Shown piece after piece: positions 1 through 64,000 of a stretch of DNA of 64,000 bases (its first letter is position 1; every line of letters begins with the position of its first letter). A model generated the notes under the pieces. The model did no database searches, was not told the origin of the DNA, and saw nothing but the letters and a program-made list of their open reading frames with translations. Location: contig JAHFPV010000004.1 of NCBI GenBank assembly GCA_023266575.1, positions 124,001 to 188,000 on the forward strand, given 5' to 3'. Made by a program: the position numbers and the translations under genes. The stretch comes from Sphingobium sp. Its GTDB lineage: Bacteria > Pseudomonadota > Alphaproteobacteria > Sphingomonadales > Sphingomonadaceae.

Positions 1-692
1 TCATGCGGGACGGTCAGGCCGAGCTGGACGAACTGGCGGCGGAATCGCTGACCAAGAGCGACGGCAGCGGCGACGTCGCCATCCACCCGGCGCGGCTGGC
101 GGTGGAAGCGACCCAAGCCTTCCCCAAGGACGGCATCCTGATCCGCGATGGCGGCGCGGGCGTGGTGTTCCAGTGGACCTATTCGCAGTGCAAGCCCAAC
201 GACGTCATCTGGAACCAGAATTTCGGGCATATCGGCACCGGCATCCCCTATGCCACCGGCGCGATGCTGGCGGATCGGGCAGCGACCGGGGTCAGCCGTC
301 CCGGCATGTTGCTGACGTCGGACAGCAGCTTCATGTTCCACATCGCCGAACTGGAAGTCGCCGCACGCACCAAGCTGCCTTTGGTCTGCGTCATTGGTGT
401 CGACAATCAATGGGGTCTGGAAGTCGGCGTGTACAAGCGCACCTTTGGCCCTGGCACCGAAGAAACCGGCACCCACTGGAGCAAGGATGTCCGGTTCGAC
501 AAGATTGGCGAAGGCTTTGGCTGCCACGGCGAATATGTGACCCGCGCGGAGGACATCAAACCCGCCATCGAACGCGCTTATGCCAGCGGCAAGGTGGGGG
601 TGGTCCATGTCGTGATCGACCCCAAGGCGAATTCGGAAGAAATGCCCAAATATGCCGAATTCCGTACCTGGTACGCCGAAGGCACGCAGTAA
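1..692 (+). CDS. Thiamine-diphosphate-dependent enzyme (acetolactate synthase / benzoylformate decarboxylase type), 3' part
   Basis: Only the C-terminal ~230 residues are inside the window; the gene enters from the left edge in frame. The segment matches the pyrophosphate-binding domain of large TPP enzymes: a stretch SDSSFMFHIAELEVAARTKL, followed about 15 residues later by DNQWG, sits where the family has GDG...NN, the Mg/TPP motif. The first motif residues read SDS rather than GDG, which is unusual. Family members decarboxylate or ligate 2-oxoacids; the substrate is unknown. The next gene is an aldehyde dehydrogenase, which would suit a decarboxylase that releases an aldehyde. That link is inference; the family call is firm. 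Confidence 0.85.
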   Translation, partial: MRDGQAELDELAAESLTKSDGSGDVAIHPARLAVEATQAFPKDGILIRDGGAGVVFQWTYSQCKPNDVIWNQNFGHIGTGIPYATGAMLADRAATGVSRPGMLLTSDSSFMFHIAELEVAARTKLPLVCVIGVDNQWGLEVGVYKRTFGPGTEETGTHWSKDVRFDKIGEGFGCHGEYVTRAEDIKPAIERAYASGKVGVVHVVIDPKANSEEMPKYAEFRTWYAEGTQ

Positions 693-697
693 AACAT

Positions 698-716
698 CCT
701 CCCCTGCAAGGGGAGG
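698..716. repeat. Short GC-rich hairpin CCTCCCCT-N3-AGGGGAGG
   Basis: An 8-bp perfect stem with loop GCA lies just after the TPP enzyme stop codon. The same hairpin with loop TAC occurs at 8656-8674, so it is a dispersed element. It may stop transcription or stabilise the 3' end, although no T-tract follows. Confidence 0.6.
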
Positions 717-737
717 TGGCTGCGCGTAGCGCAGACG

Positions 738-773
738 GAGGGGTGTCTCGCTATCATTGTCGAGACACCCCTC
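738..773. repeat. Inverted repeat, 13-bp perfect stem upstream of aldehyde dehydrogenase
   Basis: GAGGGGTGTCTCG (738-750) and CGAGACACCCCTC (761-773) form a perfect 13-bp stem around a 10-nt loop. It lies 24 bp before the aldehyde dehydrogenase start. Together with the hairpin at 698-716 it makes a compact repeat-like intergenic unit. It could be a terminator, attenuator or part of a dispersed palindromic element. Confidence 0.6.
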
Positions 774-797
774 GACTACTCCAGAGGAGGCCAATCC

Positions 798-2213
798 ATG
801 CGCGACCATCTGCAATTCTACATTGACGGCCAGTGGGTCGATCCGGTCGAACCCAAAACCGCCGAGGTCATCAACCCGGCGACCGAGCAGGTTGCAGGCC
901 ACATCGCGCTGGGTTCGACAGCGGACGTGGACAAGGCCGTCGCCGCCGCCCGCCGCGCCTTCCCCGCCTGGTCGGAAACGACGCGGGAACAGCGGCTTGA
1001 CCTGCTCCGCGCGATCCAGGCCGAATATCAGCGCCGCCTGCCTGATCTGGGCGCAGCCATCCGGGAGGAAATGGGCGCGCCATCGGGCCTGGCCAACGGT
1101 TTCCATGTCGGGCTTGGCGCAGGCCATCTCCAGACCGCCATCGAACTGCTGGAACATTTCGCGTTTGAGGAACTGCGCGGCGCGACCATGATCCGTCGCG
1201 AACCGATCGGCGTCTGCGCCCTCATTACGCCATGGAACTGGCCGATGAACCAGACCTGCGTAAAGGTCTTTCCCGCGCTCGCCACCGGCTGCACCATGAT
1301 CCTCAAACCGCCACAGCTCGCCCCCTTCTCCGCCCAGATTCTCGCCGAAATCATCGACGCGGCGGGCGTTCCCGCCGGCGTGTTCAACATGATCCAGGGC
1401 CAGGGCAGCGTCATCGGCACGGCGCTCTCGACCCATGCAGATGTCGATATGGTGAGCTTCACCGGCTCCGAACCGGTCGGCGTGCAAATCCAGAAGGATG
1501 CTGCCACCACGGTCAAGCGCGTCGGCCTGGAACTGGGCGGCAAAAGCGCGTTCATCGTACTCGACGACGCGGCGCTGGCGGACAACGTTACTGGCGCAAC
1601 CGCGGGCATGATGGGCAATAGCGGCCAGACCTGCAGCGCCGGATCGCGCCTGCTCGTTCCCGCCGGGCGTCTCGACGAAGCCCTCGCAGCGGCGAAGGCT
1701 GCGGCCGACGCCGTCACCGTCGGCGATCCGGCAGGCGATGTCGCCATGGGTCCGGTCGTGTCCAAGGCGCAGTACAACATCATTCAGGACTATATCGCCA
1801 AGGGTGTGGCCGAAGGCGCGACCCTGATTGCGGGCGGTCCCGGTCGCCCCGACGGCATCGAGCGGGGCTGGTTCGTCCGCCCGACCGTGTTCCTTGGCAC
1901 CAACGACATGGTCATCGCGCGCGAAGAGATTTTCGGCCCGGTGCTGGTCATCATTCCCTATGATGACATCGACGATGCGGTCGCCATCGCCAATGACAGC
2001 CCATTTGGCCTCGCCGGCTATGTCAACGGCCTCGATACCGCGCAGGTCCACGCGGTCGCCCGTCGCCTGCGCACCGGCTGGGTCAGCATGAATGGCGGCT
2101 TTGATTTCCACGCGCCCTTTGGCGGCTACAAGCGCAGCGGCAACGGGCGCGAATGGGGCGAATTTGGCTTCCACGAATATCTCGAAGTCAAATCCATGCT
2201 GGGTTACGCCTGA
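798..2213 (+). CDS. NAD(P)-dependent aldehyde dehydrogenase
   Basis: The 471-residue protein has the full length of the ALDH superfamily. Visible motifs are the cofactor-domain turn SFTGSEPVG, the general-base glutamate in ELGGKS, the nucleophilic cysteine in GQTCSAGSR and the C-terminal EEIFGPVL. It oxidises an aldehyde to a carboxylate in the cytoplasm; the substrate is unknown. The start is set by the ribosome site AGAGGAGG just upstream. It follows a TPP-dependent enzyme in the same direction and may take its aldehyde product, which is inference. The next gene starts 1 bp after its stop codon, so the two are co-transcribed. Confidence 0.95.
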   Translation: MRDHLQFYIDGQWVDPVEPKTAEVINPATEQVAGHIALGSTADVDKAVAAARRAFPAWSETTREQRLDLLRAIQAEYQRRLPDLGAAIREEMGAPSGLANGFHVGLGAGHLQTAIELLEHFAFEELRGATMIRREPIGVCALITPWNWPMNQTCVKVFPALATGCTMILKPPQLAPFSAQILAEIIDAAGVPAGVFNMIQGQGSVIGTALSTHADVDMVSFTGSEPVGVQIQKDAATTVKRVGLELGGKSAFIVLDDAALADNVTGATAGMMGNSGQTCSAGSRLLVPAGRLDEALAAAKAAADAVTVGDPAGDVAMGPVVSKAQYNIIQDYIAKGVAEGATLIAGGPGRPDGIERGWFVRPTVFLGTNDMVIAREEIFGPVLVIIPYDDIDDAVAIANDSPFGLAGYVNGLDTAQVHAVARRLRTGWVSMNGGFDFHAPFGGYKRSGNGREWGEFGFHEYLEVKSMLGYA

Positions 2214-2214
2214 C

Positions 2215-3804
2215 ATGAACGGCCGGATCGCGCGTAGCGGTATGACGGCAGGGGAGGGGTGGAGCCTCGAACGGCTCACCCCGCCCAGCCGCCTCTATGG
2301 CGCGAACGGTCTCGCCACCGGCGCGGATGGCCGCCTCTATGTCGCGCAGGTCGGCGGCAGCCAGGTCAGCGCAATCGACGTCGACAGTGGCACCATCTCG
2401 ACCATCAGCCCGATGGGCGGCGATATCGTCGCGCCAGACGATCTGGTGTTCGATGAGGCAGGCAATCTCTACCTCACCGAAATCACCGAAGGCCGCGTGT
2501 CGATGCTGACGCCTGGTGGGCAGGCGCGTATCATCCATGGCGACATGCCCGTCGCCAACCCGATCACCTGGCATCAGGGCCGGTTGATCGCGGGCGAATG
2601 TCGCATGGGTGCGCGGATCATGGAATTGCCGTTCGACGGCGGCGCACCACGCCTCATCCTCGACAATATCCCCATGGCCAACGCCTTTCAGGTCGGCCCG
2701 GACGGCAAGCTCTATTTTCCCGTCATGGGCGCGAATGAAATCTGGCGCGTGGACCTCAACGGCGGTGCGCCCGAAGTCGTCGCTGGCGATCTGGGCGTGC
2801 CGGATTCGGTCAAGTTCGACAGCAAGGGGCGGATCGTCACCACCCAGGTCGCCAGCGGTCAGGTACTGCGCATCGACCCGGTCAGCGGCACCCGCGAAGT
2901 GCTGGCAGACCTAGGTCCCGGTCTCGACAATGTCAGCTTCATCGGCGACCGCATCTTCGTGTCCAGCATCCCCGGCGAGATCACAGAGTTGCTGGGCGAC
3001 GGCAAGGTCCGCTCCGTCGTCCCGCGCGCACTGCAATGGCCGCTTGGCTTGGCGGTGGACGGGGATGGGACGATCTTCGTCGCCGATGGCACCTTCGGCT
3101 ACACGCTGCGCCCCGGCGACGCCCCCCAACTGGCGGGCATGATCTTCTATCCCGGCTGCCCCGGCTATATGCGCGGCGTGGCACCGGGGGCGCGCCTGGG
3201 CGAATGGATCGTCACCACCGGCACCGGCAGCCTCGCGCGCTATCGACCGGGGGAGGGGGCCAGCGAGTTCATCAGCCACGGCCATGACCGGCTGATGGGC
3301 GTCGCAGTCAACGCCGCCGGCGCGATCGTCTTTGCCGAACAGGGCAGCGGGCGGGTGCATGTCGCCGACAATGGCGCGGTGCGCGAAATCGCCAGCGGCC
3401 TTGACCAGCCAATGGGCGTCGCGGTGAATGGCGACACCGCCTATGTCGCCGAAGCGGGCAAGGGCCGCATCGTCAGGCTGCAACAGGGCAGCCAGCCTGA
3501 AACGGTCGCCGAAGGGCTTGGCCGCCCCGAAGGCATCACGATCAGCAACGGCAGCCTCTATGTCGTCGACACTCAGACGAAATCGCTGATCGCACTTGAT
3601 CCCGCCAGCGGCGCGCAACGCACCATCGCAACCCATCTGCCGGTCGGTGCCCCTGTCGGCATCACCCCCAAATATCTCGGACCGATCGGCGACATGGCCG
3701 GACCGATGATCAATTTCTGCGGCCTCACCGCCGGGCCGGACGGCACCCTCTATCTGTCGGGCGACGCCGAAGGCAGCGTGCTGGCGCTACGCCCCGCCAC
3801 ATAA
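2215..3804 (+). CDS. SMP-30/NHL-type beta-propeller protein
   Basis: The 529-residue protein consists of repeated blades with patterns such as GLATGADGRLYVAQ, VGPDGKLYFP, VDGDGTIFVADG and VNGDTAYVAEAG, the repeat style of SMP-30/gluconolactonase and NHL propellers. Two propellers appear fused: blades run to about residue 290 and again from about residue 300. No signal peptide is clear. The ATG at 2215 lies just behind the aldehyde dehydrogenase stop, suggesting coupling; ATG at 2242 is an alternative start. Single-propeller relatives hydrolyse lactones, but catalysis here is not shown and the exact role is unknown. Confidence 0.75.
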   Translation: MNGRIARSGMTAGEGWSLERLTPPSRLYGANGLATGADGRLYVAQVGGSQVSAIDVDSGTISTISPMGGDIVAPDDLVFDEAGNLYLTEITEGRVSMLTPGGQARIIHGDMPVANPITWHQGRLIAGECRMGARIMELPFDGGAPRLILDNIPMANAFQVGPDGKLYFPVMGANEIWRVDLNGGAPEVVAGDLGVPDSVKFDSKGRIVTTQVASGQVLRIDPVSGTREVLADLGPGLDNVSFIGDRIFVSSIPGEITELLGDGKVRSVVPRALQWPLGLAVDGDGTIFVADGTFGYTLRPGDAPQLAGMIFYPGCPGYMRGVAPGARLGEWIVTTGTGSLARYRPGEGASEFISHGHDRLMGVAVNAAGAIVFAEQGSGRVHVADNGAVREIASGLDQPMGVAVNGDTAYVAEAGKGRIVRLQQGSQPETVAEGLGRPEGITISNGSLYVVDTQTKSLIALDPASGAQRTIATHLPVGAPVGITPKYLGPIGDMAGPMINFCGLTAGPDGTLYLSGDAEGSVLALRPAT

Positions 3805-3809
3805 ACCTC

Positions 3810-3909
3810 TTCGCTTCGAGCCCTTCGACTGCCCGCCTGCGGCAGGCGCTCAGGATAAACTACGTCGAGAAACCTGCGCGCGGTGCTTCTCGAATACGCT
3901 CGAAGCGAA
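3810..3909. repeat. Long imperfect inverted repeat between convergent genes
   Basis: TTCGCTTCGAGC (3810-3821) pairs perfectly with GCTCGAAGCGAA (3898-3909). Inside are a CGCCTG-CGG-CAGGCG hairpin and a TCGAGAA/TTCTCGA pair. The whole unit fills the gap between two genes that converge, and it resembles the element at 43587-43705. It is a REP-like dispersed palindrome that probably also works as a bidirectional terminator. Confidence 0.65.
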
Positions 3910-3920
3910 CGGATTTTCTG

Positions 3921-4742
3921 CTAAGCGCCGCCGCCTAGCTGCCCCGACAGAGCATCCGCCGCCTCCACGAGCGCCGCCTGCAACGCGCCAATCTCCCGCC
4001 CCAGCGCCGCGCCGATGCCAATCGCGACCAGCGCATGAACCGGCCTTCCCGCGCCTTTCCACACCGGCGCGGACACCACGGTCGCGCCCGCAATATATTG
4101 CCCCTCATCGACCGCAAATCCCTGTTCGCGGGTCCGGCGCAACTGCTCCATCCAATCATCGAACGCAGGCGGATCGTCCCAGCGCAACTGGTCGAACCGC
4201 GCCTTCAACTCCGCCACCGGATAATCACCGAACGCCGCGATGCAGCGCCCCGTCGCACTGATCAGCGCCGGAAAACGACTCCCGACCTGCGTGCTGAGCT
4301 GGAACCCGCTGCCTGACTGCGCCATGGCGACGACGATCATATGATCCAGTCCCACCGCCTGCACACCCAACATGGTCAGGCCGAAACGCCCCGCCAGTCG
4401 ATCGAGATGGGGCTGTGCCAGATCGTTGAACAGGTCGCGCCGCAACCAGTGCCGCGCCAGCGTCAGCACGCCCGCCTCCAGCGCATAGCGTTTGGTGTCG
4501 GGATCGAAGGATACTAGTTCCTCTTCCGTCAGCGCGCGCAGCACATAGAGGCAGGTGCTGGGGACCAGCCCCAATTCCTTGGCGATCGCCTGGACACCCA
4601 GCGGTCGATCGCTCTTGCCCAGCAGCCGCAGGATCGCGGCGGCGCGGGTGATGGCGGGCGCCTTGCTGTCCTTCACCGCGTTGGCGACCTTGCGCACGGT
4701 GGAGGGCGGCCGGGGGCGGGCAGGGGGCTGGGGATCGCTCAT
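3921..4742 (-). CDS. IclR-family transcriptional regulator
   Basis: The 273-residue protein has a winged-helix N-terminal domain (about residues 28-90, containing AILRLLGKSDRPLGVQAIAK and PSTCLYVLRAL) and an IclR effector domain (about 105-265) with the typical SATGRCIAAFG and TREQGFAVDEGQYIAGA stretches. The residues before the HTH are proline- and arginine-rich. It is divergent from an acyl-CoA ligase gene, and the shared 147-bp spacer carries two inverted copies of an 18-bp site (4774-4791 and 4863-4880). It therefore most likely controls that ligase, hydratase and SDR unit, and itself. The ligand is probably an aromatic or organic acid or its CoA ester, by family analogy. Confidence 0.92.
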   Translation of the reverse strand: MSDPQPPARPRPPSTVRKVANAVKDSKAPAITRAAAILRLLGKSDRPLGVQAIAKELGLVPSTCLYVLRALTEEELVSFDPDTKRYALEAGVLTLARHWLRRDLFNDLAQPHLDRLAGRFGLTMLGVQAVGLDHMIVVAMAQSGSGFQLSTQVGSRFPALISATGRCIAAFGDYPVAELKARFDQLRWDDPPAFDDWMEQLRRTREQGFAVDEGQYIAGATVVSAPVWKGAGRPVHALVAIGIGAALGREIGALQAALVEAADALSGQLGGGA

Positions 4743-4773
4743 GCCCCATCCCTATCGCACCGCCGATCGACTG

Positions 4774-4791
4774 TCATTCAAAATATCGAAC
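4774..4791. promoter_or_regulatory. Putative IclR operator, copy 1
   Basis: TCATTCAAAATATCGAAC is the reverse complement, with 15 of 18 matches, of GTTCGATATAGTGAATGG at 4863-4880. The two copies sit near the starts of the divergent IclR and acyl-CoA ligase genes. Confidence 0.6.
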
Positions 4792-4862
4792 ATCATTCAC
4801 CATTTACAACAGATGAGTCGATGTGACATCCACCAGTCACCGTGGAGACGGGCCAAAAGCTC

Positions 4863-4880
4863 GTTCGATATAGTGAATGG
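4863..4880. promoter_or_regulatory. Putative IclR operator, copy 2
   Basis: GTTCGATATAGTGAATGG mirrors 4774-4791 and ends 9 bp before the ligase ATG, so a bound regulator would block transcription initiation or the early transcribed region. The assignment to the adjacent IclR protein is inference from position and symmetry. Confidence 0.6.
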
Positions 4881-4889
4881 ATATATGCG

Positions 4890-6455
4890 ATGGTGAAGCT
4901 CACCGACTATAGCAGCTATGCCGATGCGCAGGCCCATGCGACGTCCAATGCGCCGTGGGAGCTGTTCGACGGCAACCGCGAAGAGATGAACATCGCGCAT
5001 GAGTGCATTACCCGCCATGCCGATGGATCGGGCCGCGCAGCGGTGCGGATCGCGCACGCTGATGGCCGCGACGAAATATTGAGCTTCGACACGATTTCGG
5101 CCGGCGCTGCGCGCTTTGCCCATTGGCTCGATGCAGAGGGCGTTCAACCCGGCGAACGCATAGCCTTCATGCTGGAACCCTCCTTGCCCTTCTATGTCTG
5201 CCTGTTCGGGGCGATGCAGACCGGTGCGATTTCGGTGCCGCTCTTCACTTTGTTCGGTCCTGACGCGCTGCGCCTGCGGGTCGACGACTGCAAGCCGACG
5301 ATCCTAATCACCAACAGTGAAAAGGCGGACCTTGCCCGCAGCATGAACGGCCCACGCGTCGTCGTCGCCGACGATGGCCTGCTCGACGAGATTGAGAAAT
5401 ACCCCGCGACCTACACGCCGAAAACCAAAGCGAACGACCTGGCCGTGTTCCAATATACGTCCGGCACCACCCGCGAACTGCCCGAAGCCGTCAAGCACAG
5501 CCACCGCGCACTGGTGACATTGATGTTTGCCGCGCTCTACGGCACTGGCATCCGTCCGGGCGACGAATTTTTCTGCCCCTCCTCGCCCGCCTGGGGTCAT
5601 GGATTGTGGCACGGCACGCTGGCCCCGCTGGGCATGGGCGTGACGACCGGCACCTTTGCCGGCCGGTTCGATCCGGTGCGGCTGATGAAGGCGCTGGATG
5701 ATTATGGCATCACCAACATGTCGGCTGCCGCGACCCATTATCGCATGATGAAGAATAGCGGCAAGGCAGGCGATTACAGCTTCCATTTCAAGAAGCTGTC
5801 CTACACCGGCGAGCCGATCGACCCGGCAACGCTCGACTTTATCGACACCTATTTCAAGGTTCCCGCCTGCTCCATGTATGGCACCACCGAAATCGGCGTG
5901 GTGCTGGTCAATTATCCCGGTGCCGACGATTTCACCGTCAAGCCCGGTTCACTGGGCAAGGCGGTGCCGGGCCAAAAACTGCAGGTTCAGCGCCCCGACG
6001 GCACCCCATCCGACCCCGGCGAAATTGGCGAACTGATGCTGTGGCGGCGCGACAAGTGGGAAACCACCAAGGATCGCGCGAAGATCGACGCCGACGGCTA
6101 TTTCTACCATCGTGGCCGCGCCGACGATGTCATCATTTCGGCCGGCTGGACGATGAGCGCGGTGGAGATCGAAAACACCCTGCTCAAGCATCCAACCGTG
6201 CTGGAATGTGCCGTCATCGGCGTGCCCGATCCGCAGCGGGGGCAGGTGGTCAAGGCGTTCGTCATCGCCAATGTCGATGGCGGCGACGCGCTGGTGAAGG
6301 AACTCCAGACCTTCACCCGCGAAAAACTCGCCCAGCATGAATTTCCCCGCGTGGTCGAATTCGTGACCGAGCTGCCCAAGACCCCGGCGGGCAAGGTCCA
6401 CCGCAAAATCCTTCGAGATCGTGAGGCTGCAAAAGCAGCCGAACTCGTCAACTGA
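4890..6455 (+). CDS. AMP-forming acyl-CoA synthetase (ANL superfamily)
   Basis: The ~521-residue enzyme activates a carboxylic acid to its CoA thioester. Motifs in order: P-loop-like YTSGTTRELPEAVKHSHRAL (an arginine replaces the usual glycine after TSGTT), YGTTE, the hinge region GRADDVIISAGWTMSAVEIE, and the C-terminal lysine in PKTPAGKVHRK. The start chosen is ATG 4890; a GTG at 4842 would add 16 residues but lies upstream of the second operator-like site. It heads a unit with a hotdog-fold hydratase (18-bp gap) and then an SDR, which suggests CoA-dependent degradation of an aromatic or branched acid. The substrate is not predictable. Confidence 0.9.
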   Translation: MVKLTDYSSYADAQAHATSNAPWELFDGNREEMNIAHECITRHADGSGRAAVRIAHADGRDEILSFDTISAGAARFAHWLDAEGVQPGERIAFMLEPSLPFYVCLFGAMQTGAISVPLFTLFGPDALRLRVDDCKPTILITNSEKADLARSMNGPRVVVADDGLLDEIEKYPATYTPKTKANDLAVFQYTSGTTRELPEAVKHSHRALVTLMFAALYGTGIRPGDEFFCPSSPAWGHGLWHGTLAPLGMGVTTGTFAGRFDPVRLMKALDDYGITNMSAAATHYRMMKNSGKAGDYSFHFKKLSYTGEPIDPATLDFIDTYFKVPACSMYGTTEIGVVLVNYPGADDFTVKPGSLGKAVPGQKLQVQRPDGTPSDPGEIGELMLWRRDKWETTKDRAKIDADGYFYHRGRADDVIISAGWTMSAVEIENTLLKHPTVLECAVIGVPDPQRGQVVKAFVIANVDGGDALVKELQTFTREKLAQHEFPRVVEFVTELPKTPAGKVHRKILRDREAAKAAELVN

Positions 6456-6472
6456 ACCCTAGGAGAAGAAAT

Positions 6473-7621
6473 ATGGCAACTTTGGCGGAAGCCCCCACCA
6501 ATAAATTCCCCAAGATCACCGAGGAAGGCCTCGACGATCTGCGCAAGCGCATTGGCGTCAAGATCGAGAATACCGTCGAACCGTGGAATTATGAAGCGAC
6601 CCGCGATGCAATCCGTCACTATGCCCATGGCATTGGCGACGATAACCCATTGTGGTGCGACCCGGCCTATGCCGAAAAGACCAAGTACGGCTCGGTCGTC
6701 GCGCTGCCCAGCTTCCTCTTCACCACCAGCCGCATCATTTCGGGCTATTGCGGTGGCCTGTCGGGCGTCCATGCCATGTGGGCGGGTGCCGACTGGACCT
6801 GGCACAAGCCTGTGTTGCGCAACGACACGATCCGCACGGAGGCCTATCTCAAGGATCTGGTCGAGCATCAGACCAAATTTGCCGGCCGTTCGTTCCAGCA
6901 GATCTATCATGTCGACTTCTTCAACCAGTCGGGCGACAAGGTGGCCGAAGGCGACAGCTGGGTGTTCCGCACCGACCGCGACGAAGCGCGCGAACGCGGC
7001 ACCAAATATACCGAAGCGCGTGGCCGCGTGGAGCAATATACCGAGGAAGAACTGGCTGAATTCACCCGCCTGTATCAGGAAGAGGAAATTCGCGGTTCCG
7101 TTCCCCGCTATTGGGAAGATGTGAATGTCGGCGACGAACTGCCGCGCATGATGAAGGGACCGATGACGGTCACCGGCTTCATCTGCTATGCTCAAGGCTG
7201 GGGCGGCCTCTACATCCGCGCCAACAAGCTCGCCAACCAGATGCAGCAGGCACATCCGGGCCTGGGTATCCGCAACCGCTTCAACGTGCCGGATTGCCCG
7301 GAGCGCGTTCACTGGGATGAAGCCTTCGCGCTCGAAGTCGGCGCGCCCGGCGCCTATGACTATGGTCCAGAACGTTGCAGCTGGCTGACCCACCACATCA
7401 CCAACTGGATCGGTGACGATGGCTTCCTGACGCGCAGCAAGTGCCAGATCCGCCGCCACAATCCCGATGGCGACGCGATCTACATCGACGGCAGCGTGAT
7501 CCGCAAGTTTGAGGAAAACGGCAAGAAGCTCGTCGAAATCCAGCAGCAGGCGACCACCCATCGCGGTGAAGTCTCGGCCTTCGGCACATCGATCGCCGAA
7601 CTGCCCAGCAAGCCAGCCTGA
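6473..7621 (+). CDS. FAS1-like/MaoC-type hydratase-dehydratase
   Basis: The 382-residue protein is a double hotdog: an N-terminal FAS1-like dehydratase domain (about residues 25-175, with HYAHGIGDDNPLWCDPAYA) and a second, degenerate hotdog domain (about 205-370). Relatives hydrate enoyl-CoA esters. Ribosome site AGGAGAAG precedes the ATG. It lies 17 bp behind the acyl-CoA synthetase and ends in a strong terminator, so these two genes form the core IclR-controlled unit. Single-chain two-domain hydratases of this size also occur in steroid and methyl-branched acyl-CoA degradation. The precise substrate is unknown. Confidence 0.85.
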   Translation: MATLAEAPTNKFPKITEEGLDDLRKRIGVKIENTVEPWNYEATRDAIRHYAHGIGDDNPLWCDPAYAEKTKYGSVVALPSFLFTTSRIISGYCGGLSGVHAMWAGADWTWHKPVLRNDTIRTEAYLKDLVEHQTKFAGRSFQQIYHVDFFNQSGDKVAEGDSWVFRTDRDEARERGTKYTEARGRVEQYTEEELAEFTRLYQEEEIRGSVPRYWEDVNVGDELPRMMKGPMTVTGFICYAQGWGGLYIRANKLANQMQQAHPGLGIRNRFNVPDCPERVHWDEAFALEVGAPGAYDYGPERCSWLTHHITNWIGDDGFLTRSKCQIRRHNPDGDAIYIDGSVIRKFEENGKKLVEIQQQATTHRGEVSAFGTSIAELPSKPA

Positions 7622-7644
7622 TCCTCTAGGGGTAGGGGAGGAAA

Positions 7645-7683
7645 GGGTCGTCGCCGCAGCGATATGCGGCGGCGGCCCTTTTT
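7645..7683 (+). terminator. Rho-independent terminator
   Basis: GGGTCGTCGCCGC (7645-7657) pairs with GCGGCGGCGGCCC (7666-7678) with two G-U pairs and an 8-nt loop, followed by five T. It ends the acyl-CoA synthetase/hydratase unit. Confidence 0.85.
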
Positions 7684-7736
7684 CGTTGCGTCCGTACCGC
7701 TAAGATCGGGCCAAAGTGAGTTGAGAGGATCGCAGG

Positions 7737-8648
7737 ATGGACGAAATGCGCTTTGACGGCCGGGTGGCCGCGATCACCGGGGCAGGCCGGGGGCTGGGCC
7801 GCGCCTATGCGCTGCTGCTGGCGGCGCGCGGCGCGAAGGTGATCGTCAACGATCCGGGCGTGTCGATGCAGGGGGAGGGGCGCGATGCCGCGCCCGCCCA
7901 GGCATTGGTCGACGAAATTCGCGCCGCCGGGGGCGATGCCATCGCCTCGACCGACAGCGTCGCGACGCCGGAGGGCGGGCAGGCGATCATCGACGCCGCC
8001 ATGACTCATTATGGCCGCATCGACATTCTCATCCACAATGCGGGCATCGTCCGGCGCGGATCACTCAATGATTTGAGCTATGCCGATTTCGAGACGGTGC
8101 TGGACGTCCATATGCGCGGCGCTTTTCACGTCGTGCGGGCCGCCTTCCCGCACATGACCGCCGCCAATTATGGCCGCATCGTCCTGACCGGATCGATCAA
8201 CGGCCTCTATGGCAATGCGGGCGTGGTCAATTATTCCATGGCCAAGGCCGCGATGACCGGCCTGTCCAACGTCGCCGCGATCGAGGGTGCGGCGCATAAC
8301 ATCAAAAGCAACATCATCCTGCCCGGCGCAGTCACCCGCATGGCCGATGGCCTCGACACCAGCGCCTATCCGCCGATGGACCCGGACCTGGTCGCCCCCA
8401 CGGTCGGCTATCTCGCGCATGAGGATTGCGCGGTGTCGGGCGAAATGCTGATCGCCATGGCCGGTCGCGTCGCCCGCGCCTATACGATGGAAACGAAAGG
8501 CATGTTCCGCCCAGACTGGACCATCGAACAGGTCGCCGACAATCTCGATACCATTCGCGCCACCGACGACGCGCTCCATTTCCCGCCCGTGCCTGACGGC
8601 CATATGGACCATCTGCGCTATTGTTTCGCGATGGCGCGGGCGGGGTAA
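7737..8648 (+). CDS. Short-chain dehydrogenase/reductase (17-beta-HSD4-like)
   Basis: The 303-residue SDR has cofactor motif TGAGRGLGRAYA, NAG at about residue 101, catalytic serine in TGSINGLYGN and the YxxxK motif in NYSMAKA. The insertion VNDPGVSMQGEGRDAAPAQ after the second beta strand is typical of the multifunctional-enzyme type 2 (3-hydroxyacyl-CoA dehydrogenase) branch. It would oxidise a 3-hydroxyacyl-CoA with NAD, the step after the hydratase of the preceding gene. A terminator separates the two, so it probably has its own promoter. It converges with the sulfotransferase gene. Confidence 0.88.
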   Translation: MDEMRFDGRVAAITGAGRGLGRAYALLLAARGAKVIVNDPGVSMQGEGRDAAPAQALVDEIRAAGGDAIASTDSVATPEGGQAIIDAAMTHYGRIDILIHNAGIVRRGSLNDLSYADFETVLDVHMRGAFHVVRAAFPHMTAANYGRIVLTGSINGLYGNAGVVNYSMAKAAMTGLSNVAAIEGAAHNIKSNIILPGAVTRMADGLDTSAYPPMDPDLVAPTVGYLAHEDCAVSGEMLIAMAGRVARAYTMETKGMFRPDWTIEQVADNLDTIRATDDALHFPPVPDGHMDHLRYCFAMARAG

Positions 8649-8655
8649 CTCTCAT

Positions 8656-8674
8656 CCTCCCCTTACAGGGGAGG
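8656..8674. repeat. Hairpin CCTCCCCT-N3-AGGGGAGG between convergent genes
   Basis: An 8-bp perfect stem with loop TAC fills most of the 31-bp gap between the SDR and the convergent sulfotransferase gene. Its stem is identical to the element at 698-716. It probably serves as a bidirectional terminator. Confidence 0.6.
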
Positions 8675-8679
8675 AATGT

Positions 8680-9846
8680 TCAAACCTTACACTTGATCCC
8701 GAACCGCTCGGTATAATCCTTGAAATGCGCATGGATGCCCGCGCGGTCCAGCCCGTAATCGGCCAGGTCATAGCTGTGCTTGCCATGCTTGCCCTGCGGA
8801 TTGGCGTCCAGCATCGCCTGCATCGCGGCTTCCGCCTCCGCCGTCAGCTCGCTGTCGAACCGCGCATAGAGCCGCTTCATCTCGCCGATCGGATCGCGCA
8901 GCTGCGCGTCATATTGGATGTCGTGGATCGACTCCGCGCCATGCTTCTCGCGATAGGCCAGCATCCGTTCGATCATCAGGTCGAAGGTGCGCAGTTGCGA
9001 CTTGCCCACCTCGACCGGGTCGACATCGTCGCTGAACATCTTGCGCACCTGATACACTAGGCTGCACGCCGACGCGACGACATCGGCGGGATCGCGATGG
9101 GTCATCACCAGCTGCGCGTCGGGATAAATAGTGGTCAGGTCGTTGAGGAACAGCGGATGCCAAGGATTTTTGAGCGTCCACTGGCCGCCATTATTCGCCT
9201 GCAACAGCTGGAACAGCCGCTTCTGATAGCGGAAGGCAGGCAGATAGCTCGTGGAGAACAACCACTTCTGATAGCTCGGAATATTGAGGACCGAGTCATA
9301 ATATTGCGCGCAAAAGGACGGTGCCATCGAGAATTGGCACTCGGTCGGGCTGTCCGCATCCTCATGATGCATCGCTGAAATATGCGGCGCATATTTAAGC
9401 ATCATGTCGAGCCGTGCCTGTTCCGCAACATAGCGCGGATCGCTGCTCAGCGCGCCCTTGGCCGCGGGCGGCACGCTGTTGAACGCTTCCCAGCGCAGGA
9501 AGCAGCGCCGCGCCGGATCGGCGTTCAACAAATTGATCGTCAGCGTGGTCCCCGTGCGTGGCAGGCCGAATACGAACAGCGGCTTTTCGACCGGCGCGTC
9601 CAGCAGCGCAGGATGCTTGGCCAGATAATCCTCGACCTGCAAGCGGTTCGCCAGCGTCGCTATAATCTGCTGCGCCCAGCGACCCTGCGCCGCCTCGGTC
9701 AGCTTGGCTTCCCGGTTGATCGCGTCGATCAGGACATGCAGCCCCTCCAATATCGCGTCATCGCCCAGATCGGTCAGGCCCGTCTGTTGCCGCGCGGCGG
9801 CGATCAGTGCATCGGCGTCCAGCCCTGCGGTGGTGGTGGTCATCAT
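8680..9846 (-). CDS. Sulfotransferase family protein
   Basis: The ~388-residue protein has the PAPS-binding 5' phosphosulfate loop FVFGLPRTGTTLT (about residues 91-103) and the 3' phosphate motif VMTHRDPADVVAS, the hallmarks of cytosolic-type sulfotransferases. It would move a sulfo group from PAPS to a hydroxyl or similar acceptor. The start is the first of two ATGs, which overlaps the stop of the upstream gene as ATGA and has GGGAG upstream. It is last in a four-gene leftward operon with a metallo-beta-lactamase-fold protein, a zinc alcohol dehydrogenase and an SDR. Many bacterial members of this branch have no known substrate, and some act on sterols or lipids. Confidence 0.88.
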   Translation of the reverse strand: MMTTTTAGLDADALIAAARQQTGLTDLGDDAILEGLHVLIDAINREAKLTEAAQGRWAQQIIATLANRLQVEDYLAKHPALLDAPVEKPLFVFGLPRTGTTLTINLLNADPARRCFLRWEAFNSVPPAAKGALSSDPRYVAEQARLDMMLKYAPHISAMHHEDADSPTECQFSMAPSFCAQYYDSVLNIPSYQKWLFSTSYLPAFRYQKRLFQLLQANNGGQWTLKNPWHPLFLNDLTTIYPDAQLVMTHRDPADVVASACSLVYQVRKMFSDDVDPVEVGKSQLRTFDLMIERMLAYREKHGAESIHDIQYDAQLRDPIGEMKRLYARFDSELTAEAEAAMQAMLDANPQGKHGKHSYDLADYGLDRAGIHAHFKDYTERFGIKCKV

Positions 9847-11105
9847 CCTTCTCCCTTCTGTGCATGGCTGGCGAGGCGCTTGTCCGTCTCGGCGATTTCC
9901 GCCTTCAGCCACATGGTTTCCGACAGGTTGGTGCTGCCGCTCGCGGCCAGCAATTGTTCCAGCGCAGCCTTGCGCACCGTAAGGCCCGCCTCATGGTCAG
10001 GCGTCACGCCCAATGCGATGTCGAGCAGGTGCAGCGCTTCCAAGGGCCGTCCCGCCGCCGCATGAACATGGGCGCGGCCCACAATCGCGCCTGCGCCACC
10101 TGCCAGTTCGACCAGATCGGCACTCACCGCCGACCGCGGCACGCCATAGAGCGCCGTGGTGCCATCGGCATAATGGAACCAGCCGCCATTTTCCTCCCAG
10201 ATGGCGCGCACGACCCAGCTGGTCTTGCCATGAAATTCGCCGATCTTGAGGTCTGCGGGCAGGGCGATCTCGCGCATCAGATCCTGCACCGTCCGGCCCG
10301 CATTCATCCCCGCGATCGTCTCGCGCTCCAGATAGCTGCCCGCCGCGTGCATCATGTCGAGATCGGCGCGGATCGTCTCCGCCCCCCGGATCGGATCGCC
10401 ATGGCCGGTAATCACCAGTTCCGCGCCCAGCGCCCGCACCTGTTCGACCGATCGCAGATAGGCGCGCACCAGCCGGGGCTTGTCGCCGCGCATCGTCACC
10501 AGATTGGGCATCGCCCGCCACACCGGGCCGAACAGATTGCCGGTAAAGAGGGTCTTTTCGCCCGGCATCCACACGAATACCGAATCCAGGCTTTCGCCGC
10601 CCGGCGTCTTGACCACCTCGAACCGGCGGCCGCCCTGTTCGAACGCCAGCGTAGTGGCGACCTCCACATCCGGCACGATCACCGGCGGCTTGGGCGGCGG
10701 CCCGTCGCGCCGGGTCATGGAAGCCCATAATTTACCCGACCGGCGACCGAGGAACGGCGCAAGCCGGTCGAAATAATCGACCGTCTCGGTAAAGCCCGCC
10801 CCGACTATGACCTGCGTGCCGTCCTCCTTCTGGTCGGGCAGCGCGCCATAATGGTCGGCATGGGCCTGCGTCACTATGATCCGCCGCAATGGCCCGGTGC
10901 GATGCGCGGCAAACAGCCCCTTGTTGCGCGCGCCATTGCCCAGAAAGCCGGTATTGACCAGCAGGTCGCCATCGCCCGTCGTCACCAGATAGGCGTTGGA
11001 AATATCCTTCACCATGAAGATGCCGTCGGCAATGCGTTCAGCCTCGGTCTGGCCCTGACCCGCCATCACCAGCGCCCCCAGAGGCGTCTGTTGCTTCTCG
11101 CTCAT
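9843..11105 (-). CDS. Metallo-beta-lactamase-fold hydrolase with alkyl-sulfatase-type dimerisation domain
   Basis: The 420-residue protein has an N-terminal MBL domain with the zinc motif QAHADHYGA (HxxDH; the usual first histidine of THxHxDH is Q) and a later ITGHGDPI. The C-terminal part (about 280-400, with WVVRAIWEENGGWFHYADG, LAGG and GRPLEALHLLDIALG) resembles the alkyl/aryl-sulfatase dimerisation domain. A sulfatase or other ester hydrolase role is likely. It overlaps the sulfotransferase and alcohol dehydrogenase genes by 4 bp on either side, so all are co-translated. The missing motif histidine makes the catalytic chemistry uncertain. Confidence 0.82.
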   Translation of the reverse strand: MSEKQQTPLGALVMAGQGQTEAERIADGIFMVKDISNAYLVTTGDGDLLVNTGFLGNGARNKGLFAAHRTGPLRRIIVTQAHADHYGALPDQKEDGTQVIVGAGFTETVDYFDRLAPFLGRRSGKLWASMTRRDGPPPKPPVIVPDVEVATTLAFEQGGRRFEVVKTPGGESLDSVFVWMPGEKTLFTGNLFGPVWRAMPNLVTMRGDKPRLVRAYLRSVEQVRALGAELVITGHGDPIRGAETIRADLDMMHAAGSYLERETIAGMNAGRTVQDLMREIALPADLKIGEFHGKTSWVVRAIWEENGGWFHYADGTTALYGVPRSAVSADLVELAGGAGAIVGRAHVHAAAGRPLEALHLLDIALGVTPDHEAGLTVRKAALEQLLAASGSTNLSETMWLKAEIAETDKRLASHAQKGEG

Positions 11106-12112
11106 GCGCGCGCGCTTTCAAATTCGATCATCACCTTGGCCGATTGTGGCCGCGCGGCGATGTCCAGCCCCTCAATCACCCGGTCGAACGGCAATGTGTG
11201 GCTGATCAGTGCCGCGATCCTGTCCTTCAGGCGAGGCATCGCGGCGATCACATCGGGCATTTCGGTCGGGTAACCGACCGCCGTGGTGATCGTCATTTCG
11301 GTGGTCAGCATCGGCCCGGCGGGCAGTTCGATGGGCTTGAGATAGGCGGCGGTTATGACATGGCGCGCATGGGTCTTGGCCAGCGTCACCACATCATGCA
11401 GGATCGATGGCGCACCCGCCGCGTCGATATAGGCGTCGGTCAGCGACTTCTCCCGCCCGAACACCATGACCGTGCCGTGGATCGCCTTGATCCGCGCGAT
11501 CGCATCCTCGCTGGCCGGATTGATCGTCGTCGCCCCCAGCGCCCGCGCCCGCTCCAGCCTTTCCTCCGCCAGATCCAGCGCAATCACGTCACAACCCCGA
11601 TCGATGGCCCACAGGATCATGCCCAGCCCAATCGGCCCGCAGCCAAAGATCACGACCTTGTCGCCCGCCTCGGCCTGCGCCCGGTTGACCCCATGCATCG
11701 CGACCGACAGCGGCTCGCACATCGCCGCGACATCATAGGGGATGCCGTCGGGAATGGGCAGCAGACTGTCGCCCAGCCGGGCGTCGCGCACCAGCAATTC
11801 CTCGGTAAACGCCCCCTCCGGCCCGCCGCTACCGATATAGCTGGGCGTCATCATCGGGTTGATGATGACGCTTTGCCCCACCGACACGCCAGTCACCTCG
11901 TCACCCACGAACATTAGTTCGCCAGCGCCCTCATGGCCCAGCGCGGTGCGCTTGCCGGGCGTCGGGATGCCGCCATTTTTGATGTAGCTGAGGTCACTGC
12001 CGCAAATGCCGCAGGCCTTCATCTTGACGACCACATCCTTCGGCCCGGCTTCCGGCCGTTCATAGGGGTCCAGTCGCACATCGTTGACGTCATGGATGGT
12101 GAGCAGGCGCAT
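11102..12112 (-). CDS. Zinc-type medium-chain alcohol dehydrogenase
   Basis: The 336-residue MDR has the catalytic zinc ligands in CGICGSDLSY, GHEGAGEL and a CEPLSVAMHG stretch, then a Rossmann fold with VIFGCGPIGLGMILWA. The four-cysteine structural-zinc loop expected after about residue 85 is missing; that region reads NPMMTPSYIGSGGPEGA. It would oxidise a secondary alcohol or polyol-like substrate with NAD(P). It is the second gene of the operon and overlaps the MBL protein by ATGA. The substrate is unknown. Confidence 0.88.
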   Translation of the reverse strand: MRLLTIHDVNDVRLDPYERPEAGPKDVVVKMKACGICGSDLSYIKNGGIPTPGKRTALGHEGAGELMFVGDEVTGVSVGQSVIINPMMTPSYIGSGGPEGAFTEELLVRDARLGDSLLPIPDGIPYDVAAMCEPLSVAMHGVNRAQAEAGDKVVIFGCGPIGLGMILWAIDRGCDVIALDLAEERLERARALGATTINPASEDAIARIKAIHGTVMVFGREKSLTDAYIDAAGAPSILHDVVTLAKTHARHVITAAYLKPIELPAGPMLTTEMTITTAVGYPTEMPDVIAAMPRLKDRIAALISHTLPFDRVIEGLDIAARPQSAKVMIEFESARA

Positions 12113-12126
12113 GAGGGCAGTTCCGA

Positions 12127-12945
12127 TCAGAAAGCGTAGGGGGGATAGATCAGGCTGCCGCCGTCGATCACAATCGTGTCGCCGCTATGGAAGCGCGAAG
12201 CGTCGGAGCAGAGATAGGCGCCGATCCCCTCGAAATCCTCGATTGCGCCGGGCCGGTGGATCGGCGTCTTGGCGGAAAAATGCGCGTCCACAGCCGCCAT
12301 GCGCGCCTTCATCTCCTCGGTCATGCCCTGATCGCCGCCGATGCCCGTCTTGACATAGCCGGGCGCGATGCTGTTGGCGCGGATCTCATATTTGCCCAGT
12401 TCCGCCGCCATGCCGCGCACCGCTGCGCCCATGCCGCCCTTGGACGCGGCATAATTGTTGATCCCCGGCATCCCGTGGAACATCGACAGGCTGCCGCAAT
12501 AGACCAGGCTCCCGCCTGGATCGCCCGCTTCCGCCCGCGCGACCATGGCCTTGGCCCCTTCGCGCAGGGTGAAGAAAGCGCCGTGCAGGTTCACCGCCAT
12601 CAGGTCATGCCATTCCGCGGAATCCAGCGTCAGCACTGACCGGCTGCGCGATGCGCGGCCCGAATTGGCGAATACGCAATCGACCCGCCCGAAATCGGCG
12701 AGCAGTTGCGCATAGCCCGCAATGATCGCCTCTTCCGACGCCACATCGACTTGATAGGTCTCTACCCGGCTTGCGCCCGCTGCCAGCAGGTCCGCTTTGG
12801 CCGCCTCATTCTTCTCCGCGTTACGCGCCCAGATGGCGATCTTGCCACCCATCTTGGCGACGCCGCGTGCAAAGCCCAGACCAATGCCGCCATTGCCGCC
12901 AGTCACCAGCGTCACTTTGTCCGAACAGTCGAAAAGACCCGCCAC
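12127..12945 (-). CDS. Short-chain dehydrogenase/reductase
   Basis: A classical SDR of 272 residues: cofactor motif TGGNGGIGLGFA, an NSG in place of NNAG, serine in YCGSLSMFHG, YxxxK in NYAASKGG, and IAPGYVKT. It is the first gene of the leftward operon that ends in the sulfotransferase, 14 bp before the alcohol dehydrogenase. It faces the AraC gene across a 153-bp spacer. It probably reduces or oxidises a ring or side-chain hydroxyl of the same substrate as its neighbours (inference). Confidence 0.9.
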   Translation of the reverse strand: MAGLFDCSDKVTLVTGGNGGIGLGFARGVAKMGGKIAIWARNAEKNEAAKADLLAAGASRVETYQVDVASEEAIIAGYAQLLADFGRVDCVFANSGRASRSRSVLTLDSAEWHDLMAVNLHGAFFTLREGAKAMVARAEAGDPGGSLVYCGSLSMFHGMPGINNYAASKGGMGAAVRGMAAELGKYEIRANSIAPGYVKTGIGGDQGMTEEMKARMAAVDAHFSAKTPIHRPGAIEDFEGIGAYLCSDASRFHSGDTIVIDGGSLIYPPYAF

Positions 12946-13098
12946 CTGTCGCTCTCCTATGAACTATCGCCGCCCGCTGACGGTCATTCTGCCGGGGCGA
13001 TTGTCGGCCAGCACGGGCAGCCCCGCAATTGACCTGACTGTAGATATCAGGCCATAATCCACCGATAGGGCCAAGACCAAACAGGGGAGGAGAGGGGA
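12946..13098. promoter_or_regulatory. Divergent promoter region between SDR operon and AraC gene
   Basis: This 153-bp spacer must hold promoters for both directions. It contains the inverted pair CCTGA-N9-TCAGG at 13033-13051, a possible operator, and a strong purine-rich ribosome site just before the GTG start of the AraC gene. No clear -35/-10 pair is evident. Confidence 0.45.
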
Positions 13099-13974
13099 GT
13101 GTCGCCAATCGAAACCTACGCCCAATCCATGTTCGAGGCGGAACTGATCGTCCCTTCGGCGCAGGTGCGGATCATGCGGCTGCGTCTGGAACAGCCGACC
13201 GACCGGCTGTTTCGCCGCACCGACCATTATTGGCTCGACCTGTGCCTGACCCCCCGGCCAGAAAAGGCGCGCGGCTGTTATCGCGAGCGCTGGGGACCGC
13301 ATCGTTACGAGCCGCTGGGCGAAATCTTCCTCGTGCCGCCGGGCGAAGCGATCCATATCCGCAGTGAATCGGGCGGGCGGCAGGCGTCGGTGGTGTGCGA
13401 GATTCCTGCCGCCGCTATCGACCGCTGGCTGGACGATGGCGGCATCGAATGGACCGACCGGCGGCTGGCGGCGGGCCTCGACATCGCCCACCCGCATATG
13501 CGCGCCTGCCTGCTCCGACTGGCGCAAGAGGTGCGTCATCCCGGTTCGGGTAGCGCGACCCTGGCCGAACTCATCGCCCAGCAGCTGGCGATCGAAGTGG
13601 CCCGCTATTGTCAGGCGATTGCCGAGGGACCGATCAGCGGCGGCCTAGCCTCATGGCGTCTGCGCCGCATCGACGAACGGCTGCACCAGCCCGGCCCGCC
13701 CCCCGCACTGGAGGAGCTGGCGACCCTGTGCAACATGTCCCCGCGCCAGCTGACCCGCGGGTTTCGCGCCTCGCGCGGCCATTCGATCGGCGACCATATC
13801 GCCCAGACTCGCATCGACATGGCCAAGCGGCATCTGGCGACCAGCGAAAGCGTCAAGGAAATCGCCTTTGCACTGGGATTTGCCTCCCCCTCCAGCTTCG
13901 CCTTCGCCTTCCGCCGCGCCACCGGCTCCACCCCGCGCCAATTCCGCCAGCGCCAGCTCCGACCTGTGGCCTGA
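13099..13974 (+). CDS. AraC-family transcriptional regulator
   Basis: The 291-residue protein has an N-terminal effector/cupin-like region and a C-terminal AraC double HTH (about residues 190-285) containing LEELATLCNMSPRQLTRGFR and the signature KEIAFALGFASPSSFAFAFR followed by TPRQFR. The start is a GTG with AGGGGAGGAGAGGGG directly upstream. It is divergent from the SDR/ADH/MBL/sulfotransferase operon and just before two VOC genes, and is likely to regulate one or both. A near-palindrome lies downstream at 13985-14002. Confidence 0.9.
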   Translation: MSPIETYAQSMFEAELIVPSAQVRIMRLRLEQPTDRLFRRTDHYWLDLCLTPRPEKARGCYRERWGPHRYEPLGEIFLVPPGEAIHIRSESGGRQASVVCEIPAAAIDRWLDDGGIEWTDRRLAAGLDIAHPHMRACLLRLAQEVRHPGSGSATLAELIAQQLAIEVARYCQAIAEGPISGGLASWRLRRIDERLHQPGPPPALEELATLCNMSPRQLTRGFRASRGHSIGDHIAQTRIDMAKRHLATSESVKEIAFALGFASPSSFAFAFRRATGSTPRQFRQRQLRPVA

Positions 13975-13984
13975 CCAAGATAGT

Positions 13985-14002
13985 ATGTCTGGATACCGAC
14001 AT
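13985..14002. promoter_or_regulatory. Near-palindrome with outer half-sites ATGTC/GACAT
   Basis: ATGTCTGGATACCGACAT has perfect 5-bp outer half-sites and partial inner symmetry. It lies between the AraC gene and the VOC gene, upstream of the likely VOC promoter. It could be an operator; this is inferred only from symmetry and position. Confidence 0.35.
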
Positions 14003-14084
14003 AAACCGGTCTTGGAAAAACCGCCTAACATTGTCCAACTCACTGTCAGGATAACAAAATGACAGATCAGGGGAGGGCAGGACG

Positions 14085-14558
14085 ATGATCGTCGGACGCC
14101 ATTATCAAAACGCCTATGTGACCCGAAACGTCGACAAGGCTGTTGCGGAATTCAAGCAACGCGCCGACATCCGCACCCTTTTGGAAACGCAAGTCTCGGT
14201 CAATCTGTGGACCCCGCAGGGCGAAGGCGTCGGCGTGCAGAAACTCGCCTTCGTCTGGGTCGGCGACCTGCAGTGTGAACTGATCCAGCCGATCGAAGGC
14301 GATGTCCTGTCGCTCTATCGCGACGCGCTGCACGCCGATGACAGCCTGACATTCCATCATGTCTGCCAATTGGTGGATGATTGGGACGCTTTCCTCGCGC
14401 GGGTCGATCGGCAACCCTTTCCCGTCGTCCTGAAAGGCGGCACGCCGGGGATGCTGGAATTTCTCTATCTCGATACCCGGCCATGGCTTGGCCATTATAC
14501 CGAATATGTATGGATGGTCCCTGATCGCTGGGCCGCAATGGGAGGACGACCCGCATGA
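14085..14558 (+). CDS. VOC (glyoxalase/dioxygenase-fold) family protein
   Basis: The 157-residue protein starts HYQNAYVTRNVDKAVAEF, the usual start of a glyoxalase-fold half-domain, and contains FHHVCQLV and MLEFLYLDTRPWLGHYTEYVW, where an early histidine and a late glutamate may bind metal. It could be an isomerase, hydratase or ring-cleaving enzyme on an aromatic or polycyclic substrate. The ribosome site is GGGGAGGGCAGGACG. The next VOC gene overlaps its stop codon, so the pair is translated together. Confidence 0.78.
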   Translation: MIVGRHYQNAYVTRNVDKAVAEFKQRADIRTLLETQVSVNLWTPQGEGVGVQKLAFVWVGDLQCELIQPIEGDVLSLYRDALHADDSLTFHHVCQLVDDWDAFLARVDRQPFPVVLKGGTPGMLEFLYLDTRPWLGHYTEYVWMVPDRWAAMGGRPA

Positions 14559-14935
14559 TCACTTTGGCCCGCTTCGGCACAAACGACCTTGATCGCGCCA
14601 AAAGCTTCTATGACGAACTGGCCGCGCTATTGGGCGCGGTCCGCGCGTTCGACCGGCCCGACGTCGTGGCCTACAAGGCGGCCGACGGCGGCATGTTGCT
14701 GATCGGCAAGCCCTTCGCTGGCGACGCCTCGCCCGGCAACGGCAACCAGATCGGCATCCAGGCCGACAGCCGCGCGCTGGTCGATGCCGTCCACGCCAAG
14801 GCGATTGACCTTGGCGGCCAGTGCGAAGGCAAGCCCGGCATCCGGGGCGATGATCCCAACGGCTTCTACGGCGCTTACTTCCGCGACCTGGATGGCAACA
14901 AGCTGGTCATCTTCCGCTTCGGCCCTCCCGACTAG
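14555..14935 (+). CDS. VOC (glyoxalase-fold) family protein, small
   Basis: The 126-residue single VOC domain has NDLDRAKSFYDELAALLG, NQIGIQADSRALVDAVHAKA and FYGAYFRDLDGNKLVIFRF, the typical glyoxalase/bleomycin-resistance layout. It overlaps the preceding VOC gene by ATGA, and the two may form a complex or act in sequence. The substrate is unknown. The TonB receptor starts 183 bp later. Confidence 0.82.
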   Translation: MITLARFGTNDLDRAKSFYDELAALLGAVRAFDRPDVVAYKAADGGMLLIGKPFAGDASPGNGNQIGIQADSRALVDAVHAKAIDLGGQCEGKPGIRGDDPNGFYGAYFRDLDGNKLVIFRFGPPD

Positions 14936-15118
14936 CCACTAGAAAACAGGCCATAAATCGCGTCAGAATCGCGACGGCGATATATAAACACCCCTGTTCA
15001 TTAGCGACTCCGCAAGCCGAGATTATCGGGCATAACAACCCCCACAAAAGCACAATGATGATCGCGCCCAGCCGGACAGCATGATTCGGCGCGGCGCTTA
15101 TTTGGGGAGGACATTTCT
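14936..15118 (+). promoter_or_regulatory. Leader/promoter region of the TonB receptor gene
   Basis: A 183-bp non-coding spacer, AT-richer than its surroundings around 14975-15055. A GGGGAGGA ribosome site lies 6 nt before the receptor ATG. I cannot identify a convincing promoter pair or terminator within it. Confidence 0.4.
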
Positions 15119-17542
15119 ATGAAGCGCATGACAGCCTATTATCTGATGGGTGCCGGCATGGCGGCCCTTACGCTGCCGATGCAGGCCATGGCGCAGGAGG
15201 CACCGCAGGACTCCTCGTTCGACGCGCCCACGATCATCGTCCAGGCCCGCCGCCGCGAAGAAGATGTGCAGGACGTGCCGGCCGTCATCAATGCGGTGAC
15301 CGCCCAGTCGATCGCCAACCTCAACTTCCGTGAATTTACCGAAGTCAAATCGCTCGCGCCGGGTCTGGAACTGACCACCAACGCCAACGGCATCGGCGGC
15401 AATGCGCGCCTGCGCGGTGTCAATTTTGACGCCAATGCCAGCGGCAATAACGGCACGGTCGAATTCTATTTCAACGATGCGCCGATTTCGGCGGGTGCTG
15501 TACTCCAGCAGATGTACGACATCGGCCAGATCGAAGTGCAGCGCGGGCCCCAGGGCACGCTGCGCGGGCGCGCTTCGCCATCCGGCTCGATCACCATCAG
15601 CACGCGCAAGCCTGACCTCAACCAGTTTGGCGGCTATGCCGACTGGACCGGCAATGACATCGGCACGCTCAATTTCAAGGGCGCGCTCAACGTGCCCATC
15701 ATCGAAGGCATTGCAGGCATCCGCGTCTCTGGCGTGTGGGACGAAAATGAAGCCGATCGTGTTCGTCCGCTGGTCCGCACTGCGGGCGCGCCCGATCCCC
15801 ATTCGCGCACCAAGAGCTACCGCGTCGTCGGCGCCATCGAGCCTGCTGACTGGATCAAGCTGGAAGGCACCTATCAATATATGGACCGTGAAGCACGGAC
15901 CTATGATCAGGCAATTTCCTTCAGTGAAGTCAATCCGGCGGCGCCTGTCAGCCCGGTGCTGCTGACCGCCAAGGATCGCCTGTCGATCCAGGAAACGCCG
16001 CGCATCGTCAACCAGACGTTCGACATCTACAACTGGCGCGCTGAACTGGCGCAGTGGGGCCAGCGGCTGATCTATCAGGGTCAGCACAGTAAGCAGCAAT
16101 TTTATTCGACCGACAATTCGGACGATGCCAATGTGTTTGTCGGACGCGATATCAACCAGATCACCCAGACCGTCGCCAAGGGCACCTCGCACGAAATCCG
16201 GCTCCAGAATGAAGAGCGCGTGTTTGGTATGTTCGATTATGTGGTCGGCTTCTTCGACAGCAAGCTCAAATCACCGACAGCGCTGAGCCAGCTGACGGTC
16301 GTGCGGCTGCCCGTAGCCTTTGGCGGCGGGATTGCGTCGATTGTGACCACCAATGTTGCCCGTGGCAATCGGACGCACGAACAGTCCGTCTTCGGCAACC
16401 TGACCGCCCATCTTGGTGAAAAGACCGAATTGTCGGGTGGTCTGCGCCAGATCAAATATGACTCGCTCAGCCAGTTGGCGGTCAACGGCAACACCATCGC
16501 CAACGACACGCAGGATATTAAGAGGCTGATTTACAGCGCGTCGGTGAAGCATAATTTCTCGCCCGACTTCCTGGTTTATGCCGCAACGGGCAGCTCGATG
16601 CGGCCGGGCCTGAACGTGGTAGGTGACTTCAACATCGTGAAGTCGGCGCTGGAAAACAGCTTCCTCAACCTGCCGCCCGAAACGTCCAAATCCTATGATC
16701 TGGGCTTCAAGAGCACGCTGATGGGCGGACGCGCGCGCTTTAACGTGTCGGCCTATCACCAGACCTACAAGAATTTCCCGTTCCGCGTCCCCAATAATGG
16801 CGTCTATTACGTCAACACCGTCGCCGTCCGTAACGCCACAGGCGCGGTTACGGGGACGGCGCAGCAGGTTGCTGCCTTCAACTTCGTCGGCGCAGTGCCG
16901 GTGGAAGTGAACGGTATCGAAAGCGAGTTGAGCTTCGATGTCGCCCGCGGCTTCAATGTCGGCCTGAGCGCCAGCTACTCGCTGGGCAAGATCAAGGGCG
17001 GCAACATCCCTTGCAACGACCTGAACGGCGATGGCATACCCGACGCGTCGAATTCCGCACCGACACTGGCGCAACTGCAGGCCGCGGTCGGTGCGAACAA
17101 TCTGGCGTCGTGCAACGTGTCGCAGCGTGCGTCGTTCATGCCGCCGGTCACGGTGACGTTGCAGAGCGAATATCAAACCGCGCTTTCGGGCAAGGTGGAC
17201 GGCTTTGTTCGCGGCCTGGTCAACTATAATGGCAAGTCGCAGGGTGATCCGGGCAACAGTTTCGATCAGGTCGGCGCCTATGCGCTCGCCAACCTCTATG
17301 CCGGTATCCGCTCGCCCGATGGCGGCTGGGAAATCGCTCTGTTCGCCAAGAACCTGTTTGATACAACCAAAGTTCTGTCGCGGACCGCGCAGCTCTTTAC
17401 CAGCTACCAGCAGATTACCGGCTTCACCGCCACCGGTGCGACGACGGCGGCAACCACCGTCAACAGCCCCTATACCGGTGGTACGGTCACGCCGCCGCGC
17501 GAATTCGGCGTCAACGTGCGCTTCGCGTTCGGCTCGCGTTGA
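15119..17542 (+). CDS. TonB-dependent outer-membrane receptor
   Basis: The 807-residue precursor has a signal peptide (hydrophobic to about residue 24, cleavage likely after AMA at residue 25), a TonB-box-like stretch TIIVQARRREED, a plug domain (DVPAVINAVTAQSI to RGPQGTLRGRASPSGSITISTRKP, about 50-155) and a beta-barrel to the C-terminal FGVNVRFAFGSR. It imports a large or hydrophobic molecule across the outer membrane using TonB energy. In sphingomonads such receptors commonly sit beside catabolic genes; its place between VOC proteins and a TetR operon suggests it takes up the substrate degraded here. That is inference. Confidence 0.93.
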   Translation: MKRMTAYYLMGAGMAALTLPMQAMAQEAPQDSSFDAPTIIVQARRREEDVQDVPAVINAVTAQSIANLNFREFTEVKSLAPGLELTTNANGIGGNARLRGVNFDANASGNNGTVEFYFNDAPISAGAVLQQMYDIGQIEVQRGPQGTLRGRASPSGSITISTRKPDLNQFGGYADWTGNDIGTLNFKGALNVPIIEGIAGIRVSGVWDENEADRVRPLVRTAGAPDPHSRTKSYRVVGAIEPADWIKLEGTYQYMDREARTYDQAISFSEVNPAAPVSPVLLTAKDRLSIQETPRIVNQTFDIYNWRAELAQWGQRLIYQGQHSKQQFYSTDNSDDANVFVGRDINQITQTVAKGTSHEIRLQNEERVFGMFDYVVGFFDSKLKSPTALSQLTVVRLPVAFGGGIASIVTTNVARGNRTHEQSVFGNLTAHLGEKTELSGGLRQIKYDSLSQLAVNGNTIANDTQDIKRLIYSASVKHNFSPDFLVYAATGSSMRPGLNVVGDFNIVKSALENSFLNLPPETSKSYDLGFKSTLMGGRARFNVSAYHQTYKNFPFRVPNNGVYYVNTVAVRNATGAVTGTAQQVAAFNFVGAVPVEVNGIESELSFDVARGFNVGLSASYSLGKIKGGNIPCNDLNGDGIPDASNSAPTLAQLQAAVGANNLASCNVSQRASFMPPVTVTLQSEYQTALSGKVDGFVRGLVNYNGKSQGDPGNSFDQVGAYALANLYAGIRSPDGGWEIALFAKNLFDTTKVLSRTAQLFTSYQQITGFTATGATTAATTVNSPYTGGTVTPPREFGVNVRFAFGSR

Positions 17543-17864
17543 TCGCGGAACGGTCGATTTAGGGCTTTGGGATCGGCCGGGCAGCCCTTGGGTTGTCCGG
17601 CCGATTGCTTTCATGGCCTTGAAGAATTGGTGTCGTTCTTCGCTGGAGCGATGATCGGCCTGGTATCCGCCACACACACGCCCGGTTGCTTGACTCTCAC
17701 CCGGACGCAGGCAGGGATGAGGGGGCGACAAAAAGATGGTGACGACGTGCCCTCACCTGATGGACAACATGGACGTTGATTTATGCTGTTACATCGGTGG
17801 CGTCCCCGCCCGATACATTTCGTGTCGGACCTGGGGAGCCTGAAGGACAATTGAGGCACAACCT
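17543..17864. other. Non-coding gap between TonB receptor and TetR gene
   Basis: The 322-bp stretch holds one strong hairpin (17572-17605) and the upstream region of the TetR gene, with a weak ATCGG/CCGAT pair near 17795-17813. No coding capacity is convincing: open frames there lack ribosome sites and recognisable domains. Confidence 0.5.
17572..17605 (+). terminator. Terminator-like hairpin after TonB receptor
   Basis: ATCGGCCGGGCAGCC pairs with GGTTGTCCGGCCGAT using two G-U pairs around a 4-nt loop. Only a weak T-rich run (TTGCTTT) follows, so it may be an imperfect terminator for the receptor gene. Confidence 0.6.
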
Positions 17865-18557
17865 ATGACGGACATTCGCAAAAGACGCCCTCGCGACCCC
17901 GCGGCAACGCGAGAAGCGATATTGGAGGCGGCGCAGGCACTGCTGGCCAAACATGGCCCTGAAGGGATCAGCCTGGCGGAAGTGGCGACACTGGCCGGGG
18001 TCAACCGCGGCACCGCCTATCAGCATTTCGAAACGCGCGACAAGCTGATCGCCGCCACCGCCGACGGCGTATCCGACAGCATGTTTCGTGCGGTGTTCGG
18101 CGATCCTGAAACTATCGGCGAACGGCGCGTCGAGCAGGTCGATATTGCCGATACCACCGATCGCCTCGCCATTTTCGCGATGGACAACCCTGAACTCTGC
18201 CGCATCTGGCTGCTGCAATTGCTGGCCTCGCCCGATCCGATGGCCGATCCCTTCTGGCGCGAATATGAAGGGTCGCTGCAACGCTTCGCCGACACTGACC
18301 TGGCGCAGCCTGGGATCGATGTCGAAGTGCTGTCGGTAATGATGTTGGCTGGCTCTTTCCTATGGCCGGTATGGGCGCGCTCTCACGCGCGCGATGATGG
18401 CGAGCGCCGCCATCTGGCGCGTCGCATGGCACAGGAGGCGCTGCGCCTGTGCATGTACGGATCGCTGCGCGCCGAATCTTTCCCCGAAGTTGCCGAACGC
18501 CTCCGTCAGGGCGTGGCGGCTGCCGATTCATCACCTTCCCTTTCGGAAAAGGACTAA
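17865..18557 (+). CDS. TetR-family transcriptional regulator
   Basis: The 230-residue protein has a TetR N-terminal HTH (about residues 13-60): REAILEAAQALLAKHGPEG, LAEVATLAGVNRGTAYQHF and ETRDKLIAATADGV. The C-terminal ligand domain is unclassified. It stands 3 bp before an MDR reductase gene, at the head of a long rightward run of catabolic genes to about 26.4 kb, so it probably represses its own operon. The inducer is unknown. Confidence 0.92.
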   Translation: MTDIRKRRPRDPAATREAILEAAQALLAKHGPEGISLAEVATLAGVNRGTAYQHFETRDKLIAATADGVSDSMFRAVFGDPETIGERRVEQVDIADTTDRLAIFAMDNPELCRIWLLQLLASPDPMADPFWREYEGSLQRFADTDLAQPGIDVEVLSVMMLAGSFLWPVWARSHARDDGERRHLARRMAQEALRLCMYGSLRAESFPEVAERLRQGVAAADSSPSLSEKD

Positions 18558-18560
18558 CCC

Positions 18561-19544
18561 ATGTTTTCAGCCATCGTGATCGACAAGAGTGACGACAAGC
18601 AGAGCGTATCGCTCAGCCAAATTGACGAAGCGCAGCTGCCCGAAGGCGATGTGACCATCGACGTCGATTATTCGACCCTCAATTACAAGGATGGCCTGGC
18701 CATCACCGGCAAGTCGCCCGTCGTCCGCAAATTCCCGATGGTGCCTGGCATCGACCTGGTCGGCACCGTGCGCACATCCGATCATGCCGACTGGAAACCG
18801 GGTGACAAGGTGGTCCTGAACGGCTGGGGCGTGGGTGAAGGCCATTGGGGCGGTCTGGCCCAGGTCGCGCGGCTCAAGGGCGACTGGCTGGTGCCGCTGC
18901 CCGCCGCCTTCACTGGCGCGCAGGCGATGGCGATCGGCACGGCCGGCTATACAGCGGCTCTCTGTGTCGAGGCGCTGGTCAAGGCGGGCGTGACCCCCGA
19001 CCAGGGCGAAATCCTGGTCACCGGCGCAACCGGTGGCGTAGGCAGCGTCGCGGTCGCCCTGCTGAGCAAGGCGGGCTACACAGTCATCGGTTCGACCGGC
19101 AAGGCGTCGGAGGCTGACTATCTGACCCAGTTGGGCGCAGCGGGCGTCATCGACCGCGCAGAACTCTCCGAAAAGGGCAAGCCGCTCCAGAAGGAACGCT
19201 GGGCCGGTGTCGTCGACTCGGTCGGCAGCTTCACGCTCGCCAATGCCTGCGCCCAGACCCGCTATGGCGGCGCGGTCGCGGCCTGCGGTCTGGCCCAGGG
19301 CGCGGACTTCCCCGTCACCGTCATGCCCTTCATCCTGCGCGGCGTACGCCTGCTCGGCATCGACAGTGTGATGGCGCCCAAGCCACCGCGTCTGGCCGCC
19401 TGGGAACGACTGGCCCGCGATCTCGACCCCGCGCTGCTGGGCGTCATCGCCCATGAAATCCCCCTGTCGGAAGCGCCTGCCGCTGCCGCCGACCTGATCG
19501 ACGGCAAGGTGCGCGGGCGCATCATCGTCAATGTGAACCGCTAA
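18561..19544 (+). CDS. MDR-family NADPH:quinone/acrylyl-CoA reductase-like protein (YhdH/AcuI type)
   Basis: The 327-residue zinc-free MDR shows the YhdH/AcuI layout: [21 protein letters not shown] near the N terminus, [20 protein letters not shown] and the Rossmann motif [16 protein letters not shown]. Relatives reduce acryloyl-CoA or other alpha,beta-unsaturated carbonyls with NADPH. No catalytic-zinc cysteine pattern is present, as expected. AAGGA precedes the ATG. It lies between TetR and an acyl-CoA ligase, so its natural substrate may be an enoyl-CoA intermediate of that route (inference). Confidence 0.88.
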
Positions 19545-19566
19545 GCGACAAAAGCGAGACCGCATC

Positions 19567-21249
19567 ATGACCGACCAGCCGCTTTCGATCGTCGCCGGTC
19601 CCCCGCTCAGTGAGGAACCGGGGCTGGGGACGCTGACATTGAGCGGCTGGTTGCGCGAAGTCACGGCCCGCTCCGGCCCAGCCGAAGCGCTGGTGATGCA
19701 TGAAGGGGACAGCGTCACCCGCTGGACCTATGACGATCTGTGGGCGCGGGCGAACCAGGTCGCCCGCGCGCTCATCGCCTGTGGCGTGGGGAAGGGGACC
19801 CGCGTCGGTGTGTTGATGACCAATCGCCCGGAATTTCTCTCGGCGGTGTTCGGGATCGCGCTGGCGGGCGGGGTTGCCGCGACGTTCAGCACCTTTTCGA
19901 CGCCCGCCGAATTGGACCACCTGCTCACCTCGTCGGCCTGCCACGTCCTGCTGATGGAGCGTAAAGTCCTCAAGAAGGATTTTACCGCGATCCTTATCGA
20001 TCTGGAACCGGCCATAGCGATGGCTGCCCCCGGCGCACTCACCGCACCGCATTTCCCCTTCCTGCGCCACATCGCCTGCGTTGGCGGCGGCGATGGCATG
20101 ATCGAGCCTTGGGACGATTTCCTCTCGCGCGGCGATGTGGTCGATCAGGCGCTGGTCGATGCGACCGCCGCGACTGTGACCCCCGCCGATCCTGGCGTCC
20201 TCTTCTTCTCGTCCGGCTCCACCGCCAAGCCCAAGGGCATCCTGTCGATGCATCGCGGCGTCACGCTGCAACTGTGGCGTTGGAAACGCTTTCTCGCCGC
20301 GAAGGAGGATGCGCGCGCCTGGTCGGCCAATGGCTTCTTCTGGTCGGGCAATTTCGCCATGGCCATTGGCGGCGCCCTGTCATCGGGCGGCATCCTGATC
20401 CTGCAAGCGACCTTCCAGCCGGAGGAGGCGCTGACCCTGATGGAGCGGGAGCGGGCGACCATGGCCTTCGCCTGGCCGCATCAATGGACGCAATTGGAGG
20501 CGGCGGCCAACTGGAACGATGTCGATCTGTCGTCCTTATACTATGTCAATCCCGCCAACCCGCTCGGTCGCCATCCGACGGTCAGCACTGATTGGCAGGA
20601 ACCGATGAGCGCCTATGGCAATACCGAAACCTTCACGATCAGCACCATCTTCGATTCCGGCACACCGGTAGAACGGATCGCCGACACCCACGGCATTCCG
20701 CTGCCCGGCAATATTTTCAAGATATTTGATCCGCTGACCGGCCAGGTCGTGCCGCTTGGTGAGCGCGGCGAGATAGCGGTTAAGGGACCGACCTTGATGC
20801 TGGGCTATATCGGCGTGCCGCTGGATGAGAGCGTCGATGCCGACGGCTTCTTCCACACTGGCGATGGCGGCTGGTTCGACGCTGAGGGGCGTCTCCACTG
20901 GGAAGGCCGCCTCAACGACATCATCAAGACCGGCGGCGCGAACGTCTCCCCGATCGAGATCGACACCGTCATCAAAAGCTGTCCCGGCGTGAAGGTGACC
21001 CAGACCGTGGGCGTGCCGCACGAAACGCTGGGCGAACTGGTGGTCACCTGCATCGTCCCCCATCTCGACGCGCCACTGGATGAGGAAGCGATCCGCAGCT
21101 TCGCCAAGGCGCAACTCGCCAGCTACAAAGTGCCGCGCCGCGTCCTCTTCTTCAGCGAGGATGATCTGTCGTTGACCGGCAGCGCCAAGATCAAGACGGC
21201 GGACCTGAAAGCGCTGGTCATAAAACAACTGGCCGACGAAGCCGCCTGA
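19567..21249 (+). CDS. AMP-forming acyl-CoA synthetase
   Basis: A 560-residue ANL-family ligase: FFSSGSTAKPKGILSMHRG (phosphate loop), YGNTETFT, HTGDGGWFD, GRLNDIIKTGGANVSPIEID (hinge) and a C-terminal catalytic lysine in LTGSAKIKTADL. It forms an acyl-CoA from a carboxylate, ATP and CoA. It starts 22 bp after the MDR gene and its stop overlaps the next gene by one base (TGATG), so it is inside the TetR-headed operon. It is clearly different from the ligase at 4890, which has the TSGTTREL loop. Confidence 0.92.
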   Translation: MTDQPLSIVAGPPLSEEPGLGTLTLSGWLREVTARSGPAEALVMHEGDSVTRWTYDDLWARANQVARALIACGVGKGTRVGVLMTNRPEFLSAVFGIALAGGVAATFSTFSTPAELDHLLTSSACHVLLMERKVLKKDFTAILIDLEPAIAMAAPGALTAPHFPFLRHIACVGGGDGMIEPWDDFLSRGDVVDQALVDATAATVTPADPGVLFFSSGSTAKPKGILSMHRGVTLQLWRWKRFLAAKEDARAWSANGFFWSGNFAMAIGGALSSGGILILQATFQPEEALTLMERERATMAFAWPHQWTQLEAAANWNDVDLSSLYYVNPANPLGRHPTVSTDWQEPMSAYGNTETFTISTIFDSGTPVERIADTHGIPLPGNIFKIFDPLTGQVVPLGERGEIAVKGPTLMLGYIGVPLDESVDADGFFHTGDGGWFDAEGRLHWEGRLNDIIKTGGANVSPIEIDTVIKSCPGVKVTQTVGVPHETLGELVVTCIVPHLDAPLDEEAIRSFAKAQLASYKVPRRVLFFSEDDLSLTGSAKIKTADLKALVIKQLADEAA

Positions 21250-21662
21250 TGGGCGATCAGGCGGATCAGGCGCTGGCGATCGCCAATCTGAAGGCCCGTT
21301 ATTGCGCCGCGGCCGACCTGTCGGCCAGCAACCCGGATCAGGCGCGCCGCTTGCTTGCCGATATATTCGCGGACAATTTCGTCGGTGACTACGGTGCTGG
21401 CCTGCTCCATGGCGGACAGGCGATCACCGATTTCCTCTGCACCGCGATCAGCGCGAACAGTCTGTGGATGATCCATATGCTCCATTCGCCCCGCATCGCA
21501 ATCGACGGCGACCGCGCGACCGGCGACTGGACCGTGCTGGGCCATATGAAGCGGCGCGCGACCGGCGCGATCGACAGCGTCGTGGGCCGCTATAGCGACA
21601 TTTTCCGCCTGACCCCAACGGGCTGGCGGATCGAGCGGGTGACCTTCACCCGTCTGCAATAA
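21249..21662 (+). CDS. NTF2-like/SnoaL-type small protein
   Basis: The 137-residue protein has the cone-shaped NTF2 pattern: an N-terminal helix LKARYCAAADLSASNPDQA, LLHGGQAITDFL, and the closing strand GWRIERVTFTRL. Family members are isomerases, cyclases or dehydratases such as ketosteroid isomerase and SnoaL. It is translationally coupled to the acyl-CoA synthetase through TGATG and precedes an SDR. The function cannot be assigned more closely. Confidence 0.8.
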   Translation: MGDQADQALAIANLKARYCAAADLSASNPDQARRLLADIFADNFVGDYGAGLLHGGQAITDFLCTAISANSLWMIHMLHSPRIAIDGDRATGDWTVLGHMKRRATGAIDSVVGRYSDIFRLTPTGWRIERVTFTRLQ

Positions 21663-21684
21663 TCAAAAAAAGGACAAGAGGATC

Positions 21685-22446
21685 ATGGCCGATCGTTTCA
21701 GCGGCAAGACCGTGCTGATCACCGGCTCCGCAGGCGGGCTGGGCCGCGCCCATGCGCTGGCGTTCGCGGGGGAGGGCGCACATCTCATCCTTGCCGACAT
21801 CAACGAAGCAGGACTGGCGGAGAGCAAGGCGCTGGTCGAGGCGCTGGGCAGCACCGCGTCGGTCCACCGTGTCGACATGGGGCAGGAAGCTGACATCACG
21901 GCCTTTGCCACCACCGTGCTGGCCGCGCATGACCGGCTCGACGTGCTCATCAACAATGCAGGCCTTCATGCGGGCGAGATTGCGCGCGGCTTCTTCGGCC
22001 TTGGCATGGCGAAATGGCAGCATTTTTTCGCGGTCAACACGTTCGGCCCAATGCTGCTGGCCGAAGCGCTGCGCCCCGCGCTGGCCCGCGCCAAGGGCGT
22101 CATCATCAACAAATGCTCGATGGCCAGCTATAATCCCGCGACCGCCTATGGCATCACCAAAGCGTCGCTCAATGTTTTCACCCACGCCATGGCGCAGCAA
22201 TTCGGTGCGGATGAGATACGCTGCGTCGGCATCGCGCCGGGCCTGATGGAAACCGAAGCTGCCTTGCAAGGGGTCGCCCCTGCCAATTGGGAGCGGCTGA
22301 AAGCCATGCAGTCGGTCAAGCGGCAGGGGACGGCACAGGACATCTCCAACCTCGCCCTGTTCCTCGCCTCCGACGAAGGCAGTTTCGTCAATAATCAGGT
22401 CATCCTGTGCGACGGCGGCAACCAGATGCGCGGCTTTCGTTTCTGA
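21685..22446 (+). CDS. Short-chain dehydrogenase/reductase
   Basis: A 253-residue SDR with TGSAGGLGRAHALAF, NNAGLHAG, a serine in NKCSMASYNPA, YxxxK in YGITKASL, and IAPGLMET. AAGGACAAGAGG precedes the ATG. It sits inside the TetR operon 22 bp behind the NTF2-like gene. Oxidation of a hydroxyl on the CoA-bound or free substrate is likely, but its specificity is unknown. Confidence 0.9.
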   Translation: MADRFSGKTVLITGSAGGLGRAHALAFAGEGAHLILADINEAGLAESKALVEALGSTASVHRVDMGQEADITAFATTVLAAHDRLDVLINNAGLHAGEIARGFFGLGMAKWQHFFAVNTFGPMLLAEALRPALARAKGVIINKCSMASYNPATAYGITKASLNVFTHAMAQQFGADEIRCVGIAPGLMETEAALQGVAPANWERLKAMQSVKRQGTAQDISNLALFLASDEGSFVNNQVILCDGGNQMRGFRF

Positions 22447-22565
22447 TCGCATTGCCCCGGCGATCAATCGGCCGTGTGCCTCCAAGCCTCTGGCGCGCCG
22501 TCCCGGTCCATGCTGGATTGGCGCCAAACAAGCGCCATAGCGCGCGTCGTCAGAGGGCAGAGGCC

Positions 22566-23348
22566 ATGAACCAGCATACCACTATCCACCTGCACAACGT
22601 CCCCGCCGGGCGAGAGGCTGACTATGCCGCCTGGTTCGACGGCCCGCATCGCGACGACCTTGCCCGTTTGCGCGGTTTCCGCTCGGCTGACCGCTACGAG
22701 GTCACGCCGCAGCAGATCATGCCCGACATTCCCCAGCCCTGGCGCTATATGAGCGTCTATGAACATGACACGGCGACCCCGGAAATAGACCTGCCTGCGC
22801 TTGCCCCCTTGCTGGCGCAGGCGCGCGACGCAGGCCTGATCGACGACAGCGACGAAAGCGAGCGCATTCACAGCTACGCCATGTATGCCGACTGGGCGTT
22901 CAGTCCCAATCATCGCCCCGACCAGCCCTTCTCCGGGGTCAGCATCATTCTGGCCAATTTCGTCGCCGGGCGGGAAGCGGAATATCATCACTGGTATGAC
23001 ACGGTCCATTCCCCCGAAGTCACCCGCGTGCCCGGCAAGGTCGGCATGAAGCGCGGTCGCCTGTCGCCGGTGCAGCTGGAACCCAAACGCTATTGCCCCG
23101 GCAGCGACCTGATATTGTGCGCGCAGCAAACCGACGACCTGCTCTTCACCGTCAAGGATTTCAGCGCCCGCGCCCGCGGCGTCAGCCCCAGCGGCGTCGC
23201 CTTCGCGCCGCGCTCCGCCTCCGGTTCGGTCGCGCGCACCGTCCATTATTTCGCCAAGGTCAGCGGCACGCATTTCTGGCCCGGCGGCATCGCCTATGAT
23301 GGCGACCTGTCCGTCTATCCCGCCGACTTTGCGCGCCCTGCGGGCTAG
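22566..23348 (+). CDS. EthD/dimeric alpha-beta-barrel-like protein with internal duplication
   Basis: The 260-residue protein contains two related halves: VPAGREADYAAWFDGPHRDD (about residues 10-29) and VAGREAEYHHWYDTVHSPEV (about 138-157), each followed by an arginine-rich loop. Each half looks like an EthD-type ferredoxin-like barrel, so one chain would mimic a dimer. Such proteins assist oxidative degradation in some ether and polyketide systems, but the role here is unknown. The start at 22566 is chosen because the upstream in-frame residues are low in complexity and arginine-rich. It follows an SDR after a 119-bp gap. Confidence 0.65.
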   Translation: MNQHTTIHLHNVPAGREADYAAWFDGPHRDDLARLRGFRSADRYEVTPQQIMPDIPQPWRYMSVYEHDTATPEIDLPALAPLLAQARDAGLIDDSDESERIHSYAMYADWAFSPNHRPDQPFSGVSIILANFVAGREAEYHHWYDTVHSPEVTRVPGKVGMKRGRLSPVQLEPKRYCPGSDLILCAQQTDDLLFTVKDFSARARGVSPSGVAFAPRSASGSVARTVHYFAKVSGTHFWPGGIAYDGDLSVYPADFARPAG

Positions 23349-23447
23349 CGCCAAGCAGCTATCGCGCGCGCGATGGCCAGCCCCCTTGCCGCGCGCGCGC
23401 CGGTGCGGGAAGGAATGAAGCGACAATCAGGACAAGCGGAGCAGGAT

Positions 23448-24185
23448 ATGGCCAAGACGATCGTGATCACAGGCGCCGGCGATGGCCTTGGCCGCGCGCT
23501 CGCCCGCCGATTTGCGCGCGATGGCGAAACCGTCATCCTGCTTGGCCGCACCTTGTCGAAGGTCGAAGCGGTCGCGGCGGAACTGGGCGCGCCGCATCTC
23601 GCCCTGCAATGCGATGTCGGTGATCCTAACTCGGTGCGCACCGCATTCGCGGCAATCGCCGCGCAGCATGGGCGCATCGACGTCCTCATCAACAACGCCG
23701 CCGTCTATGAACCCTTCACCCTTGCCGAAGTGTGCGACGACCAGATTGTCACGTCGCTGATGACCAACGTCGCCGGGCCGATCCATTGCGCCCGCGAGGC
23801 GCTGCCGCTGCTGCGCGGCGGCGGGCATATCATCAATGTCAGCAGCGAATCCGTCGCGCTCAAAATGCCGATGCTGTGGATGTATGCCGGCGGCAAGGCG
23901 GCGCTGGAGTTGGTATCGGACATGTGGTCGCGCGAACTGGAGGCCGACGGCATCCGCGTCACCACCGTCCAGGCAGGCATGATGATGGATGAAACCAAGA
24001 CCGGCAGCAGCTGGCCGATCGACGTGTCGATGCGCTTTGGCCAGGAAAATGCCAAGGTCGGCATCAACCTGCGCGAACGTGGCATCAGCCATTATAACAG
24101 CGTGACGGACGCTTTTCGCGCCATCCTCGACATGCCCGCCGACCTGCACATGGGCATCGTCGCCCTCAACGCGCGCAAGCGCTGA
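23448..24185 (+). CDS. Short-chain dehydrogenase/reductase
   Basis: A 245-residue SDR: VITGAGDGLGRALARRF, NNAAVYEPF, NVSSESVALK and YAGGKAAL, where the YxxxK tyrosine and lysine are in place. The start ATG at 23448 puts the cofactor motif at residue 6, as usual; an upstream in-frame start would add 25 atypical residues. It belongs to the same rightward run as the surrounding genes. The substrate is unknown. Confidence 0.88.
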   Translation: MAKTIVITGAGDGLGRALARRFARDGETVILLGRTLSKVEAVAAELGAPHLALQCDVGDPNSVRTAFAAIAAQHGRIDVLINNAAVYEPFTLAEVCDDQIVTSLMTNVAGPIHCAREALPLLRGGGHIINVSSESVALKMPMLWMYAGGKAALELVSDMWSRELEADGIRVTTVQAGMMMDETKTGSSWPIDVSMRFGQENAKVGINLRERGISHYNSVTDAFRAILDMPADLHMGIVALNARKR

Positions 24186-24222
24186 CCCCCCTTATCCCCA
24201 AGCCTTTCGACAGGAACACGCC

Positions 24223-25689
24223 ATGGCCATTCTTCCCGACGCCAAACTTTTCATCGACGGCGCGTTGCGCGACGCACAGGGCGGCGCGACCTTCGACGTC
24301 ATCAGCCCCTGGACCGGTGAGCCGGTCGGCAAGGCCGCCGATGCGTCGGCCGCCGATGTCGAAGAGGCGATAGCCGCTGCCCGCCGCGCCTTCGACACGA
24401 CCGACTGGTCCACCAATGTCGAAAAGCGCGTCGAACTGGTGACGAAGCTCCGCGCCCTGTTCGAGGAAAATCGCGAACGGCTCTCGGACCTGGCCCGGAA
24501 TGAAGCTGGCGCGGCGATCGGCGCGGTCGGGCGCGCTCATGTCGATATGGCGCTCGATGGCTGGGACGATTATCTGCGCCTCTTCCCGCAATTGAAGTGG
24601 GACAAGGATTATGGCGGCCGCACCGGCTATGGCTTCGAAACCCAGCGAAAGGCGGTCTATGAACCCGTCGGCGTCGTTGGCGCGATCACGCCATGGAACG
24701 TGCCGCTCTATGTGAATGTGGGCAAGGTCGTTGCAGCCTTGCTGGCGGGCTGCACCGTAATTCTCAAGCCCGCGCCCAACACGCCTGGCATGGGCGCGAT
24801 CTTCGGCGAACTGGCGCGCGAAGCAGGCTTCCCCGCCGGCGTCCTCAACGTCATCTTCGGCAGCGATCCGGCACTGGCCGGCGAAATGCTGGTCACTGAT
24901 CCCCGCGTCGATCTCATCTCCTTCACCGGCTCCACCGGCGTTGGCAAGCGGATCATGGAACAGGGGGCCGCGACCCTCAAGCGCGTATTTCTGGAGCTTG
25001 GCGGCAAGTCGGCCAAGATCGTGCTGGAGGACAGCGCCAATTTCGCCATGGATGTTGCCCAGTCGATGCTGGTGTTCCACGCGGGGCAGGGCTGCGCCGT
25101 CCATTCGCGCCTGCTGGTGCCGCGCAGCCGCTATGAGGAAGCCAAGGCGGTCCTCAAGCACGCCTATGCCAGCTTCGGCGACAATTGGGGCGACTATGAC
25201 AATCCCGCGCACATCATGGGTCCGGTCGTGTCGAAGCGGCAGATGGAGCGGGTGCTGTCCTATGTCGACATCGGTGTCGCCGAAGGTGCAACCTTGCTGG
25301 CAGGCGGCAAGGCGCGGCCCGACAAGGGGACAGGCTATTTCATCGAACCGACCTGCTTTGCGGATGTGACCAATGATATGCGCATCGCCCAGGAAGAGAT
25401 TTTCGGCCCCGTCCTGGTGGTCATCCCGTTCGAGGATGATGACGACGCCGTCCGTATCGCCAATGAAAGCGCCTATGGCCTGTGCGGCGGCGTCTTTTCC
25501 GCCGATTTGGACCGCGCCATGGCGGTGGCCAAGCGGATACGCACCGGATCGGTCAGCGTTAACGGCGGCATGTGCATCGCGGGAGACTTGCCTTTTGGCG
25601 GATACAAGGCCAGTGGCATCGGTCGCGAATGGGGTCTGGAGGGAATCGAGGAATTTCTCGAAACCAAGCTGATCGCATGGCGCGCCTGA
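24223..25689 (+). CDS. NAD(P)-dependent aldehyde dehydrogenase
   Basis: The 488-residue ALDH has ITPWNVPLY, SFTGSTGVGKRI, the general-base glutamate in ELGGKSAKI, the catalytic cysteine in AGQGCAVHSR and EEIFGPVL. An AGGA ribosome site lies 8 nt before the ATG. It is 37 bp behind an SDR, so an alcohol-to-aldehyde-to-acid sequence is possible (inference). It differs clearly from the ALDH at 798 and is not a recent duplicate. Confidence 0.94.
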   Translation: MAILPDAKLFIDGALRDAQGGATFDVISPWTGEPVGKAADASAADVEEAIAAARRAFDTTDWSTNVEKRVELVTKLRALFEENRERLSDLARNEAGAAIGAVGRAHVDMALDGWDDYLRLFPQLKWDKDYGGRTGYGFETQRKAVYEPVGVVGAITPWNVPLYVNVGKVVAALLAGCTVILKPAPNTPGMGAIFGELAREAGFPAGVLNVIFGSDPALAGEMLVTDPRVDLISFTGSTGVGKRIMEQGAATLKRVFLELGGKSAKIVLEDSANFAMDVAQSMLVFHAGQGCAVHSRLLVPRSRYEEAKAVLKHAYASFGDNWGDYDNPAHIMGPVVSKRQMERVLSYVDIGVAEGATLLAGGKARPDKGTGYFIEPTCFADVTNDMRIAQEEIFGPVLVVIPFEDDDDAVRIANESAYGLCGGVFSADLDRAMAVAKRIRTGSVSVNGGMCIAGDLPFGGYKASGIGREWGLEGIEEFLETKLIAWRA

Positions 25690-25711
25690 CAGACAAGTAA
25701 AGGACGGCAAT

Positions 25712-26449
25712 GTGAGCGCAAAGGCGGAAGCGGCGGTGGAGCAGGGGGCAACCAGACCGTCCCGCACGCGCGCGCCCGCTGCGACCAAGGCGCTCAGCCA
25801 TAATCTGAATGGCCAGCGGCTGGGACGCAAGGGGCGCGACACGCGCGACCGTATCCTGGCCGCGACCAACGAACTGCTGGCCGGTCCCCCCGACGTCGAG
25901 ATTTCACTGAGCGCGGTCGCGCGCCAGACCTCGCTCGGCATGACGTCGCTCTATAATTATTTCAACGATCTGACCGAATTGCTGCTCGCGGTGCTGGAAC
26001 CGGTGATGGCGACGGCTGAGGATGAATATGTCGGCCTGCTGCGCACCCGCTGGGACGACGCAGATCTGGGTGAGCGGACATTGGCGTTCGTCACCGCCTA
26101 TCATGGCTTCTGGGTCAAACATTCGCGCCTGCTCCATTTGCGTAACCGCATGGCCGACGCGCAGAATGAGCGGATGATGATGCATCGTGTCCGCGCGGCC
26201 CAGCCGGTCATGCGGCTGATGGTCGAACAGATGGACGGCGAACTGGCGCAGCCGCAATCGCCGGTATTCAGCATGGCGACCGCGCTGATGACGGGGCTGG
26301 AACGTATCGTCACGGTGACGACCGACGTTGCCCTGCAAAACACGTTGCACGCGCCCAACCCGCTCGGCCGCACCCATTTGCTGCGCGCCGAAGCGCGGCT
26401 GCTGGAACTGGGTATTCGCGACTACCGGACGCTCGCCGCGTCGTCCTAA
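25712..26449 (+). CDS. TetR-family transcriptional regulator
   Basis: The 245-residue protein begins at GTG with AAGGA nearby. After about 35 low-complexity residues comes a TetR HTH: DRILAATNELLAGPPDVEISLSAVARQTSLGMTSLYNYFNDLTELL (quoted by key parts: SAVARQTSLG and SLYNYF). The rest is an unclassified ligand domain. It is last in the rightward operon and its 3' end overlaps the convergent enoyl-CoA hydratase gene by 4 bp. Confidence 0.9.
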   Translation: MSAKAEAAVEQGATRPSRTRAPAATKALSHNLNGQRLGRKGRDTRDRILAATNELLAGPPDVEISLSAVARQTSLGMTSLYNYFNDLTELLLAVLEPVMATAEDEYVGLLRTRWDDADLGERTLAFVTAYHGFWVKHSRLLHLRNRMADAQNERMMMHRVRAAQPVMRLMVEQMDGELAQPQSPVFSMATALMTGLERIVTVTTDVALQNTLHAPNPLGRTHLLRAEARLLELGIRDYRTLAASS

Positions 26450-27246
26450 TCCTTCCTGCCGCCAACACCCTTCAGATAGCGCTCCATCCCTTCCAGATAG
26501 GCCGGGTTCAGCATCAGCGCGCTATTGGCCATCCGCTCGACATGGCGGCCCATGGACGGTCCGACTTCCGCCGCCAGCTCGATCGCGATCTTGGCCGCGC
26601 CCATCTGTTCGGCATTCTGCTTGGTCAGGTGACGACAGAAATTCAGTGCTGCCTCGTCAAACCCCTCGTCGGGCAGCACGTCATGCACCAGCCCCATGAT
26701 GAGCGCACGGTCGGCGTCAGCGCGCTGGTTGCCCATGATCAGCCAGCGCGCCCAATGCGGCCCGCAGATGCGCGTCAGGCGACTGACGCCATTGGACGCG
26801 GGCAGCACGCCGAACAGGCCTTCGGGGAAGGAGAACGCCGCGCTCTTCGCCGCCAGCCGGAAATCGCATGACAGCGCCATTTCCAGCCCGCCGCCCACAC
26901 AGGTCGCATGAATGGCGCTGACGATCGGCTTTTCGATATGCTCCATCTCGTCATAGATGCGCTGCATCCCGTTGAGGTTGAGCCGGTGGTTCTCGCGAAT
27001 GCCCGATGGCGTGCGCGGATAGGCGGGCGCGTCCCCGCTTTTGAGGTCTGCGCCCGAACAGAAATAGCGCCCGGTCGCCCGGATCAGCATGACCCGCAGT
27101 TCCGGCGTATCGCGGAACCGCAACAGCGCCTGCTCGAACAGCGCCATCGTCTGCGCCGACAGCGCATTCAGCTTGTCGGGCCGGTTCAGCGTCACGATCA
27201 GGATGCCGTCCTGATCCTCGCTCAACAGATGCGGGGCGTCGCTCAT
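26446..27246 (-). CDS. Enoyl-CoA hydratase/isomerase family protein
   Basis: The 266-residue crotonase-fold protein has the oxyanion pieces FCSGADLKSGD and THATCVGGGLEMALSCDFRLA. In typical hydratases two glutamates follow; here the first site lies in the SFPEGLFGVLPASNG region (a glutamate in PEGLFG). It would hydrate or isomerise an enoyl-CoA produced by the upstream double acyl-CoA dehydrogenase, 10 bp away on the same strand. GAGGA precedes the ATG. Confidence 0.9.
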   Translation of the reverse strand: MSDAPHLLSEDQDGILIVTLNRPDKLNALSAQTMALFEQALLRFRDTPELRVMLIRATGRYFCSGADLKSGDAPAYPRTPSGIRENHRLNLNGMQRIYDEMEHIEKPIVSAIHATCVGGGLEMALSCDFRLAAKSAAFSFPEGLFGVLPASNGVSRLTRICGPHWARWLIMGNQRADADRALIMGLVHDVLPDEGFDEAALNFCRHLTKQNAEQMGAAKIAIELAAEVGPSMGRHVERMANSALMLNPAYLEGMERYLKGVGGRKD

Positions 27247-27256
27247 ATCATCATCC

Positions 27257-29467
27257 TCAGGCGCGGGTGCGCGGCAGGCCTAGCGCACGCTCGGCGATCA
27301 TGGAACGATGGACCTCGCTTGTCCCGCCATAAATGGTCGTGCCCTGGGCATGGCGGTAGAACATGTTGATCTCCGCCGCCGCGCCCTTGCGCTTGGACAG
27401 CGACAGCGGCGCCGTCAGGTCCAGCAGGTCGCGGGCATCGCTCTGGAATTTTTCGGAGCTGAACATCTTGGCCATCGGACCATAGGCCAGGTTTGGCTTC
27501 TTCTCCATGCTCGCCCAATTGGCGCGGAAGGCGATCAGTTCCGACACCCACAGATTGGCGGCGGTGCGCGCCAGCCGCGCCTGCGCGCCCTCATCCTCGA
27601 TCAGTGGCCTGCCCTTGTGGCGTATCTCCCGGCACAGCGTTTCGGCCGCGTGCAGCATGGCGCGCTGATATTTGGCAAAGCCGCCGCCATGCTCCAGTTC
27701 AAGGCTCGCGCTCATCGTGCGCACGCCGCCATCAATCTCGCCCAGCCGCCAACTGTCGGGGATGCGCACCCCGTCATAGAAGGTGATGTTGGTGCGCTCG
27801 TCCTGAAATGTGTAGACCGGCTGGATCGTCACGCCATCGGCCTTCAACGGCACGATGAACATGGTCAGCCCTTTATGCTTGGCGACTTCCGTATTCGTCC
27901 GGCACAGCATCAGCACATAGGTGGACAGGTTCGCCCCGCTGGTGAACATCTTGGTGCCGTCGATCCGCCAGCTGCCGTCGGGCTCCTGGGTGGCGCGGCA
28001 TTGCGCTGCGAACACGTCGGACCCGGAACCCGGCTCGGAATAGCCCAGCGAACAGATCACCTCGCCGCGCATGATTTCCGGCAGGACCGCCGCTTTCAGT
28101 TCCTCGCTGCCGAACCGGTGGATGATCAGCGCCACCATCTGAGTCACACCCGCGGCAGGGTTGTTATAGCCCTGCACCTCGAACGCATCCATCGCGGCGG
28201 TCTTTTCATAGGCGGACAGGCCACGCCCGCCGACATCCTTGAGCAGGCCCAGATAGAGGAGATTCTGCTCTGCCAGCTTGCGGTTGAGTTCGGGGCTATA
28301 GCCCTCCCAGCTATAGTGGAATGTCTCGCGCATGTCCGGCGTGACGTTCGCTGCGAAAAAGGCCTCGATCTCCTGCGTGATCGCCCGTGCATCCTCGCCC
28401 AGATCGAAATCGACCGGCATCGCGCCCGCGTCGGGCAGGGCGGCGGCTTCTCCGCCGTAAAGGCGTCTACCGGCCTCGGCGATCAAAGCTTGCGGATCGC
28501 CCAGCACCAGCGGCCAAGCCTTGGCCCGCAGGTTGAACAGGAAAATATCATATTCGGTGGTCAGGCCATAGCCGCCGAACGTGTGCAGCGCTTGGCCCAC
28601 CGCGCGGCTTGCCGCATCGCTGTTCCACCATGCCGCGATGCTGATTGCAGCGCCCGCTTGCGGCGCACCATCGGCCAGATCGCGGATCGCCTTCCACACC
28701 AGAAACTTGCCGCCATCGACATCGCAGAGCAGATCGGCGAGCGGATGAGAAATGGCCTGAAACTGGCCGATATACTGGTCGAACTGCTTGCGCTCGCAGG
28801 CATAGGCTGCCGCGAGTTTCAACGCTTCGCGCCCGATCCCGGCGAGGCCCGCGGCGATCAGCAGCTTCCATTCCTCGACCCCGGCGGCAAAGGTTGCCAG
28901 CGCTTCTGCACCCGACGCCAGCGTCACGCGCGGGTGCGCCAGCAGGTCGATCTCCGCTATCGGCGTGGAGGCCAGATTATCCTCCGCGATCCGCCCCGTA
29001 TCAGGCACACTGATCAGGACGATCTCCTCGCCCATGCGCGCGATCACGGCCTGCACCACTTGTCCGCCGCCGATCCATTGGACCGGTTCGACCGCCACAT
29101 CGTGGAACGCCAGACTGGCAACCGCCTCGCCGCTAACGACCTGTGCCAACAGCGTTGCACCGACGTCACCGCCCAGTTGTGCCAGCAGGCGCGCGGTCAC
29201 CAAAGTCTCGGCCATCGGCCCCGACGCCAGCGTCCGGCCAGCTTCCTCCATCAGGATCGCAGCATCGAACAGGCCAAGGCCCAGCCCGCCCGCTTCCTCC
29301 GGCACGCGGATCGACAGCGCCCCCAGTTCGGCCAGCCCCGACCACAGCGCAGGGTCGAACCCCGACGGCGCGGCCTCACGCACGCGGGCCATGCTGCTAT
29401 GTTCATCCAGAAAACGCGCGAACATGTCGCGCATCATTTCCTGGTCGTCGGTCAGGTCGAAATTCAT
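27257..29467 (-). CDS. Fused double acyl-CoA dehydrogenase (two ACAD units in one chain)
   Basis: At 736 residues it is twice the usual ACAD length. Residues 1-~345 form a short-type ACAD unit (DLTDDQEMMRDMFARFLDEH to the HTFGGYGLTTEYDIFLFNLR end), without the flavin-site SEPG motif. Residues ~355-736 form a full unit with CSLGYSEPGSGSDVFAA, GTKMFTSGA and IYGGTSEVHRSMIAERALG. This resembles the fused FadE34/ChsE3 type of M. tuberculosis, where a heteromeric pair is joined. It would desaturate a bulky acyl-CoA with FAD. The usual catalytic Glu position in the last motif is glycine, as in heteromeric ACADs. It is co-transcribed with an enoyl-CoA hydratase and an SDR. Confidence 0.88.
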   Translation of the reverse strand: MNFDLTDDQEMMRDMFARFLDEHSSMARVREAAPSGFDPALWSGLAELGALSIRVPEEAGGLGLGLFDAAILMEEAGRTLASGPMAETLVTARLLAQLGGDVGATLLAQVVSGEAVASLAFHDVAVEPVQWIGGGQVVQAVIARMGEEIVLISVPDTGRIAEDNLASTPIAEIDLLAHPRVTLASGAEALATFAAGVEEWKLLIAAGLAGIGREALKLAAAYACERKQFDQYIGQFQAISHPLADLLCDVDGGKFLVWKAIRDLADGAPQAGAAISIAAWWNSDAASRAVGQALHTFGGYGLTTEYDIFLFNLRAKAWPLVLGDPQALIAEAGRRLYGGEAAALPDAGAMPVDFDLGEDARAITQEIEAFFAANVTPDMRETFHYSWEGYSPELNRKLAEQNLLYLGLLKDVGGRGLSAYEKTAAMDAFEVQGYNNPAAGVTQMVALIIHRFGSEELKAAVLPEIMRGEVICSLGYSEPGSGSDVFAAQCRATQEPDGSWRIDGTKMFTSGANLSTYVLMLCRTNTEVAKHKGLTMFIVPLKADGVTIQPVYTFQDERTNITFYDGVRIPDSWRLGEIDGGVRTMSASLELEHGGGFAKYQRAMLHAAETLCREIRHKGRPLIEDEGAQARLARTAANLWVSELIAFRANWASMEKKPNLAYGPMAKMFSSEKFQSDARDLLDLTAPLSLSKRKGAAAEINMFYRHAQGTTIYGGTSEVHRSMIAERALGLPRTRA

Positions 29468-29485
29468 GGGGCTAGGCTCCGGGGG

Positions 29486-30313
29486 TTATTGCGCTGGCGC
29501 GGAACGGCGCATCATGACGCTCAGGTCGACCTGTCCGGTGGCGACCCCGCCCATGAAGCCGCCATCGACCGGGAACACCACGCCATTGACGATGCTGGCC
29601 AGATCACTGTTGATCAGCACCAGCCCGGCGGCCTGTTCCTCCGGCGTCGAATAGCGACCCATCGGTTCAGCCGCCGCTGCGACGACCTCCTTGCCCGACG
29701 TCGCCTCGAATGCGGCCATCATCGGCGTCTGGGTCGGGGAGGGCAGGGTGCAGTTGATGCGGATGCCCTGCTTGATCAGGTGCGCGCCCATATACTGGGT
29801 CCACACGATCACATTCTCCTTGGAGAAGCTGTAGCCTTCCTTGACTGTGTCCATGTTGGCGTCGCACCAGGCTACCGCTTCGTCAAAGCCCTTGGTCGTC
29901 ACAAATTCCATATTGGTGGGAATCCGGCGGCTCCAGCCCAATCCGCCCGTGGATGCAATGCTGGCGATCGCCCCGCCCGGCCCCATCAGCGGCAGCACCT
30001 GCTGCGTCAGATGTCGCAGGCCGATGAAATTGACCTTCATCACGTCCATCGCGGGGAAGGATTGCGGCAGGCCCGCGCAGTTGAACAGCGCGTCCACCTT
30101 GCCGCCGATGCCCGCGACCGCCGCGTCGATGGAGGCGGGATCGCGCAGGTCGACATTGTGGAAGGAGGCAAGCGGCAATGCGCTGTCCTTATAATCCAGC
30201 CCATGCACCTCTGCGCCCAGCTCCAGCAACAGCTTTGCCGTTGCCTCCCCCATACCGGAAAAGCAGCCGCTCACGATGACGCGCTTGCCCTTATAGCCCA
30301 ATAGGTCGCTCAT
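29486..30313 (-). CDS. SDR of the coniferyl-alcohol/3-alpha-hydroxysteroid dehydrogenase type
   Basis: The 275-residue SDR has VSGCFSGMGEATA, NCAGLPQS, SIASTGGLGW and an atypical YSFSKENVIVW active-site helix with tyrosine and lysine in place. The short cofactor domain, the long region between the serine and YSFSKE, and the late PVDGGFMGG resemble the SDR group annotated as coniferyl-alcohol dehydrogenase or 3-alpha-HSD/carbonyl reductase. It lies 23 bp behind a ferredoxin gene and 18 bp ahead of the double ACAD gene. The substrate is unknown. Confidence 0.82.
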   Translation of the reverse strand: MSDLLGYKGKRVIVSGCFSGMGEATAKLLLELGAEVHGLDYKDSALPLASFHNVDLRDPASIDAAVAGIGGKVDALFNCAGLPQSFPAMDVMKVNFIGLRHLTQQVLPLMGPGGAIASIASTGGLGWSRRIPTNMEFVTTKGFDEAVAWCDANMDTVKEGYSFSKENVIVWTQYMGAHLIKQGIRINCTLPSPTQTPMMAAFEATSGKEVVAAAAEPMGRYSTPEEQAAGLVLINSDLASIVNGVVFPVDGGFMGGVATGQVDLSVMMRRSAPAQ

Positions 30314-30336
30314 TTTCGGCTCTCCAGTCTCTGTTG

Positions 30337-30567
30337 TCAGGCTTTGGCCGCTGGGGGCCAGCTGATGCTGCCATCATCTTCCTCGACAAAGATGATCCGC
30401 TCCGGGCAGGCCCGCGCGCCATTTTTTGCGGCGCGCTCCTCGCCCTCCGGCACGTCGAAACCTTCGGTGTCGATGTAGCCATCGTCATCGAGCGGATAGA
30501 GGGTTTCCGACACAGCGGCGCAGCGGGCATTGCCCACGCAACCGGCCCTTTCGATACGAATTTTCAT
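30337..30567 (-). CDS. [3Fe-4S] ferredoxin, P450-associated type
   Basis: The 76-residue acidic protein has cysteines at 10, 16 and 54 (AGCVGNARC and ARACPE), the ligands of a single [3Fe-4S] cluster as in P450-linked ferredoxins. Lacking a fourth cysteine between positions 10 and 16, it cannot bind a normal 4Fe-4S. It is transcribed away from the neighbouring P450 gene (divergent), and is the likely electron donor to it. No ferredoxin reductase gene is in the window. Confidence 0.88.
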   Translation of the reverse strand: MKIRIERAGCVGNARCAAVSETLYPLDDDGYIDTEGFDVPEGEERAAKNGARACPERIIFVEEDDGSISWPPAAKA

Positions 30568-30783
30568 GGGGTCTCTCCCGCAAAGCTTGCTGTCCTTAGA
30601 AAGGAGAAAGATGTGTCGATCAACATGGCCATCCGCTCAATCGCCGCCACGATACGGCGGCGGCACTGCGAGCGCGTCTATCGTCGGTGCGGTATCATGG
30701 GTCGATGCGAGACCGACATTTGCCTTTGGCGGCGCTGCGCGCGACACCGGTTGTAACAAGATGCAGGATTGCCGGAGATTCAC
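30568..30783. promoter_or_regulatory. Divergent promoter region, ferredoxin and P450 genes
   Basis: The 216-bp spacer between the leftward ferredoxin operon and the rightward P450 operon must carry both promoters. I see GC-rich partial repeats around 30650-30670 but no clear regulator site. The P450 ATG at 30784 is preceded by GGAG. Confidence 0.5.
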
Positions 30784-32037
30784 ATGGTCCACGCCGCCCT
30801 AAGCCCCGCCGCCCCCAAGCCCGTCCATGTGCCGGACGCGCTGGTCTTTGATTTCGATATCCATGCTGATCCCGGCCTGCTGGCCGATCCGCACGCCCGC
30901 ATTCTCGACCTGCTGCACAGCGCGCCGCCGGTATTCTGGACCCCGCGTAATGGCGGCGGCTGGGTTGCGCTGACCCATGCGGCCAATCATGAAGCCTCGC
31001 GCGACACCGAAACCTATTCCAGCGAATTTGTGCCGCAGGACAGGATGAAGGCACTGCTCGCCTCGCTGCCGCCCGGCGCGCCGCACATCCCGCAGCCGAT
31101 TCCGATCACGCTCGATCCGCCCGAACACACTAAATATCGCCAGCCGCTGCAAAAGGTGTTTTCGCCCAAGACGATCGCCGCGTTGCGCGACAGCATCCGT
31201 GAGCTGGCCGCTGCCCTGATCGAAGAGATGAAGCCCGTTGGCCGCTGCGAATATATGACCGCCGTCGCCGAACCGCTGCCGGTGCAGGTGTTCCTCAAAA
31301 TGCTCGGCCTGCCGCTCGACCGGCTGCCCGAATATCGCGCCATCGTGAAGGAGCATATGGAGGCGATCGACAGTGATCGCGAAGGCTCGATGCGCCGCTT
31401 GCAAAAGATCGCGGCGGCCATGCGCGACACTGTGCTGGACCGGCGCGACAATCCGCGCGATGACATCCTCTCGATGCTGTGGAAGCTGGAAATTGACGGT
31501 CAATCGACCACGCTGGCCGACATGGAAAATTACGGGGTGCTGCTGTTCATCGCTGGGCTGGACACGGTGATGAACGGCATGGGGCTGGCCATGCGCGGCC
31601 TGGCCACCGACCTGCCGCTGCAACACAAGCTGCGCGAAAATCCAAAGCTGATCGCCGAAGCCGCCGAAGAGATGCTGCGGCGCTACACCTTCACCGTGCC
31701 GATGCGGATCGTGAAGAAGGAAGCGCAGCTTGCCGGTGCGACATTGATGCCGGGCGACTGGCTCAAACTCTTCCTGCCCGCTGCCGATCTGGATGCGAAG
31801 GAATTTCCGCAGCCCGACGTCTATGACCTCGATCGCGAAAATAACGTCCATATCGCCTTTGGCGTCGGCCCGCATCGCTGCCTTGGGTCGCACCTTGCCC
31901 GCGTGGAATTGCAGGTACTCTATGAGGAGATGCTGGCGCGGATGCCCGAATTCCGGCTCGATCCCGATCAGCCGACGGTGTTCCATGGCGGTCATGTCAT
32001 CGGCATTGAAAGCCTGCATCTGGTCTGGGACGTCTGA
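30784..32037 (+). CDS. Cytochrome P450
   Basis: The 417-residue bacterial-type P450 has the I-helix oxygen motif AGLDT (residues 257-261), the K-helix ExxR (E296-R299), and the heme ligand Cys366 in FGVGPHRCLGSHLA. It inserts oxygen into an unactivated C-H bond using electrons from a ferredoxin, probably the divergent [3Fe-4S] protein. An in-frame TTG at 30769 is a weaker start; the ATG has GGAG 7 nt upstream. The three following genes start within 4 bp of each preceding stop, so one transcript is likely. Confidence 0.93.
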   Translation: MVHAALSPAAPKPVHVPDALVFDFDIHADPGLLADPHARILDLLHSAPPVFWTPRNGGGWVALTHAANHEASRDTETYSSEFVPQDRMKALLASLPPGAPHIPQPIPITLDPPEHTKYRQPLQKVFSPKTIAALRDSIRELAAALIEEMKPVGRCEYMTAVAEPLPVQVFLKMLGLPLDRLPEYRAIVKEHMEAIDSDREGSMRRLQKIAAAMRDTVLDRRDNPRDDILSMLWKLEIDGQSTTLADMENYGVLLFIAGLDTVMNGMGLAMRGLATDLPLQHKLRENPKLIAEAAEEMLRRYTFTVPMRIVKKEAQLAGATLMPGDWLKLFLPAADLDAKEFPQPDVYDLDRENNVHIAFGVGPHRCLGSHLARVELQVLYEEMLARMPEFRLDPDQPTVFHGGHVIGIESLHLVWDV

Positions 32038-32040
32038 CCC

Positions 32041-32445
32041 ATGGCCTGGCAACGCTCCCGTCCGCGCCTCGACCGGGAAAACCGCGCTTTCTGGACGGGT
32101 GGCGCGGACGGGAAATTGCATATCACCCGCTGCGGCGATTGCGGCCAATATACCCATCCGCCGCGCGAGATATGCCGCCATTGCCAGTCTGAAAATGTCG
32201 CCCCCCATGCCGTGACGGGGACCGGCACGATCGACACCTACACCGTCAATCATCAAGCCTGGGCCAAGGATATGGACGTCCCCTTCGTCATCGCGCGGGT
32301 GAAGCTGGACGATGCGCCGGGCGTCTATCTGACCACCAATATCATTGGCAGTCCGGTCGATGCGGTGGACATAGGCGATCGGGTGGAGGTGCTGTTCGAG
32401 GAACAGGACGGAATCTGGTTCCCCTTGTTTGAAAAGGTCGCCTGA
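32041..32445 (+). CDS. DUF35 zinc-ribbon/OB-fold protein (acyl-CoA-binding type)
   Basis: The 134-residue protein has a rubredoxin-like zinc ribbon, CGDCGQYTHPPREICRHC (about residues 31-48), then an OB-fold (GTGTIDTYTVNH to FEEQDG). DUF35 proteins partner thiolase-like enzymes; in steroid degraders ChsH2-type DUF35 domains activate the Ltp2 aldolase. The next gene, 2 bp later, is such a thiolase-like protein, so the two very likely form a complex. Confidence 0.9.
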   Translation: MAWQRSRPRLDRENRAFWTGGADGKLHITRCGDCGQYTHPPREICRHCQSENVAPHAVTGTGTIDTYTVNHQAWAKDMDVPFVIARVKLDDAPGVYLTTNIIGSPVDAVDIGDRVEVLFEEQDGIWFPLFEKVA

Positions 32446-32447
32446 TC

Positions 32448-33611
32448 ATGGCGCAACCCGAAGCCTATATCACCGGCATCGGCATGTCCGACGTCGGCGT
32501 CCGCCTGACCCGTTCGCCCCTGTTGCTGACGGTCGATGCGGTGCGCGAAGCCATTGCCGACGCTGGCCTGACCCTCGACCAGATTGACGGCGTCGCCACT
32601 TATCCCGGCAAGATGCCGAGTTTTCTGGGCTTTTCCCCCGTCAGTTCGGACGATCTGATCGAGGTGCTCGGCCTGAAAACCCGCTGGCATATCGGCGCAG
32701 CGGAATCGACTGCGCAATTGGGCGCGATTATCGAAGCCGCCAATGCGGTGAAAGCGGGGCTGGTCCGCCATGTTATCTGCTTCCGTACCGTCTATGAAGC
32801 GGCAGCCCTGGCCCGCCCGGAAGAATTCCCGCCGATGGAACGGCGCAAGGATGTGTCGGGCAACTCCCAATGGGTGTCGCCTTTCGGCGCTTTCTCGGCC
32901 GCGAACTGGACCGCGCAATTCGCGATGCGCCACATGAAGCGCTACGGCCTGACCCGCGAACAACTGGCGCAAGTGGCGCTCAACGACCATGCCAATGCGG
33001 CCATCAACCCGCGCGCGCTGGTCAAGAAGCCCCTGACGATGGACGATTACATGTTCGCGCGGATGATCAGCACGCCCTTCTGCCTCTATGATTGCGACCG
33101 CTTTACCGATGCCTCGACTGTCGTGATCGTGTCGGCGGGCGAGGCGTTGGGGGATGTGAAAGCCACGCCCATCCGCATCGCCGCCAGCGCCGGATCGGTC
33201 GAACGCTATAGCTGGGACCAGGCCGAATGGGCGGGTGCCTATCCCACCGGCCGAGACCTGTGGCGCCACACCGATTATACGGTCAAGGACGTCGATACCG
33301 TCCAGCTCTATGATGGTTTCGCCTTCCAGCCGATCACCTGGCTCGAAGGGCTGGGCTTTTGCGACGTGGGCGAGGGCGGCCAGTTTCTGGAAGGCGGCAC
33401 CCGCATCGCCCGCGACGGCGCATTGCCGATGAACACCGGCGGCGGTCAGCTTGGCTGGGGTCGTCTCCATGGTTTTGGCTTCGCCTATGAAGCCGTCGTC
33501 CAGTTGCGCGGGCAGGGCGGCGCACGCCAGATTGGCGGTGATCCCCGCGTCGCCATCGCGACATCAGGCGGCGGTCCCATGGCGGCGGCTTTGCTGCTGG
33601 CCAAGGACTGA
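32448..33611 (+). CDS. Thiolase-like lipid-transfer protein (SCP-x/Ltp2 type)
   Basis: The 387-residue protein has the thiolase fold with AYITGIGMSDVG at the start, VREAIADAGLTLDQIDGV, and NTGGGQLGWGRLHGFGFAYE near the end. The position of the nucleophilic thiolase cysteine reads IGAAESTAQLG, without cysteine, as in Ltp2-type enzymes that cleave C-C bonds by a retro-aldol reaction instead of thiolysis. It follows the DUF35 partner and a P450. It probably removes a side-chain fragment such as propionyl-CoA or acetyl-CoA from a CoA-activated substrate (inference). Confidence 0.87.
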   Translation: MAQPEAYITGIGMSDVGVRLTRSPLLLTVDAVREAIADAGLTLDQIDGVATYPGKMPSFLGFSPVSSDDLIEVLGLKTRWHIGAAESTAQLGAIIEAANAVKAGLVRHVICFRTVYEAAALARPEEFPPMERRKDVSGNSQWVSPFGAFSAANWTAQFAMRHMKRYGLTREQLAQVALNDHANAAINPRALVKKPLTMDDYMFARMISTPFCLYDCDRFTDASTVVIVSAGEALGDVKATPIRIAASAGSVERYSWDQAEWAGAYPTGRDLWRHTDYTVKDVDTVQLYDGFAFQPITWLEGLGFCDVGEGGQFLEGGTRIARDGALPMNTGGGQLGWGRLHGFGFAYEAVVQLRGQGGARQIGGDPRVAIATSGGGPMAAALLLAKD

Positions 33612-33613
33612 GC

Positions 33614-34351
33614 ATGATGGACAGCGCGACGCTCGACGCGCTGCCCGGCTTCCGGCGGCGCCTGCGCGTCACGCCCTCGCCGGGACAGGTGATTGCGGCG
33701 CTGGAGGATGATTATCACTGCATGGCGGTTACCCTGCGCCATGACGGCGCGGTCATTACCGGCGTCGAATCCGTCATGGAGCGCGTGCCATGGACCACCT
33801 GTCCCGGCGCGCCCGCAGTGCTGGCGGCAACCTTCAACGGCGTCGCATTGGCCGATGTCGCCGCACGCGGCGAAAAGAAAGCCAACTGCACCCATCTCCA
33901 CGACCTGACCGTGCTGGCGGCGGCCCATATAACCGATACCCACCCCACCCTCTATGACATCGTCACCTGCGATCCCGTCGATGGGATGGCGATTGCCGAA
34001 ATCCGCCGCAACGGCGTGGCCTCGCTACAGGTCGCCCATCGCAACCATGTGATGGAAGCCCCTGCCGCCATTCCTGGCCTGTCGATCATGAAGCTGCGCG
34101 ACTGGATCGAGGGGCTGGATGGCCGGCAACGCGAAGCCGCCAAATTGCTGCAATGGGGCGCGATCCTGGCCAATGGTCGGCTGATTCCGATGGAGCGGCA
34201 ATCCACCGCCAGCCGGGTGCCACCCAACTGCTTTACCTTCCAGCCCGACAATGCGGCCAAGGCCGTGTGCGTCGGCAAGGTGATCGACTTCACCGCCGCG
34301 CCACTGACCCCGCTCGATCATTTTGACGGGGCCAGTTTCTCCTCCCGCTAG
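33614..34351 (+). CDS. DUF2889 family protein
   Basis: The 245-residue protein has conserved pieces of DUF2889: YHCMAVTLRHDGAVITGVE, PWTTCPGAP and KKANCTHLHDLTVLA. The cysteine in TTCPGA and the Cys/His pair NCTHLHD suggest a metal or catalytic site, but no function is known. It ends the P450/DUF35/Ltp2-like transcript, starting 2 bp behind the Ltp2-like gene. Its 3' end overlaps the small leftward gene by 4 bp. Confidence 0.78.
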   Translation: MMDSATLDALPGFRRRLRVTPSPGQVIAALEDDYHCMAVTLRHDGAVITGVESVMERVPWTTCPGAPAVLAATFNGVALADVAARGEKKANCTHLHDLTVLAAAHITDTHPTLYDIVTCDPVDGMAIAEIRRNGVASLQVAHRNHVMEAPAAIPGLSIMKLRDWIEGLDGRQREAAKLLQWGAILANGRLIPMERQSTASRVPPNCFTFQPDNAAKAVCVGKVIDFTAAPLTPLDHFDGASFSSR

Positions 34352-34620
34352 CTGTCGAATCGCGCCGGACGGGACAGGCGAAACGGCAGGCCGGGTGAAG
34401 ATATCCGCGATTCGGTTCCATCGTCGTGGATCAACGACACGCGGCCAACGCCGGGCGAGGAGACGACCGCGACCACGCTGTCGACCCACTGGTGCAGCAT
34501 GGCGCGGGCATGGGCCAGTTCGTCGCCCTGCGTTGATGCCGCGCCCTCGGCCTCCAGCTCGCCTTCCAGTTGCAACACCCGCTCGGTTGCCTGCCTGATG
34601 CTATCACTTTTGTCGGTCAT
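34348..34620 (-). CDS. Small hypothetical protein
   Basis: The 90-residue product starts with a charged, helix-prone region (QATERVLQLEGELEAEG) and has no recognised domain. A GAGAAGGA ribosome site 6 nt before the ATG supports a real gene. It converges with DUF2889 and lies upstream of the 2-oxoacid dehydrogenase genes on the opposite strand. No function can be proposed. Confidence 0.5.
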   Translation of the reverse strand: MTDKSDSIRQATERVLQLEGELEAEGAASTQGDELAHARAMLHQWVDSVVAVVSSPGVGRVSLIHDDGTESRISSPGLPFRLSRPARFDS

Positions 34621-34760
34621 GCGCGTCCTTCTCCATCATCCCAGTTTGGGCAGCCACCCGGCCATTGCAAGGCACCGCCCACATATCGCCCCGGCGAGTT
34701 GACCAATTGCCCCTGAGCGCCAATTCAAGGAGGCATCCCATTGGCCATCTTGAGGACATC

Positions 34761-35756
34761 ATGGCAGAGCTGAGCAACGCCCCGGCGCCTACCCCGGACC
34801 AGCTGGTAGATATCTACCGGCGCATGATCCGTATCGAGCGCAACGACGACGCCATCCGCAAGACCATTCGCCTTGGGCGGCTGGTCATGCCTTATTATTC
34901 GGCGCGTGGGCAGGAAGTGATCCCCGCCACCCTGTCATCGCTGATGACCGACGATGACAAGATCTGCACCATCTATCGCGGCATCCACGACATGGTGGCG
35001 AAAGACATGCCGCTGCGCCCGCTCTGGGCGGAAATTGCGGGCCGGGTCGATGGCACATGCAAGGGGAAGGGCGGACCGATGCACCTTACCCACCCCGAAA
35101 GCGGCGTGATGGTCACGACCGGCATTGTCGGCTCCTCCATGCCGATCGCCAACGGTCTGGCCTGGGCGGCCAAGCTGGATGGCTCCAAGCGCGTCACCAT
35201 CGCCTATTTCGGCGATGGCGCATCCAATATCGGTGCCTTCCATGAATCGCTCAATCTGGCGTCGGTGTGGAAGCTGCCGGTGATTTTCGTGTGCCAGAAT
35301 AATGGTTTTGCCGAACATACGCGCTACGAAAATGGCACATCGGTCGACTTCATCGCCAAGCGCGCGATCGGCTACGGGATGCCGGGCCACACCGTGGACG
35401 GCAATGACCCGCTGGCGATGTTCGCCGCCGCACATGAAGCGATCACCCGCGCCCGTGAAGGCGAGGGGCCGACGCTGCTGGAGTGCAAGACCTTCCGCTT
35501 CCATGGCCATGTGCTGGGCGACGACGACAAATATATGACCAAGGAAGAGAAAGCGGCGGCGATCGCCAAGGATCCGCTGCCCGCCTTCAAGACCTGGCTG
35601 GTCGAACAGGGCCACGCAACCGAGGAGTCGCTCGCCGCGATGCAGGCCACCATCGAAGCCGAGATTGAGGACGCACAAGAATTCGGTCTCGCCAGCCCCT
35701 TGCCATCGGTGGACGAACTCCGCCGCGATGTTTTTGCGCAGGAGATCCCGGCATGA
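34761..35756 (+). CDS. 2-oxoacid / acetoin dehydrogenase E1 component, alpha subunit
   Basis: The 331-residue E1-alpha has the complete thiamine diphosphate motif GDGASNIGAFHESLNLASVW...QNN, the KGKGGPMHL stretch typical of acetoin and pyruvate dehydrogenase alpha subunits and FRFHGHVLGDD with the phosphorylation-loop-like region. The start ATG has GAGGA upstream; an earlier in-frame start would add 32 atypical residues. It overlaps the beta-subunit gene by ATGA. No E2 or E3 gene is nearby, which is unusual. It may act on a branched or side-chain 2-oxoacid or acetoin-like compound from the surrounding pathway (inference). Confidence 0.92.
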   Translation: MAELSNAPAPTPDQLVDIYRRMIRIERNDDAIRKTIRLGRLVMPYYSARGQEVIPATLSSLMTDDDKICTIYRGIHDMVAKDMPLRPLWAEIAGRVDGTCKGKGGPMHLTHPESGVMVTTGIVGSSMPIANGLAWAAKLDGSKRVTIAYFGDGASNIGAFHESLNLASVWKLPVIFVCQNNGFAEHTRYENGTSVDFIAKRAIGYGMPGHTVDGNDPLAMFAAAHEAITRAREGEGPTLLECKTFRFHGHVLGDDDKYMTKEEKAAAIAKDPLPAFKTWLVEQGHATEESLAAMQATIEAEIEDAQEFGLASPLPSVDELRRDVFAQEIPA

Positions 35757-36739
35757 GCGCGAAGAAGATGAACAGCCTTCAGGCCGTCAATGCGGCGCTG
35801 CATCAGGCGATGGCTGAAGATGACAAGGTGATCGTGCTGGGTGAGGATATCGCCGATCGCGAAGGCGGCGGCGTCACCGGCGCGACGGCTGGCCTGTCGA
35901 CCAAATTCGGCGATGACCGGGTCAAATCGACCCCGATTTCGGAACAGGCGATCATCGGTGCGGCCATCGGCGCGGCGCTGGCGGGTTACAAGCCGGTCGC
36001 CGAAATCATGCTGATGAACTTCACGGCTGTGGCCATGGACATGATCTTCAACCATGCCGCCAAGCTGCGCTTCATGTCGGGCGGGCAAAGCACCGTGCCG
36101 ATCACCATCCGCACCCTTACCGGCGCAGGCTGGCAGACGGCGGGCCAACATGCCGACCATCTGGAAGGCTGGTTCGCGCACACGGCGGGGATCAAGGTGG
36201 TCGCGCCCTCCAATCCGGTGGATTATAAGGGGCTTCTGCTGTCCTGCATTCAGGACCCGGACCCCTGTATCTTCATCGAATCCGCAGGCTCACTGTTCAT
36301 CCCGGCCGACGTCCCAGACGATCTCGCCCCCATCCCCTTGGGCAAGGCGCGGGTGGTGCAGGAAGGCAGTGACGTCACCATCATCTCCTGGTCCTCGCAG
36401 GTCATTCGCTGCCAGCAGGCGCTGGCTCCGCTGGCGGAAGCGGGCATCTCGGTCGAACTGATCGACCTGCGCACGGTGTCGCCCTGGGACAAGGAAGCCG
36501 TGCTGGCCTCGGTCACCAAGACGGGCCGCGCCGTCATCGCCCATGAAGCGGTGCGCCATTTCGGCCCCGGCGGCGAAATCGCATCGACTATCAGCGAAGA
36601 ATTGTTCGGCCAGTTGAAGGCACCGGTCCGTCGCCTCGGCGCGCCTTACTCGCCTGTGCCTTTCGCCAAGGTGCTGGAGGACGCCTATATCGTCTCGCCC
36701 GATCAGGTGGTCGAAACGGTCAAGGCACTGATGGCCTGA
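35753..36739 (+). CDS. 2-oxoacid / acetoin dehydrogenase E1 component, beta subunit
   Basis: A 328-residue transketolase-like beta subunit: VLGEDIADREGG, FGDDRVKSTPISEQAIIGAAIGAAL, the pyrimidine-binding stretch and the C-terminal transketolase domain with GPGGEIASTISEELF and RLGAPYSPVPFA. It pairs with the alpha subunit through an ATGA overlap to make a 2-oxoacid decarboxylase. It ends 9 bp before a strong 12-bp stem that terminates the unit. Confidence 0.92.
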   Translation: MSAKKMNSLQAVNAALHQAMAEDDKVIVLGEDIADREGGGVTGATAGLSTKFGDDRVKSTPISEQAIIGAAIGAALAGYKPVAEIMLMNFTAVAMDMIFNHAAKLRFMSGGQSTVPITIRTLTGAGWQTAGQHADHLEGWFAHTAGIKVVAPSNPVDYKGLLLSCIQDPDPCIFIESAGSLFIPADVPDDLAPIPLGKARVVQEGSDVTIISWSSQVIRCQQALAPLAEAGISVELIDLRTVSPWDKEAVLASVTKTGRAVIAHEAVRHFGPGGEIASTISEELFGQLKAPVRRLGAPYSPVPFAKVLEDAYIVSPDQVVETVKALMA

Positions 36740-36748
36740 CACGTAAAC

Positions 36749-36778
36749 GGCTGTCCCGCCTTATCGGGCGGGACAGCC
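36749..36778. terminator. Bidirectional terminator hairpin
   Basis: GGCTGTCCCGCC (36749-36760) and GGCGGGACAGCC (36767-36778) form a perfect 12-bp stem with 6-nt loop between the convergent E1-beta and dienelactone-hydrolase genes. There is no long T-run on either side, so termination may be factor-aided. Confidence 0.75.
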
Positions 36779-36783
36779 CTGGG

Positions 36784-37686
36784 TCAGCCAATCGTCTGCC
36801 GGAACAACGCCAAAGTCCGCGCCCAGGCCAGGTCCGCCGCCGCCTTGTCGAAGCGCGGCGTGGTGTCGTTGTTGAAGCCATGCTCTGCGCCATCATAGAT
36901 ATAGGCTTTGTAGCGTATCCCGGCCTGCTTCAGCGCCGCCTCATAATCGGGCCAGGCCGCATTGGTCCGCGCGTCGTTGCCGCCATAGTGGATCAGCAAC
37001 TGCGCCTTGATCTTGGGCACGTCGGCCAGCGTCGGCGGGCTGCCATAAAAGGGCACCGCGGCGCGCAGGTCGGGTAGCCGGGTCGCCAGCAGATTGGCAA
37101 TCCACCCGCCAAAGCAAAAGCCGACCGCGCCGATCTTGCCATTGCTCCCGACCATCGTCCGCGCATAGGTCGCCGCCGCGACGAAATCCTCGCCAATCTT
37201 GGCCCGGTCCAGCGTGGCAAAGGCGGTCCGCGCCTTGTCCTCATCGCCCGGATAACCGCCGATCGTCGTCAGCGCGTCTGGCGCGACCGCCATATAGCCA
37301 TCGACCGCCAGTCGCCTTGTTATGTCCTCGATATGCGGGTTAAGCCCGCGATTTTCATGTGCGACGATGACGACCGGCAGCTTTGCGGCCTTCTTGGCCG
37401 CTGGCCGCGCGACATAGGCGCGCACCGTGCCATTGCCCGCGGGTGAGGCTATATCGACATGGCTGATCGCGATCCGCTTGTCGTCGGGCTTGATCACCTG
37501 CCCCCGCGCGAAATCCGGGCTGAGCGCCGCCAGCATTGTGGTTGCCGCCGCCGCGCTCCCGACATGGACAGCGCATTGGGTCACAAAGCCGCGCCGGTCG
37601 ATCGCGCCATGCACATAGGCATCGAACAAATCCAGCACTGCGCGCGGATAGGCGGCGGCTCCCTTCCCGTCCGTATCTTGCGTCAT
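36784..37686 (-). CDS. Dienelactone hydrolase family protein, probably exported
   Basis: The 300-residue protein has the alpha/beta-hydrolase nucleophile GFCFGG (cysteine as in dienelactone hydrolase), an aspartate in HYGGNDAR and the catalytic histidine in DGAEHGFNN. The N-terminal part, with DRRGFVTQCAVHVG and a hydrophobic AAAATTMLAAL stretch, resembles a Tat-type leader, although a preceding extension is present; export is likely, not proven. AAGGA 9 nt upstream favours the ATG at 37686 over a longer start. It may hydrolyse a lactone or ester of aromatic origin. It is divergent from the aldo/keto reductase gene. Confidence 0.82.
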   Translation of the reverse strand: MTQDTDGKGAAAYPRAVLDLFDAYVHGAIDRRGFVTQCAVHVGSAAAATTMLAALSPDFARGQVIKPDDKRIAISHVDIASPAGNGTVRAYVARPAAKKAAKLPVVIVAHENRGLNPHIEDITRRLAVDGYMAVAPDALTTIGGYPGDEDKARTAFATLDRAKIGEDFVAAATYARTMVGSNGKIGAVGFCFGGWIANLLATRLPDLRAAVPFYGSPPTLADVPKIKAQLLIHYGGNDARTNAAWPDYEAALKQAGIRYKAYIYDGAEHGFNNDTTPRFDKAAADLAWARTLALFRQTIG

Positions 37687-37781
37687 GTCGCTGTCCTTCC
37701 ATCCTGCCCGCTGCCGCAGTTTATTGCCGCCTTTCGCACCCAAGCCAAGAAAAACTCATAGCAGCAGACCGCAAAGCCTCG

Positions 37782-37803
37782 CTATGGGGAGCCGACCCCA
37801 TAG
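37782..37803. promoter_or_regulatory. Perfect inverted repeat upstream of aldo/keto reductase
   Basis: CTATGGGG-N6-CCCCATAG, with 8-bp perfect arms, ends 21 bp before the aldo/keto reductase ATG. It lies in the 138-bp spacer between divergent genes. A regulator site is likely; no regulator gene is adjacent. Confidence 0.45.
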
Positions 37804-37824
37804 ACACAGGATATTGCCCCCGAC

Positions 37825-38838
37825 ATGAGCGCCCCGCTGTCGCCCCGCACCATCGGTCCCTTCACGGTCAAGGCCATCGGCCTTGGCTGCATGAATTTGA
37901 GCCATGCTTATCTGCCCCGCCCTGAACCGGACCAGGCCGAACGGCTGCTGCGCCACGCGCTGGACATCGGGGTCGACTTTTTCGATACCGCCGCCCTCTA
38001 CGGCTTTGGCGCCAATGAGGAACTATTGGGCCGCACGCTGATGCATCGGCGCGGCGACTTCACCCTCGCCAGCAAGTGCGTGCTGGGCGGCAAAGACGGC
38101 AAGCGCGGCATTGACGGCTCGCCCCAAGCCATCACCGCCACGCTGGAGGATTCGCTCCAGCGCCTGAACGTCGATCATATCGACCTTTATTATCTCCACC
38201 GGCTCGACCCCCATGTTCCGATCGAGGAGTCCGTCGGCGCGCTCGCTCGTGCGGTGGAGGCGGGCAAGATCGGCGCGATCGGCCTGTCGGAAATGTCCGC
38301 CGCCACGCTGCGCCGCGCCCATGCGGTTCACCCGATCGCCGCGATGCAGACCGAATATTCGCCCTGGAGCCGCAATGCCGAAGTCGCGGTGCTGGACGCC
38401 TGCGGCGAACTGGGTGTCGGCTTTGTCGCCTTCTCGCCGGTGGCGCGCGGCGTGCTGGCGGGCGGAGTGGGGCCGGAAGGCGTCCAGCCGGACGACGTTC
38501 GCGCCTCCATGCCGCGCTTCCACGCCCCCCATCTGGCGCATAACCTTCAACTTGCTGCCGCGTTCGGCCAAATCGCGGCGGACGCAGGCTGCACCATGGC
38601 GCAACTCTCGCTTGGCTGGGTCTTGTCGCGTCGCCCCTATGTCGTCGCCATCCCCGGCACCACCAGCATCGCCCATCTGGACGAGGATATGGCAACGCTG
38701 ACGATCGACCTGCCCGCCGATACGCTGGTGGCGGTCGATGCGCTGTTCAGCTTCGGTGCTGTGTCCGGCCCGCGCTATCACCGCGCGGCGCAGGCGCAAA
38801 TCGACACAGAAACCTGGGACGGCGAACCGCTGGAGTAA
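37825..38838 (+). CDS. Aldo/keto reductase
   Basis: The 337-residue AKR has the catalytic tetrad: aspartate in GVDFFDTAALYGFG, tyrosine in ALYG, lysine in LASKC and histidine in DLYYLHRLDP. GAIGLSEMSA and the late cofactor-loop AIPGTTSIAHLDED also fit. It reduces carbonyls with NADPH in the cytoplasm; the substrate is unknown. It is divergent from the dienelactone-hydrolase-like gene and converges with the leftward acyl-CoA dehydrogenase pair. Confidence 0.9.
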   Translation: MSAPLSPRTIGPFTVKAIGLGCMNLSHAYLPRPEPDQAERLLRHALDIGVDFFDTAALYGFGANEELLGRTLMHRRGDFTLASKCVLGGKDGKRGIDGSPQAITATLEDSLQRLNVDHIDLYYLHRLDPHVPIEESVGALARAVEAGKIGAIGLSEMSAATLRRAHAVHPIAAMQTEYSPWSRNAEVAVLDACGELGVGFVAFSPVARGVLAGGVGPEGVQPDDVRASMPRFHAPHLAHNLQLAAAFGQIAADAGCTMAQLSLGWVLSRRPYVVAIPGTTSIAHLDEDMATLTIDLPADTLVAVDALFSFGAVSGPRYHRAAQAQIDTETWDGEPLE

Positions 38839-38842
38839 ATGA

Positions 38843-39790
38843 TCAGGCGTTAAGCGCCCGTCGCCCTGCTGCCTCTTCCCACTGGTCCGCGTCGCCGCCC
38901 AGCACCGCATTCAGCGTCGCGCGTTTCAGGAACAGGTGGCAGGGATGCTCCATCGTCAGGCCAATGCCGCCATGCAGCTGGATCGCTTCCTCGGCGATCA
39001 GCCGATAGACGCTGGCGGCATGGGCCTTCATAGTTCCCATTGCTACCGCGTCCGTTGCCTCATCACCCGCCCGCGCCCAGAACAGCGCCTCGGCTGCGAC
39101 CAGCGCGGTTTTCATGTCGGCGACGCGATGCTTCAATGCCTGAAACAGCGCCAAAGGCCGGTCGAACTGCCGCCGCGTCTCCAGATAGTCTATAGTCATC
39201 GCTAGCGCCGCATCGGCCCCGCCCAGACAATCGCCTGCCAGCGCCACGCTGCGCAGCGCCGACAGCCGATCGGCCAGCGCCGTTGCGGCATCCCCCTGCG
39301 CCAGCACGACACCAACAGCATCGCCCACATCGACATCGAACAACCGCCGCGTCTTGTCCCAGGTCGCCCGCGCCGTCAGCACAAGCCCTTCGACCGGCAG
39401 AAGCGATATGCGCCCCGCCTCGATCCGCAACACATGGCTCGCCCGGTCCGCGTCCGGCACCGCGCTCAGCCCCTCGGTCAGCGATGCCGACATCATCTCG
39501 CCCGCCATCGCCCGGCCCAGCAGTTCATCCTGCCCGCCAGCCGCGCTCAGCGCCTCGATCACCAGCATCTGCGCAATCGCGGGACCCGCCACCAAAGTCC
39601 GCCCCAGCGCCTGATGGATCACGCCCACTGCTTCTCGTCCCAGGCCCAGTCCGCCCTGATCCTCCGGCACGGCCATCATCAGCCATCCCATCTCCGCGAT
39701 CAGGTTCCAGCTATGCGCCGCATCGGGGGTCAGGTCGCCGCCAAACGCCTTGGCGGCGGCATCCTGCAATTCGGCTCTCGTCATGCTCAT
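38843..39790 (-). CDS. Acyl-CoA dehydrogenase, small (315-residue) subunit
   Basis: The protein lacks the full central flavin-site motifs of ordinary ACADs but keeps the N-terminal helical region (MGWLMMAVPEDQGGLGLG) and the C-terminal bundle (LETRRQFDRPLALFQALKHRVADM and EEAIQLHGGIGLTMEHPCHLFL). This short form is typical of the partner subunit in heterotetrameric ACADs. It overlaps the full-length ACAD gene by ATGA, so the two are made together. It would form an alpha2-beta2 enzyme on a bulky acyl-CoA (inference from actinobacterial FadE pairs). Confidence 0.88.
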   Translation of the reverse strand: MSMTRAELQDAAAKAFGGDLTPDAAHSWNLIAEMGWLMMAVPEDQGGLGLGREAVGVIHQALGRTLVAGPAIAQMLVIEALSAAGGQDELLGRAMAGEMMSASLTEGLSAVPDADRASHVLRIEAGRISLLPVEGLVLTARATWDKTRRLFDVDVGDAVGVVLAQGDAATALADRLSALRSVALAGDCLGGADAALAMTIDYLETRRQFDRPLALFQALKHRVADMKTALVAAEALFWARAGDEATDAVAMGTMKAHAASVYRLIAEEAIQLHGGIGLTMEHPCHLFLKRATLNAVLGGDADQWEEAAGRRALNA

Positions 39791-40980
39791 GCCGCGCCCT
39801 CCTTCACGACCCAGTTTTTGGGTTCGCGGGGCATCCCCAGCAGCCGTTCGGCGATAATATTGCGCTGCACCTCGTCACTGCCGCCCGCGATCGTCCAGGC
39901 ATAGCTGTTCATGAAATCGGCCATCCAGTTGCCCGTCTCCATCCCCCCGCCAAAGGTGATCGGCGCATGATATTGCGCCTCCAGTCCGCCGATCCGCAGC
40001 CCCAGCGACGTGAAATCGCGCAGCGTGCGCGAATAGGCGAGCTTCACGATCGAAGCGTCACCGACCCGTTCTTCACCAGCGATCCGACTGGCCAGAAACT
40101 GGTCGGCCACCGCGCAGGTCGCATCGACCTTGCTCGCCAGCCGCCCGAAATCGCGCAGCACGCCCGCATCCTCGCCGCGCCCGTTCGCGCGAATGAGGTC
40201 GCCGATCCGCCACAGCGCTCCGCGCATCCGCGCGCTCAGCTCCAGCAGGGTCAGTCCGCGCTCGGACGACAGGGTCGATTGCGCCACGGCCCAGCCTTGG
40301 CCTTCCTCGCCCAGCCGGTTGGCGACCGGTATCTCGACATTGTCGAGGAAGATTTCGGCAAATTCCTCGTCACCATGAATCTGGTGGATCGGCCGCGCGG
40401 TGACGCCCGGTGCCTTCAGGTCCAGCAGCAAATATGTCAGCCCCGCCTGCTTTACGCCTTCGCTGCTGGTCCGCACCAGCAACAGGCACTGGTCGGCAAA
40501 TTGCCCCATGGTCGACCAGAGCTTTTGGCCATTGACGAGATAGACGTCGCCTTTCCGCTCCGCCCGCGTGCGCAGCGCTGCCAGGTCAGACCCCGCGCCT
40601 GGCTCCGAAAAGCCCTGACACCAGATTTCGCCTTCCAATATGCGCGGAATATAGCGTTGCTGCTGTTCCGCGCTGCCCCATTCGAACAGGGTGGAGGCGG
40701 CATGATAGGTGGACATGAAGGACAGGAGCAGGCGCGGCGTATCGGCCCGCGCAAACTCCTCGTAAATCACCTTCTGCTCGGCCAGTGATCGCCCGCCGCC
40801 CGGCCAGTCTTCCGGCCAGTGCGGCACGGCATAACCGCCCTTCGCCAGCGTCGCGAACCAACTGCGCTGCAATTCCAGAAAGGCCGCCTCGCTCGTGCTG
40901 CGCGCGCGCCAGTCCTTTGGCGCATGAACGGCAAGCCAGTCGCGCACCTCCTGCCGCAAACTGTCCAGTGCGTCGCTCAA
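39787..40980 (-). CDS. Acyl-CoA dehydrogenase, large subunit
   Basis: The 397-residue ACAD has WCQGFSEPGAGSDLAALRT (flavin/substrate loop), NGQKLWSTMGQFADQ and the C-terminal IAGGSDEVQRNIIAERLLG. The position where simple ACADs have YEG in the C-terminal motif is AGG, as in heteromeric ACADs that place the base elsewhere. It is 5' of the small subunit in the leftward operon and 92 bp downstream of a Rieske-type ferredoxin gene. Confidence 0.9.
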   Translation of the reverse strand: MSDALDSLRQEVRDWLAVHAPKDWRARSTSEAAFLELQRSWFATLAKGGYAVPHWPEDWPGGGRSLAEQKVIYEEFARADTPRLLLSFMSTYHAASTLFEWGSAEQQQRYIPRILEGEIWCQGFSEPGAGSDLAALRTRAERKGDVYLVNGQKLWSTMGQFADQCLLLVRTSSEGVKQAGLTYLLLDLKAPGVTARPIHQIHGDEEFAEIFLDNVEIPVANRLGEEGQGWAVAQSTLSSERGLTLLELSARMRGALWRIGDLIRANGRGEDAGVLRDFGRLASKVDATCAVADQFLASRIAGEERVGDASIVKLAYSRTLRDFTSLGLRIGGLEAQYHAPITFGGGMETGNWMADFMNSYAWTIAGGSDEVQRNIIAERLLGMPREPKNWVVKEGAA

Positions 40981-41072
40981 AGTCCCGTGCCTCCAGTCAT
41001 TATGGATCAGCTAGGCAGCAGTTCGGCCCTCTCGCGCAAGGGGCGCAGCCGCAATATCCCCAAGGCGATGGC

Positions 41073-41402
41073 CTACAATGCCACCTCGATCATCCCGTCC
41101 ACCACCCGCACGGCATAGGTAGCGATCGGGTCGCGTGCTGGCCCGGTCAGCGCTTCGCCGGTCTCCAGATCGAACCGCGCGCCATGCGCGGGGCAGGCAA
41201 TCCAGCCCAGTCGCATCCGCCCGCACGCCAACGGCTCCTGAGCGTGCGAACAGAGATTATCGAGCGCATGGATGCGCCCCTCAAAATGGCAGAGCATGAT
41301 CGCGCGCCCGCCTGCCTCCACGGCTATGGCTTTGCCGTCCGGCACATCGTCCAGCGGCAGCAGGGGGGTGAAGCGGGCATCTTCTATATCCATGTCGTCC
41401 AT
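41073..41402 (-). CDS. Rieske-type [2Fe-2S] ferredoxin
   Basis: About 109 residues: cluster ligands Cys51-His53 (CSH) and Cys70-His73 (CPAH). This is the small ferredoxin that passes electrons to Rieske ring-hydroxylating oxygenases. The start is uncertain: the methionine used here fits family length, but in-frame starts upstream (41444) would add residues, and no ribosome site is decisive. It lies between two divergent ACAD pairs, and two Rieske oxygenase alpha genes (43719 and 50691) have no ferredoxin of their own nearby, so it may serve them. Confidence 0.85.
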   Translation of the reverse strand: MDDMDIEDARFTPLLPLDDVPDGKAIAVEAGGRAIMLCHFEGRIHALDNLCSHAQEPLACGRMRLGWIACPAHGARFDLETGEALTGPARDPIATYAVRVVDGMIEVAL

Positions 41403-41509
41403 TTTTACCGCCGCGCCGCGCTTGTCCAAGCCTTCATGCGCCATATCACCGGGGCGTTCTCTTGCGCGCGCGTCTATTCTCGCCCCGCGGCATCCCTTAA
41501 TCACCATGC

Positions 41510-42655
41510 ATGGACTTTGCATGGACAGAACAGGAAACCGCCTTCCGCGATCGGCTGCGCGCGCTGCTGGCCGATACGCTGCCGGACGACTGGGAGCGTT
41601 TCTCGCAGCACGGCCCGGCTTCGCCCGCGCTCACCAAATATGCCGAAAGCTTCTGCGGCACGCTGGCCGAGCAGGGGCTGTTGATTCCCCACTGGCCGGT
41701 CGAACTGGGCGGGCAGGGGCTGGACCCATGGCACCAGACGATCCTGGCCGAAGAAATGTGGATCGCGGGCGAACCGCGGGGCGGCCAGTATATGAACGTC
41801 AACTGGATCGGCCCGACGCTGATCCGCTACGGCTCCCCCGACCAGCAGGCGCGCTACCTGCCCCCGATTGCGGAAGGCAAGGCGCTCTGGTGCCAGGGCT
41901 TTTCCGAACCCGGCTCCGGCTCCGACCTCGCCTCGCTGCGCACCCGCGCAGAACGAGACGGTGACACATATCGCGTCAATGGCCAGAAAATCTGGACCAG
42001 CTATGCTGGCCTTGCCGACACCTGCTTCCTCGTCTGCCGCACCAGTGACGATCGCAAGCGCGGCATCTCCATCCTGCTCGTGCCGATGGACACGCCCGGC
42101 ATCACCGTCCGGCAAATCCCCTCGCTGATCGGCGAAGGCGATATTCACGAAGTGTTTTTCGACGACGTCACCGTCCCCGTCACCGCCCGCCTTGGCGACG
42201 AAGGACAGGCGTGGGAGATTATCGGCTATTCGCTGACCAACGAACGGCTCGGCATCCCACGTTATGCGCTAGCCCGCGCCGCGCTCGACCGCGCCGTTGC
42301 GGTGCTGAAAGAACAGGGCGAATTTGACGGCGAAGCGGTGAAAATCGAAGCCGCCCATGCCGCCGCCCTCACAGAAGCCGCCCGCATGGCCAGCTACGCC
42401 ATCGTCGACCGCCGCGCCAAGGGTGAAGCGATCGGCGCGGAATCCAGCTCCGCCCGCTTCGCCACCGTCATGGCCGAACGGCGCGTGTGTGAATTCATCG
42501 TCGAATATCTGCCCGAAGCGCTGGCCGACGCGCATCCCTATCTCAAGATGCACCACCAGCGCGGCATCGTTGCGGGCATCGCGGCGGGGGCGGCCGAAAT
42601 TCAGCTCAACATCATCGCCACCGATGTCCTCAAATTGCCACGGGAGCCGCGCTGA
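41510..42655 (+). CDS. Acyl-CoA dehydrogenase, large subunit
   Basis: The 381-residue ACAD has WCQGFSEPGSGSDLASLRT, NGQKIWTSYAGLADT and a C-terminal IAAGAAEIQLNIIATDVLKLP. The motif that normally has YEG reads AAG. It closely resembles the leftward ACAD at 39787 in the flavin-site segment, but the C-terminal thirds have diverged. It shares TGATG with the next gene. It is divergent from the Rieske ferredoxin over about 107 bp. Confidence 0.9.
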   Translation: MDFAWTEQETAFRDRLRALLADTLPDDWERFSQHGPASPALTKYAESFCGTLAEQGLLIPHWPVELGGQGLDPWHQTILAEEMWIAGEPRGGQYMNVNWIGPTLIRYGSPDQQARYLPPIAEGKALWCQGFSEPGSGSDLASLRTRAERDGDTYRVNGQKIWTSYAGLADTCFLVCRTSDDRKRGISILLVPMDTPGITVRQIPSLIGEGDIHEVFFDDVTVPVTARLGDEGQAWEIIGYSLTNERLGIPRYALARAALDRAVAVLKEQGEFDGEAVKIEAAHAAALTEAARMASYAIVDRRAKGEAIGAESSSARFATVMAERRVCEFIVEYLPEALADAHPYLKMHHQRGIVAGIAAGAAEIQLNIIATDVLKLPREPR

Positions 42656-43569
42656 TGGACTTGGCCCTAACCGACGATCAGGTCGCAATCCTCGACGCGA
42701 TCGACACGCTGACCCGCCCCTATGCGGGCGCATCGCTGCACGAAGCAGGCTTCTCTCTTCCTGACGCGCAGCTTGACCGTGATCTTGCCGAAGGCGGCTT
42801 CCTCGACATCGGGTTCGATCCCGATCTTGGCGCAGTCTCCGCTGCGCTGGTGGTCGAACGCCTCGCTCGCCTGCCGCAAACGGTCGAAGCCGCCGCCAGC
42901 GCGCTGATCCGCCCGCTGCTTGGCGACGATCTGCCCCGCCCGCTCTGCCTGGTGGAGGAAGGCCGCACCACGCGCCCCGTCCGCTTCCTGCGCGAAGGCG
43001 CGACCGTACTGATCGTCGGCCCGTCCAGCGTCTCGGCCTTTACCGCCACCGCCGCGCAGGTCCGTGCCGAACCAGAAGCGCTCTACGGCTATCCTATGGC
43101 CACGTTGCTCGATGTGCCAACCGATCGCACCCCGCACGCTATCCCCGCCGATGAAGTCCTGACCCGCTGGCGCATCGCCCTTGCTGCCGAAGCTGCCGGC
43201 CTGCTCGCCGCAGCCCTAGACAGCACGGTCGCTCATGTGACTGACCGCCAGCAATTTGGCCGCCCCCTCGCCACCTTCCAGGCGCTACGCCACCGCCTTG
43301 CCGAAGCGCAGGTGCGCGCCAATGGCGTGCGCTGGCTGGCGCTCAAAGCCGCAGCCACGCTAGGCCCCGGAGATGCCGCGCTCGCCGCGCTGCACGCCCA
43401 GGAATCCGCCCGCGCCACCGTCTATGATTTCCACCAATTCTTCGGCGCGATGGGCGTGACGCTGGAACATCCGCTCCACCTGTGGACCTACCGCCTCAAG
43501 GCGCTGATCGGCGATCTGCGCGGCCGCGGCGGGCAGGCGCTCGCGGCGGCAGAGGCGCTGTGGGGCTGA
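42655..43569 (+). CDS. Acyl-CoA dehydrogenase, small (304-residue) subunit
   Basis: A short ACAD: N-terminal helix LALTDDQVAILDAIDTLTRP, middle TVAHVTDRQQFGRPLATFQALRH and C-terminal FHQFFGAMGVTLEHPLHLW, with no SEPG flavin loop. This matches the partner subunit seen at 38843. Stop-start overlap with the large-subunit gene (TGATG) indicates coupled translation and an obligate complex. It converges with the Rieske oxygenase gene across an inverted-repeat element. Confidence 0.88.
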   Translation: MDLALTDDQVAILDAIDTLTRPYAGASLHEAGFSLPDAQLDRDLAEGGFLDIGFDPDLGAVSAALVVERLARLPQTVEAAASALIRPLLGDDLPRPLCLVEEGRTTRPVRFLREGATVLIVGPSSVSAFTATAAQVRAEPEALYGYPMATLLDVPTDRTPHAIPADEVLTRWRIALAAEAAGLLAAALDSTVAHVTDRQQFGRPLATFQALRHRLAEAQVRANGVRWLALKAAATLGPGDAALAALHAQESARATVYDFHQFFGAMGVTLEHPLHLWTYRLKALIGDLRGRGGQALAAAEALWG

Positions 43570-43586
43570 ACTGTAACCCACTCACC

Positions 43587-43705
43587 CCGTTCGTCCTGAG
43601 TAGCCATTGAGCGAAGTCGAAATGGCGTATCGAAGGATCAGGCGCAGCACATGATACTTCGATACGGGCCTTCGGCTTCGCTCAGTCCCTACTCAGCACG
43701 AACGG
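43587..43705. repeat. Long imperfect inverted repeat between convergent genes
   Basis: CCGTTCGTCCTGAGTAG (43587-43603) mirrors CTACTCAGCACGAACGG (43689-43705) with one mismatch, and inside it CGTATCGAAG pairs perfectly with CTTCGATACG, with TGAGCGAAG against CTTCGCTCA between. The whole is a roughly 119-bp palindromic unit of a dispersed REP-like type; a related one lies at 3810-3909. It also sits where a terminator is needed. Confidence 0.7.
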
Positions 43706-43718
43706 AGTATAGTGCAGC

Positions 43719-45116
43719 CTAAAACCCCAAATCCAGTATCGGCCCGTCGAAATTCCCGGCCAGCTTCTGCGTCGCCGCGCTCAGCTTCTCCGGCTCCACG
43801 CCCTTCAGATAGCCGTCGATGATCCGCTGATAGTTGGAAATCAGCCCTTCAATATCCTTCGACAGCCGCATGAAATCGAAACCCTTGGCGTGCAGCCCCT
43901 TCTGCTGGAGCGGGATATTGCCATAGTCCTGACGCGGGATCATCGGGAACTGATCGCTGTCATAGGGCAGCATCACCGCCTCCATGACTGGCGGGGGTTC
44001 CTGCCCCACCGGAAAATTCGTCAGCGACCATAGCTCGAACAGGCAGCTTTCGGGGCCAAGCGGGCGGATGCGGTATGCCGCCATGCTGGAGAGGAACGGC
44101 AGCAGGAAATAGTTGGGGAAGATATATTCCACAGCCTTGACCGGCGTGTTGACCGCAATGTGATTAAGGTCCGCCGCTGGTTCCCCCCGCGCCTGCGCGG
44201 CTTGCGTCACGCAATGATTGACCATGCCGAACCACTGCATGATCGCCTGGCCTGGATCGTCGGGCAATTCCACGTCGATCAGCGTGCGCGCCACCGCGAC
44301 ATCCTTGGCATGGCACATCCCCGCCATGCCATCGCTCAGCAACTGCATATGCTCGACCTGATCGACGATATTCTCTTTCATCGACCGGTTGGGATTGATC
44401 GGCACGCCGATCCCGCCCGTGTCCATGCCATACATCATATTGTAGAGGATCGGCACCTTTTGCTGGAGCTGGGGGTGCGTCCGCATGACATGATAGCCCT
44501 CCATGAAGGCTTCCATCGCGATCTTCCAGTTGGCGGGCAGCACCGTGGCGAATTGCCATTCCGCGCGCATTCTGTCGGCATGATAGGCGTCCAGCCCCGC
44601 TGCCAGCGGCCCCAGCTGCTGCCGGAAGCCCGGCGCGTCATCATCGAAATTGATGAACACGCAGCCCATCTCGATTTCCGACCGGCACGGCCGCAGCGCC
44701 AGATCGCCCTCGTCTAGCTGCCCCTCGCTGAACATATGGCGGCCATAGACGAAGGTATTTTTCCCCTCGATGTTCCAGCGCCAACCATGGAAGGGGCAGA
44801 TGAAGCCCTTGCCCTTGCAATTGCCGTGCGACCCTTCAGTCAGCGGCACGCCGCGATGGCGGCAGGCATTATGGAACGCCTTGATACCATCCTTGGTCCG
44901 CACGATGATGACTGATTGGCCGAGGTTACTATATTCGATCCAGTCGCCGACTTCCGGCACCTGCTCGACGCGGCAGGCCATCTGCCAGACATGCGGCCAC
45001 AGTTCCTCGCACTCGCGCTTGTAAAAGCCCTCATCATAATAGCGCGGCGTGGGGATGCGTTCGGGATCGGTAATCTCGAACGGAACCGATGTCGTCGCTG
45101 CCATAACCTCTGCCAT
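43719..45116 (-). CDS. Rieske-type aromatic-ring-hydroxylating oxygenase, alpha subunit
   Basis: The ~465-residue protein has a Rieske centre (Cys85-His87 in CRHRG and Cys107-His110 in CPFHGW) and the mononuclear iron ligands His209 and His214 in EGYHVMRTHPQ. These proteins hydroxylate or demethylate aromatic or other rings with O2 and NADH-derived electrons. No beta-subunit or reductase gene is adjacent, suggesting an alpha-only oligomer. The start at 45116 is chosen over the longer start at 45176; ATG 45104 is a third option. It lies behind the CoA-transferase gene on the same strand (114 bp apart). Confidence 0.92.
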   Translation of the reverse strand: MAEVMAATTSVPFEITDPERIPTPRYYDEGFYKRECEELWPHVWQMACRVEQVPEVGDWIEYSNLGQSVIIVRTKDGIKAFHNACRHRGVPLTEGSHGNCKGKGFICPFHGWRWNIEGKNTFVYGRHMFSEGQLDEGDLALRPCRSEIEMGCVFINFDDDAPGFRQQLGPLAAGLDAYHADRMRAEWQFATVLPANWKIAMEAFMEGYHVMRTHPQLQQKVPILYNMMYGMDTGGIGVPINPNRSMKENIVDQVEHMQLLSDGMAGMCHAKDVAVARTLIDVELPDDPGQAIMQWFGMVNHCVTQAAQARGEPAADLNHIAVNTPVKAVEYIFPNYFLLPFLSSMAAYRIRPLGPESCLFELWSLTNFPVGQEPPPVMEAVMLPYDSDQFPMIPRQDYGNIPLQQKGLHAKGFDFMRLSKDIEGLISNYQRIIDGYLKGVEPEKLSAATQKLAGNFDGPILDLGF

Positions 45117-45230
45117 ATCACCCTGTCCGCTATTAGCTTTAAGGGCGAAGGGTAAAGACTGGAGAGGGCCGTTCAAGACGGATCGGGCACCCCCCCCGCT
45201 TCATCGCCGTGGCGGTGGAAATGTCTCGTC

Positions 45231-46391
45231 CTATAAGGGAGGCCTGCCGATCGCCGCCCTGATCGCATCCCCATGCGCGCCTATTCCCGGCGCACCGCCC
45301 GCGACCTTCCCCGGCGTCGCGGAAAACCATGTCGGCACCCCCGGAAAGCGCACTGCGCCATGCTCCGTCTCGATTGTCTCGAAAAAACCGATCGCGTTCA
45401 AATGTTCATTCTCGAACAGTTCGTCCGTGGTGCGCAAGGGCGCCGCGGGAATATGCAGGGATTCCAGCAAATCCAGCCATTCCTGCGTCGTCCGCTGCGC
45501 AAAAGTGCCGCCCAGCAACGCATAGACCCGGTCGATCTGCTTGGCGCGCTTGGGCAGGCTGTCAAAATCCTCGCTTGCCCATTCCGGCTGCACCGCGCCC
45601 ATAAAGGCATTCCAATGCTTGTCATTGTAGACGAGCGCGGCGATATGCCCGTCCTTGGTCGCATAGGGTTTGCGGTTGCGCGCCACCACGCGGTGATAAT
45701 GGGCCGGTCCCATCGGCGGATCGAACAGCATCCCGCTGGCATGTTCGGTCAGCATGAAGGACGCCATCGTCTCGAACATGCCGACTTCCACCTCCTGCCC
45801 CTCGCCAGTGCGCTCGCGGTGGAACAGCGCCATCATCGTGGCATAAAGTCCGGTCAACCCCGCCACCTTGTCGGCGATGATCGTCGCCATGAAATCGGGC
45901 TTGCCGGTCATCAATCCCTGCAAATGCGGGATGCCACATTCCGCCTGGATCGTATCGTCATAGGCGGGCTTGTCGCAGTCCGGCCCGCGGCGGCTGTAAC
46001 CATAGCAATTGGTATAGACGATGTCGGGCCTGATCGCCTTGACCGCGGCATAATCGAACCCCAGCCGGGCGATCGCCTTGCCGCGCATCGAATGGATGAA
46101 GATGTCGGCGGTGGCAATCAGCGCCCGCAGCACATCCTTGTCCGCCTCCTGGGACAGGTCCAGCACGATGCTGCGCTTGCCGCGATTGACGTTGGTGAAC
46201 ACCCCGCCCAGGTCTGGCGCGTTGCCGCTGTTGATGAACCGGGTCTGGTCACCCCCCGGCTGCTCCACCTTGATGACGTCCGCGCCCATGTCGGCCATGA
46301 TCTGCGTCGCGTAGGGGCCAAAGACCATCGCGGTCAGATCGACCACCCGCACCCCCGTCAGCGGCCCGCCATGTGCCTTCGGATCGCCCAT
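45231..46391 (-). CDS. Class III (CaiB/BaiF) CoA-transferase
   Basis: The 386-residue family III CoA-transferase starts LTGVRVVDLTAMVFGPYATQIMADMGADVIKVEQP, then has FTNVNRGKRSIVLDL, the catalytic aspartate region NCYGYSRRGPDCDKPAYD and MALFHRERTGEGQEVEVGMFE. It transfers CoA between organic acids, activating a substrate without ATP. The ATG at 46391 has AGGAGA upstream; an earlier ATG at 46409 is possible. It is divergent from the acyl-CoA dehydrogenase operon, and the spacer holds a TetR-type palindrome. Confidence 0.92.
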   Translation of the reverse strand: MGDPKAHGGPLTGVRVVDLTAMVFGPYATQIMADMGADVIKVEQPGGDQTRFINSGNAPDLGGVFTNVNRGKRSIVLDLSQEADKDVLRALIATADIFIHSMRGKAIARLGFDYAAVKAIRPDIVYTNCYGYSRRGPDCDKPAYDDTIQAECGIPHLQGLMTGKPDFMATIIADKVAGLTGLYATMMALFHRERTGEGQEVEVGMFETMASFMLTEHASGMLFDPPMGPAHYHRVVARNRKPYATKDGHIAALVYNDKHWNAFMGAVQPEWASEDFDSLPKRAKQIDRVYALLGGTFAQRTTQEWLDLLESLHIPAAPLRTTDELFENEHLNAIGFFETIETEHGAVRFPGVPTWFSATPGKVAGGAPGIGAHGDAIRAAIGRPPL

Positions 46392-46480
46392 GTCACTCTC
46401 CTGTTTCATGCCCTCGCGCTAAAACAAGGTGCGGGCCGACGCCATGGGCAACCACTTCGCCCCACCGATATGTAAAATGT

Positions 46481-46494
46481 TGAACAGCTGTTCG
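46481..46494. promoter_or_regulatory. Palindrome TGAACA-GC-TGTTCG, putative TetR operator
   Basis: With its left flank it reads GTTGAACAGCTGTTCG, sharing GTTGAACA-N2-TGTTC with the site at 53604-53617 in front of the TauD gene. It lies between the divergent CoA-transferase and ACAD genes, 81 bp before the ACAD GTG and 90 bp before the CoA-transferase start. Confidence 0.65.
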
Positions 46495-46574
46495 ATTGTG
46501 CGTCCGACCCGCCACTGATAGCCCGAACATAGGAAAACAGGCGCCGCAACGGCGCGGCAAGCAGGGCCAGAAAC

Positions 46575-47741
46575 GTGGATTTTGCCTTTACCGACGATCA
46601 GCAGAATATTCGCGACGCCGTGCTGGCCCAATGCAGCGCGTTCAGCGATGATTATTGGCTGGCACGCGATCATGACGCCCAATTCCCCGTCGATTTCTAC
46701 CGCGCGATGGCGCAGGCTGGCTGGCTGGGCGTCGCCATGCCGGAATCGGTTGGCGGCGCTGGCCTTGGCATCACCGAAGCGGCGATCATGATGCAGGCGG
46801 TGGCCGAAGCGGGTGGCGGCATGACCGCCGCGTCCACCATCCACGGCCCGGTATTCAGCCTGGAGCCGATCGACCTGTTCGGCACAGAGGAACAGAAGCA
46901 GCGGATGATCCCGCCGATCCTGTCGGGCGAAGAAAAGATGTGCTTTGCCGTCACCGAACCCAATACCGGTCTCGACACGACCAAGCTCAAGACCCGCGCC
47001 GTGCGGGAGGCGGGCGGTTACCGCGTCAATGGCGAGAAGATCTGGATCACCAACGCCCATGTCGCCGACCGGATGATGCTGCTCGCCCGCACCACCCCGA
47101 TCGAGGAGGTGGAGAACAAGACCCATGGCCTCTCGCTTTTCTTCACCAAGCTTGACCGCACGAAGATCGAGCATCGGCTGATCCCCAAAATGGGCCGCCA
47201 CGCGGTCGGCTCCAACATGCTGTTCATCAACGATCTTTTCATCCCGCAAGAGGACCGCATCGGCGAGGAAGGGCAGGGTTTCCGCATCATCCTCAAAGGG
47301 CTGAACCCCGAACGCATATTACTGGGGGCCGAAGCGATCGGCATCGGCCGCAACGCGATCCAGCGCGCGGCGCGCTATGCCCGCGAACGCATCGTGTTCG
47401 ACCGGCCGATCGGCATGAATCAGGGGATTCAGCATCCGCTCGCCAAATGCTGGGCGCAGCTGGAGGCCGCCAACCTGATGGTGATGCAGGCCGCGACCAA
47501 ATTCGATAAGGGCGAAGATTGCGGCGTGGAGGCCAATGCCGGCAAATATCTCGCCGCCGAATTCGCGTTCGAAGCCTGCCATACCGCCATGCTGACGCTG
47601 GGTGGCATGGGCTATGCGCAGGAATATCATGTCGAACGGCTGCTGCGCGAAGTGCTGATTCCGCGCACCGCGCCAGTCAGCCCGCATATGATCCTTAACT
47701 TTCTCGCCGAAAAAGTGTTGGACTTGCCCAAATCCTACTGA
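46575..47741 (+). CDS. Acyl-CoA dehydrogenase
   Basis: The 388-residue ACAD starts at GTG (DFAFTDDQQNIRDAVLAQC) and has CFAVTEPNTGLDTTKLKT, NGEKIWITNAHVAD, NPERILLGAEAIGIG and a C-terminal LGGMGYAQEYHVERLLREVLIPRTAPVSPHMILNF. It is a stand-alone enzyme, unlike the paired ACADs. The C-terminal VERLLREVLIPRTAPVSP replaces the usual RDARIxxIYEGT pattern, so the substrate group is uncertain. It heads an operon with a CitE-like lyase, a CoA-transferase-like protein, an enoyl-CoA hydratase and a Rieske oxygenase. Confidence 0.9.
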   Translation: MDFAFTDDQQNIRDAVLAQCSAFSDDYWLARDHDAQFPVDFYRAMAQAGWLGVAMPESVGGAGLGITEAAIMMQAVAEAGGGMTAASTIHGPVFSLEPIDLFGTEEQKQRMIPPILSGEEKMCFAVTEPNTGLDTTKLKTRAVREAGGYRVNGEKIWITNAHVADRMMLLARTTPIEEVENKTHGLSLFFTKLDRTKIEHRLIPKMGRHAVGSNMLFINDLFIPQEDRIGEEGQGFRIILKGLNPERILLGAEAIGIGRNAIQRAARYARERIVFDRPIGMNQGIQHPLAKCWAQLEAANLMVMQAATKFDKGEDCGVEANAGKYLAAEFAFEACHTAMLTLGGMGYAQEYHVERLLREVLIPRTAPVSPHMILNFLAEKVLDLPKSY

Positions 47742-47755
47742 CCGGAGAGACGATC

Positions 47756-48649
47756 ATGTCCACCACCGCCAACCTCTCGATCAAAATGCGCTCCTGGCTG
47801 TTCGCGCCTGGCGACAGCGACAAGAAGATGGCCAAGGCAGCCGACAGCGCCGCCGACATTGCGCTGTTCGATCTGGAAGATGCCGTCGCGACCGAAAATA
47901 AGGTGCTGGCGCGCCAAATGGTTCACGATTTTCTCGCCAGCCGCACACAAGGCCGCGAACGGCTGTGGGTGCGGATCAATCCGCTTGATGGTCCCTATAC
48001 GCTGCTCGATCTTGCCGCGATCATGCCTGCCCGACCGGGCGGCATCATGCTGCCCAAAGTCTATGGGCGTCAGGATGTCGATCGGCTCGACCATTATCTC
48101 TCCGCGCTCGAAGTCGCCAACGGCATCGAAGAAGGCTCCACCCCGCTGATCGTGCTGGTCACCGAAACCGCCGAAGCCATGTTTCACACCGGCAGCTACA
48201 AGGGCGCGCCGCGCGTTGTCGCTTTGACCTGGGGCGCGGAGGATCTGGCTGACTCGATCGGTGCCAGCGACAACCGCAATCCCGACGGCAGCTATGGCTT
48301 CACCTATGAACTGGCGCGCTCCATGTGCCTGCTGGGTGCCGCCACGGCAGGCGTGACCGCTATCGAAACGATCCAGGGCGATTTCCGCGATCTCGATGGT
48401 CTCAAGGCCCGCGCCGAAAAGGTCCGTCGCGACGGCTATCGCGGCATGTTGGCGATCCATCCCGCGCAGGTCGATGTCATCAACGCTGCCTTCACCCCGA
48501 CTGCCGAGGAAATTGCGCAGGCGCAGGAAATCGTTGATATATTTGCAAAAAATCCCGGCGTTGGCGCGATTGGCTATATGGGTGGGATGCTCGACCGCCC
48601 CTATCTCAGCCGTGCTGAACAACTGCTCAAACAGGCCGGTGTAACATGA
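47756..48649 (+). CDS. HpcH/HpaI-type aldolase (CitE-like citryl/malyl-CoA lyase family)
   Basis: The 297-residue TIM-barrel protein has RSWLFAPGDSDKKMAKA, DLEDAVA, the metal/CoA-binding RINPLDGPY, LVTETAEAMFHTG and WGAEDLAD, with IHPAQVDVINAAFTPTAEEI at the end. Relatives cleave malyl-, citramalyl- or citryl-CoA-type 3-hydroxyacyl-CoA thioesters. A GGAGAG ribosome site precedes the ATG. It ends overlapping the CoA-transferase-like gene by ATGA. It could give the C-C cleavage step of a beta-oxidation-like route started by the upstream ACAD. Confidence 0.9.
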   Translation: MSTTANLSIKMRSWLFAPGDSDKKMAKAADSAADIALFDLEDAVATENKVLARQMVHDFLASRTQGRERLWVRINPLDGPYTLLDLAAIMPARPGGIMLPKVYGRQDVDRLDHYLSALEVANGIEEGSTPLIVLVTETAEAMFHTGSYKGAPRVVALTWGAEDLADSIGASDNRNPDGSYGFTYELARSMCLLGAATAGVTAIETIQGDFRDLDGLKARAEKVRRDGYRGMLAIHPAQVDVINAAFTPTAEEIAQAQEIVDIFAKNPGVGAIGYMGGMLDRPYLSRAEQLLKQAGVT

Positions 48650-49902
48650 CCACATATGTCCAGCTTGGTGTCGGGTTAAGGCCCGGCGACCATATCGTCC
48701 TGGGCCAGGCCTGCGGCGAACCGACCACATTGGTGGAGGCGCTGATCGAACAGGGCCGGGACATTCCCGGCCTGTCCGCCTTCATCGCCACCAGCTTCTC
48801 TGGCCTCTTCACCCCCGCCACCGCTGACAGCTTCGCCCTCTCCAGCATGGGCGCGATCGGTGCATTGCGGTCGATGACCAAGGCGGAGAAATTGCAGGTC
48901 ATCCCGGTCCATGTCAGCCAGGTCGGCCCGCTCATCACCGCCGGGATCATCCCCTGCGACGTCGCGATGATCCAGGTCAGCCCTGCGGATGAGAATGGCA
49001 ATCACAGCTGCGGCCTCATCAGCGATTATGTTCGTGCCGCTGTCGATAAGGCGCGGGTCGTCATCGCCGAAATCAATGAGGCGGTCCCCTTCACACCGGG
49101 CGAAACCATCCCGGCCTCCGCCATAGACGTCGCGATTCCCGTCAACCGCCCCCCGGTCGAAGTCGCCCCCGCTGCCATCGGCCCGACCGACGAAGCCATT
49201 GCCCGCCATTGCGCCGCTTATATCGGCGACGGCGCTGTCATCCAGACCGGGGTAGGGGCCGTCCCCGACGCCATCCTGCGCTTGCTCCATGACCGCAGGG
49301 ATCTGGGCGTTCATTCCGGCATGTTGGGCGATGGCCTGGTCGATCTGGTCGAAGCAGGCGTCATCACCAACGCCCGCAAGGAAGTCGATCCCGGCGTCTC
49401 GATCAACGGCGCGTTGATCGGCACCAAGCGTCTCTACGACTGGGCGCATCGCAACCCCACACTCCGCATGTGCGCGACCAGCTACACCCATGATGCCGCG
49501 ATCCTGGGCCGCCTCTCCCGCCTCGTCACCATCAACAGCGCGCTGGAGGTGGACCTCACCGGGCAGGTCAATGCCGAACAATCGGGGGCGGTCTATCTGG
49601 GCGGAACCGGCGGCCAGGTCGATTTCGTCCGCGCCGGGGCTAGATCGCCCGGCGGACGCTCGATCATCGCCCTGTCCGCCTCGGCCAAGGGCGGCACGCT
49701 CAGCAAGATCGTCGCCCAGCTATCCGGTCCGGTCACCACCGCCCGCACCGATGTGGATGTCATCGTCACCGAATATGGCGCAGCCGAACTCAAGGGGCAG
49801 AGCCTCGCCGAACGCACCCGCCGCCTGATCGCCATCGCCCATCCCGACTTCCGCGAGGAACTGGACCGGGCCGCCCATGTCATTACGCAAAGGGGATTTT
49901 GA
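48646..49902 (+). CDS. Acetyl-CoA hydrolase/4-hydroxybutyrate CoA-transferase-like protein
   Basis: The 418-residue class I CoA-transferase-fold protein has VQVSPADENGNHSCGLISDY, the GVGAVPDAILRLL loop and a C-terminal VDVIVTEYGAAELKGQSLAERTRRLIAIAHP. The motif that normally reads HSE or HTE, with the catalytic glutamate that forms glutamyl-CoA, reads LGVHSGMLGDG: glycine is at position 225. So either it lacks transferase activity, or it uses another mechanism. It overlaps the CitE-like gene and ends just before the enoyl-CoA hydratase. Its function in the operon is therefore uncertain. Confidence 0.82.
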   Translation: MTTYVQLGVGLRPGDHIVLGQACGEPTTLVEALIEQGRDIPGLSAFIATSFSGLFTPATADSFALSSMGAIGALRSMTKAEKLQVIPVHVSQVGPLITAGIIPCDVAMIQVSPADENGNHSCGLISDYVRAAVDKARVVIAEINEAVPFTPGETIPASAIDVAIPVNRPPVEVAPAAIGPTDEAIARHCAAYIGDGAVIQTGVGAVPDAILRLLHDRRDLGVHSGMLGDGLVDLVEAGVITNARKEVDPGVSINGALIGTKRLYDWAHRNPTLRMCATSYTHDAAILGRLSRLVTINSALEVDLTGQVNAEQSGAVYLGGTGGQVDFVRAGARSPGGRSIIALSASAKGGTLSKIVAQLSGPVTTARTDVDVIVTEYGAAELKGQSLAERTRRLIAIAHPDFREELDRAAHVITQRGF

Positions 49903-49904
49903 TC

Positions 49905-50672
49905 ATGACCGACGCCGTCCTCTTCGACGCTCGTGCCGATGGCATCGCCATGCTCACGATCAACCGTCCCGACCAGCGCAACTGCCTCAGCCGTGAAGTC
50001 CGCGAAGGGCTGCGCGATGCCTGGGCGCGGTTCGAGTCCGACCCCGCGCTGCGCGTCGCCATCCTCACCGGTTCGGGCGACAAGGCTTTCTGCGCGGGCG
50101 GCGATCTGAAGGAAATGGTCGAAACCGGTATGACCGTGCCGCCGCGCGCCATGTTCCCCTTGCCCTATGACAGCATCGAACTGAGCAAGCCGACCATCGC
50201 CGCCGTTAACGGCTTAGCCTTCGCCGGTGGCTGGATGATCGCGCAAGCCTGCGACCTCTGCGTCGCCAGCACAAGCGCGCGCTTTGCCATTACCGAGGTC
50301 AAGGTCGGCCGCTCCTCCCCCTGGGCCGCACCGCTCATCCACATGATCCCGCAGCGGATCATGATGGAGATCATCCTGACCGGCAAGCCGATCACCGCCC
50401 AGCGCGCCTATGAGATCGGTCTGGTCAACCGTCTGGCCGAACCCGAAGCGCTGCTGGACGCGGCAATCGCCCTGGCCGCTGAGATACTCGAAGGTGCGCC
50501 TTTGTCGGTGAAGGCCGGTCGGGACACGGTGATGCTGGCCACCGAAATGGGCCGCGCCGCCGCGCTCCAGGCGGCCCGTGCGGCCACCGAATACACCTAT
50601 ATGAGCGACGACGCGCAGGAAGGCCCGCGCGCCTTCGCCGAAAAACGCCCCCCCAACTGGCAGGGCCGATAG
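49905..50672 (+). CDS. Enoyl-CoA hydratase/isomerase family protein
   Basis: The 255-residue crotonase-fold protein has TINRPDQRNCLS, GSGDKAFCAGGDLKEM, AVNGLAFAGGWMIAQACDLCVAS and a later ITEVKVGRSSPWAAP, where the glutamate and serine occupy the active-site segment. It hydrates, isomerises or hydrolyses an acyl-CoA. ATG at 49905, with AGGGGA upstream, is preferred to a TTG 6 nt earlier. It is the fourth gene of the ACAD/CitE-like operon. Confidence 0.9.
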   Translation: MTDAVLFDARADGIAMLTINRPDQRNCLSREVREGLRDAWARFESDPALRVAILTGSGDKAFCAGGDLKEMVETGMTVPPRAMFPLPYDSIELSKPTIAAVNGLAFAGGWMIAQACDLCVASTSARFAITEVKVGRSSPWAAPLIHMIPQRIMMEIILTGKPITAQRAYEIGLVNRLAEPEALLDAAIALAAEILEGAPLSVKAGRDTVMLATEMGRAAALQAARAATEYTYMSDDAQEGPRAFAEKRPPNWQGR

Positions 50673-50690
50673 ATGACAAGCGAGGATGTT

Positions 50691-52022
50691 ATGACAGATC
50701 TCACCAAGCCGGTCACCGTCCCGGTCGAAGCCTATGTGTCGCGTGACTATGCCCGCGCCGAACAGGACCGCCTCTGGCGCAAGGTCTGGCTACAGGCCGC
50801 TCGGCTGGAGGACATCCCCAATGTCGGCGACTTCGTCACCTACGATATTCTCGAAGACTCGGTCATCGTCATGCGTACCGGCCCGGACGAGCTGCGCGCC
50901 TACCACAATGTCTGCCCCCATCGCGGTCGCCGCCTGATCGACACGCCGCCCGGCGCCCGCAACGCGCGTGGCAACCGCACGAGCATCATCTGCGGCTTCC
51001 ACGGCTGGACCTTCGACAGACAGGGACAATGCAGCTTCGTCAACCATCAGGACGACTGGCAGGGCAAGCTGACAGCGGAGCGCACGGCGCTGGGCAAGGT
51101 GCAGGTCGATACATGGGGCGGCTGGGCCTGGATCACGCTCAATCCCGATGCGGAATCGCTTACACACTATCTGGGCGTCGTGCCGGAGATGCTCGACCCG
51201 TTCGGACTTGCGAACATGCGCTATCGCTGGCGCAAATGGATCATCTTCGACTGCAACTGGAAGGTCGCGCTGGAAGCGTTCAGCGAAACCTATCATGTCC
51301 AGACTACCCACCCCGAATTCAACGCCTTCGGTGAATTTCGCGGCTGGGCACGGCAGCACGGTCTGCACAGCAATATCGGCTATGATGCGCCCAAGAATAT
51401 GGACGAGAACCAGGCCAAGCTGCGCATCGGATCGGGCGAGGACCCGCGCCTGTCCACGGCTGAAATGCAGCTTTTCACCTGGGAAAATGCCAACACCAAT
51501 ACGACGATGACTTTGGTCAACGCCGCCACCCGCCTGAAGGACGAACTGCCTGAAGGCACGCCTGCACCCCAGGTGTTGCAGCACTGGCTCGCCACAGCCC
51601 GTGCTGACGATGAAAGGCGCGGCGTGTTCTGGCCGGTGGTCGAACCCGCCCATACCGCCAGGAGTGGCACCGCCTGGCAGATCTTCCCCAATTTCCAGAT
51701 CGGCCATGCGGTCAACAACATGCTCTGCTATTCGGCCCGCCCCTATCAGGGCGACCCGGACAAGTGCATTTTTGAAGCTGCGGTCTATGAACTGTTCCCG
51801 GAAGGCGAAGCGCCCGCGACCGAGTGGGAATATACCCCTCCCGAAGCTTGGCCCCCGGTTTTGCAACAGGATTTCACCAACATGGCGGCGGTCCAGCAGG
51901 GCATGAAAAATGTCGGCTTCCGCGGCACCCAGCCCAATCCCTATATGGAGCGATCGGTCGCCAGCCTGCACCAGAATCTGGCGCGTTACATGGGGACGGG
52001 CGCACCCAGGCCGATCGATTGA
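50691..52022 (+). CDS. Rieske-type ring-hydroxylating oxygenase, alpha subunit
   Basis: The 443-residue protein has a Rieske centre Cys75-His77 (CPHRG) and Cys101-His104 (CGFHGW), and iron ligands His202 and His207 in ETYHVQTTHPEF. It differs clearly from the one at 43719. No beta subunit follows, so it probably works as an alpha-only oligomer with an external ferredoxin and reductase. Start 50691 (GAGGA upstream) is preferred to an ATG at 50673, which directly follows the previous stop codon. It is the last gene of the operon, 53 bp before the parD gene. Confidence 0.91.
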   Translation: MTDLTKPVTVPVEAYVSRDYARAEQDRLWRKVWLQAARLEDIPNVGDFVTYDILEDSVIVMRTGPDELRAYHNVCPHRGRRLIDTPPGARNARGNRTSIICGFHGWTFDRQGQCSFVNHQDDWQGKLTAERTALGKVQVDTWGGWAWITLNPDAESLTHYLGVVPEMLDPFGLANMRYRWRKWIIFDCNWKVALEAFSETYHVQTTHPEFNAFGEFRGWARQHGLHSNIGYDAPKNMDENQAKLRIGSGEDPRLSTAEMQLFTWENANTNTTMTLVNAATRLKDELPEGTPAPQVLQHWLATARADDERRGVFWPVVEPAHTARSGTAWQIFPNFQIGHAVNNMLCYSARPYQGDPDKCIFEAAVYELFPEGEAPATEWEYTPPEAWPPVLQQDFTNMAAVQQGMKNVGFRGTQPNPYMERSVASLHQNLARYMGTGAPRPID

Positions 52023-52034
52023 CCTGCTTGTCCC

Positions 52035-52061
52035 GTCCTCGATATTCATTATATTGAGGAC
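52035..52061. promoter_or_regulatory. Hairpin/operator upstream of parD
   Basis: GTCCTCGATAT and ATATTGAGGAC (one G-T mismatch) flank a 5-nt loop, TCATT. It lies 14 bp before the parD ATG and 12 bp after the oxygenase stop. It may be a self-repressing parD operator, or a terminator of the oxygenase operon. Confidence 0.5.
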
Positions 52062-52075
52062 AGGGAGAAAGCGCC

Positions 52076-52333
52076 ATGTCCAAACCGATGACACTCAACG
52101 TGCGGGTAAGCGGCGCGCTCAGCGACTTCGTAGCCGCCAATGTCAGTGACGCTGGAGCCTATGACAATGTCAGCGAATATGTCCGCGACCTGATCCGCCG
52201 CGACAAGGAGCGAGTGGAAGCCGATCATTTCGCCCGATTGAAAGCCGAACTGACGCGCGCCTTTGCCGCACCGGATTCAAGCTATCAGACGTTGGATGCC
52301 GAAACGGTCATCGCCCGCAACTGTCGTTCCTGA
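52076..52333 (+). CDS. parD: ParD-family antitoxin
   Basis: The 85-residue protein begins with the ribbon-helix-helix segment MTLNVRVSGALSDFVAANV, then YDNVSEYVRDLIRRDKERVEA, the ParD pattern of DNA binding followed by a toxin-binding C-terminal tail. It represses its own promoter and neutralises the ParE toxin. The toxin gene that follows 5 bp later looks frameshifted at its 5' end. Confidence 0.85.
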   Translation: MSKPMTLNVRVSGALSDFVAANVSDAGAYDNVSEYVRDLIRRDKERVEADHFARLKAELTRAFAAPDSSYQTLDAETVIARNCRS

Positions 52334-52338
52334 AACCG

Positions 52339-52657
52339 ATGGCTACATTCCGGGTTCCGGGTACAGGAAGCGGCGGGTCGTCGGCTGGACGAAATCTATC
52401 TCTACACCTGCGACACCTGGGGCGAAGCGCAGGCTGAACATTATATCCGCGCATTGTTTGGTCAGTTTGAAGCGATCGCGGCGCAGGACGTCATTTGGCG
52501 CGCGATCCCGGCGGAATTTGGTGTGGACGGTTATTATTGCCGGTTCGAGCATCATTATATCTACTGGCGGATTTTGCCAGACGGTGCGGTCGGGATCGTC
52601 ACGATCCTCCACGAACGTATGCACCGGATGGATCGCTTCCGCGACGATCTGCCCTGA
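52339..52657 (+). pseudogene. ParE-family toxin gene, apparently frameshifted near the 5' end
   Basis: A ParE-like frame runs to the stop at 52655: RRLDEIYLYTCDTWGEAQAE and a C-terminal RFEHHYIYWRILPDG and ILHERMHRMDRFRDDL, clear for the family. This frame has no ATG, GTG or TTG start between the parD stop and 52454. An ATG at 52339 opens another frame (MATFRVPG) that looks like the normal ParE N-terminus. Skipping one G in the GGG at 52359-52361 joins the two into one likely intact toxin. So either the toxin is inactivated by a +1 shift or the sequence has an error. A short internal start at the TTG at 52454 would lack the N-terminal helix. Confidence 0.7.
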
Positions 52658-52727
52658 TACGCGAACAAACGAGAAGCCCGCCGCCGTTCCCGGCAGCGGG
52701 ATTCCAAGCCGTCCAAATTATCAGCGC

Positions 52728-53573
52728 TTATTCAAATGGTTCTTCGCCCTGCAACTTGGTGCGGTGCATCATGCGGTTGCAGGTCGGATCATAGGCCTCA
52801 GCGCGGTGCATGGTGCCGGTATTGTCCCATATCACCAGATCGCCGACGCTCCAGTCGTGGCTGTAGCTGAATTCTTCCAGCGTCGCCCATTCGCGCAGGC
52901 CGACCAGAATTTCCGCGCTCCGCATCGGAGTTACGTCCAACACCCGATGTGCGGTGCAGCCCAGAACCAGCGACTTGCGGCCTGACTTGTGGTTCCAAAC
53001 CAGCGGCAGTTCATTCTCGCCGATCCGCTGCATTCCCTGAATTTTCGCCAGGCTGGGTTCCGGCTCATAATAGAATACGGTCGCCCAGACCGAATGGATC
53101 ACGCGCAGCTTTTCATATTCCGCCTTCTGCTCGTCGCTCAGCGCGTCATAGGCAGCATAGGTATTACAGAAGCCGGTGTTGCCGCCCCAGGTCGCCTTGA
53201 CCTTGCACGACAATAGCGACGCCAGGATCGGCGTGTCGTTCATGGTGCCGTCGATATGCCAGTAGAGCGACCCCTTGAGATATTCGGCGCTCTGCGGGTT
53301 TTCCTTCACGTCCAGCGTGATCTTGTGGATTTTGTGGTTGGTGCCGTCCTGCATTTCCGGCGCGAACGTGCCCAGCGTCTTGGTGAAGGCGATCTGCTCA
53401 TCGTCGTTAAAGTCGATCTTGGGAAACACCAGCACGCCGCGCTGTTCCAGCAATTCGCGAATCTGTGGACCCAGATCGCCTGCCAGCAACTCTTCCTTGC
53501 TGTTCAGGATGCGGCTGCCGATCTTCGGCTTGATCTCTTCATGCGCAAAGCGCGTGATCGCGGTGGTTGCCAT
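52728..53573 (-). CDS. TauD/TfdA-family 2-oxoglutarate-dependent dioxygenase
   Basis: The 281-residue protein has the iron-binding facial triad His106-x-Asp108 (WHIDGT) and His256 (GTMHRAEAYD) and a 2-oxoglutarate-binding Arg near 267-271 (NRMMHRTKL). It oxidises a substrate with O2 and 2-oxoglutarate, giving hydroxylation or ether or sulfonate cleavage in relatives such as TauD and TfdA. GAGGAGA lies before the ATG. It is downstream of a TetR gene, and the promoter has a palindrome for it. The substrate is unknown. Confidence 0.92.
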   Translation of the reverse strand: MATTAITRFAHEEIKPKIGSRILNSKEELLAGDLGPQIRELLEQRGVLVFPKIDFNDDEQIAFTKTLGTFAPEMQDGTNHKIHKITLDVKENPQSAEYLKGSLYWHIDGTMNDTPILASLLSCKVKATWGGNTGFCNTYAAYDALSDEQKAEYEKLRVIHSVWATVFYYEPEPSLAKIQGMQRIGENELPLVWNHKSGRKSLVLGCTAHRVLDVTPMRSAEILVGLREWATLEEFSYSHDWSVGDLVIWDNTGTMHRAEAYDPTCNRMMHRTKLQGEEPFE

Positions 53574-53603
53574 GTCCGACTCTCCTCAGTCTAGCCTGTA
53601 CGT

Positions 53604-53617
53604 TGAACACATGTTCA
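53604..53617. promoter_or_regulatory. Palindrome TGAACA-CA-TGTTCA, putative TetR operator
   Basis: A perfect 6-2-6 inverted repeat in the 79-bp space before the TauD gene. On the minus strand TTGACT (53639-53634) followed by a 17-nt spacer to GAACAT gives a possible promoter, so the palindrome would overlap the -10 box. It matches the site at 46481-46494. Confidence 0.65.
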
Positions 53618-53652
53618 GCACTGCGCGTGAAAAAGTCAACACCTCTCATTTT

Positions 53653-54228
53653 TCAAGCCAGCAGATCGTCCAGCCACTGTTCCACCGCCTGCCGCGCTTC
53701 TGCGTGCCCGGCTGCAACACCCAGCCCCCCTTCCATCACCAGCGCACGCCCCGCGCTCGCCAGCAACAGGCTCAGCCCCGCCGCACTGACGCCGCGCTGC
53801 GCCAGCCGGTCGCCCAGCAGGCGTTCGAAACATTCCGTTTGCCGCGCGCGCATCGCTTCGCTGTGGCGGGCGATTTCGGCGCGAATGGCCTTGCGATGAT
53901 TGGCCAGCGCGACAAATTCCATCGCCAGCGCCGTGCGACTTGTGTCGGAAAAAAAACGCCATAGCGCCCGGATCGGATCGTCGCTGGCCAGTGCCTGCTC
54001 GATCATCGCGTCGCTTTGTGCCGCGCCGCGGCGGAACACCGCCAGCAGCAGATCGTCAGTGGTCGGAAAATAATAATGGACCAGCGATGGAGGCAGTTCG
54101 GCGCGCAGCGCAACGCGTCGGGAACTGGCAGCGGCATAGCCTTCATCGCGGATCACCTGTTCGGCGGCTTCGACAATGCGGGCGCGGGTTTCGGAGCTTT
54201 CCGCCCCGATACGACGTTTCTGGACCAT
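53653..54228 (-). CDS. TetR-family transcriptional regulator
   Basis: The 191-residue protein has the HTH domain ARIVEAAEQVIRDEGYAAASS, RRVALRAELPPSLVHYYFPTTDDLLLAVF (about residues 12-60, key parts given) and a small ligand domain. The ATG at 54228 places the HTH at the expected distance; a GTG at 54303 is too far upstream. It is transcribed toward the TauD gene and the palindrome at 53604 lies between them. The same palindrome at 46481 suggests it also controls the CoA-transferase/ACAD divergon. The ligand is unknown. Confidence 0.88.
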   Translation of the reverse strand: MVQKRRIGAESSETRARIVEAAEQVIRDEGYAAASSRRVALRAELPPSLVHYYFPTTDDLLLAVFRRGAAQSDAMIEQALASDDPIRALWRFFSDTSRTALAMEFVALANHRKAIRAEIARHSEAMRARQTECFERLLGDRLAQRGVSAAGLSLLLASAGRALVMEGGLGVAAGHAEARQAVEQWLDDLLA

Positions 54229-54299
54229 GGGCCGACCATAGGTATCGCTGGCGGGTGCGCAAGGGCGCGCAATGGATGGCCTATCAGCCACCCGGAGGG

Positions 54300-55100
54300 T
54301 CACCGGGCGAAATCCTGTACGGATATGCCGCTCATCGCCGTCCAGCCCGCATCATTATTGAACACGCCACCAGTCGCAAAGCTGGCCTCGTCGCTGGCCA
54401 GGAACAGCGCCATCATTGCCATTTCCTCCGGCTGCGCCATGCGCCCCAGTACGCCCATCCGGTCCATCAGTACGGTGGAAGTAGGCAGGCCAGCCTTCTC
54501 CATTTCCTGTCGCTGATGTTTGGCCATCGGTGTCTCGGTGGCACCGGGACAGAGCGCATTGACGCGGATATTGTGGCGACCCAGTTCGACGGCTGCAACC
54601 TTGGTCAGCGCGACCGCGCCCGCTTTGGACGCGCAATAGCCTGCGGTGCCAGCGACGATCGATGCGGCAATGGAGGCCGTGTTGACGATCGAGCCGCCGC
54701 CTGCTGCGATCATGCGCGGGGCGACATGCTTGATCATCAGCCAGACGGCCTTCAGGTTCACGTCGATGCATTTGTCGAACGCCGCCTCGTCGATGGTCAG
54801 GATCGACTGCTTATTCTCTGTATCGACACCCGCATTGTTGAACAGGATCGTGGGCAGGCCCAGTTCCGCCTCGGTGCGGGCGATGATGCGCAGGATGTCA
54901 GCTGTCTTGCTGACGTCCGCACCGATGGCGATAGCTTCACCCCCTTGCGCGCGGATGGCGTCGACCACGGGCGCGACCTTGGCCTCATCCAGATCGACGG
55001 CAGCAACCTTCGCGCCCTCGCGCGCGAATAGCAAAGCCGCTGCCTCGCCCATGCCGCCCGCTGCGCCCGTGATGATCGCGATCTTGCCCGCCAGCCGCAT
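54300..55100 (-). CDS. Short-chain dehydrogenase/reductase
   Basis: A 266-residue SDR: IITGAAGGMGEAAALLF, NNAGVDTE, SIVNTASIAASIVAGT with the serine, YCASKAGAV (YxxxK) and LCPGATETPM. The likely reaction is oxidation of a hydroxyl to a ketone. AAGGACG precedes the ATG. It lies downstream of a second SDR and upstream of the TetR gene on the same strand, so the order SDR-SDR-TetR-TauD may form one transcript or overlapping transcripts. Confidence 0.9.
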   Translation of the reverse strand: MRLAGKIAIITGAAGGMGEAAALLFAREGAKVAAVDLDEAKVAPVVDAIRAQGGEAIAIGADVSKTADILRIIARTEAELGLPTILFNNAGVDTENKQSILTIDEAAFDKCIDVNLKAVWLMIKHVAPRMIAAGGGSIVNTASIAASIVAGTAGYCASKAGAVALTKVAAVELGRHNIRVNALCPGATETPMAKHQRQEMEKAGLPTSTVLMDRMGVLGRMAQPEEMAMMALFLASDEASFATGGVFNNDAGWTAMSGISVQDFAR

Positions 55101-55124
55101 GGGTTTCGTCCTTTCGACCCTAGC

Positions 55125-55877
55125 TTAATGCGATCCCATATAGCGGCCGCCATTGGTGCTGATCGTCTGGCCGGTGATGTAGCTGGCTTCCTCCGACGCC
55201 AGATACGCGCAGGCGGCGGCGATATCCTCCGGCTTGCCAATGCGCTTCATTGGCAGCGTCTGGGCGAAGGCATCGACATCGATCGGCGCGGCGCGCAGCA
55301 TCGGCGTATCGACAAATCCAGGCGGCACCATGTTGAATGTCACGCCGCTGGCGGCAAATTCCAGCGCCAGCGCCTTGGTCATGCCCATCAGCCCACCCTT
55401 GGACGAGACATAATGGCCCTGTGCAAAGGAACCGGACTGGACCGAGGAGGAGGTAATGTTGATCACCCGGCCCCACCCGGCTGCCAGCATGTCGGGCAGC
55501 ACTTCCTTTGTCAGAAGATAAGGCCCGCGCAGGTTGATATGGATGACCTTGTCGAACAGATCATCGTCAATATCCATGAACGGGGTAAAGGGGGCGATCC
55601 CGGCATTGTTGACGAGAATAGCGACCGGCCCCAGCTTTGCGCGGGTTTCCTCTGCCGCGGCGTGGATCGCGGCCTTGTCGGAACAGTCGACACCAATGGC
55701 GATGGCGGTGCCGCCCGCCGCCTCGACCAGGCGGGCAGTTTCGGCTGCCCCTTCGGCGTTAATGTCCCAGATCGCGATCTTGGCGGTATCTTCTGCCAGC
55801 CGGATGGCGATAGCGCGGCCGATGCCCGACCCGGCGCCCGTCACGATTGCTACCTTGCCATTGAGAGAGCGTGTCAT
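55125..55877 (-). CDS. Short-chain dehydrogenase/reductase (3-oxoacyl-ACP reductase-like)
   Basis: A 250-residue SDR: IVTGAGSGIGRAIAIRL, NNAGIAPF, NITSSSVQSGSFA with the serine, and YVSSKGGLMG (YxxxK), ending ISTNGGRYMGSH. The start ATG at 55877 has AGGAAGGA upstream; a longer in-frame start exists at 55964. It is the first gene of the leftward group and 24 bp from the next SDR. Its specificity is unknown. Confidence 0.9.
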   Translation of the reverse strand: MTRSLNGKVAIVTGAGSGIGRAIAIRLAEDTAKIAIWDINAEGAAETARLVEAAGGTAIAIGVDCSDKAAIHAAAEETRAKLGPVAILVNNAGIAPFTPFMDIDDDLFDKVIHINLRGPYLLTKEVLPDMLAAGWGRVINITSSSVQSGSFAQGHYVSSKGGLMGMTKALALEFAASGVTFNMVPPGFVDTPMLRAAPIDVDAFAQTLPMKRIGKPEDIAAACAYLASEEASYITGQTISTNGGRYMGSH

Positions 55878-56133
55878 CGCCAAATCCTTCCTGTCGTTCG
55901 GTCCCTCTGGACCGGACCTGTGTTTGAACGGGTGATCAACTTGGGGCTTCCCACTGTCAAGCAAGGCCAGACTGTGATCGCCTGAGCGAACTTGCCGCGC
56001 GGTTCAATGCCTGCCTCTCCTGCGATATCGGGGCGGCGATCGGGCTGATCGACAATCACTGTTGGGTCGGCCGCTTCGCTGCGATAGGGTCTGACAGACA
56101 AGCGGCGCGAAGCCGCCGGGGGAGGCAAGGGCT

Positions 56134-57597
56134 ATGGACGGGTTGGTCGTCGCTACGCAATCAGGTTTGGTTCGGGGTATGGGTAGTGACGGCGCACGGC
56201 GCTGGCTGGGCATCCCCTATGCCGATGCTGCCCGGTTCGCTGCGCCGGTGCCTGCGGCATCCTGGGTCGACGTGCGAGACGCAAGCGTTGCGGGGCCGCA
56301 ATGCCCGCAAATGTTTGGCAATGCCGCCAAGCGCGCGCGTCTCGCGGAACCCGATTTTTCCGAACAATGCCTGACGCTCAACATCTACGCGCCCGATGAT
56401 CTGGGCGAGGGCGAACGTCTGCCCGTCTATGTGTGGATCCATGGCGGCGCCTTCGTCGCGGGCAGCGGCAATGGTTATGACGGCTCAGTGCTGGCGCGCG
56501 AGGGGCGCATCATCGTTGTCACGATCAACTATCGGGTCGGGGTGCTGGGGTTCGTCAACTTTGCTGCCGCGCTCGAAACGTCTGACATTCCTTCCAACCT
56601 TGGCCTGCGTGACCAGATAGCGGCGCTGACTTGGGTGCAGACGAATATTGCCGCCTTTGGCGGCGATCCCGGCTGCGTGACGATTGGCGGCCAGTCAGCC
56701 GGGTCGATGTCGGTGTCGCTGTTGCTCCACGCTCACGCCGCGCGGCCGTTGTTCCAGCAGGCGATCATGCAGAGCGGTGCAGTCAGCATGATCCATAATC
56801 AGGCCAAAAGCGTGGCGATCGCGCGGCAATATCGCACCTTTCTGGGCGATGATGGCCGGAGCCTTGCGGCGTTGCAGACGGTGGATCTGCGCCGGCTGTT
56901 CGAGGCGCAGGCGGCTGTCGGCGCGGCCAATCCCGGCACGATTCCAGCCTCGCCCTGGCTGGACGATGATCTGGTGCCGGGGACGATGGAGGAGGTTCAT
57001 GCCGCACAGGCAGCACCCGTGCCGTTGTTGGCGGGTGCGACGCGCGATGAGGTGCGGCTGTTTGAACTGATGCCGGGCGACATATTGCCGACCAGTTGGC
57101 CCGCGCTGGAAACTTTGTTGCACGGGCAATTGGGGGCGGATCGGGCACAGGCGATATTGGCGACCTATCCGCAGACCAAGGCCGGACGCCGCGCGCTGGC
57201 GAGCGACCTGACCTTCGTCATGCCCACCCGCCATTTTGCCGACCGCCATGCCGCGCACAGCCCGACCTGGTTCTATCGGTTCGATTATGCCCATCCGATT
57301 GCCGGGGCGACCCATGGGCTGGACATGACCCTTATGTGGCCAATGCAAGGATTGCGCGCGGCGCTGGCGCGGGGCGGGCGGATGACCGGACGCCGTGCGG
57401 CACTGGGGCAGCGGATGGTGCGGCACATTGCGCATTTCGTGCGTCATGGTCGGCCCGAAGCGGCATGGCCTGTTTATGACGAGAGCCAAGGGCAGGTGAT
57501 GATCTTCAACCTGGCCGACCGGGTCGAGGCGCAACCCGAAGTGGACCGCTGGCGCGCTTGGGCAGGGCGCGATGTCGGGGTCGGCCTGTCCGCCTGA
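56134..57597 (+). CDS. Type-B carboxylesterase
   Basis: The 487-residue alpha/beta hydrolase has the type-B esterase layout: VWIHGGAFVAGSGNGYDG (oxyanion hole), IGGQSAGSMSVSLLLH with the nucleophile elbow GQSAG (glutamine replaces the usual glutamate of GESAG), and THGLDMTLMW with a likely catalytic histidine. No signal peptide is evident. It would hydrolyse carboxylic esters, perhaps releasing an aromatic acid for the lig pathway (inference). Its 3' end is convergent with ligI. Confidence 0.9.
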   Translation: MDGLVVATQSGLVRGMGSDGARRWLGIPYADAARFAAPVPAASWVDVRDASVAGPQCPQMFGNAAKRARLAEPDFSEQCLTLNIYAPDDLGEGERLPVYVWIHGGAFVAGSGNGYDGSVLAREGRIIVVTINYRVGVLGFVNFAAALETSDIPSNLGLRDQIAALTWVQTNIAAFGGDPGCVTIGGQSAGSMSVSLLLHAHAARPLFQQAIMQSGAVSMIHNQAKSVAIARQYRTFLGDDGRSLAALQTVDLRRLFEAQAAVGAANPGTIPASPWLDDDLVPGTMEEVHAAQAAPVPLLAGATRDEVRLFELMPGDILPTSWPALETLLHGQLGADRAQAILATYPQTKAGRRALASDLTFVMPTRHFADRHAAHSPTWFYRFDYAHPIAGATHGLDMTLMWPMQGLRAALARGGRMTGRRAALGQRMVRHIAHFVRHGRPEAAWPVYDESQGQVMIFNLADRVEAQPEVDRWRAWAGRDVGVGLSA

Positions 57598-57609
57598 CCC
57601 CGACCCAGG

Positions 57610-59547
<1,938 letters not shown>

Positions 59548-59555
<8 letters not shown>

Positions 59556-60222
59556 ATTTGAGGCCCATCTCTTCGAGGCGCGGGCGCATATTGTAGATGT
59601 CGAGGCCGAGTTCACCGGCGGCGAGGCGGACACGCTTGGCTTCTTCGGCGGCTTCGCGGGCCTGGGCCTTTTCCAGTACCGACACGGCGTCGGCGCGGGG
59701 GACGATGCAGACGCCGTCATCGTCGGCGATGACGACGTCGCCTGCGTTGACCAACGCATTGGCGCAGACGATGGGGACGTTGACGGATCCCAGCGTGCCC
59801 TTGATCGTACCCTGGGCGTGAACCGCCTTTGACCAGACCGGGAAGTTCATCTGCTTCAAGTCGCGCAAATCGCGGACGCCCGCGTCGATGATGAGGCCGC
59901 GGCAGCCACGGGCCTGGGCTGAGGTGGCGAGGAGGTCGCCGAAATAGCCGTCGGTGCAGGGACTGGTGGGGGCGAGGACGAGGATGTCGCCCTCTTTCAA
60001 TTGTTCGATCGCGACATGGACCATCCAGTTGTCGCCCGGCGGGGCGGAGATGGTGACGGCGCTGCCAGCGATGCGGGCGCCGGGATAGATGGGGCGCATA
60101 TGGGGGGCGAGAAGGCCGGTGCGGCCCTGGGCTTCATGGACAGTGGCGACGCCGCATTGGGCGAGGCCGTCAATGACGGAAAGCTCCGCCCGTTCGATAT
60201 TCTGGACGACGATGCCGGACAT
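59548..60222 (-). CDS. ligK: 4-carboxy-4-hydroxy-2-oxoadipate aldolase (RraA/HMG aldolase type)
   Basis: The 224-residue protein has [40 protein letters not shown] and [10 protein letters not shown], with the substrate/metal Arg and Asp of the class II aldolase family. LigK splits 4-carboxy-4-hydroxy-2-oxoadipate into pyruvate and oxaloacetate, the last step of the pathway. AAGGA precedes the ATG. It is the first gene of the leftward lig transcript, divergent from ligR. Confidence 0.93.
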
Positions 60223-60325
60223 GGCGCTGTTCCTTTTCCTAAAGCCGACAGTGACATGGACATATGTAACGCAATGCTCAAATCGGTTATGGCGCGGACA
60301 CATAAAATTTTGCTAATTGTCAAAA
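60223..60325. promoter_or_regulatory. ligK-ligR divergent promoter region
   Basis: A 103-bp spacer holding promoters for the leftward lig genes and for ligR, and probably the LigR binding sites. It is AT-rich near ligR. I cannot single out a LysR-type T-N11-A box with confidence. Confidence 0.55.
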
Positions 60326-61477
60326 ATGGAAGCTGATCAGTTCAATATCCGGCACTTGGCCGCGCTGGTCGCGGTGGTCGATCAGGGCAGTGTCAGCCTG
60401 GCGGCGCGGGCAGTGAATTTGACCCAGCCGGCGGTGACGCAGGGTATCGCCAAGCTGGAGGCGCAACTGGGCGCGGCGCTGTTCGAGCGACGACCGGGCG
60501 GGATGGCGCCGACCGACGTGGCGTTGCGGTTCAAGCCGCGGGTCGAGGTCGCGTTGCGGCTGATCGGTAGCAGCCGGGTGACGGCAGCGCAAATCCGCGC
60601 CTTCGTCGCACTGGCGCGGGCGGGCAGCTATGCGGCGGCGGCGGCGCTGGTCGGGGTGGCGGAGCCGTCGCTGCACCGGGCGGTGGGCGATCTGGGGCTG
60701 GCGCTGGGCGTGCGGCTGGCGGAGCGGCGGGGCAGGGGGTTGATGCTGACGCGCGCGGGCGTGGCGCTGGCGCGGCGGTTGCGGCTGGCGCTGGCGGAAC
60801 TGCAACAGGGGCTGGAGGAGATTGCCGAACTGCGGGGCCAGGAGAGCGGGCGGATATTGGTAGGCGCTATGCCGCTCAGCCGGGCGCGACTGCTGCCGCT
60901 GGCGATCACCCGATTCCGCCGCGATTTTCCGCAGGTCGACATATCCGTGGTGGAAGGATCGCACGCCGAACTGGTGGGGCCGCTGCGCGATGGCGAGATC
61001 GACACGATGGTCGGTGCCTTGCGCGATGCGACGATCGGGCAGGATCTGGTCCAGTTGCCCCTGTTCGAGGACCGGCCGACCATTTTTGCACGGGCGGGCC
61101 ATCCGCTGGAGCGGGGCTGGGATGGCGATGATCTGCGGCGGTTTCCGTGGATATTGCCGCCCGAAGGGACGCCGCTGCGCCAATTGTGGCGGGCGATGTT
61201 TGCGGCGCTGGGGGGCGACTTGCCTGCGGTGCCGATCGAGTGCGGATCGGTGATGACGGTGCGGCAATTGCTGGTGAGCGGCGACTATCTGACCTTGTTG
61301 TCGGTCGATCAGCTGCGGGTCGAACTGGACAGCGGGATGCTGGCGGATATTGGCCCGGCTCCGGGTGATATCAGCCGCACCATTGGCCTCACCAGCCGGG
61401 CCGATTGGCGACCGACGCGGTTACAACAGCAGTTCATGGTGGCGATCGAGCAAGCCGTCGCAGAGATGAATTCGTAA
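60326..61477 (+). CDS. ligR: LysR-type regulator of the lig pathway with two N-terminal HTH domains
   Basis: The 383-residue protein has an unusual layout: one LysR HTH at about residues 8-66 (FNIRHLAALVAVVDQGSVSL, PAVTQGIAKLEAQLG), a second at about 87-146 (IRAFVALARAGSYAAAAALV, SLHRAVGDLGLALG, MLTRAGVAL) and then a LysR effector domain (about 175-375). Normal members have one. The start at ATG 60326 is preferred to a TTG 9 nt earlier; no ribosome site is clear. By position it controls ligK-ligU-ligI and probably the rightward lig genes. It is named ligR by context and family. Confidence 0.85.
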   Translation: MEADQFNIRHLAALVAVVDQGSVSLAARAVNLTQPAVTQGIAKLEAQLGAALFERRPGGMAPTDVALRFKPRVEVALRLIGSSRVTAAQIRAFVALARAGSYAAAAALVGVAEPSLHRAVGDLGLALGVRLAERRGRGLMLTRAGVALARRLRLALAELQQGLEEIAELRGQESGRILVGAMPLSRARLLPLAITRFRRDFPQVDISVVEGSHAELVGPLRDGEIDTMVGALRDATIGQDLVQLPLFEDRPTIFARAGHPLERGWDGDDLRRFPWILPPEGTPLRQLWRAMFAALGGDLPAVPIECGSVMTVRQLLVSGDYLTLLSVDQLRVELDSGMLADIGPAPGDISRTIGLTSRADWRPTRLQQQFMVAIEQAVAEMNS

Positions 61478-61540
61478 AATCTTATAGTAAGGCCCCGGAT
61501 ATGATTGGCGACTGCGGCTTCAATCCGGCATCCCATTTGC

Positions 61541-62485
61541 ATGGAGCAGGAAGTCGGTCTCATCGGGTTTGGCGAAGCGGGGTCCACCTTTGCATTGGCA
61601 GGGGACTGGGCGGCCGCCGCCCATGTCTATGATGCCAAGACGGAATGCGCGACCACGCGCGATGTGATGCTGGCCGCCTATGCGCAAGCGGGTGTGCTGC
61701 CCGCGCGCTTCATGGAAGATGCACTGGACGGCGTGGAGCTGATCCTGTCGCTGGTGACGGCGGATCAGGCGCTTGTCGTGGCAGAGGCAGCGGCAGCGTT
61801 GATCGCGCCGGGGGCGATCTTCTGCGACATGAACAGTGTCGCGCCGCAGACCAAGCAGGCCGCTGCGCAGGCGATCGAGGCGGCGGGCGCGCACTATGTC
61901 GATGTTGCTGTCATGGCTCCGGTCGATCCGGCGCGGTTGAACGTGCCGTTGCTGTTGAGCGGTGAAAAGGCCGGGGTTGCAGAAGCGCGGTTGCGGGCGC
62001 TGGGCTTTGCCAAGATGCGCGTTGTTGGCGCGGAAGTCGGGAGGGCGTCGTCGATCAAGATGATCCGGTCGGTCATGGTCAAGGGGATCGAGGCGCTGAC
62101 CGCCGAATGTGTACTGGCGGCGGATGCGGCTGATGTGCTGGACGAGGTTCTGGCGTCGCTCGATGCGAGCGATAAGGCAAAGCCATGGGACGCGCGAGCG
62201 GACTATAATCTCGACCGGATGCTGGTGCATGGCCTGCGCCGCGCGGCCGAGATGGAGGAAGTGGTCAAGACGCTGGAGGGGCTGGGCACGGGCGCGGCGA
62301 TGACGCGCGGGACGGTCGAGCGGCAGCGGGCGATCGGTGCGCTGGGGGTGAAGGTGGTACCGGAGGGGTTGGGAGCGAAGATTGCGGCTTCTTCACCCCG
62401 TCATCCCCGCGAAGGCGGGGATCCATCTCCGGCCCTGGCGATGGCGGAGGCGTTGGGAGATAGATTCCCGCCTTCGCGGGAATGA
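61541..62485 (+). CDS. NAD(P)-dependent beta-hydroxyacid-dehydrogenase-like protein (6PGDH NAD-binding, DUF1932 type)
   Basis: The 314-residue protein has the Rossmann start VGLIGFGEAGSTFALAGDW, then a helix-rich C-terminal domain (about 175-285) with GRASSIKMIRSVMVKGIEAL. It is not LigC, which belongs to another family. From about residue 285 to the stop, the reading frame runs through a dispersed inverted repeat (ASSPRHPREGGDP), so the last 29 residues are repeat-derived. It stands between ligR and ligJ on the same strand. Its role in the lig cluster is unknown. Confidence 0.75.
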   Translation: MEQEVGLIGFGEAGSTFALAGDWAAAAHVYDAKTECATTRDVMLAAYAQAGVLPARFMEDALDGVELILSLVTADQALVVAEAAAALIAPGAIFCDMNSVAPQTKQAAAQAIEAAGAHYVDVAVMAPVDPARLNVPLLLSGEKAGVAEARLRALGFAKMRVVGAEVGRASSIKMIRSVMVKGIEALTAECVLAADAADVLDEVLASLDASDKAKPWDARADYNLDRMLVHGLRRAAEMEEVVKTLEGLGTGAAMTRGTVERQRAIGALGVKVVPEGLGAKIAASSPRHPREGGDPSPALAMAEALGDRFPPSRE

Positions 62486-62490
62486 CGGGG
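62396..62490. repeat. Large inverted repeat (34-nt arms), terminator-like
   Basis: Arm 1 (62396-62429) and arm 2 (62457-62490) match as inverted copies at 31 of 34 positions, with core CCCGCGAAGGCGGG. TTTTT follows at 62491-62495, so it could end transcription. It overlaps the 3' end of the upstream gene. Such elements are dispersed repeats in alphaproteobacteria. Confidence 0.75.
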
Positions 62491-62525
62491 TTTTTGGGTT
62501 GGGCGCTGCGTGCTGCCGCCTGAGA

Positions 62526-62543
62526 CCCCGGCCTGCGCCGGGG
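62526..62543. repeat. GC-rich hairpin CCCCGGC-CTGC-GCCGGGG
   Basis: A perfect 7-bp stem with 4-nt loop in the 90-bp gap before ligJ. It continues the repeat region at 62396-62490. It is close to the ligJ start (62576), so it may affect expression. Confidence 0.55.
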
Positions 62544-62575
62544 TGACGAAATAAGGGTTGAGGAAAGAGACGCGG

Positions 62576-63598
62576 ATGAGCCTGATTATTGATTGCCATG
62601 GCCATTATACGGTGTTGCCCAAGGGGCATGACGCCTGGCGCGAAGAGCAGAAGGCCGCGTTCAAGGCCGGGACGCCATGCCCGCCTTATCCTGAGATTAG
62701 CGACGCGGAAATTCGCGAGACGATCGAGGCAAACCAGTTGCGGCTGATCAAGGAGCGCGGCGCGGACCTGACGATCTTTTCGCCGCGCGCATCGGCGATG
62801 GCCCCACATGTCGGTGATGAGGCGATGGCCAAGGAATGGGCGATCCGCTGCAATGATTTGATCGCGCGGGTCGTGGGGATGTTCCCCGAAACCTTTGTCG
62901 GCGTGTGTATGTTGCCCCAGTCGCCCAAGGCCGACATGCGCAATTCGATCGCGGAGCTGGAGCGCTGCGTCGAGATGGGCTTTATCGGCTGCAATCTCAA
63001 TCCCGATCCGGGCGGCGGGCATTTCACCCATCCGCCGCTGACGGACAAATATTGGTATCCCTTTTACGAGAAGATGGTCGAGCTGGACGTCGCGGCGATG
63101 ATCCATGTGTCGGGCAGCTGCAACCCGGCGATGCACGCGACCGGCGGCTATTATATTGCGGCGGACACGATTGCGTTCATGCAGCTGCTGGAAGGCGATC
63201 TGTTTAAGGATTTCCCGACGCTGCGCTTCATCATCCCGCATGGCGGCGGCGCGGTGCCCTATCATTGGGGGCGTTATCGCGGTCTGGCGGACATGCTCAA
63301 AAAGCCCGACCTGTCGACCCATTTGATGAACAATATCTATTTCGACACATGCGTCTATCACCAGCCGGGCATCGACCTGCTGGCCGACGTGATCGACAAC
63401 AAGAATATCTTGTTCGGATCGGAAATGGTCGGTGCGGTGCGCGGGATCGATCCGACCACCGGGCAATATTTCGACGACACCAAACGCTATGTCGATGCGC
63501 TGGACATCAGCGATGCCGAGCGCGCCGCCATTTTCGAGGGCAATGCCCGCCGCGTCTTTCCCCGGCTTGACGCCAAATTGAAGGAGAGGGGACTATGA
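62576..63598 (+). CDS. ligJ: 4-oxalomesaconate hydratase
   Basis: The 340-residue metal-dependent amidohydrolase-fold protein has DCHGHYTVLPKGHDAW, GFIGCNLNPDPGGGHFT, IHVSGSCNPAMHATGGYY, FIIPHGGGAVPYHWGRYRG and FGSEMVGAVRG, all typical of LigJ. It hydrates 4-oxalomesaconate to 4-carboxy-4-hydroxy-2-oxoadipate, the substrate of LigK. GAGGAAAG is upstream of the ATG at 62576; an earlier ATG at 62558 is less likely. It overlaps ligA by ATGA. Confidence 0.95.
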   Translation: MSLIIDCHGHYTVLPKGHDAWREEQKAAFKAGTPCPPYPEISDAEIRETIEANQLRLIKERGADLTIFSPRASAMAPHVGDEAMAKEWAIRCNDLIARVVGMFPETFVGVCMLPQSPKADMRNSIAELERCVEMGFIGCNLNPDPGGGHFTHPPLTDKYWYPFYEKMVELDVAAMIHVSGSCNPAMHATGGYYIAADTIAFMQLLEGDLFKDFPTLRFIIPHGGGAVPYHWGRYRGLADMLKKPDLSTHLMNNIYFDTCVYHQPGIDLLADVIDNKNILFGSEMVGAVRGIDPTTGQYFDDTKRYVDALDISDAERAAIFEGNARRVFPRLDAKLKERGL

Positions 63599-64000
63599 TA
63601 ACAGAAGATCCCAAGCATCAGGATATTCACGAATATCTGGCCGAGATGGAGGATATTCCGGGCACCCGCGTGTTCACCGCCAAGCGGGCGCGGCAGGGCT
63701 ATCATATGAACCAGTTTGCGATGAGCCTGATGAAGGACGAAAATCGCGCAAGGTTCAAGGCTGACGAACGCGCCTATATGGACGAATGGCCGCTGACCGA
63801 GGACATGAAACAGGCGTTGCTGGCGCGCGATTATAATCGCTGCCTGGATCTGGGCGGCAATGTCTATTTCCTCGCAAAGCTGTTTTCGACCGATGGCATT
63901 CCGTTCGCTGAAGCAGTCAGCACCATGACCGATATGGAATTTCCGCAGTATCGGGAGATGATGATGAATGGTGGCCGCTCGCCCGAAGGCCTGCGGTCGA
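63595..64000 (+). CDS. ligA: Protocatechuate 4,5-dioxygenase alpha subunit, 5' part
   Basis: The gene runs off the right end after 135 codons. The visible sequence EYLAEMEDIPGTRVFTAKRA, GYHMNQFAMSLMKDENRARF and YNRCLDLGGNVYFLAKLFST is typical of LigA, the small subunit of the class II extradiol ring-cleaving dioxygenase. With LigB (expected next) it opens protocatechuate between C4 and C5. A strong AGGAGAGGGG ribosome site lies before the ATG, and the stop of ligJ overlaps it by ATGA. Confidence 0.93.
   Translation, partial: MITEDPKHQDIHEYLAEMEDIPGTRVFTAKRARQGYHMNQFAMSLMKDENRARFKADERAYMDEWPLTEDMKQALLARDYNRCLDLGGNVYFLAKLFSTDGIPFAEAVSTMTDMEFPQYREMMMNGGRSPEGLRS

Follow-up and report, generated by a model that had tools for sequence, protein, structure and literature searches.

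A cytochrome P450 gene followed by genes for a DUF35 protein, a thiolase-fold protein that lacks the nucleophilic cysteine and a DUF2889 protein raises the question of which substrate this assembly would cleave, and by what chemistry. The set lies in a 64,000-nucleotide stretch of Sphingobium sp. DNA, which was analysed as a whole and is here termed the window.

Gene layout and proposed pathway

The P450, DUF35, Ltp2-like and DUF2889 genes are on the same (+) strand and are separated by successive gaps of 3, 2 and 2 bp. The preliminary description counted a ferredoxin in this cassette; the four packed genes stand, whereas the ferredoxin gene, while real, is on the opposite strand, divergent from the P450 and outside the packed four. 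It instead belongs to a (-) operon that also encodes an SDR, a fused acyl-CoA dehydrogenase (ACAD) and a crotonase. The features of the cluster, by window position, are as follows (counts out of 80 are loci with a match of at least 45%).

15119..17542 (+): TonB-dependent receptor, probably the cluster's uptake gene (Pfam; syntenic in L057 and L059)
17865..18557 (+): TetR-family regulator (Pfam; syntenic in L057 and L059)
18561..19544 (+): AcuI-type acrylyl-CoA reductase (NCBIfam NF051456, 539 bits, cut-off 440; conserved in L057-L060)
19567..21249 (+): AMP-forming acyl-CoA ligase (Pfam; conserved in L057-L060)
21249..21662 (+): conserved 137-aa ORF, family f48 (no NCBIfam match at E<=1e-60)
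21685..22446 (+): SDR oxidoreductase SDR0 (Pfam; present in L057-L059)
22407..23348 (+): u22407, conserved protein, ORF taken from the first start codon (20/80; no Pfam or NCBIfam match at E<=0.001)
23373..24185 (+): SDR oxidoreductase SDR1 (Pfam; 35/80)
24223..25689 (+): aldehyde dehydrogenase closest to the Rv0768 family (Pfam; TIGR04284, 558.6 bits, cut-off 775; 38/80)
25712..26449 (+): possible TetR-like regulator, weak match (NF008402, E 8.5e-5; no Pfam match)
26446..27246 (-): crotonase-family enoyl-CoA hydratase (Pfam ECH_1; orthologues in relatives adjoin the fused ACAD)
27257..29467 (-): fused two-domain ACAD, 736 aa (Pfam; halves match 6wy8/6wy9 chains)
29486..30313 (-): SDR2, coniferyl-alcohol dehydrogenase family (NF009092, 294.9 bits, cut-off 242; 42/80)
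30337..30567 (-): single-cluster ferredoxin, CxxNxxC...CP, probably [3Fe-4S] (Pfam Fer4_15)
30769..32037 (+): cytochrome P450, nearest solved relatives in the CYP101 family (Pfam p450; phmmer; motifs)
32041..32445 (+): stand-alone DUF35 protein (Zn ribbon and OB fold), presumed aldolase partner (Pfam zf-ChsH2 and OB_ChsH2_C)
32448..33611 (+): Ltp2/Sal-type thiolase-fold protein without the nucleophilic Cys (Pfam Thiolase_C_1; top match among solved structures 6ok1_A, TcLtp2)
33614..34351 (+): member of a divergent catabolic DUF2889 subfamily (Pfam DUF2889, weak: 25.6 bits, cut-off 25)

The cluster, found here in a soil bacterium, is common to many proteobacteria. The gene order P450-DUF35-Ltp2-DUF2889 is found again, with high identity, in several genera and, thus, is more than chance. 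On balance, the four genes appear to be the distal part of a conserved catabolic cluster whose substrate would be a non-steroid, probably cyclic or branched acyl compound, degraded in a beta-oxidation-like manner with a retro-aldol end. Judging from the enzyme families, the ferredoxin and P450 would hydroxylate the substrate, an SDR and the aldehyde dehydrogenase would continue the oxidation and the ligase would form the CoA ester. The fused ACAD is then predicted to generate a 2-enoyl-CoA, which the crotonase would hydrate to a 3-hydroxyacyl-CoA. Finally, the Ltp2-like protein, complexed with DUF35 as in TcLtp2-ChsH2(DUF35), would split the C2-C3 bond by a retro-aldol reaction to release acetyl- or propionyl-CoA together with an aldehyde or ketone.

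The Ltp2-like protein and its DUF35 partner

The Ltp2-like protein is a member of the Ltp2/Sal family by its homology to TcLtp2 and CtSal, its loss of the nucleophilic cysteine and its retention of the base tyrosine. As a pair, it and the DUF35 protein have as best solved matches the two chains of PDB 6ok1, the TcLtp2-ChsH2(DUF35) retro-aldolase of the steroid C3 side chain, with DUF35 matching 6ok1_B. The DUF35 protein has the zinc ribbon and OB fold of a ChsH2-type partner, its gene adjoins the aldolase gene, and the C4 motif of its zinc site (CX2CX10CX2C) is conserved in 56 of 56 homologues at 50% identity or more. By contrast, the DUF35 of ChsH2 is described as joined to a MaoC domain (PMC8399759), while that of the cluster stands alone, and the zinc site of CtSal-CtShy, a bile-acid C5 aldolase, is given as C3H1 (PMC12329534).

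Position 87, the place of the thiolase nucleophile, is Cys in none of 73 distinct homologues at 40% identity or more (56 at 60% or more and 17 at 40-59%), as is the case for TcLtp2; the earlier claim of a thiolase-like protein devoid of this residue is thus borne out. Activity as a thiolase or Claisen-type acyltransferase through another cysteine, in the manner of BbsAB or PhlC, would fit the thiolase fold and the DUF35 partner, which BbsB and PhlC/PhlB also have, as well as the three cysteines (111, 216 and 305) that are invariant in close relatives. When checked for a catalytic cysteine elsewhere, however, all three were found to align with cysteines of TcLtp2, a characterised aldolase. This alignment, the absence of Cys at position 87 and the replacement of the HDAF motif of the solved thiolase 7yvy by YDGF make such a thiolase activity very unlikely.

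Within the family, the protein is distinct from both Ltp2 proper and Sal proper. Tyr288, at the catalytic base position of the YDxx motif and equivalent to Tyr294 of TcLtp2, is present in 56/56 homologues at 60% or more and 17/17 at 40-59%; however, the YDHF and Tyr344 of TcLtp2 are YDGF (288-291) and Arg339 here. Likewise a DUF35-bound thiolase fold with a catalytic Tyr, CtSal (PDB 9myr) is described with YDCY, Gln352 and a catalytic Cys304 (PMC12329534), whereas the Cys304 position is Gly in all 73 homologues. The Glu86/YDGF/Arg339 signature is complete in 56/56 homologues at 60% or more; at 40-59%, YDGF and Arg are retained in 17/17 and Glu in 15/17. In a tree for which the homologues at 60% or more were thinned to one in four, with the window protein kept and the distant row L051 dropped, the Ltp2-like branch forms a separate 32-row clade (support 100/99), and TcLtp2 falls in another (100/99). 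The AF2 model of the protein is of low confidence (pLDDT 48.7), with 16 input sequences that are perhaps too alike.

The Ltp2-like protein and DUF35 are, thus, supported as a Cys-less, DUF35-type retro-aldolase pair, with strong homology and a predicted activity. Tyr288 would serve as the conserved base. The acid can be neither the Cys of CtSal nor the Tyr344 of TcLtp2, and Glu86 and/or Arg339 is proposed for this role; with both of these catalytic residues replaced, the chemistry may have changed.

Origin of the 3-hydroxyacyl-CoA and nature of the substrate

The P450 carries the heme, ExxR and AGxDT motifs and, among solved structures, is matched best by CYP101J2 and then P450cam (phmmer). 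The variable site of the ferredoxin cluster motif is N in 35/35 homologues at 50% or more. Of 44 aldolase loci, 33 have the P450 directly upstream of DUF35 (29 with the ferredoxin and 4 without), and in two loci (L180 and L217) a P450-DUF2889 arrangement is found without DUF35 or Ltp2; both arrangements favour a route in which the P450 itself hydroxylates the beta position of the acyl-CoA and its product is the immediate aldolase substrate. Consistent with this route, 17 of the 29 loci with P450 and ferredoxin have no fused ACAD at 50% or more within the locus stretch examined. However, 9 of the 44 loci retain DUF35 and Ltp2 but have neither P450 nor ferredoxin, all nine with the fused ACAD, and an ACAD homologue was found in each of the 21 genomes whose locus has none nearby (drawn from 23 such loci, with L173 and L234 left out): 12 at 58-77% and 9 only at 43-46%, the latter perhaps paralogues. 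In estradiol degradation by Caenibius tardaugens, moreover, estrone is the compound hydroxylated by the P450 EdcA, and a set of beta-oxidation-like enzymes, the aldolase among them, is proposed to act in later steps (PMC7793797). Direct use of the P450 product is therefore unlikely, and formation of the beta-hydroxyacyl-CoA by dehydrogenation and hydration is more likely, because P450 and ferredoxin can be missing where the ACAD is kept and ACAD homologues occur in all 21 genomes. A related proposal, in which the P450 and the ACAD/hydratase pair offer two alternative routes to the 3-hydroxyacyl-CoA, is suggested by their distribution over the 44 loci and is weakened by the same 21 genomes, although nine have only the more distant homologues. 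The side-chain cleavage system on a P450-hydroxylated substrate that had been suggested is, thus, retained in its DUF35/Ltp2-like pair, in the close linkage of this DUF2889 subfamily to that pair, and in a cluster named by no paper listed in the literature searches; the P450 product as direct aldolase substrate is not favoured.

A classical steroid side-chain pathway of the igr/Sal type has several points in its favour. Among solved structures, the top matches of the Ltp2-like protein, of DUF35 and of the fused ACAD are in each case steroid side-chain proteins. The ACAD resembles the two-subunit steroid side-chain ACADs, with its C-terminal half best matching Tcur3483 and its N-terminal half Tcur3481, the two chains of 6wy8/6wy9, which have a steroid role. 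Steroidobacter is also among the carriers of the cluster. Of the igr-type features, however, a fused ACAD and an Ltp2-like protein are present, while a crotonase adjoins the ACAD in the place where ChsH1/H2 or Shy have MaoC domains. KshA_C (PF19298), taken as the marker of 9,10-seco steroid degradation, has no match at E<=0.001 in the window's own genome, and in a sample of 13 genomes, 10 of which carry the Ltp2 subclade at 65% or more, it has no match in this genome and six others, exceeds the cut-off in five and has a weak partial match in one. A review also reports that Chol11, which degrades bile acids, and related Sphingomonadaceae yielded no Sal/Ltp2 homologues (PMC8399759). With no KshA_C match in the window's genome, a steroid is an unlikely substrate; the steroid analogy drawn earlier is, thus, not favoured, and the classical pathway as a whole is quite improbable.

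Two sphingomonad systems are among the closest known. The ibuprofen degradation proteins IpfD and IpfE are SCPx-like and DUF35-like, respectively. By description, they share with the cluster a retro-aldol cleavage of an oxygenase-hydroxylated acyl-CoA, though the oxygenase is a dioxygenase and not a P450 (PMC9195938). In edc OpA of C. tardaugens, a P450 adjoins ChsH2-like and lipid-transfer genes, accompanied by ECH-, BadI-, thiolase-, HMG-CoA-synthase-, HADH- and ACAD-like genes and by a ring-cleavage operon that runs divergently; this published gene content of OpA/OpB sets it apart from the window, and the main text of the paper has no word beginning with DUF (PMC7793797). A search of 397 genomes for the edc operon by way of HMG-CoA synthase (PF08540) was negative, and one candidate contig (L259) turned out to be another cluster.

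DUF2889 and the wider meaning of the cluster

The cluster DUF2889 is assigned to PF11136 by 25.6 bits against a gathering cut-off of 25, together with the residues R15, D32, H35, P59, C63, G76, C92, H94 and C206 common to 20/20 canonical rows; canonical members, by contrast, match the Pfam model at full length with 110-158 bits. As to whether DUF2889 occurs mainly away from such genes, this is true of the canonical arm, where none of 20 loci has an Ltp2 or DUF35 gene closer than about 10 kb, while the divergent subfamily goes with them. In four annotated places, the canonical neighbours (recA-recX/sucCD, DHQ synthase, MoeA/MobA or malic enzyme) give no hint of chemistry, and in the literature found the family is given no function. 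The AF2 model of the cluster protein has a pLDDT of 93.4; Foldseek against the PDB gave query TM-scores of 0.30 or less among the 50 matches listed, mostly MHC-like, and BFVD gave nothing at E<=0.001. No fold was taken from these searches, as no convincing structural relative was among the matches listed.

That DUF2889 is a mere passenger or small regulator would agree with its absence from G051 (L146), which keeps the cluster and does not figure in the set of 25 genomes that have a DUF2889 homologue at E<=1e-3, and with its lower conservation than the other three genes among the relatives compared (46-66%, against 66-93% for Ltp2). This role seems doubtful, however, as DUF2889 is immediately 3' of Ltp2 in 51/80 loci, a count inflated by the DUF2889-centred scan, and where the two are unlinked the Ltp2 subclade occurs elsewhere at 68% or more in 19 of 21 genomes tested. 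The suggested check of DUF2889-Ltp2 co-occurrence agrees: of 249 family genomes, 13 have DUF2889, 10 have Ltp2 and 8 have both (Fisher p 1.7e-10, kinship ignored). The polar residues D32, H35, C63, C92, H94 and C206 are, moreover, conserved across both arms. Speculatively, DUF2889 would be a cluster-specific partner and candidate Cys/His/Asp enzyme, perhaps metal-binding, that acts near the aldolase step.

A bolder and more tentative reading takes the pair as a DUF35-dependent retro-aldolase of a third catalytic kind, with a Glu/Tyr/Arg site. DUF2889 would then be its dedicated partner enzyme, with a novel chemistry, Cys/His/Asp- or metal-based, that acts on what the aldolase consumes or releases, and the widespread pathway would serve a naturally occurring cyclic or isoprenoid acid. 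There is a demand for steroid aldolases as biocatalysts (PMC12329534). If the predictions are true, the Cys-less DUF35-bound aldolases would extend beyond steroids, and the replacement of the acid residues of both characterised types would make catalysis in the family directly testable. One arm of DUF2889 would likewise be tied to a definite gene neighbourhood, where deletion and assay are possible.

Organization and conservation of the cluster

The P450, DUF35, Ltp2-like and DUF2889 genes, all recognized by Pfam (the DUF2889 protein marginally, at 25.6 bits against a cut-off of 25), lie on the plus strand of the window with intergenic gaps of 3, 2 and 2 bp:

30337-30567, minus strand, ferredoxin
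30769-32037, plus strand, P450
32041-32445, plus strand, DUF35 protein
32448-33611, plus strand, Ltp2-like protein
33614-34351, plus strand, DUF2889 protein

On the minus strand, the ferredoxin (Fdx) is followed by SDR2 (an SDR gene), a fused acyl-CoA dehydrogenase (ACAD, 736 aa) and a crotonase. Thus, all genes of the side-chain cleavage cassette proposed in the preliminary description are present, but in the window the ferredoxin is outside the P450-DUF35-Ltp2-DUF2889 operon. Among 80 related loci, 15 have Fdx-SDR2-P450-DUF35-Ltp2-DUF2889 in this order on a single strand; judged by their titles, almost all of the 15 come from gammaproteobacteria.

The surroundings of DUF2889 were compared in the 25 genomes of a 249-genome family sample that have a homologue (E ≤ 0.001). 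The order SDR1-ALDH-TetR-like / crotonase-fused ACAD-SDR2-Fdx / P450-DUF35-Ltp2-DUF2889 recurs in loci L032 (with SDR1 in the neighbouring stretch L057) and L034. L033 and L036 keep it but lack P450 and Fdx, L031 is interrupted by a contig end, and L037, L038 and L040 are partial. Upstream of the cluster, as in the window, are AcuI and a ligase in 4 relatives, and a TonB receptor and TetR in 2; the AcuI-type acrylyl-CoA reductase kept in this way is encoded at 18561-19544 in the upstream operon. A wider scan covered the best 80 of 315 relatives, which include Sphingobium, Novosphingobium, Solimonas, Zhongshania, Steroidobacter and others, with some loci from genomes already in the family sample. 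One locus (L160) matches the window almost exactly, and the same genes are on a plasmid of Sphingobium sp. RAC03, where the annotation gives family names only. The cluster is real and conserved. DUF2889 is followed in relatives by a second block (Amidohydro_2, IclR, CoA ligases, CoA-transferases III and thiolase), while in the window genome the orthologues (amidohydrolase, ligases, CoA-transferases, thiolase and others) are grouped on contig C14 (L257:9808 to L258:14862), and the pathway seems split between contigs.

Immediately downstream of the cluster is a 2-oxoacid dehydrogenase E1 alpha/beta pair (34665-36739). E1 homologues are also near the same Ltp2 subclade in three other stretches (L148, L174 and L227); thus, the E1 pair may be part of some pathway versions.

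The Ltp2-like probable aldolase and its putative DUF35 partner

The top solved matches of the Ltp2-like protein (TcLtp2, E 5.9e-44) and DUF35 (ChsH2(DUF35), E 1.3e-15) are the two chains of a single structure, the steroid retro-aldolase 6ok1; the bile-acid aldolase pair CtSal-CtShy (9myr) is also among the solved matches of both proteins. According to the accessible text of PMC12329534, the catalytic residues are Tyr294 and Tyr344 in TcLtp2, and Tyr302 and Cys304 in CtSal, which has Gln352 at the Tyr344 position. By contrast with TcLtp2, the window protein has a YDGF motif (Tyr288) and Arg339 at the Tyr344 position, while its Glu86 adjoins the thiolase-nucleophile position in alignments. YDGF, Arg339 and Glu86 are conserved in 56/56 distinct homologues of at least 60% identity; at 40-59%, where Rhodococcus, Mycobacterium and Massilia plasmids are included, YDGF and Arg are found in 17/17 and Glu in 15/17. 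Below 40% (n = 19), YDGF with Arg is found only in L084, which is without Glu. In a 54-row tree, the 32 Glu/YDGF/Arg rows form one clade (support 100/99), with TcLtp2 in a different supported clade and CtSal outside both; adding L084 gives a group of 33 rows (support 93/28), the deepest placements being unsure owing to long branches. Certain sphingomonad paralogues (L083, L085 and L087) instead mix Sal and Ltp2 residues, with a motif Cys (YDCF) and a Tyr344-type tyrosine.

The earlier reading of a thiolase-like protein that lacks the nucleophilic cysteine is upheld: the position is Cys in 0/73 homologue rows and Cys 111, 216 and 305 each align with a Cys of TcLtp2, so the alternative of a catalytic cysteine elsewhere in the protein fails. 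The Ltp2-like protein is a new predicted active-site variant within a known aldolase type, and it likely catalyzes retro-aldol cleavage.

The closest described system in gene content, from the available text of PMC7793797, is the edc estradiol operon of Caenibius tardaugens, with adjacent P450, ChsH2-like and lipid-transfer protein genes. Its locus-tag order and divergent promoter imply transcription as Ltp-DUF35-P450, the opposite of the window. Deletion of an igr-like operon in C. tardaugens left growth on bile salts unaffected, as stated in the accessible portion of PMC12882949 (2026).

DUF2889 as a member of the cluster

Among the best 80 of 315 relatives, the gene immediately upstream of DUF2889 is Ltp2 in 51, P450 in 2, DUF35 in 1, another gene in 25 and a contig edge in 1. 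For the loci without Ltp2 directly before DUF2889, 21 of 29 genomes were searched; this Ltp2 is elsewhere at 68-80% in 19, and the remaining two have Ltp2 only at 45% or none at E ≤ 1e-60. For the window subfamily within the 249-genome sample, the DUF2889 protein (E ≤ 1e-35) is present in 13 genomes and this Ltp2 (at least 65%) in 10; 8 genomes have both, a co-occurrence with Fisher p 1.7e-10 when relatedness is ignored. One counterexample (G051) has the cluster without DUF2889 and an Amidohydro_2 gene directly after Ltp2 (L146:7839-9167). DUF2889 is linked to the cluster.

Canonical DUF2889 (PF11136) occurs in 40/398 phylum genomes, the window genome counted, and at 20 of the 41 other places about 10 kb on either side was searched, with no Ltp2 or DUF35 match at any of the 20. 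Hence, the preliminary description's ground for refutation, DUF2889 lying mainly away from such genes, applies to the canonical form (0/20 loci) but not to the window subfamily. Four annotated canonical neighbourhoods (L140, L131, L134 and L133) contain housekeeping-type genes: recA-recX/sucCD, DHQ synthase, MoeA/MobA or malic enzyme; thus, the family may have one housekeeping and one catabolic arm. D32, H35, C63, C92, H94 and C206 are conserved in 22/22 subfamily and 20/20 canonical rows (D32 and H35 in 11/12 intermediate rows, the four others in 12/12), which points to a common, putative active or metal site. The AF2 model (pLDDT 93.4, pTM 0.91) gave no convincing structural match, and the accessible parts of the literature mentioning the family give no function.

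A conserved protein encoded at 22407-23348 has no Pfam/NCBIfam match at E ≤ 0.001; a homologue adjoins DUF2889 in L177, from a genome in which this Ltp2 subclade has no match at E ≤ 1e-60.

The P450 step and the substrate

The ferredoxin homologues carry CxxNxxC (35/35), and the variable-motif ferredoxins examined in PMC6237146 all contained [3Fe-4S], according to the text available; a strict heme pattern is matched by 24/38 P450 homologues, including that of the window. P450 and ferredoxin co-occur as a pair: of the 44 Ltp2-DUF35 loci with sufficient flank (6 further loci with short flank were left out), 29 have both genes and 9 have neither, while 4 have the P450 alone and 2 the ferredoxin alone. 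The fused ACAD, whose N- and C-halves match Tcur3481 and (as best match) Tcur3483, the two chains of 6wy8/6wy9, is in 9/9 loci without the pair vs. 12/29 with both. The P450 might substitute for dehydrogenation and hydration, and of the 23 loci with P450 or ferredoxin but no nearby ACAD, 9 of the 21 whose genomes were searched have an ACAD homologue only at 43-46%. However, a homologue is present in 21/21, with 11 at 58-77% and 1 as two pieces at 65-66%; thus, an early and optional role for the P450 is most likely.

Of 13 genomes searched for KshA_C, the window genome (99.96% complete) and 6 others gave no match, 5 were above cut-off and 1 had a weak partial match, which argues against the 9,10-seco route as a general trait of genomes with the cluster. 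The ligase, heteromeric-type ACAD and retro-aldolase families suit a bulky or beta-branched acyl-CoA.
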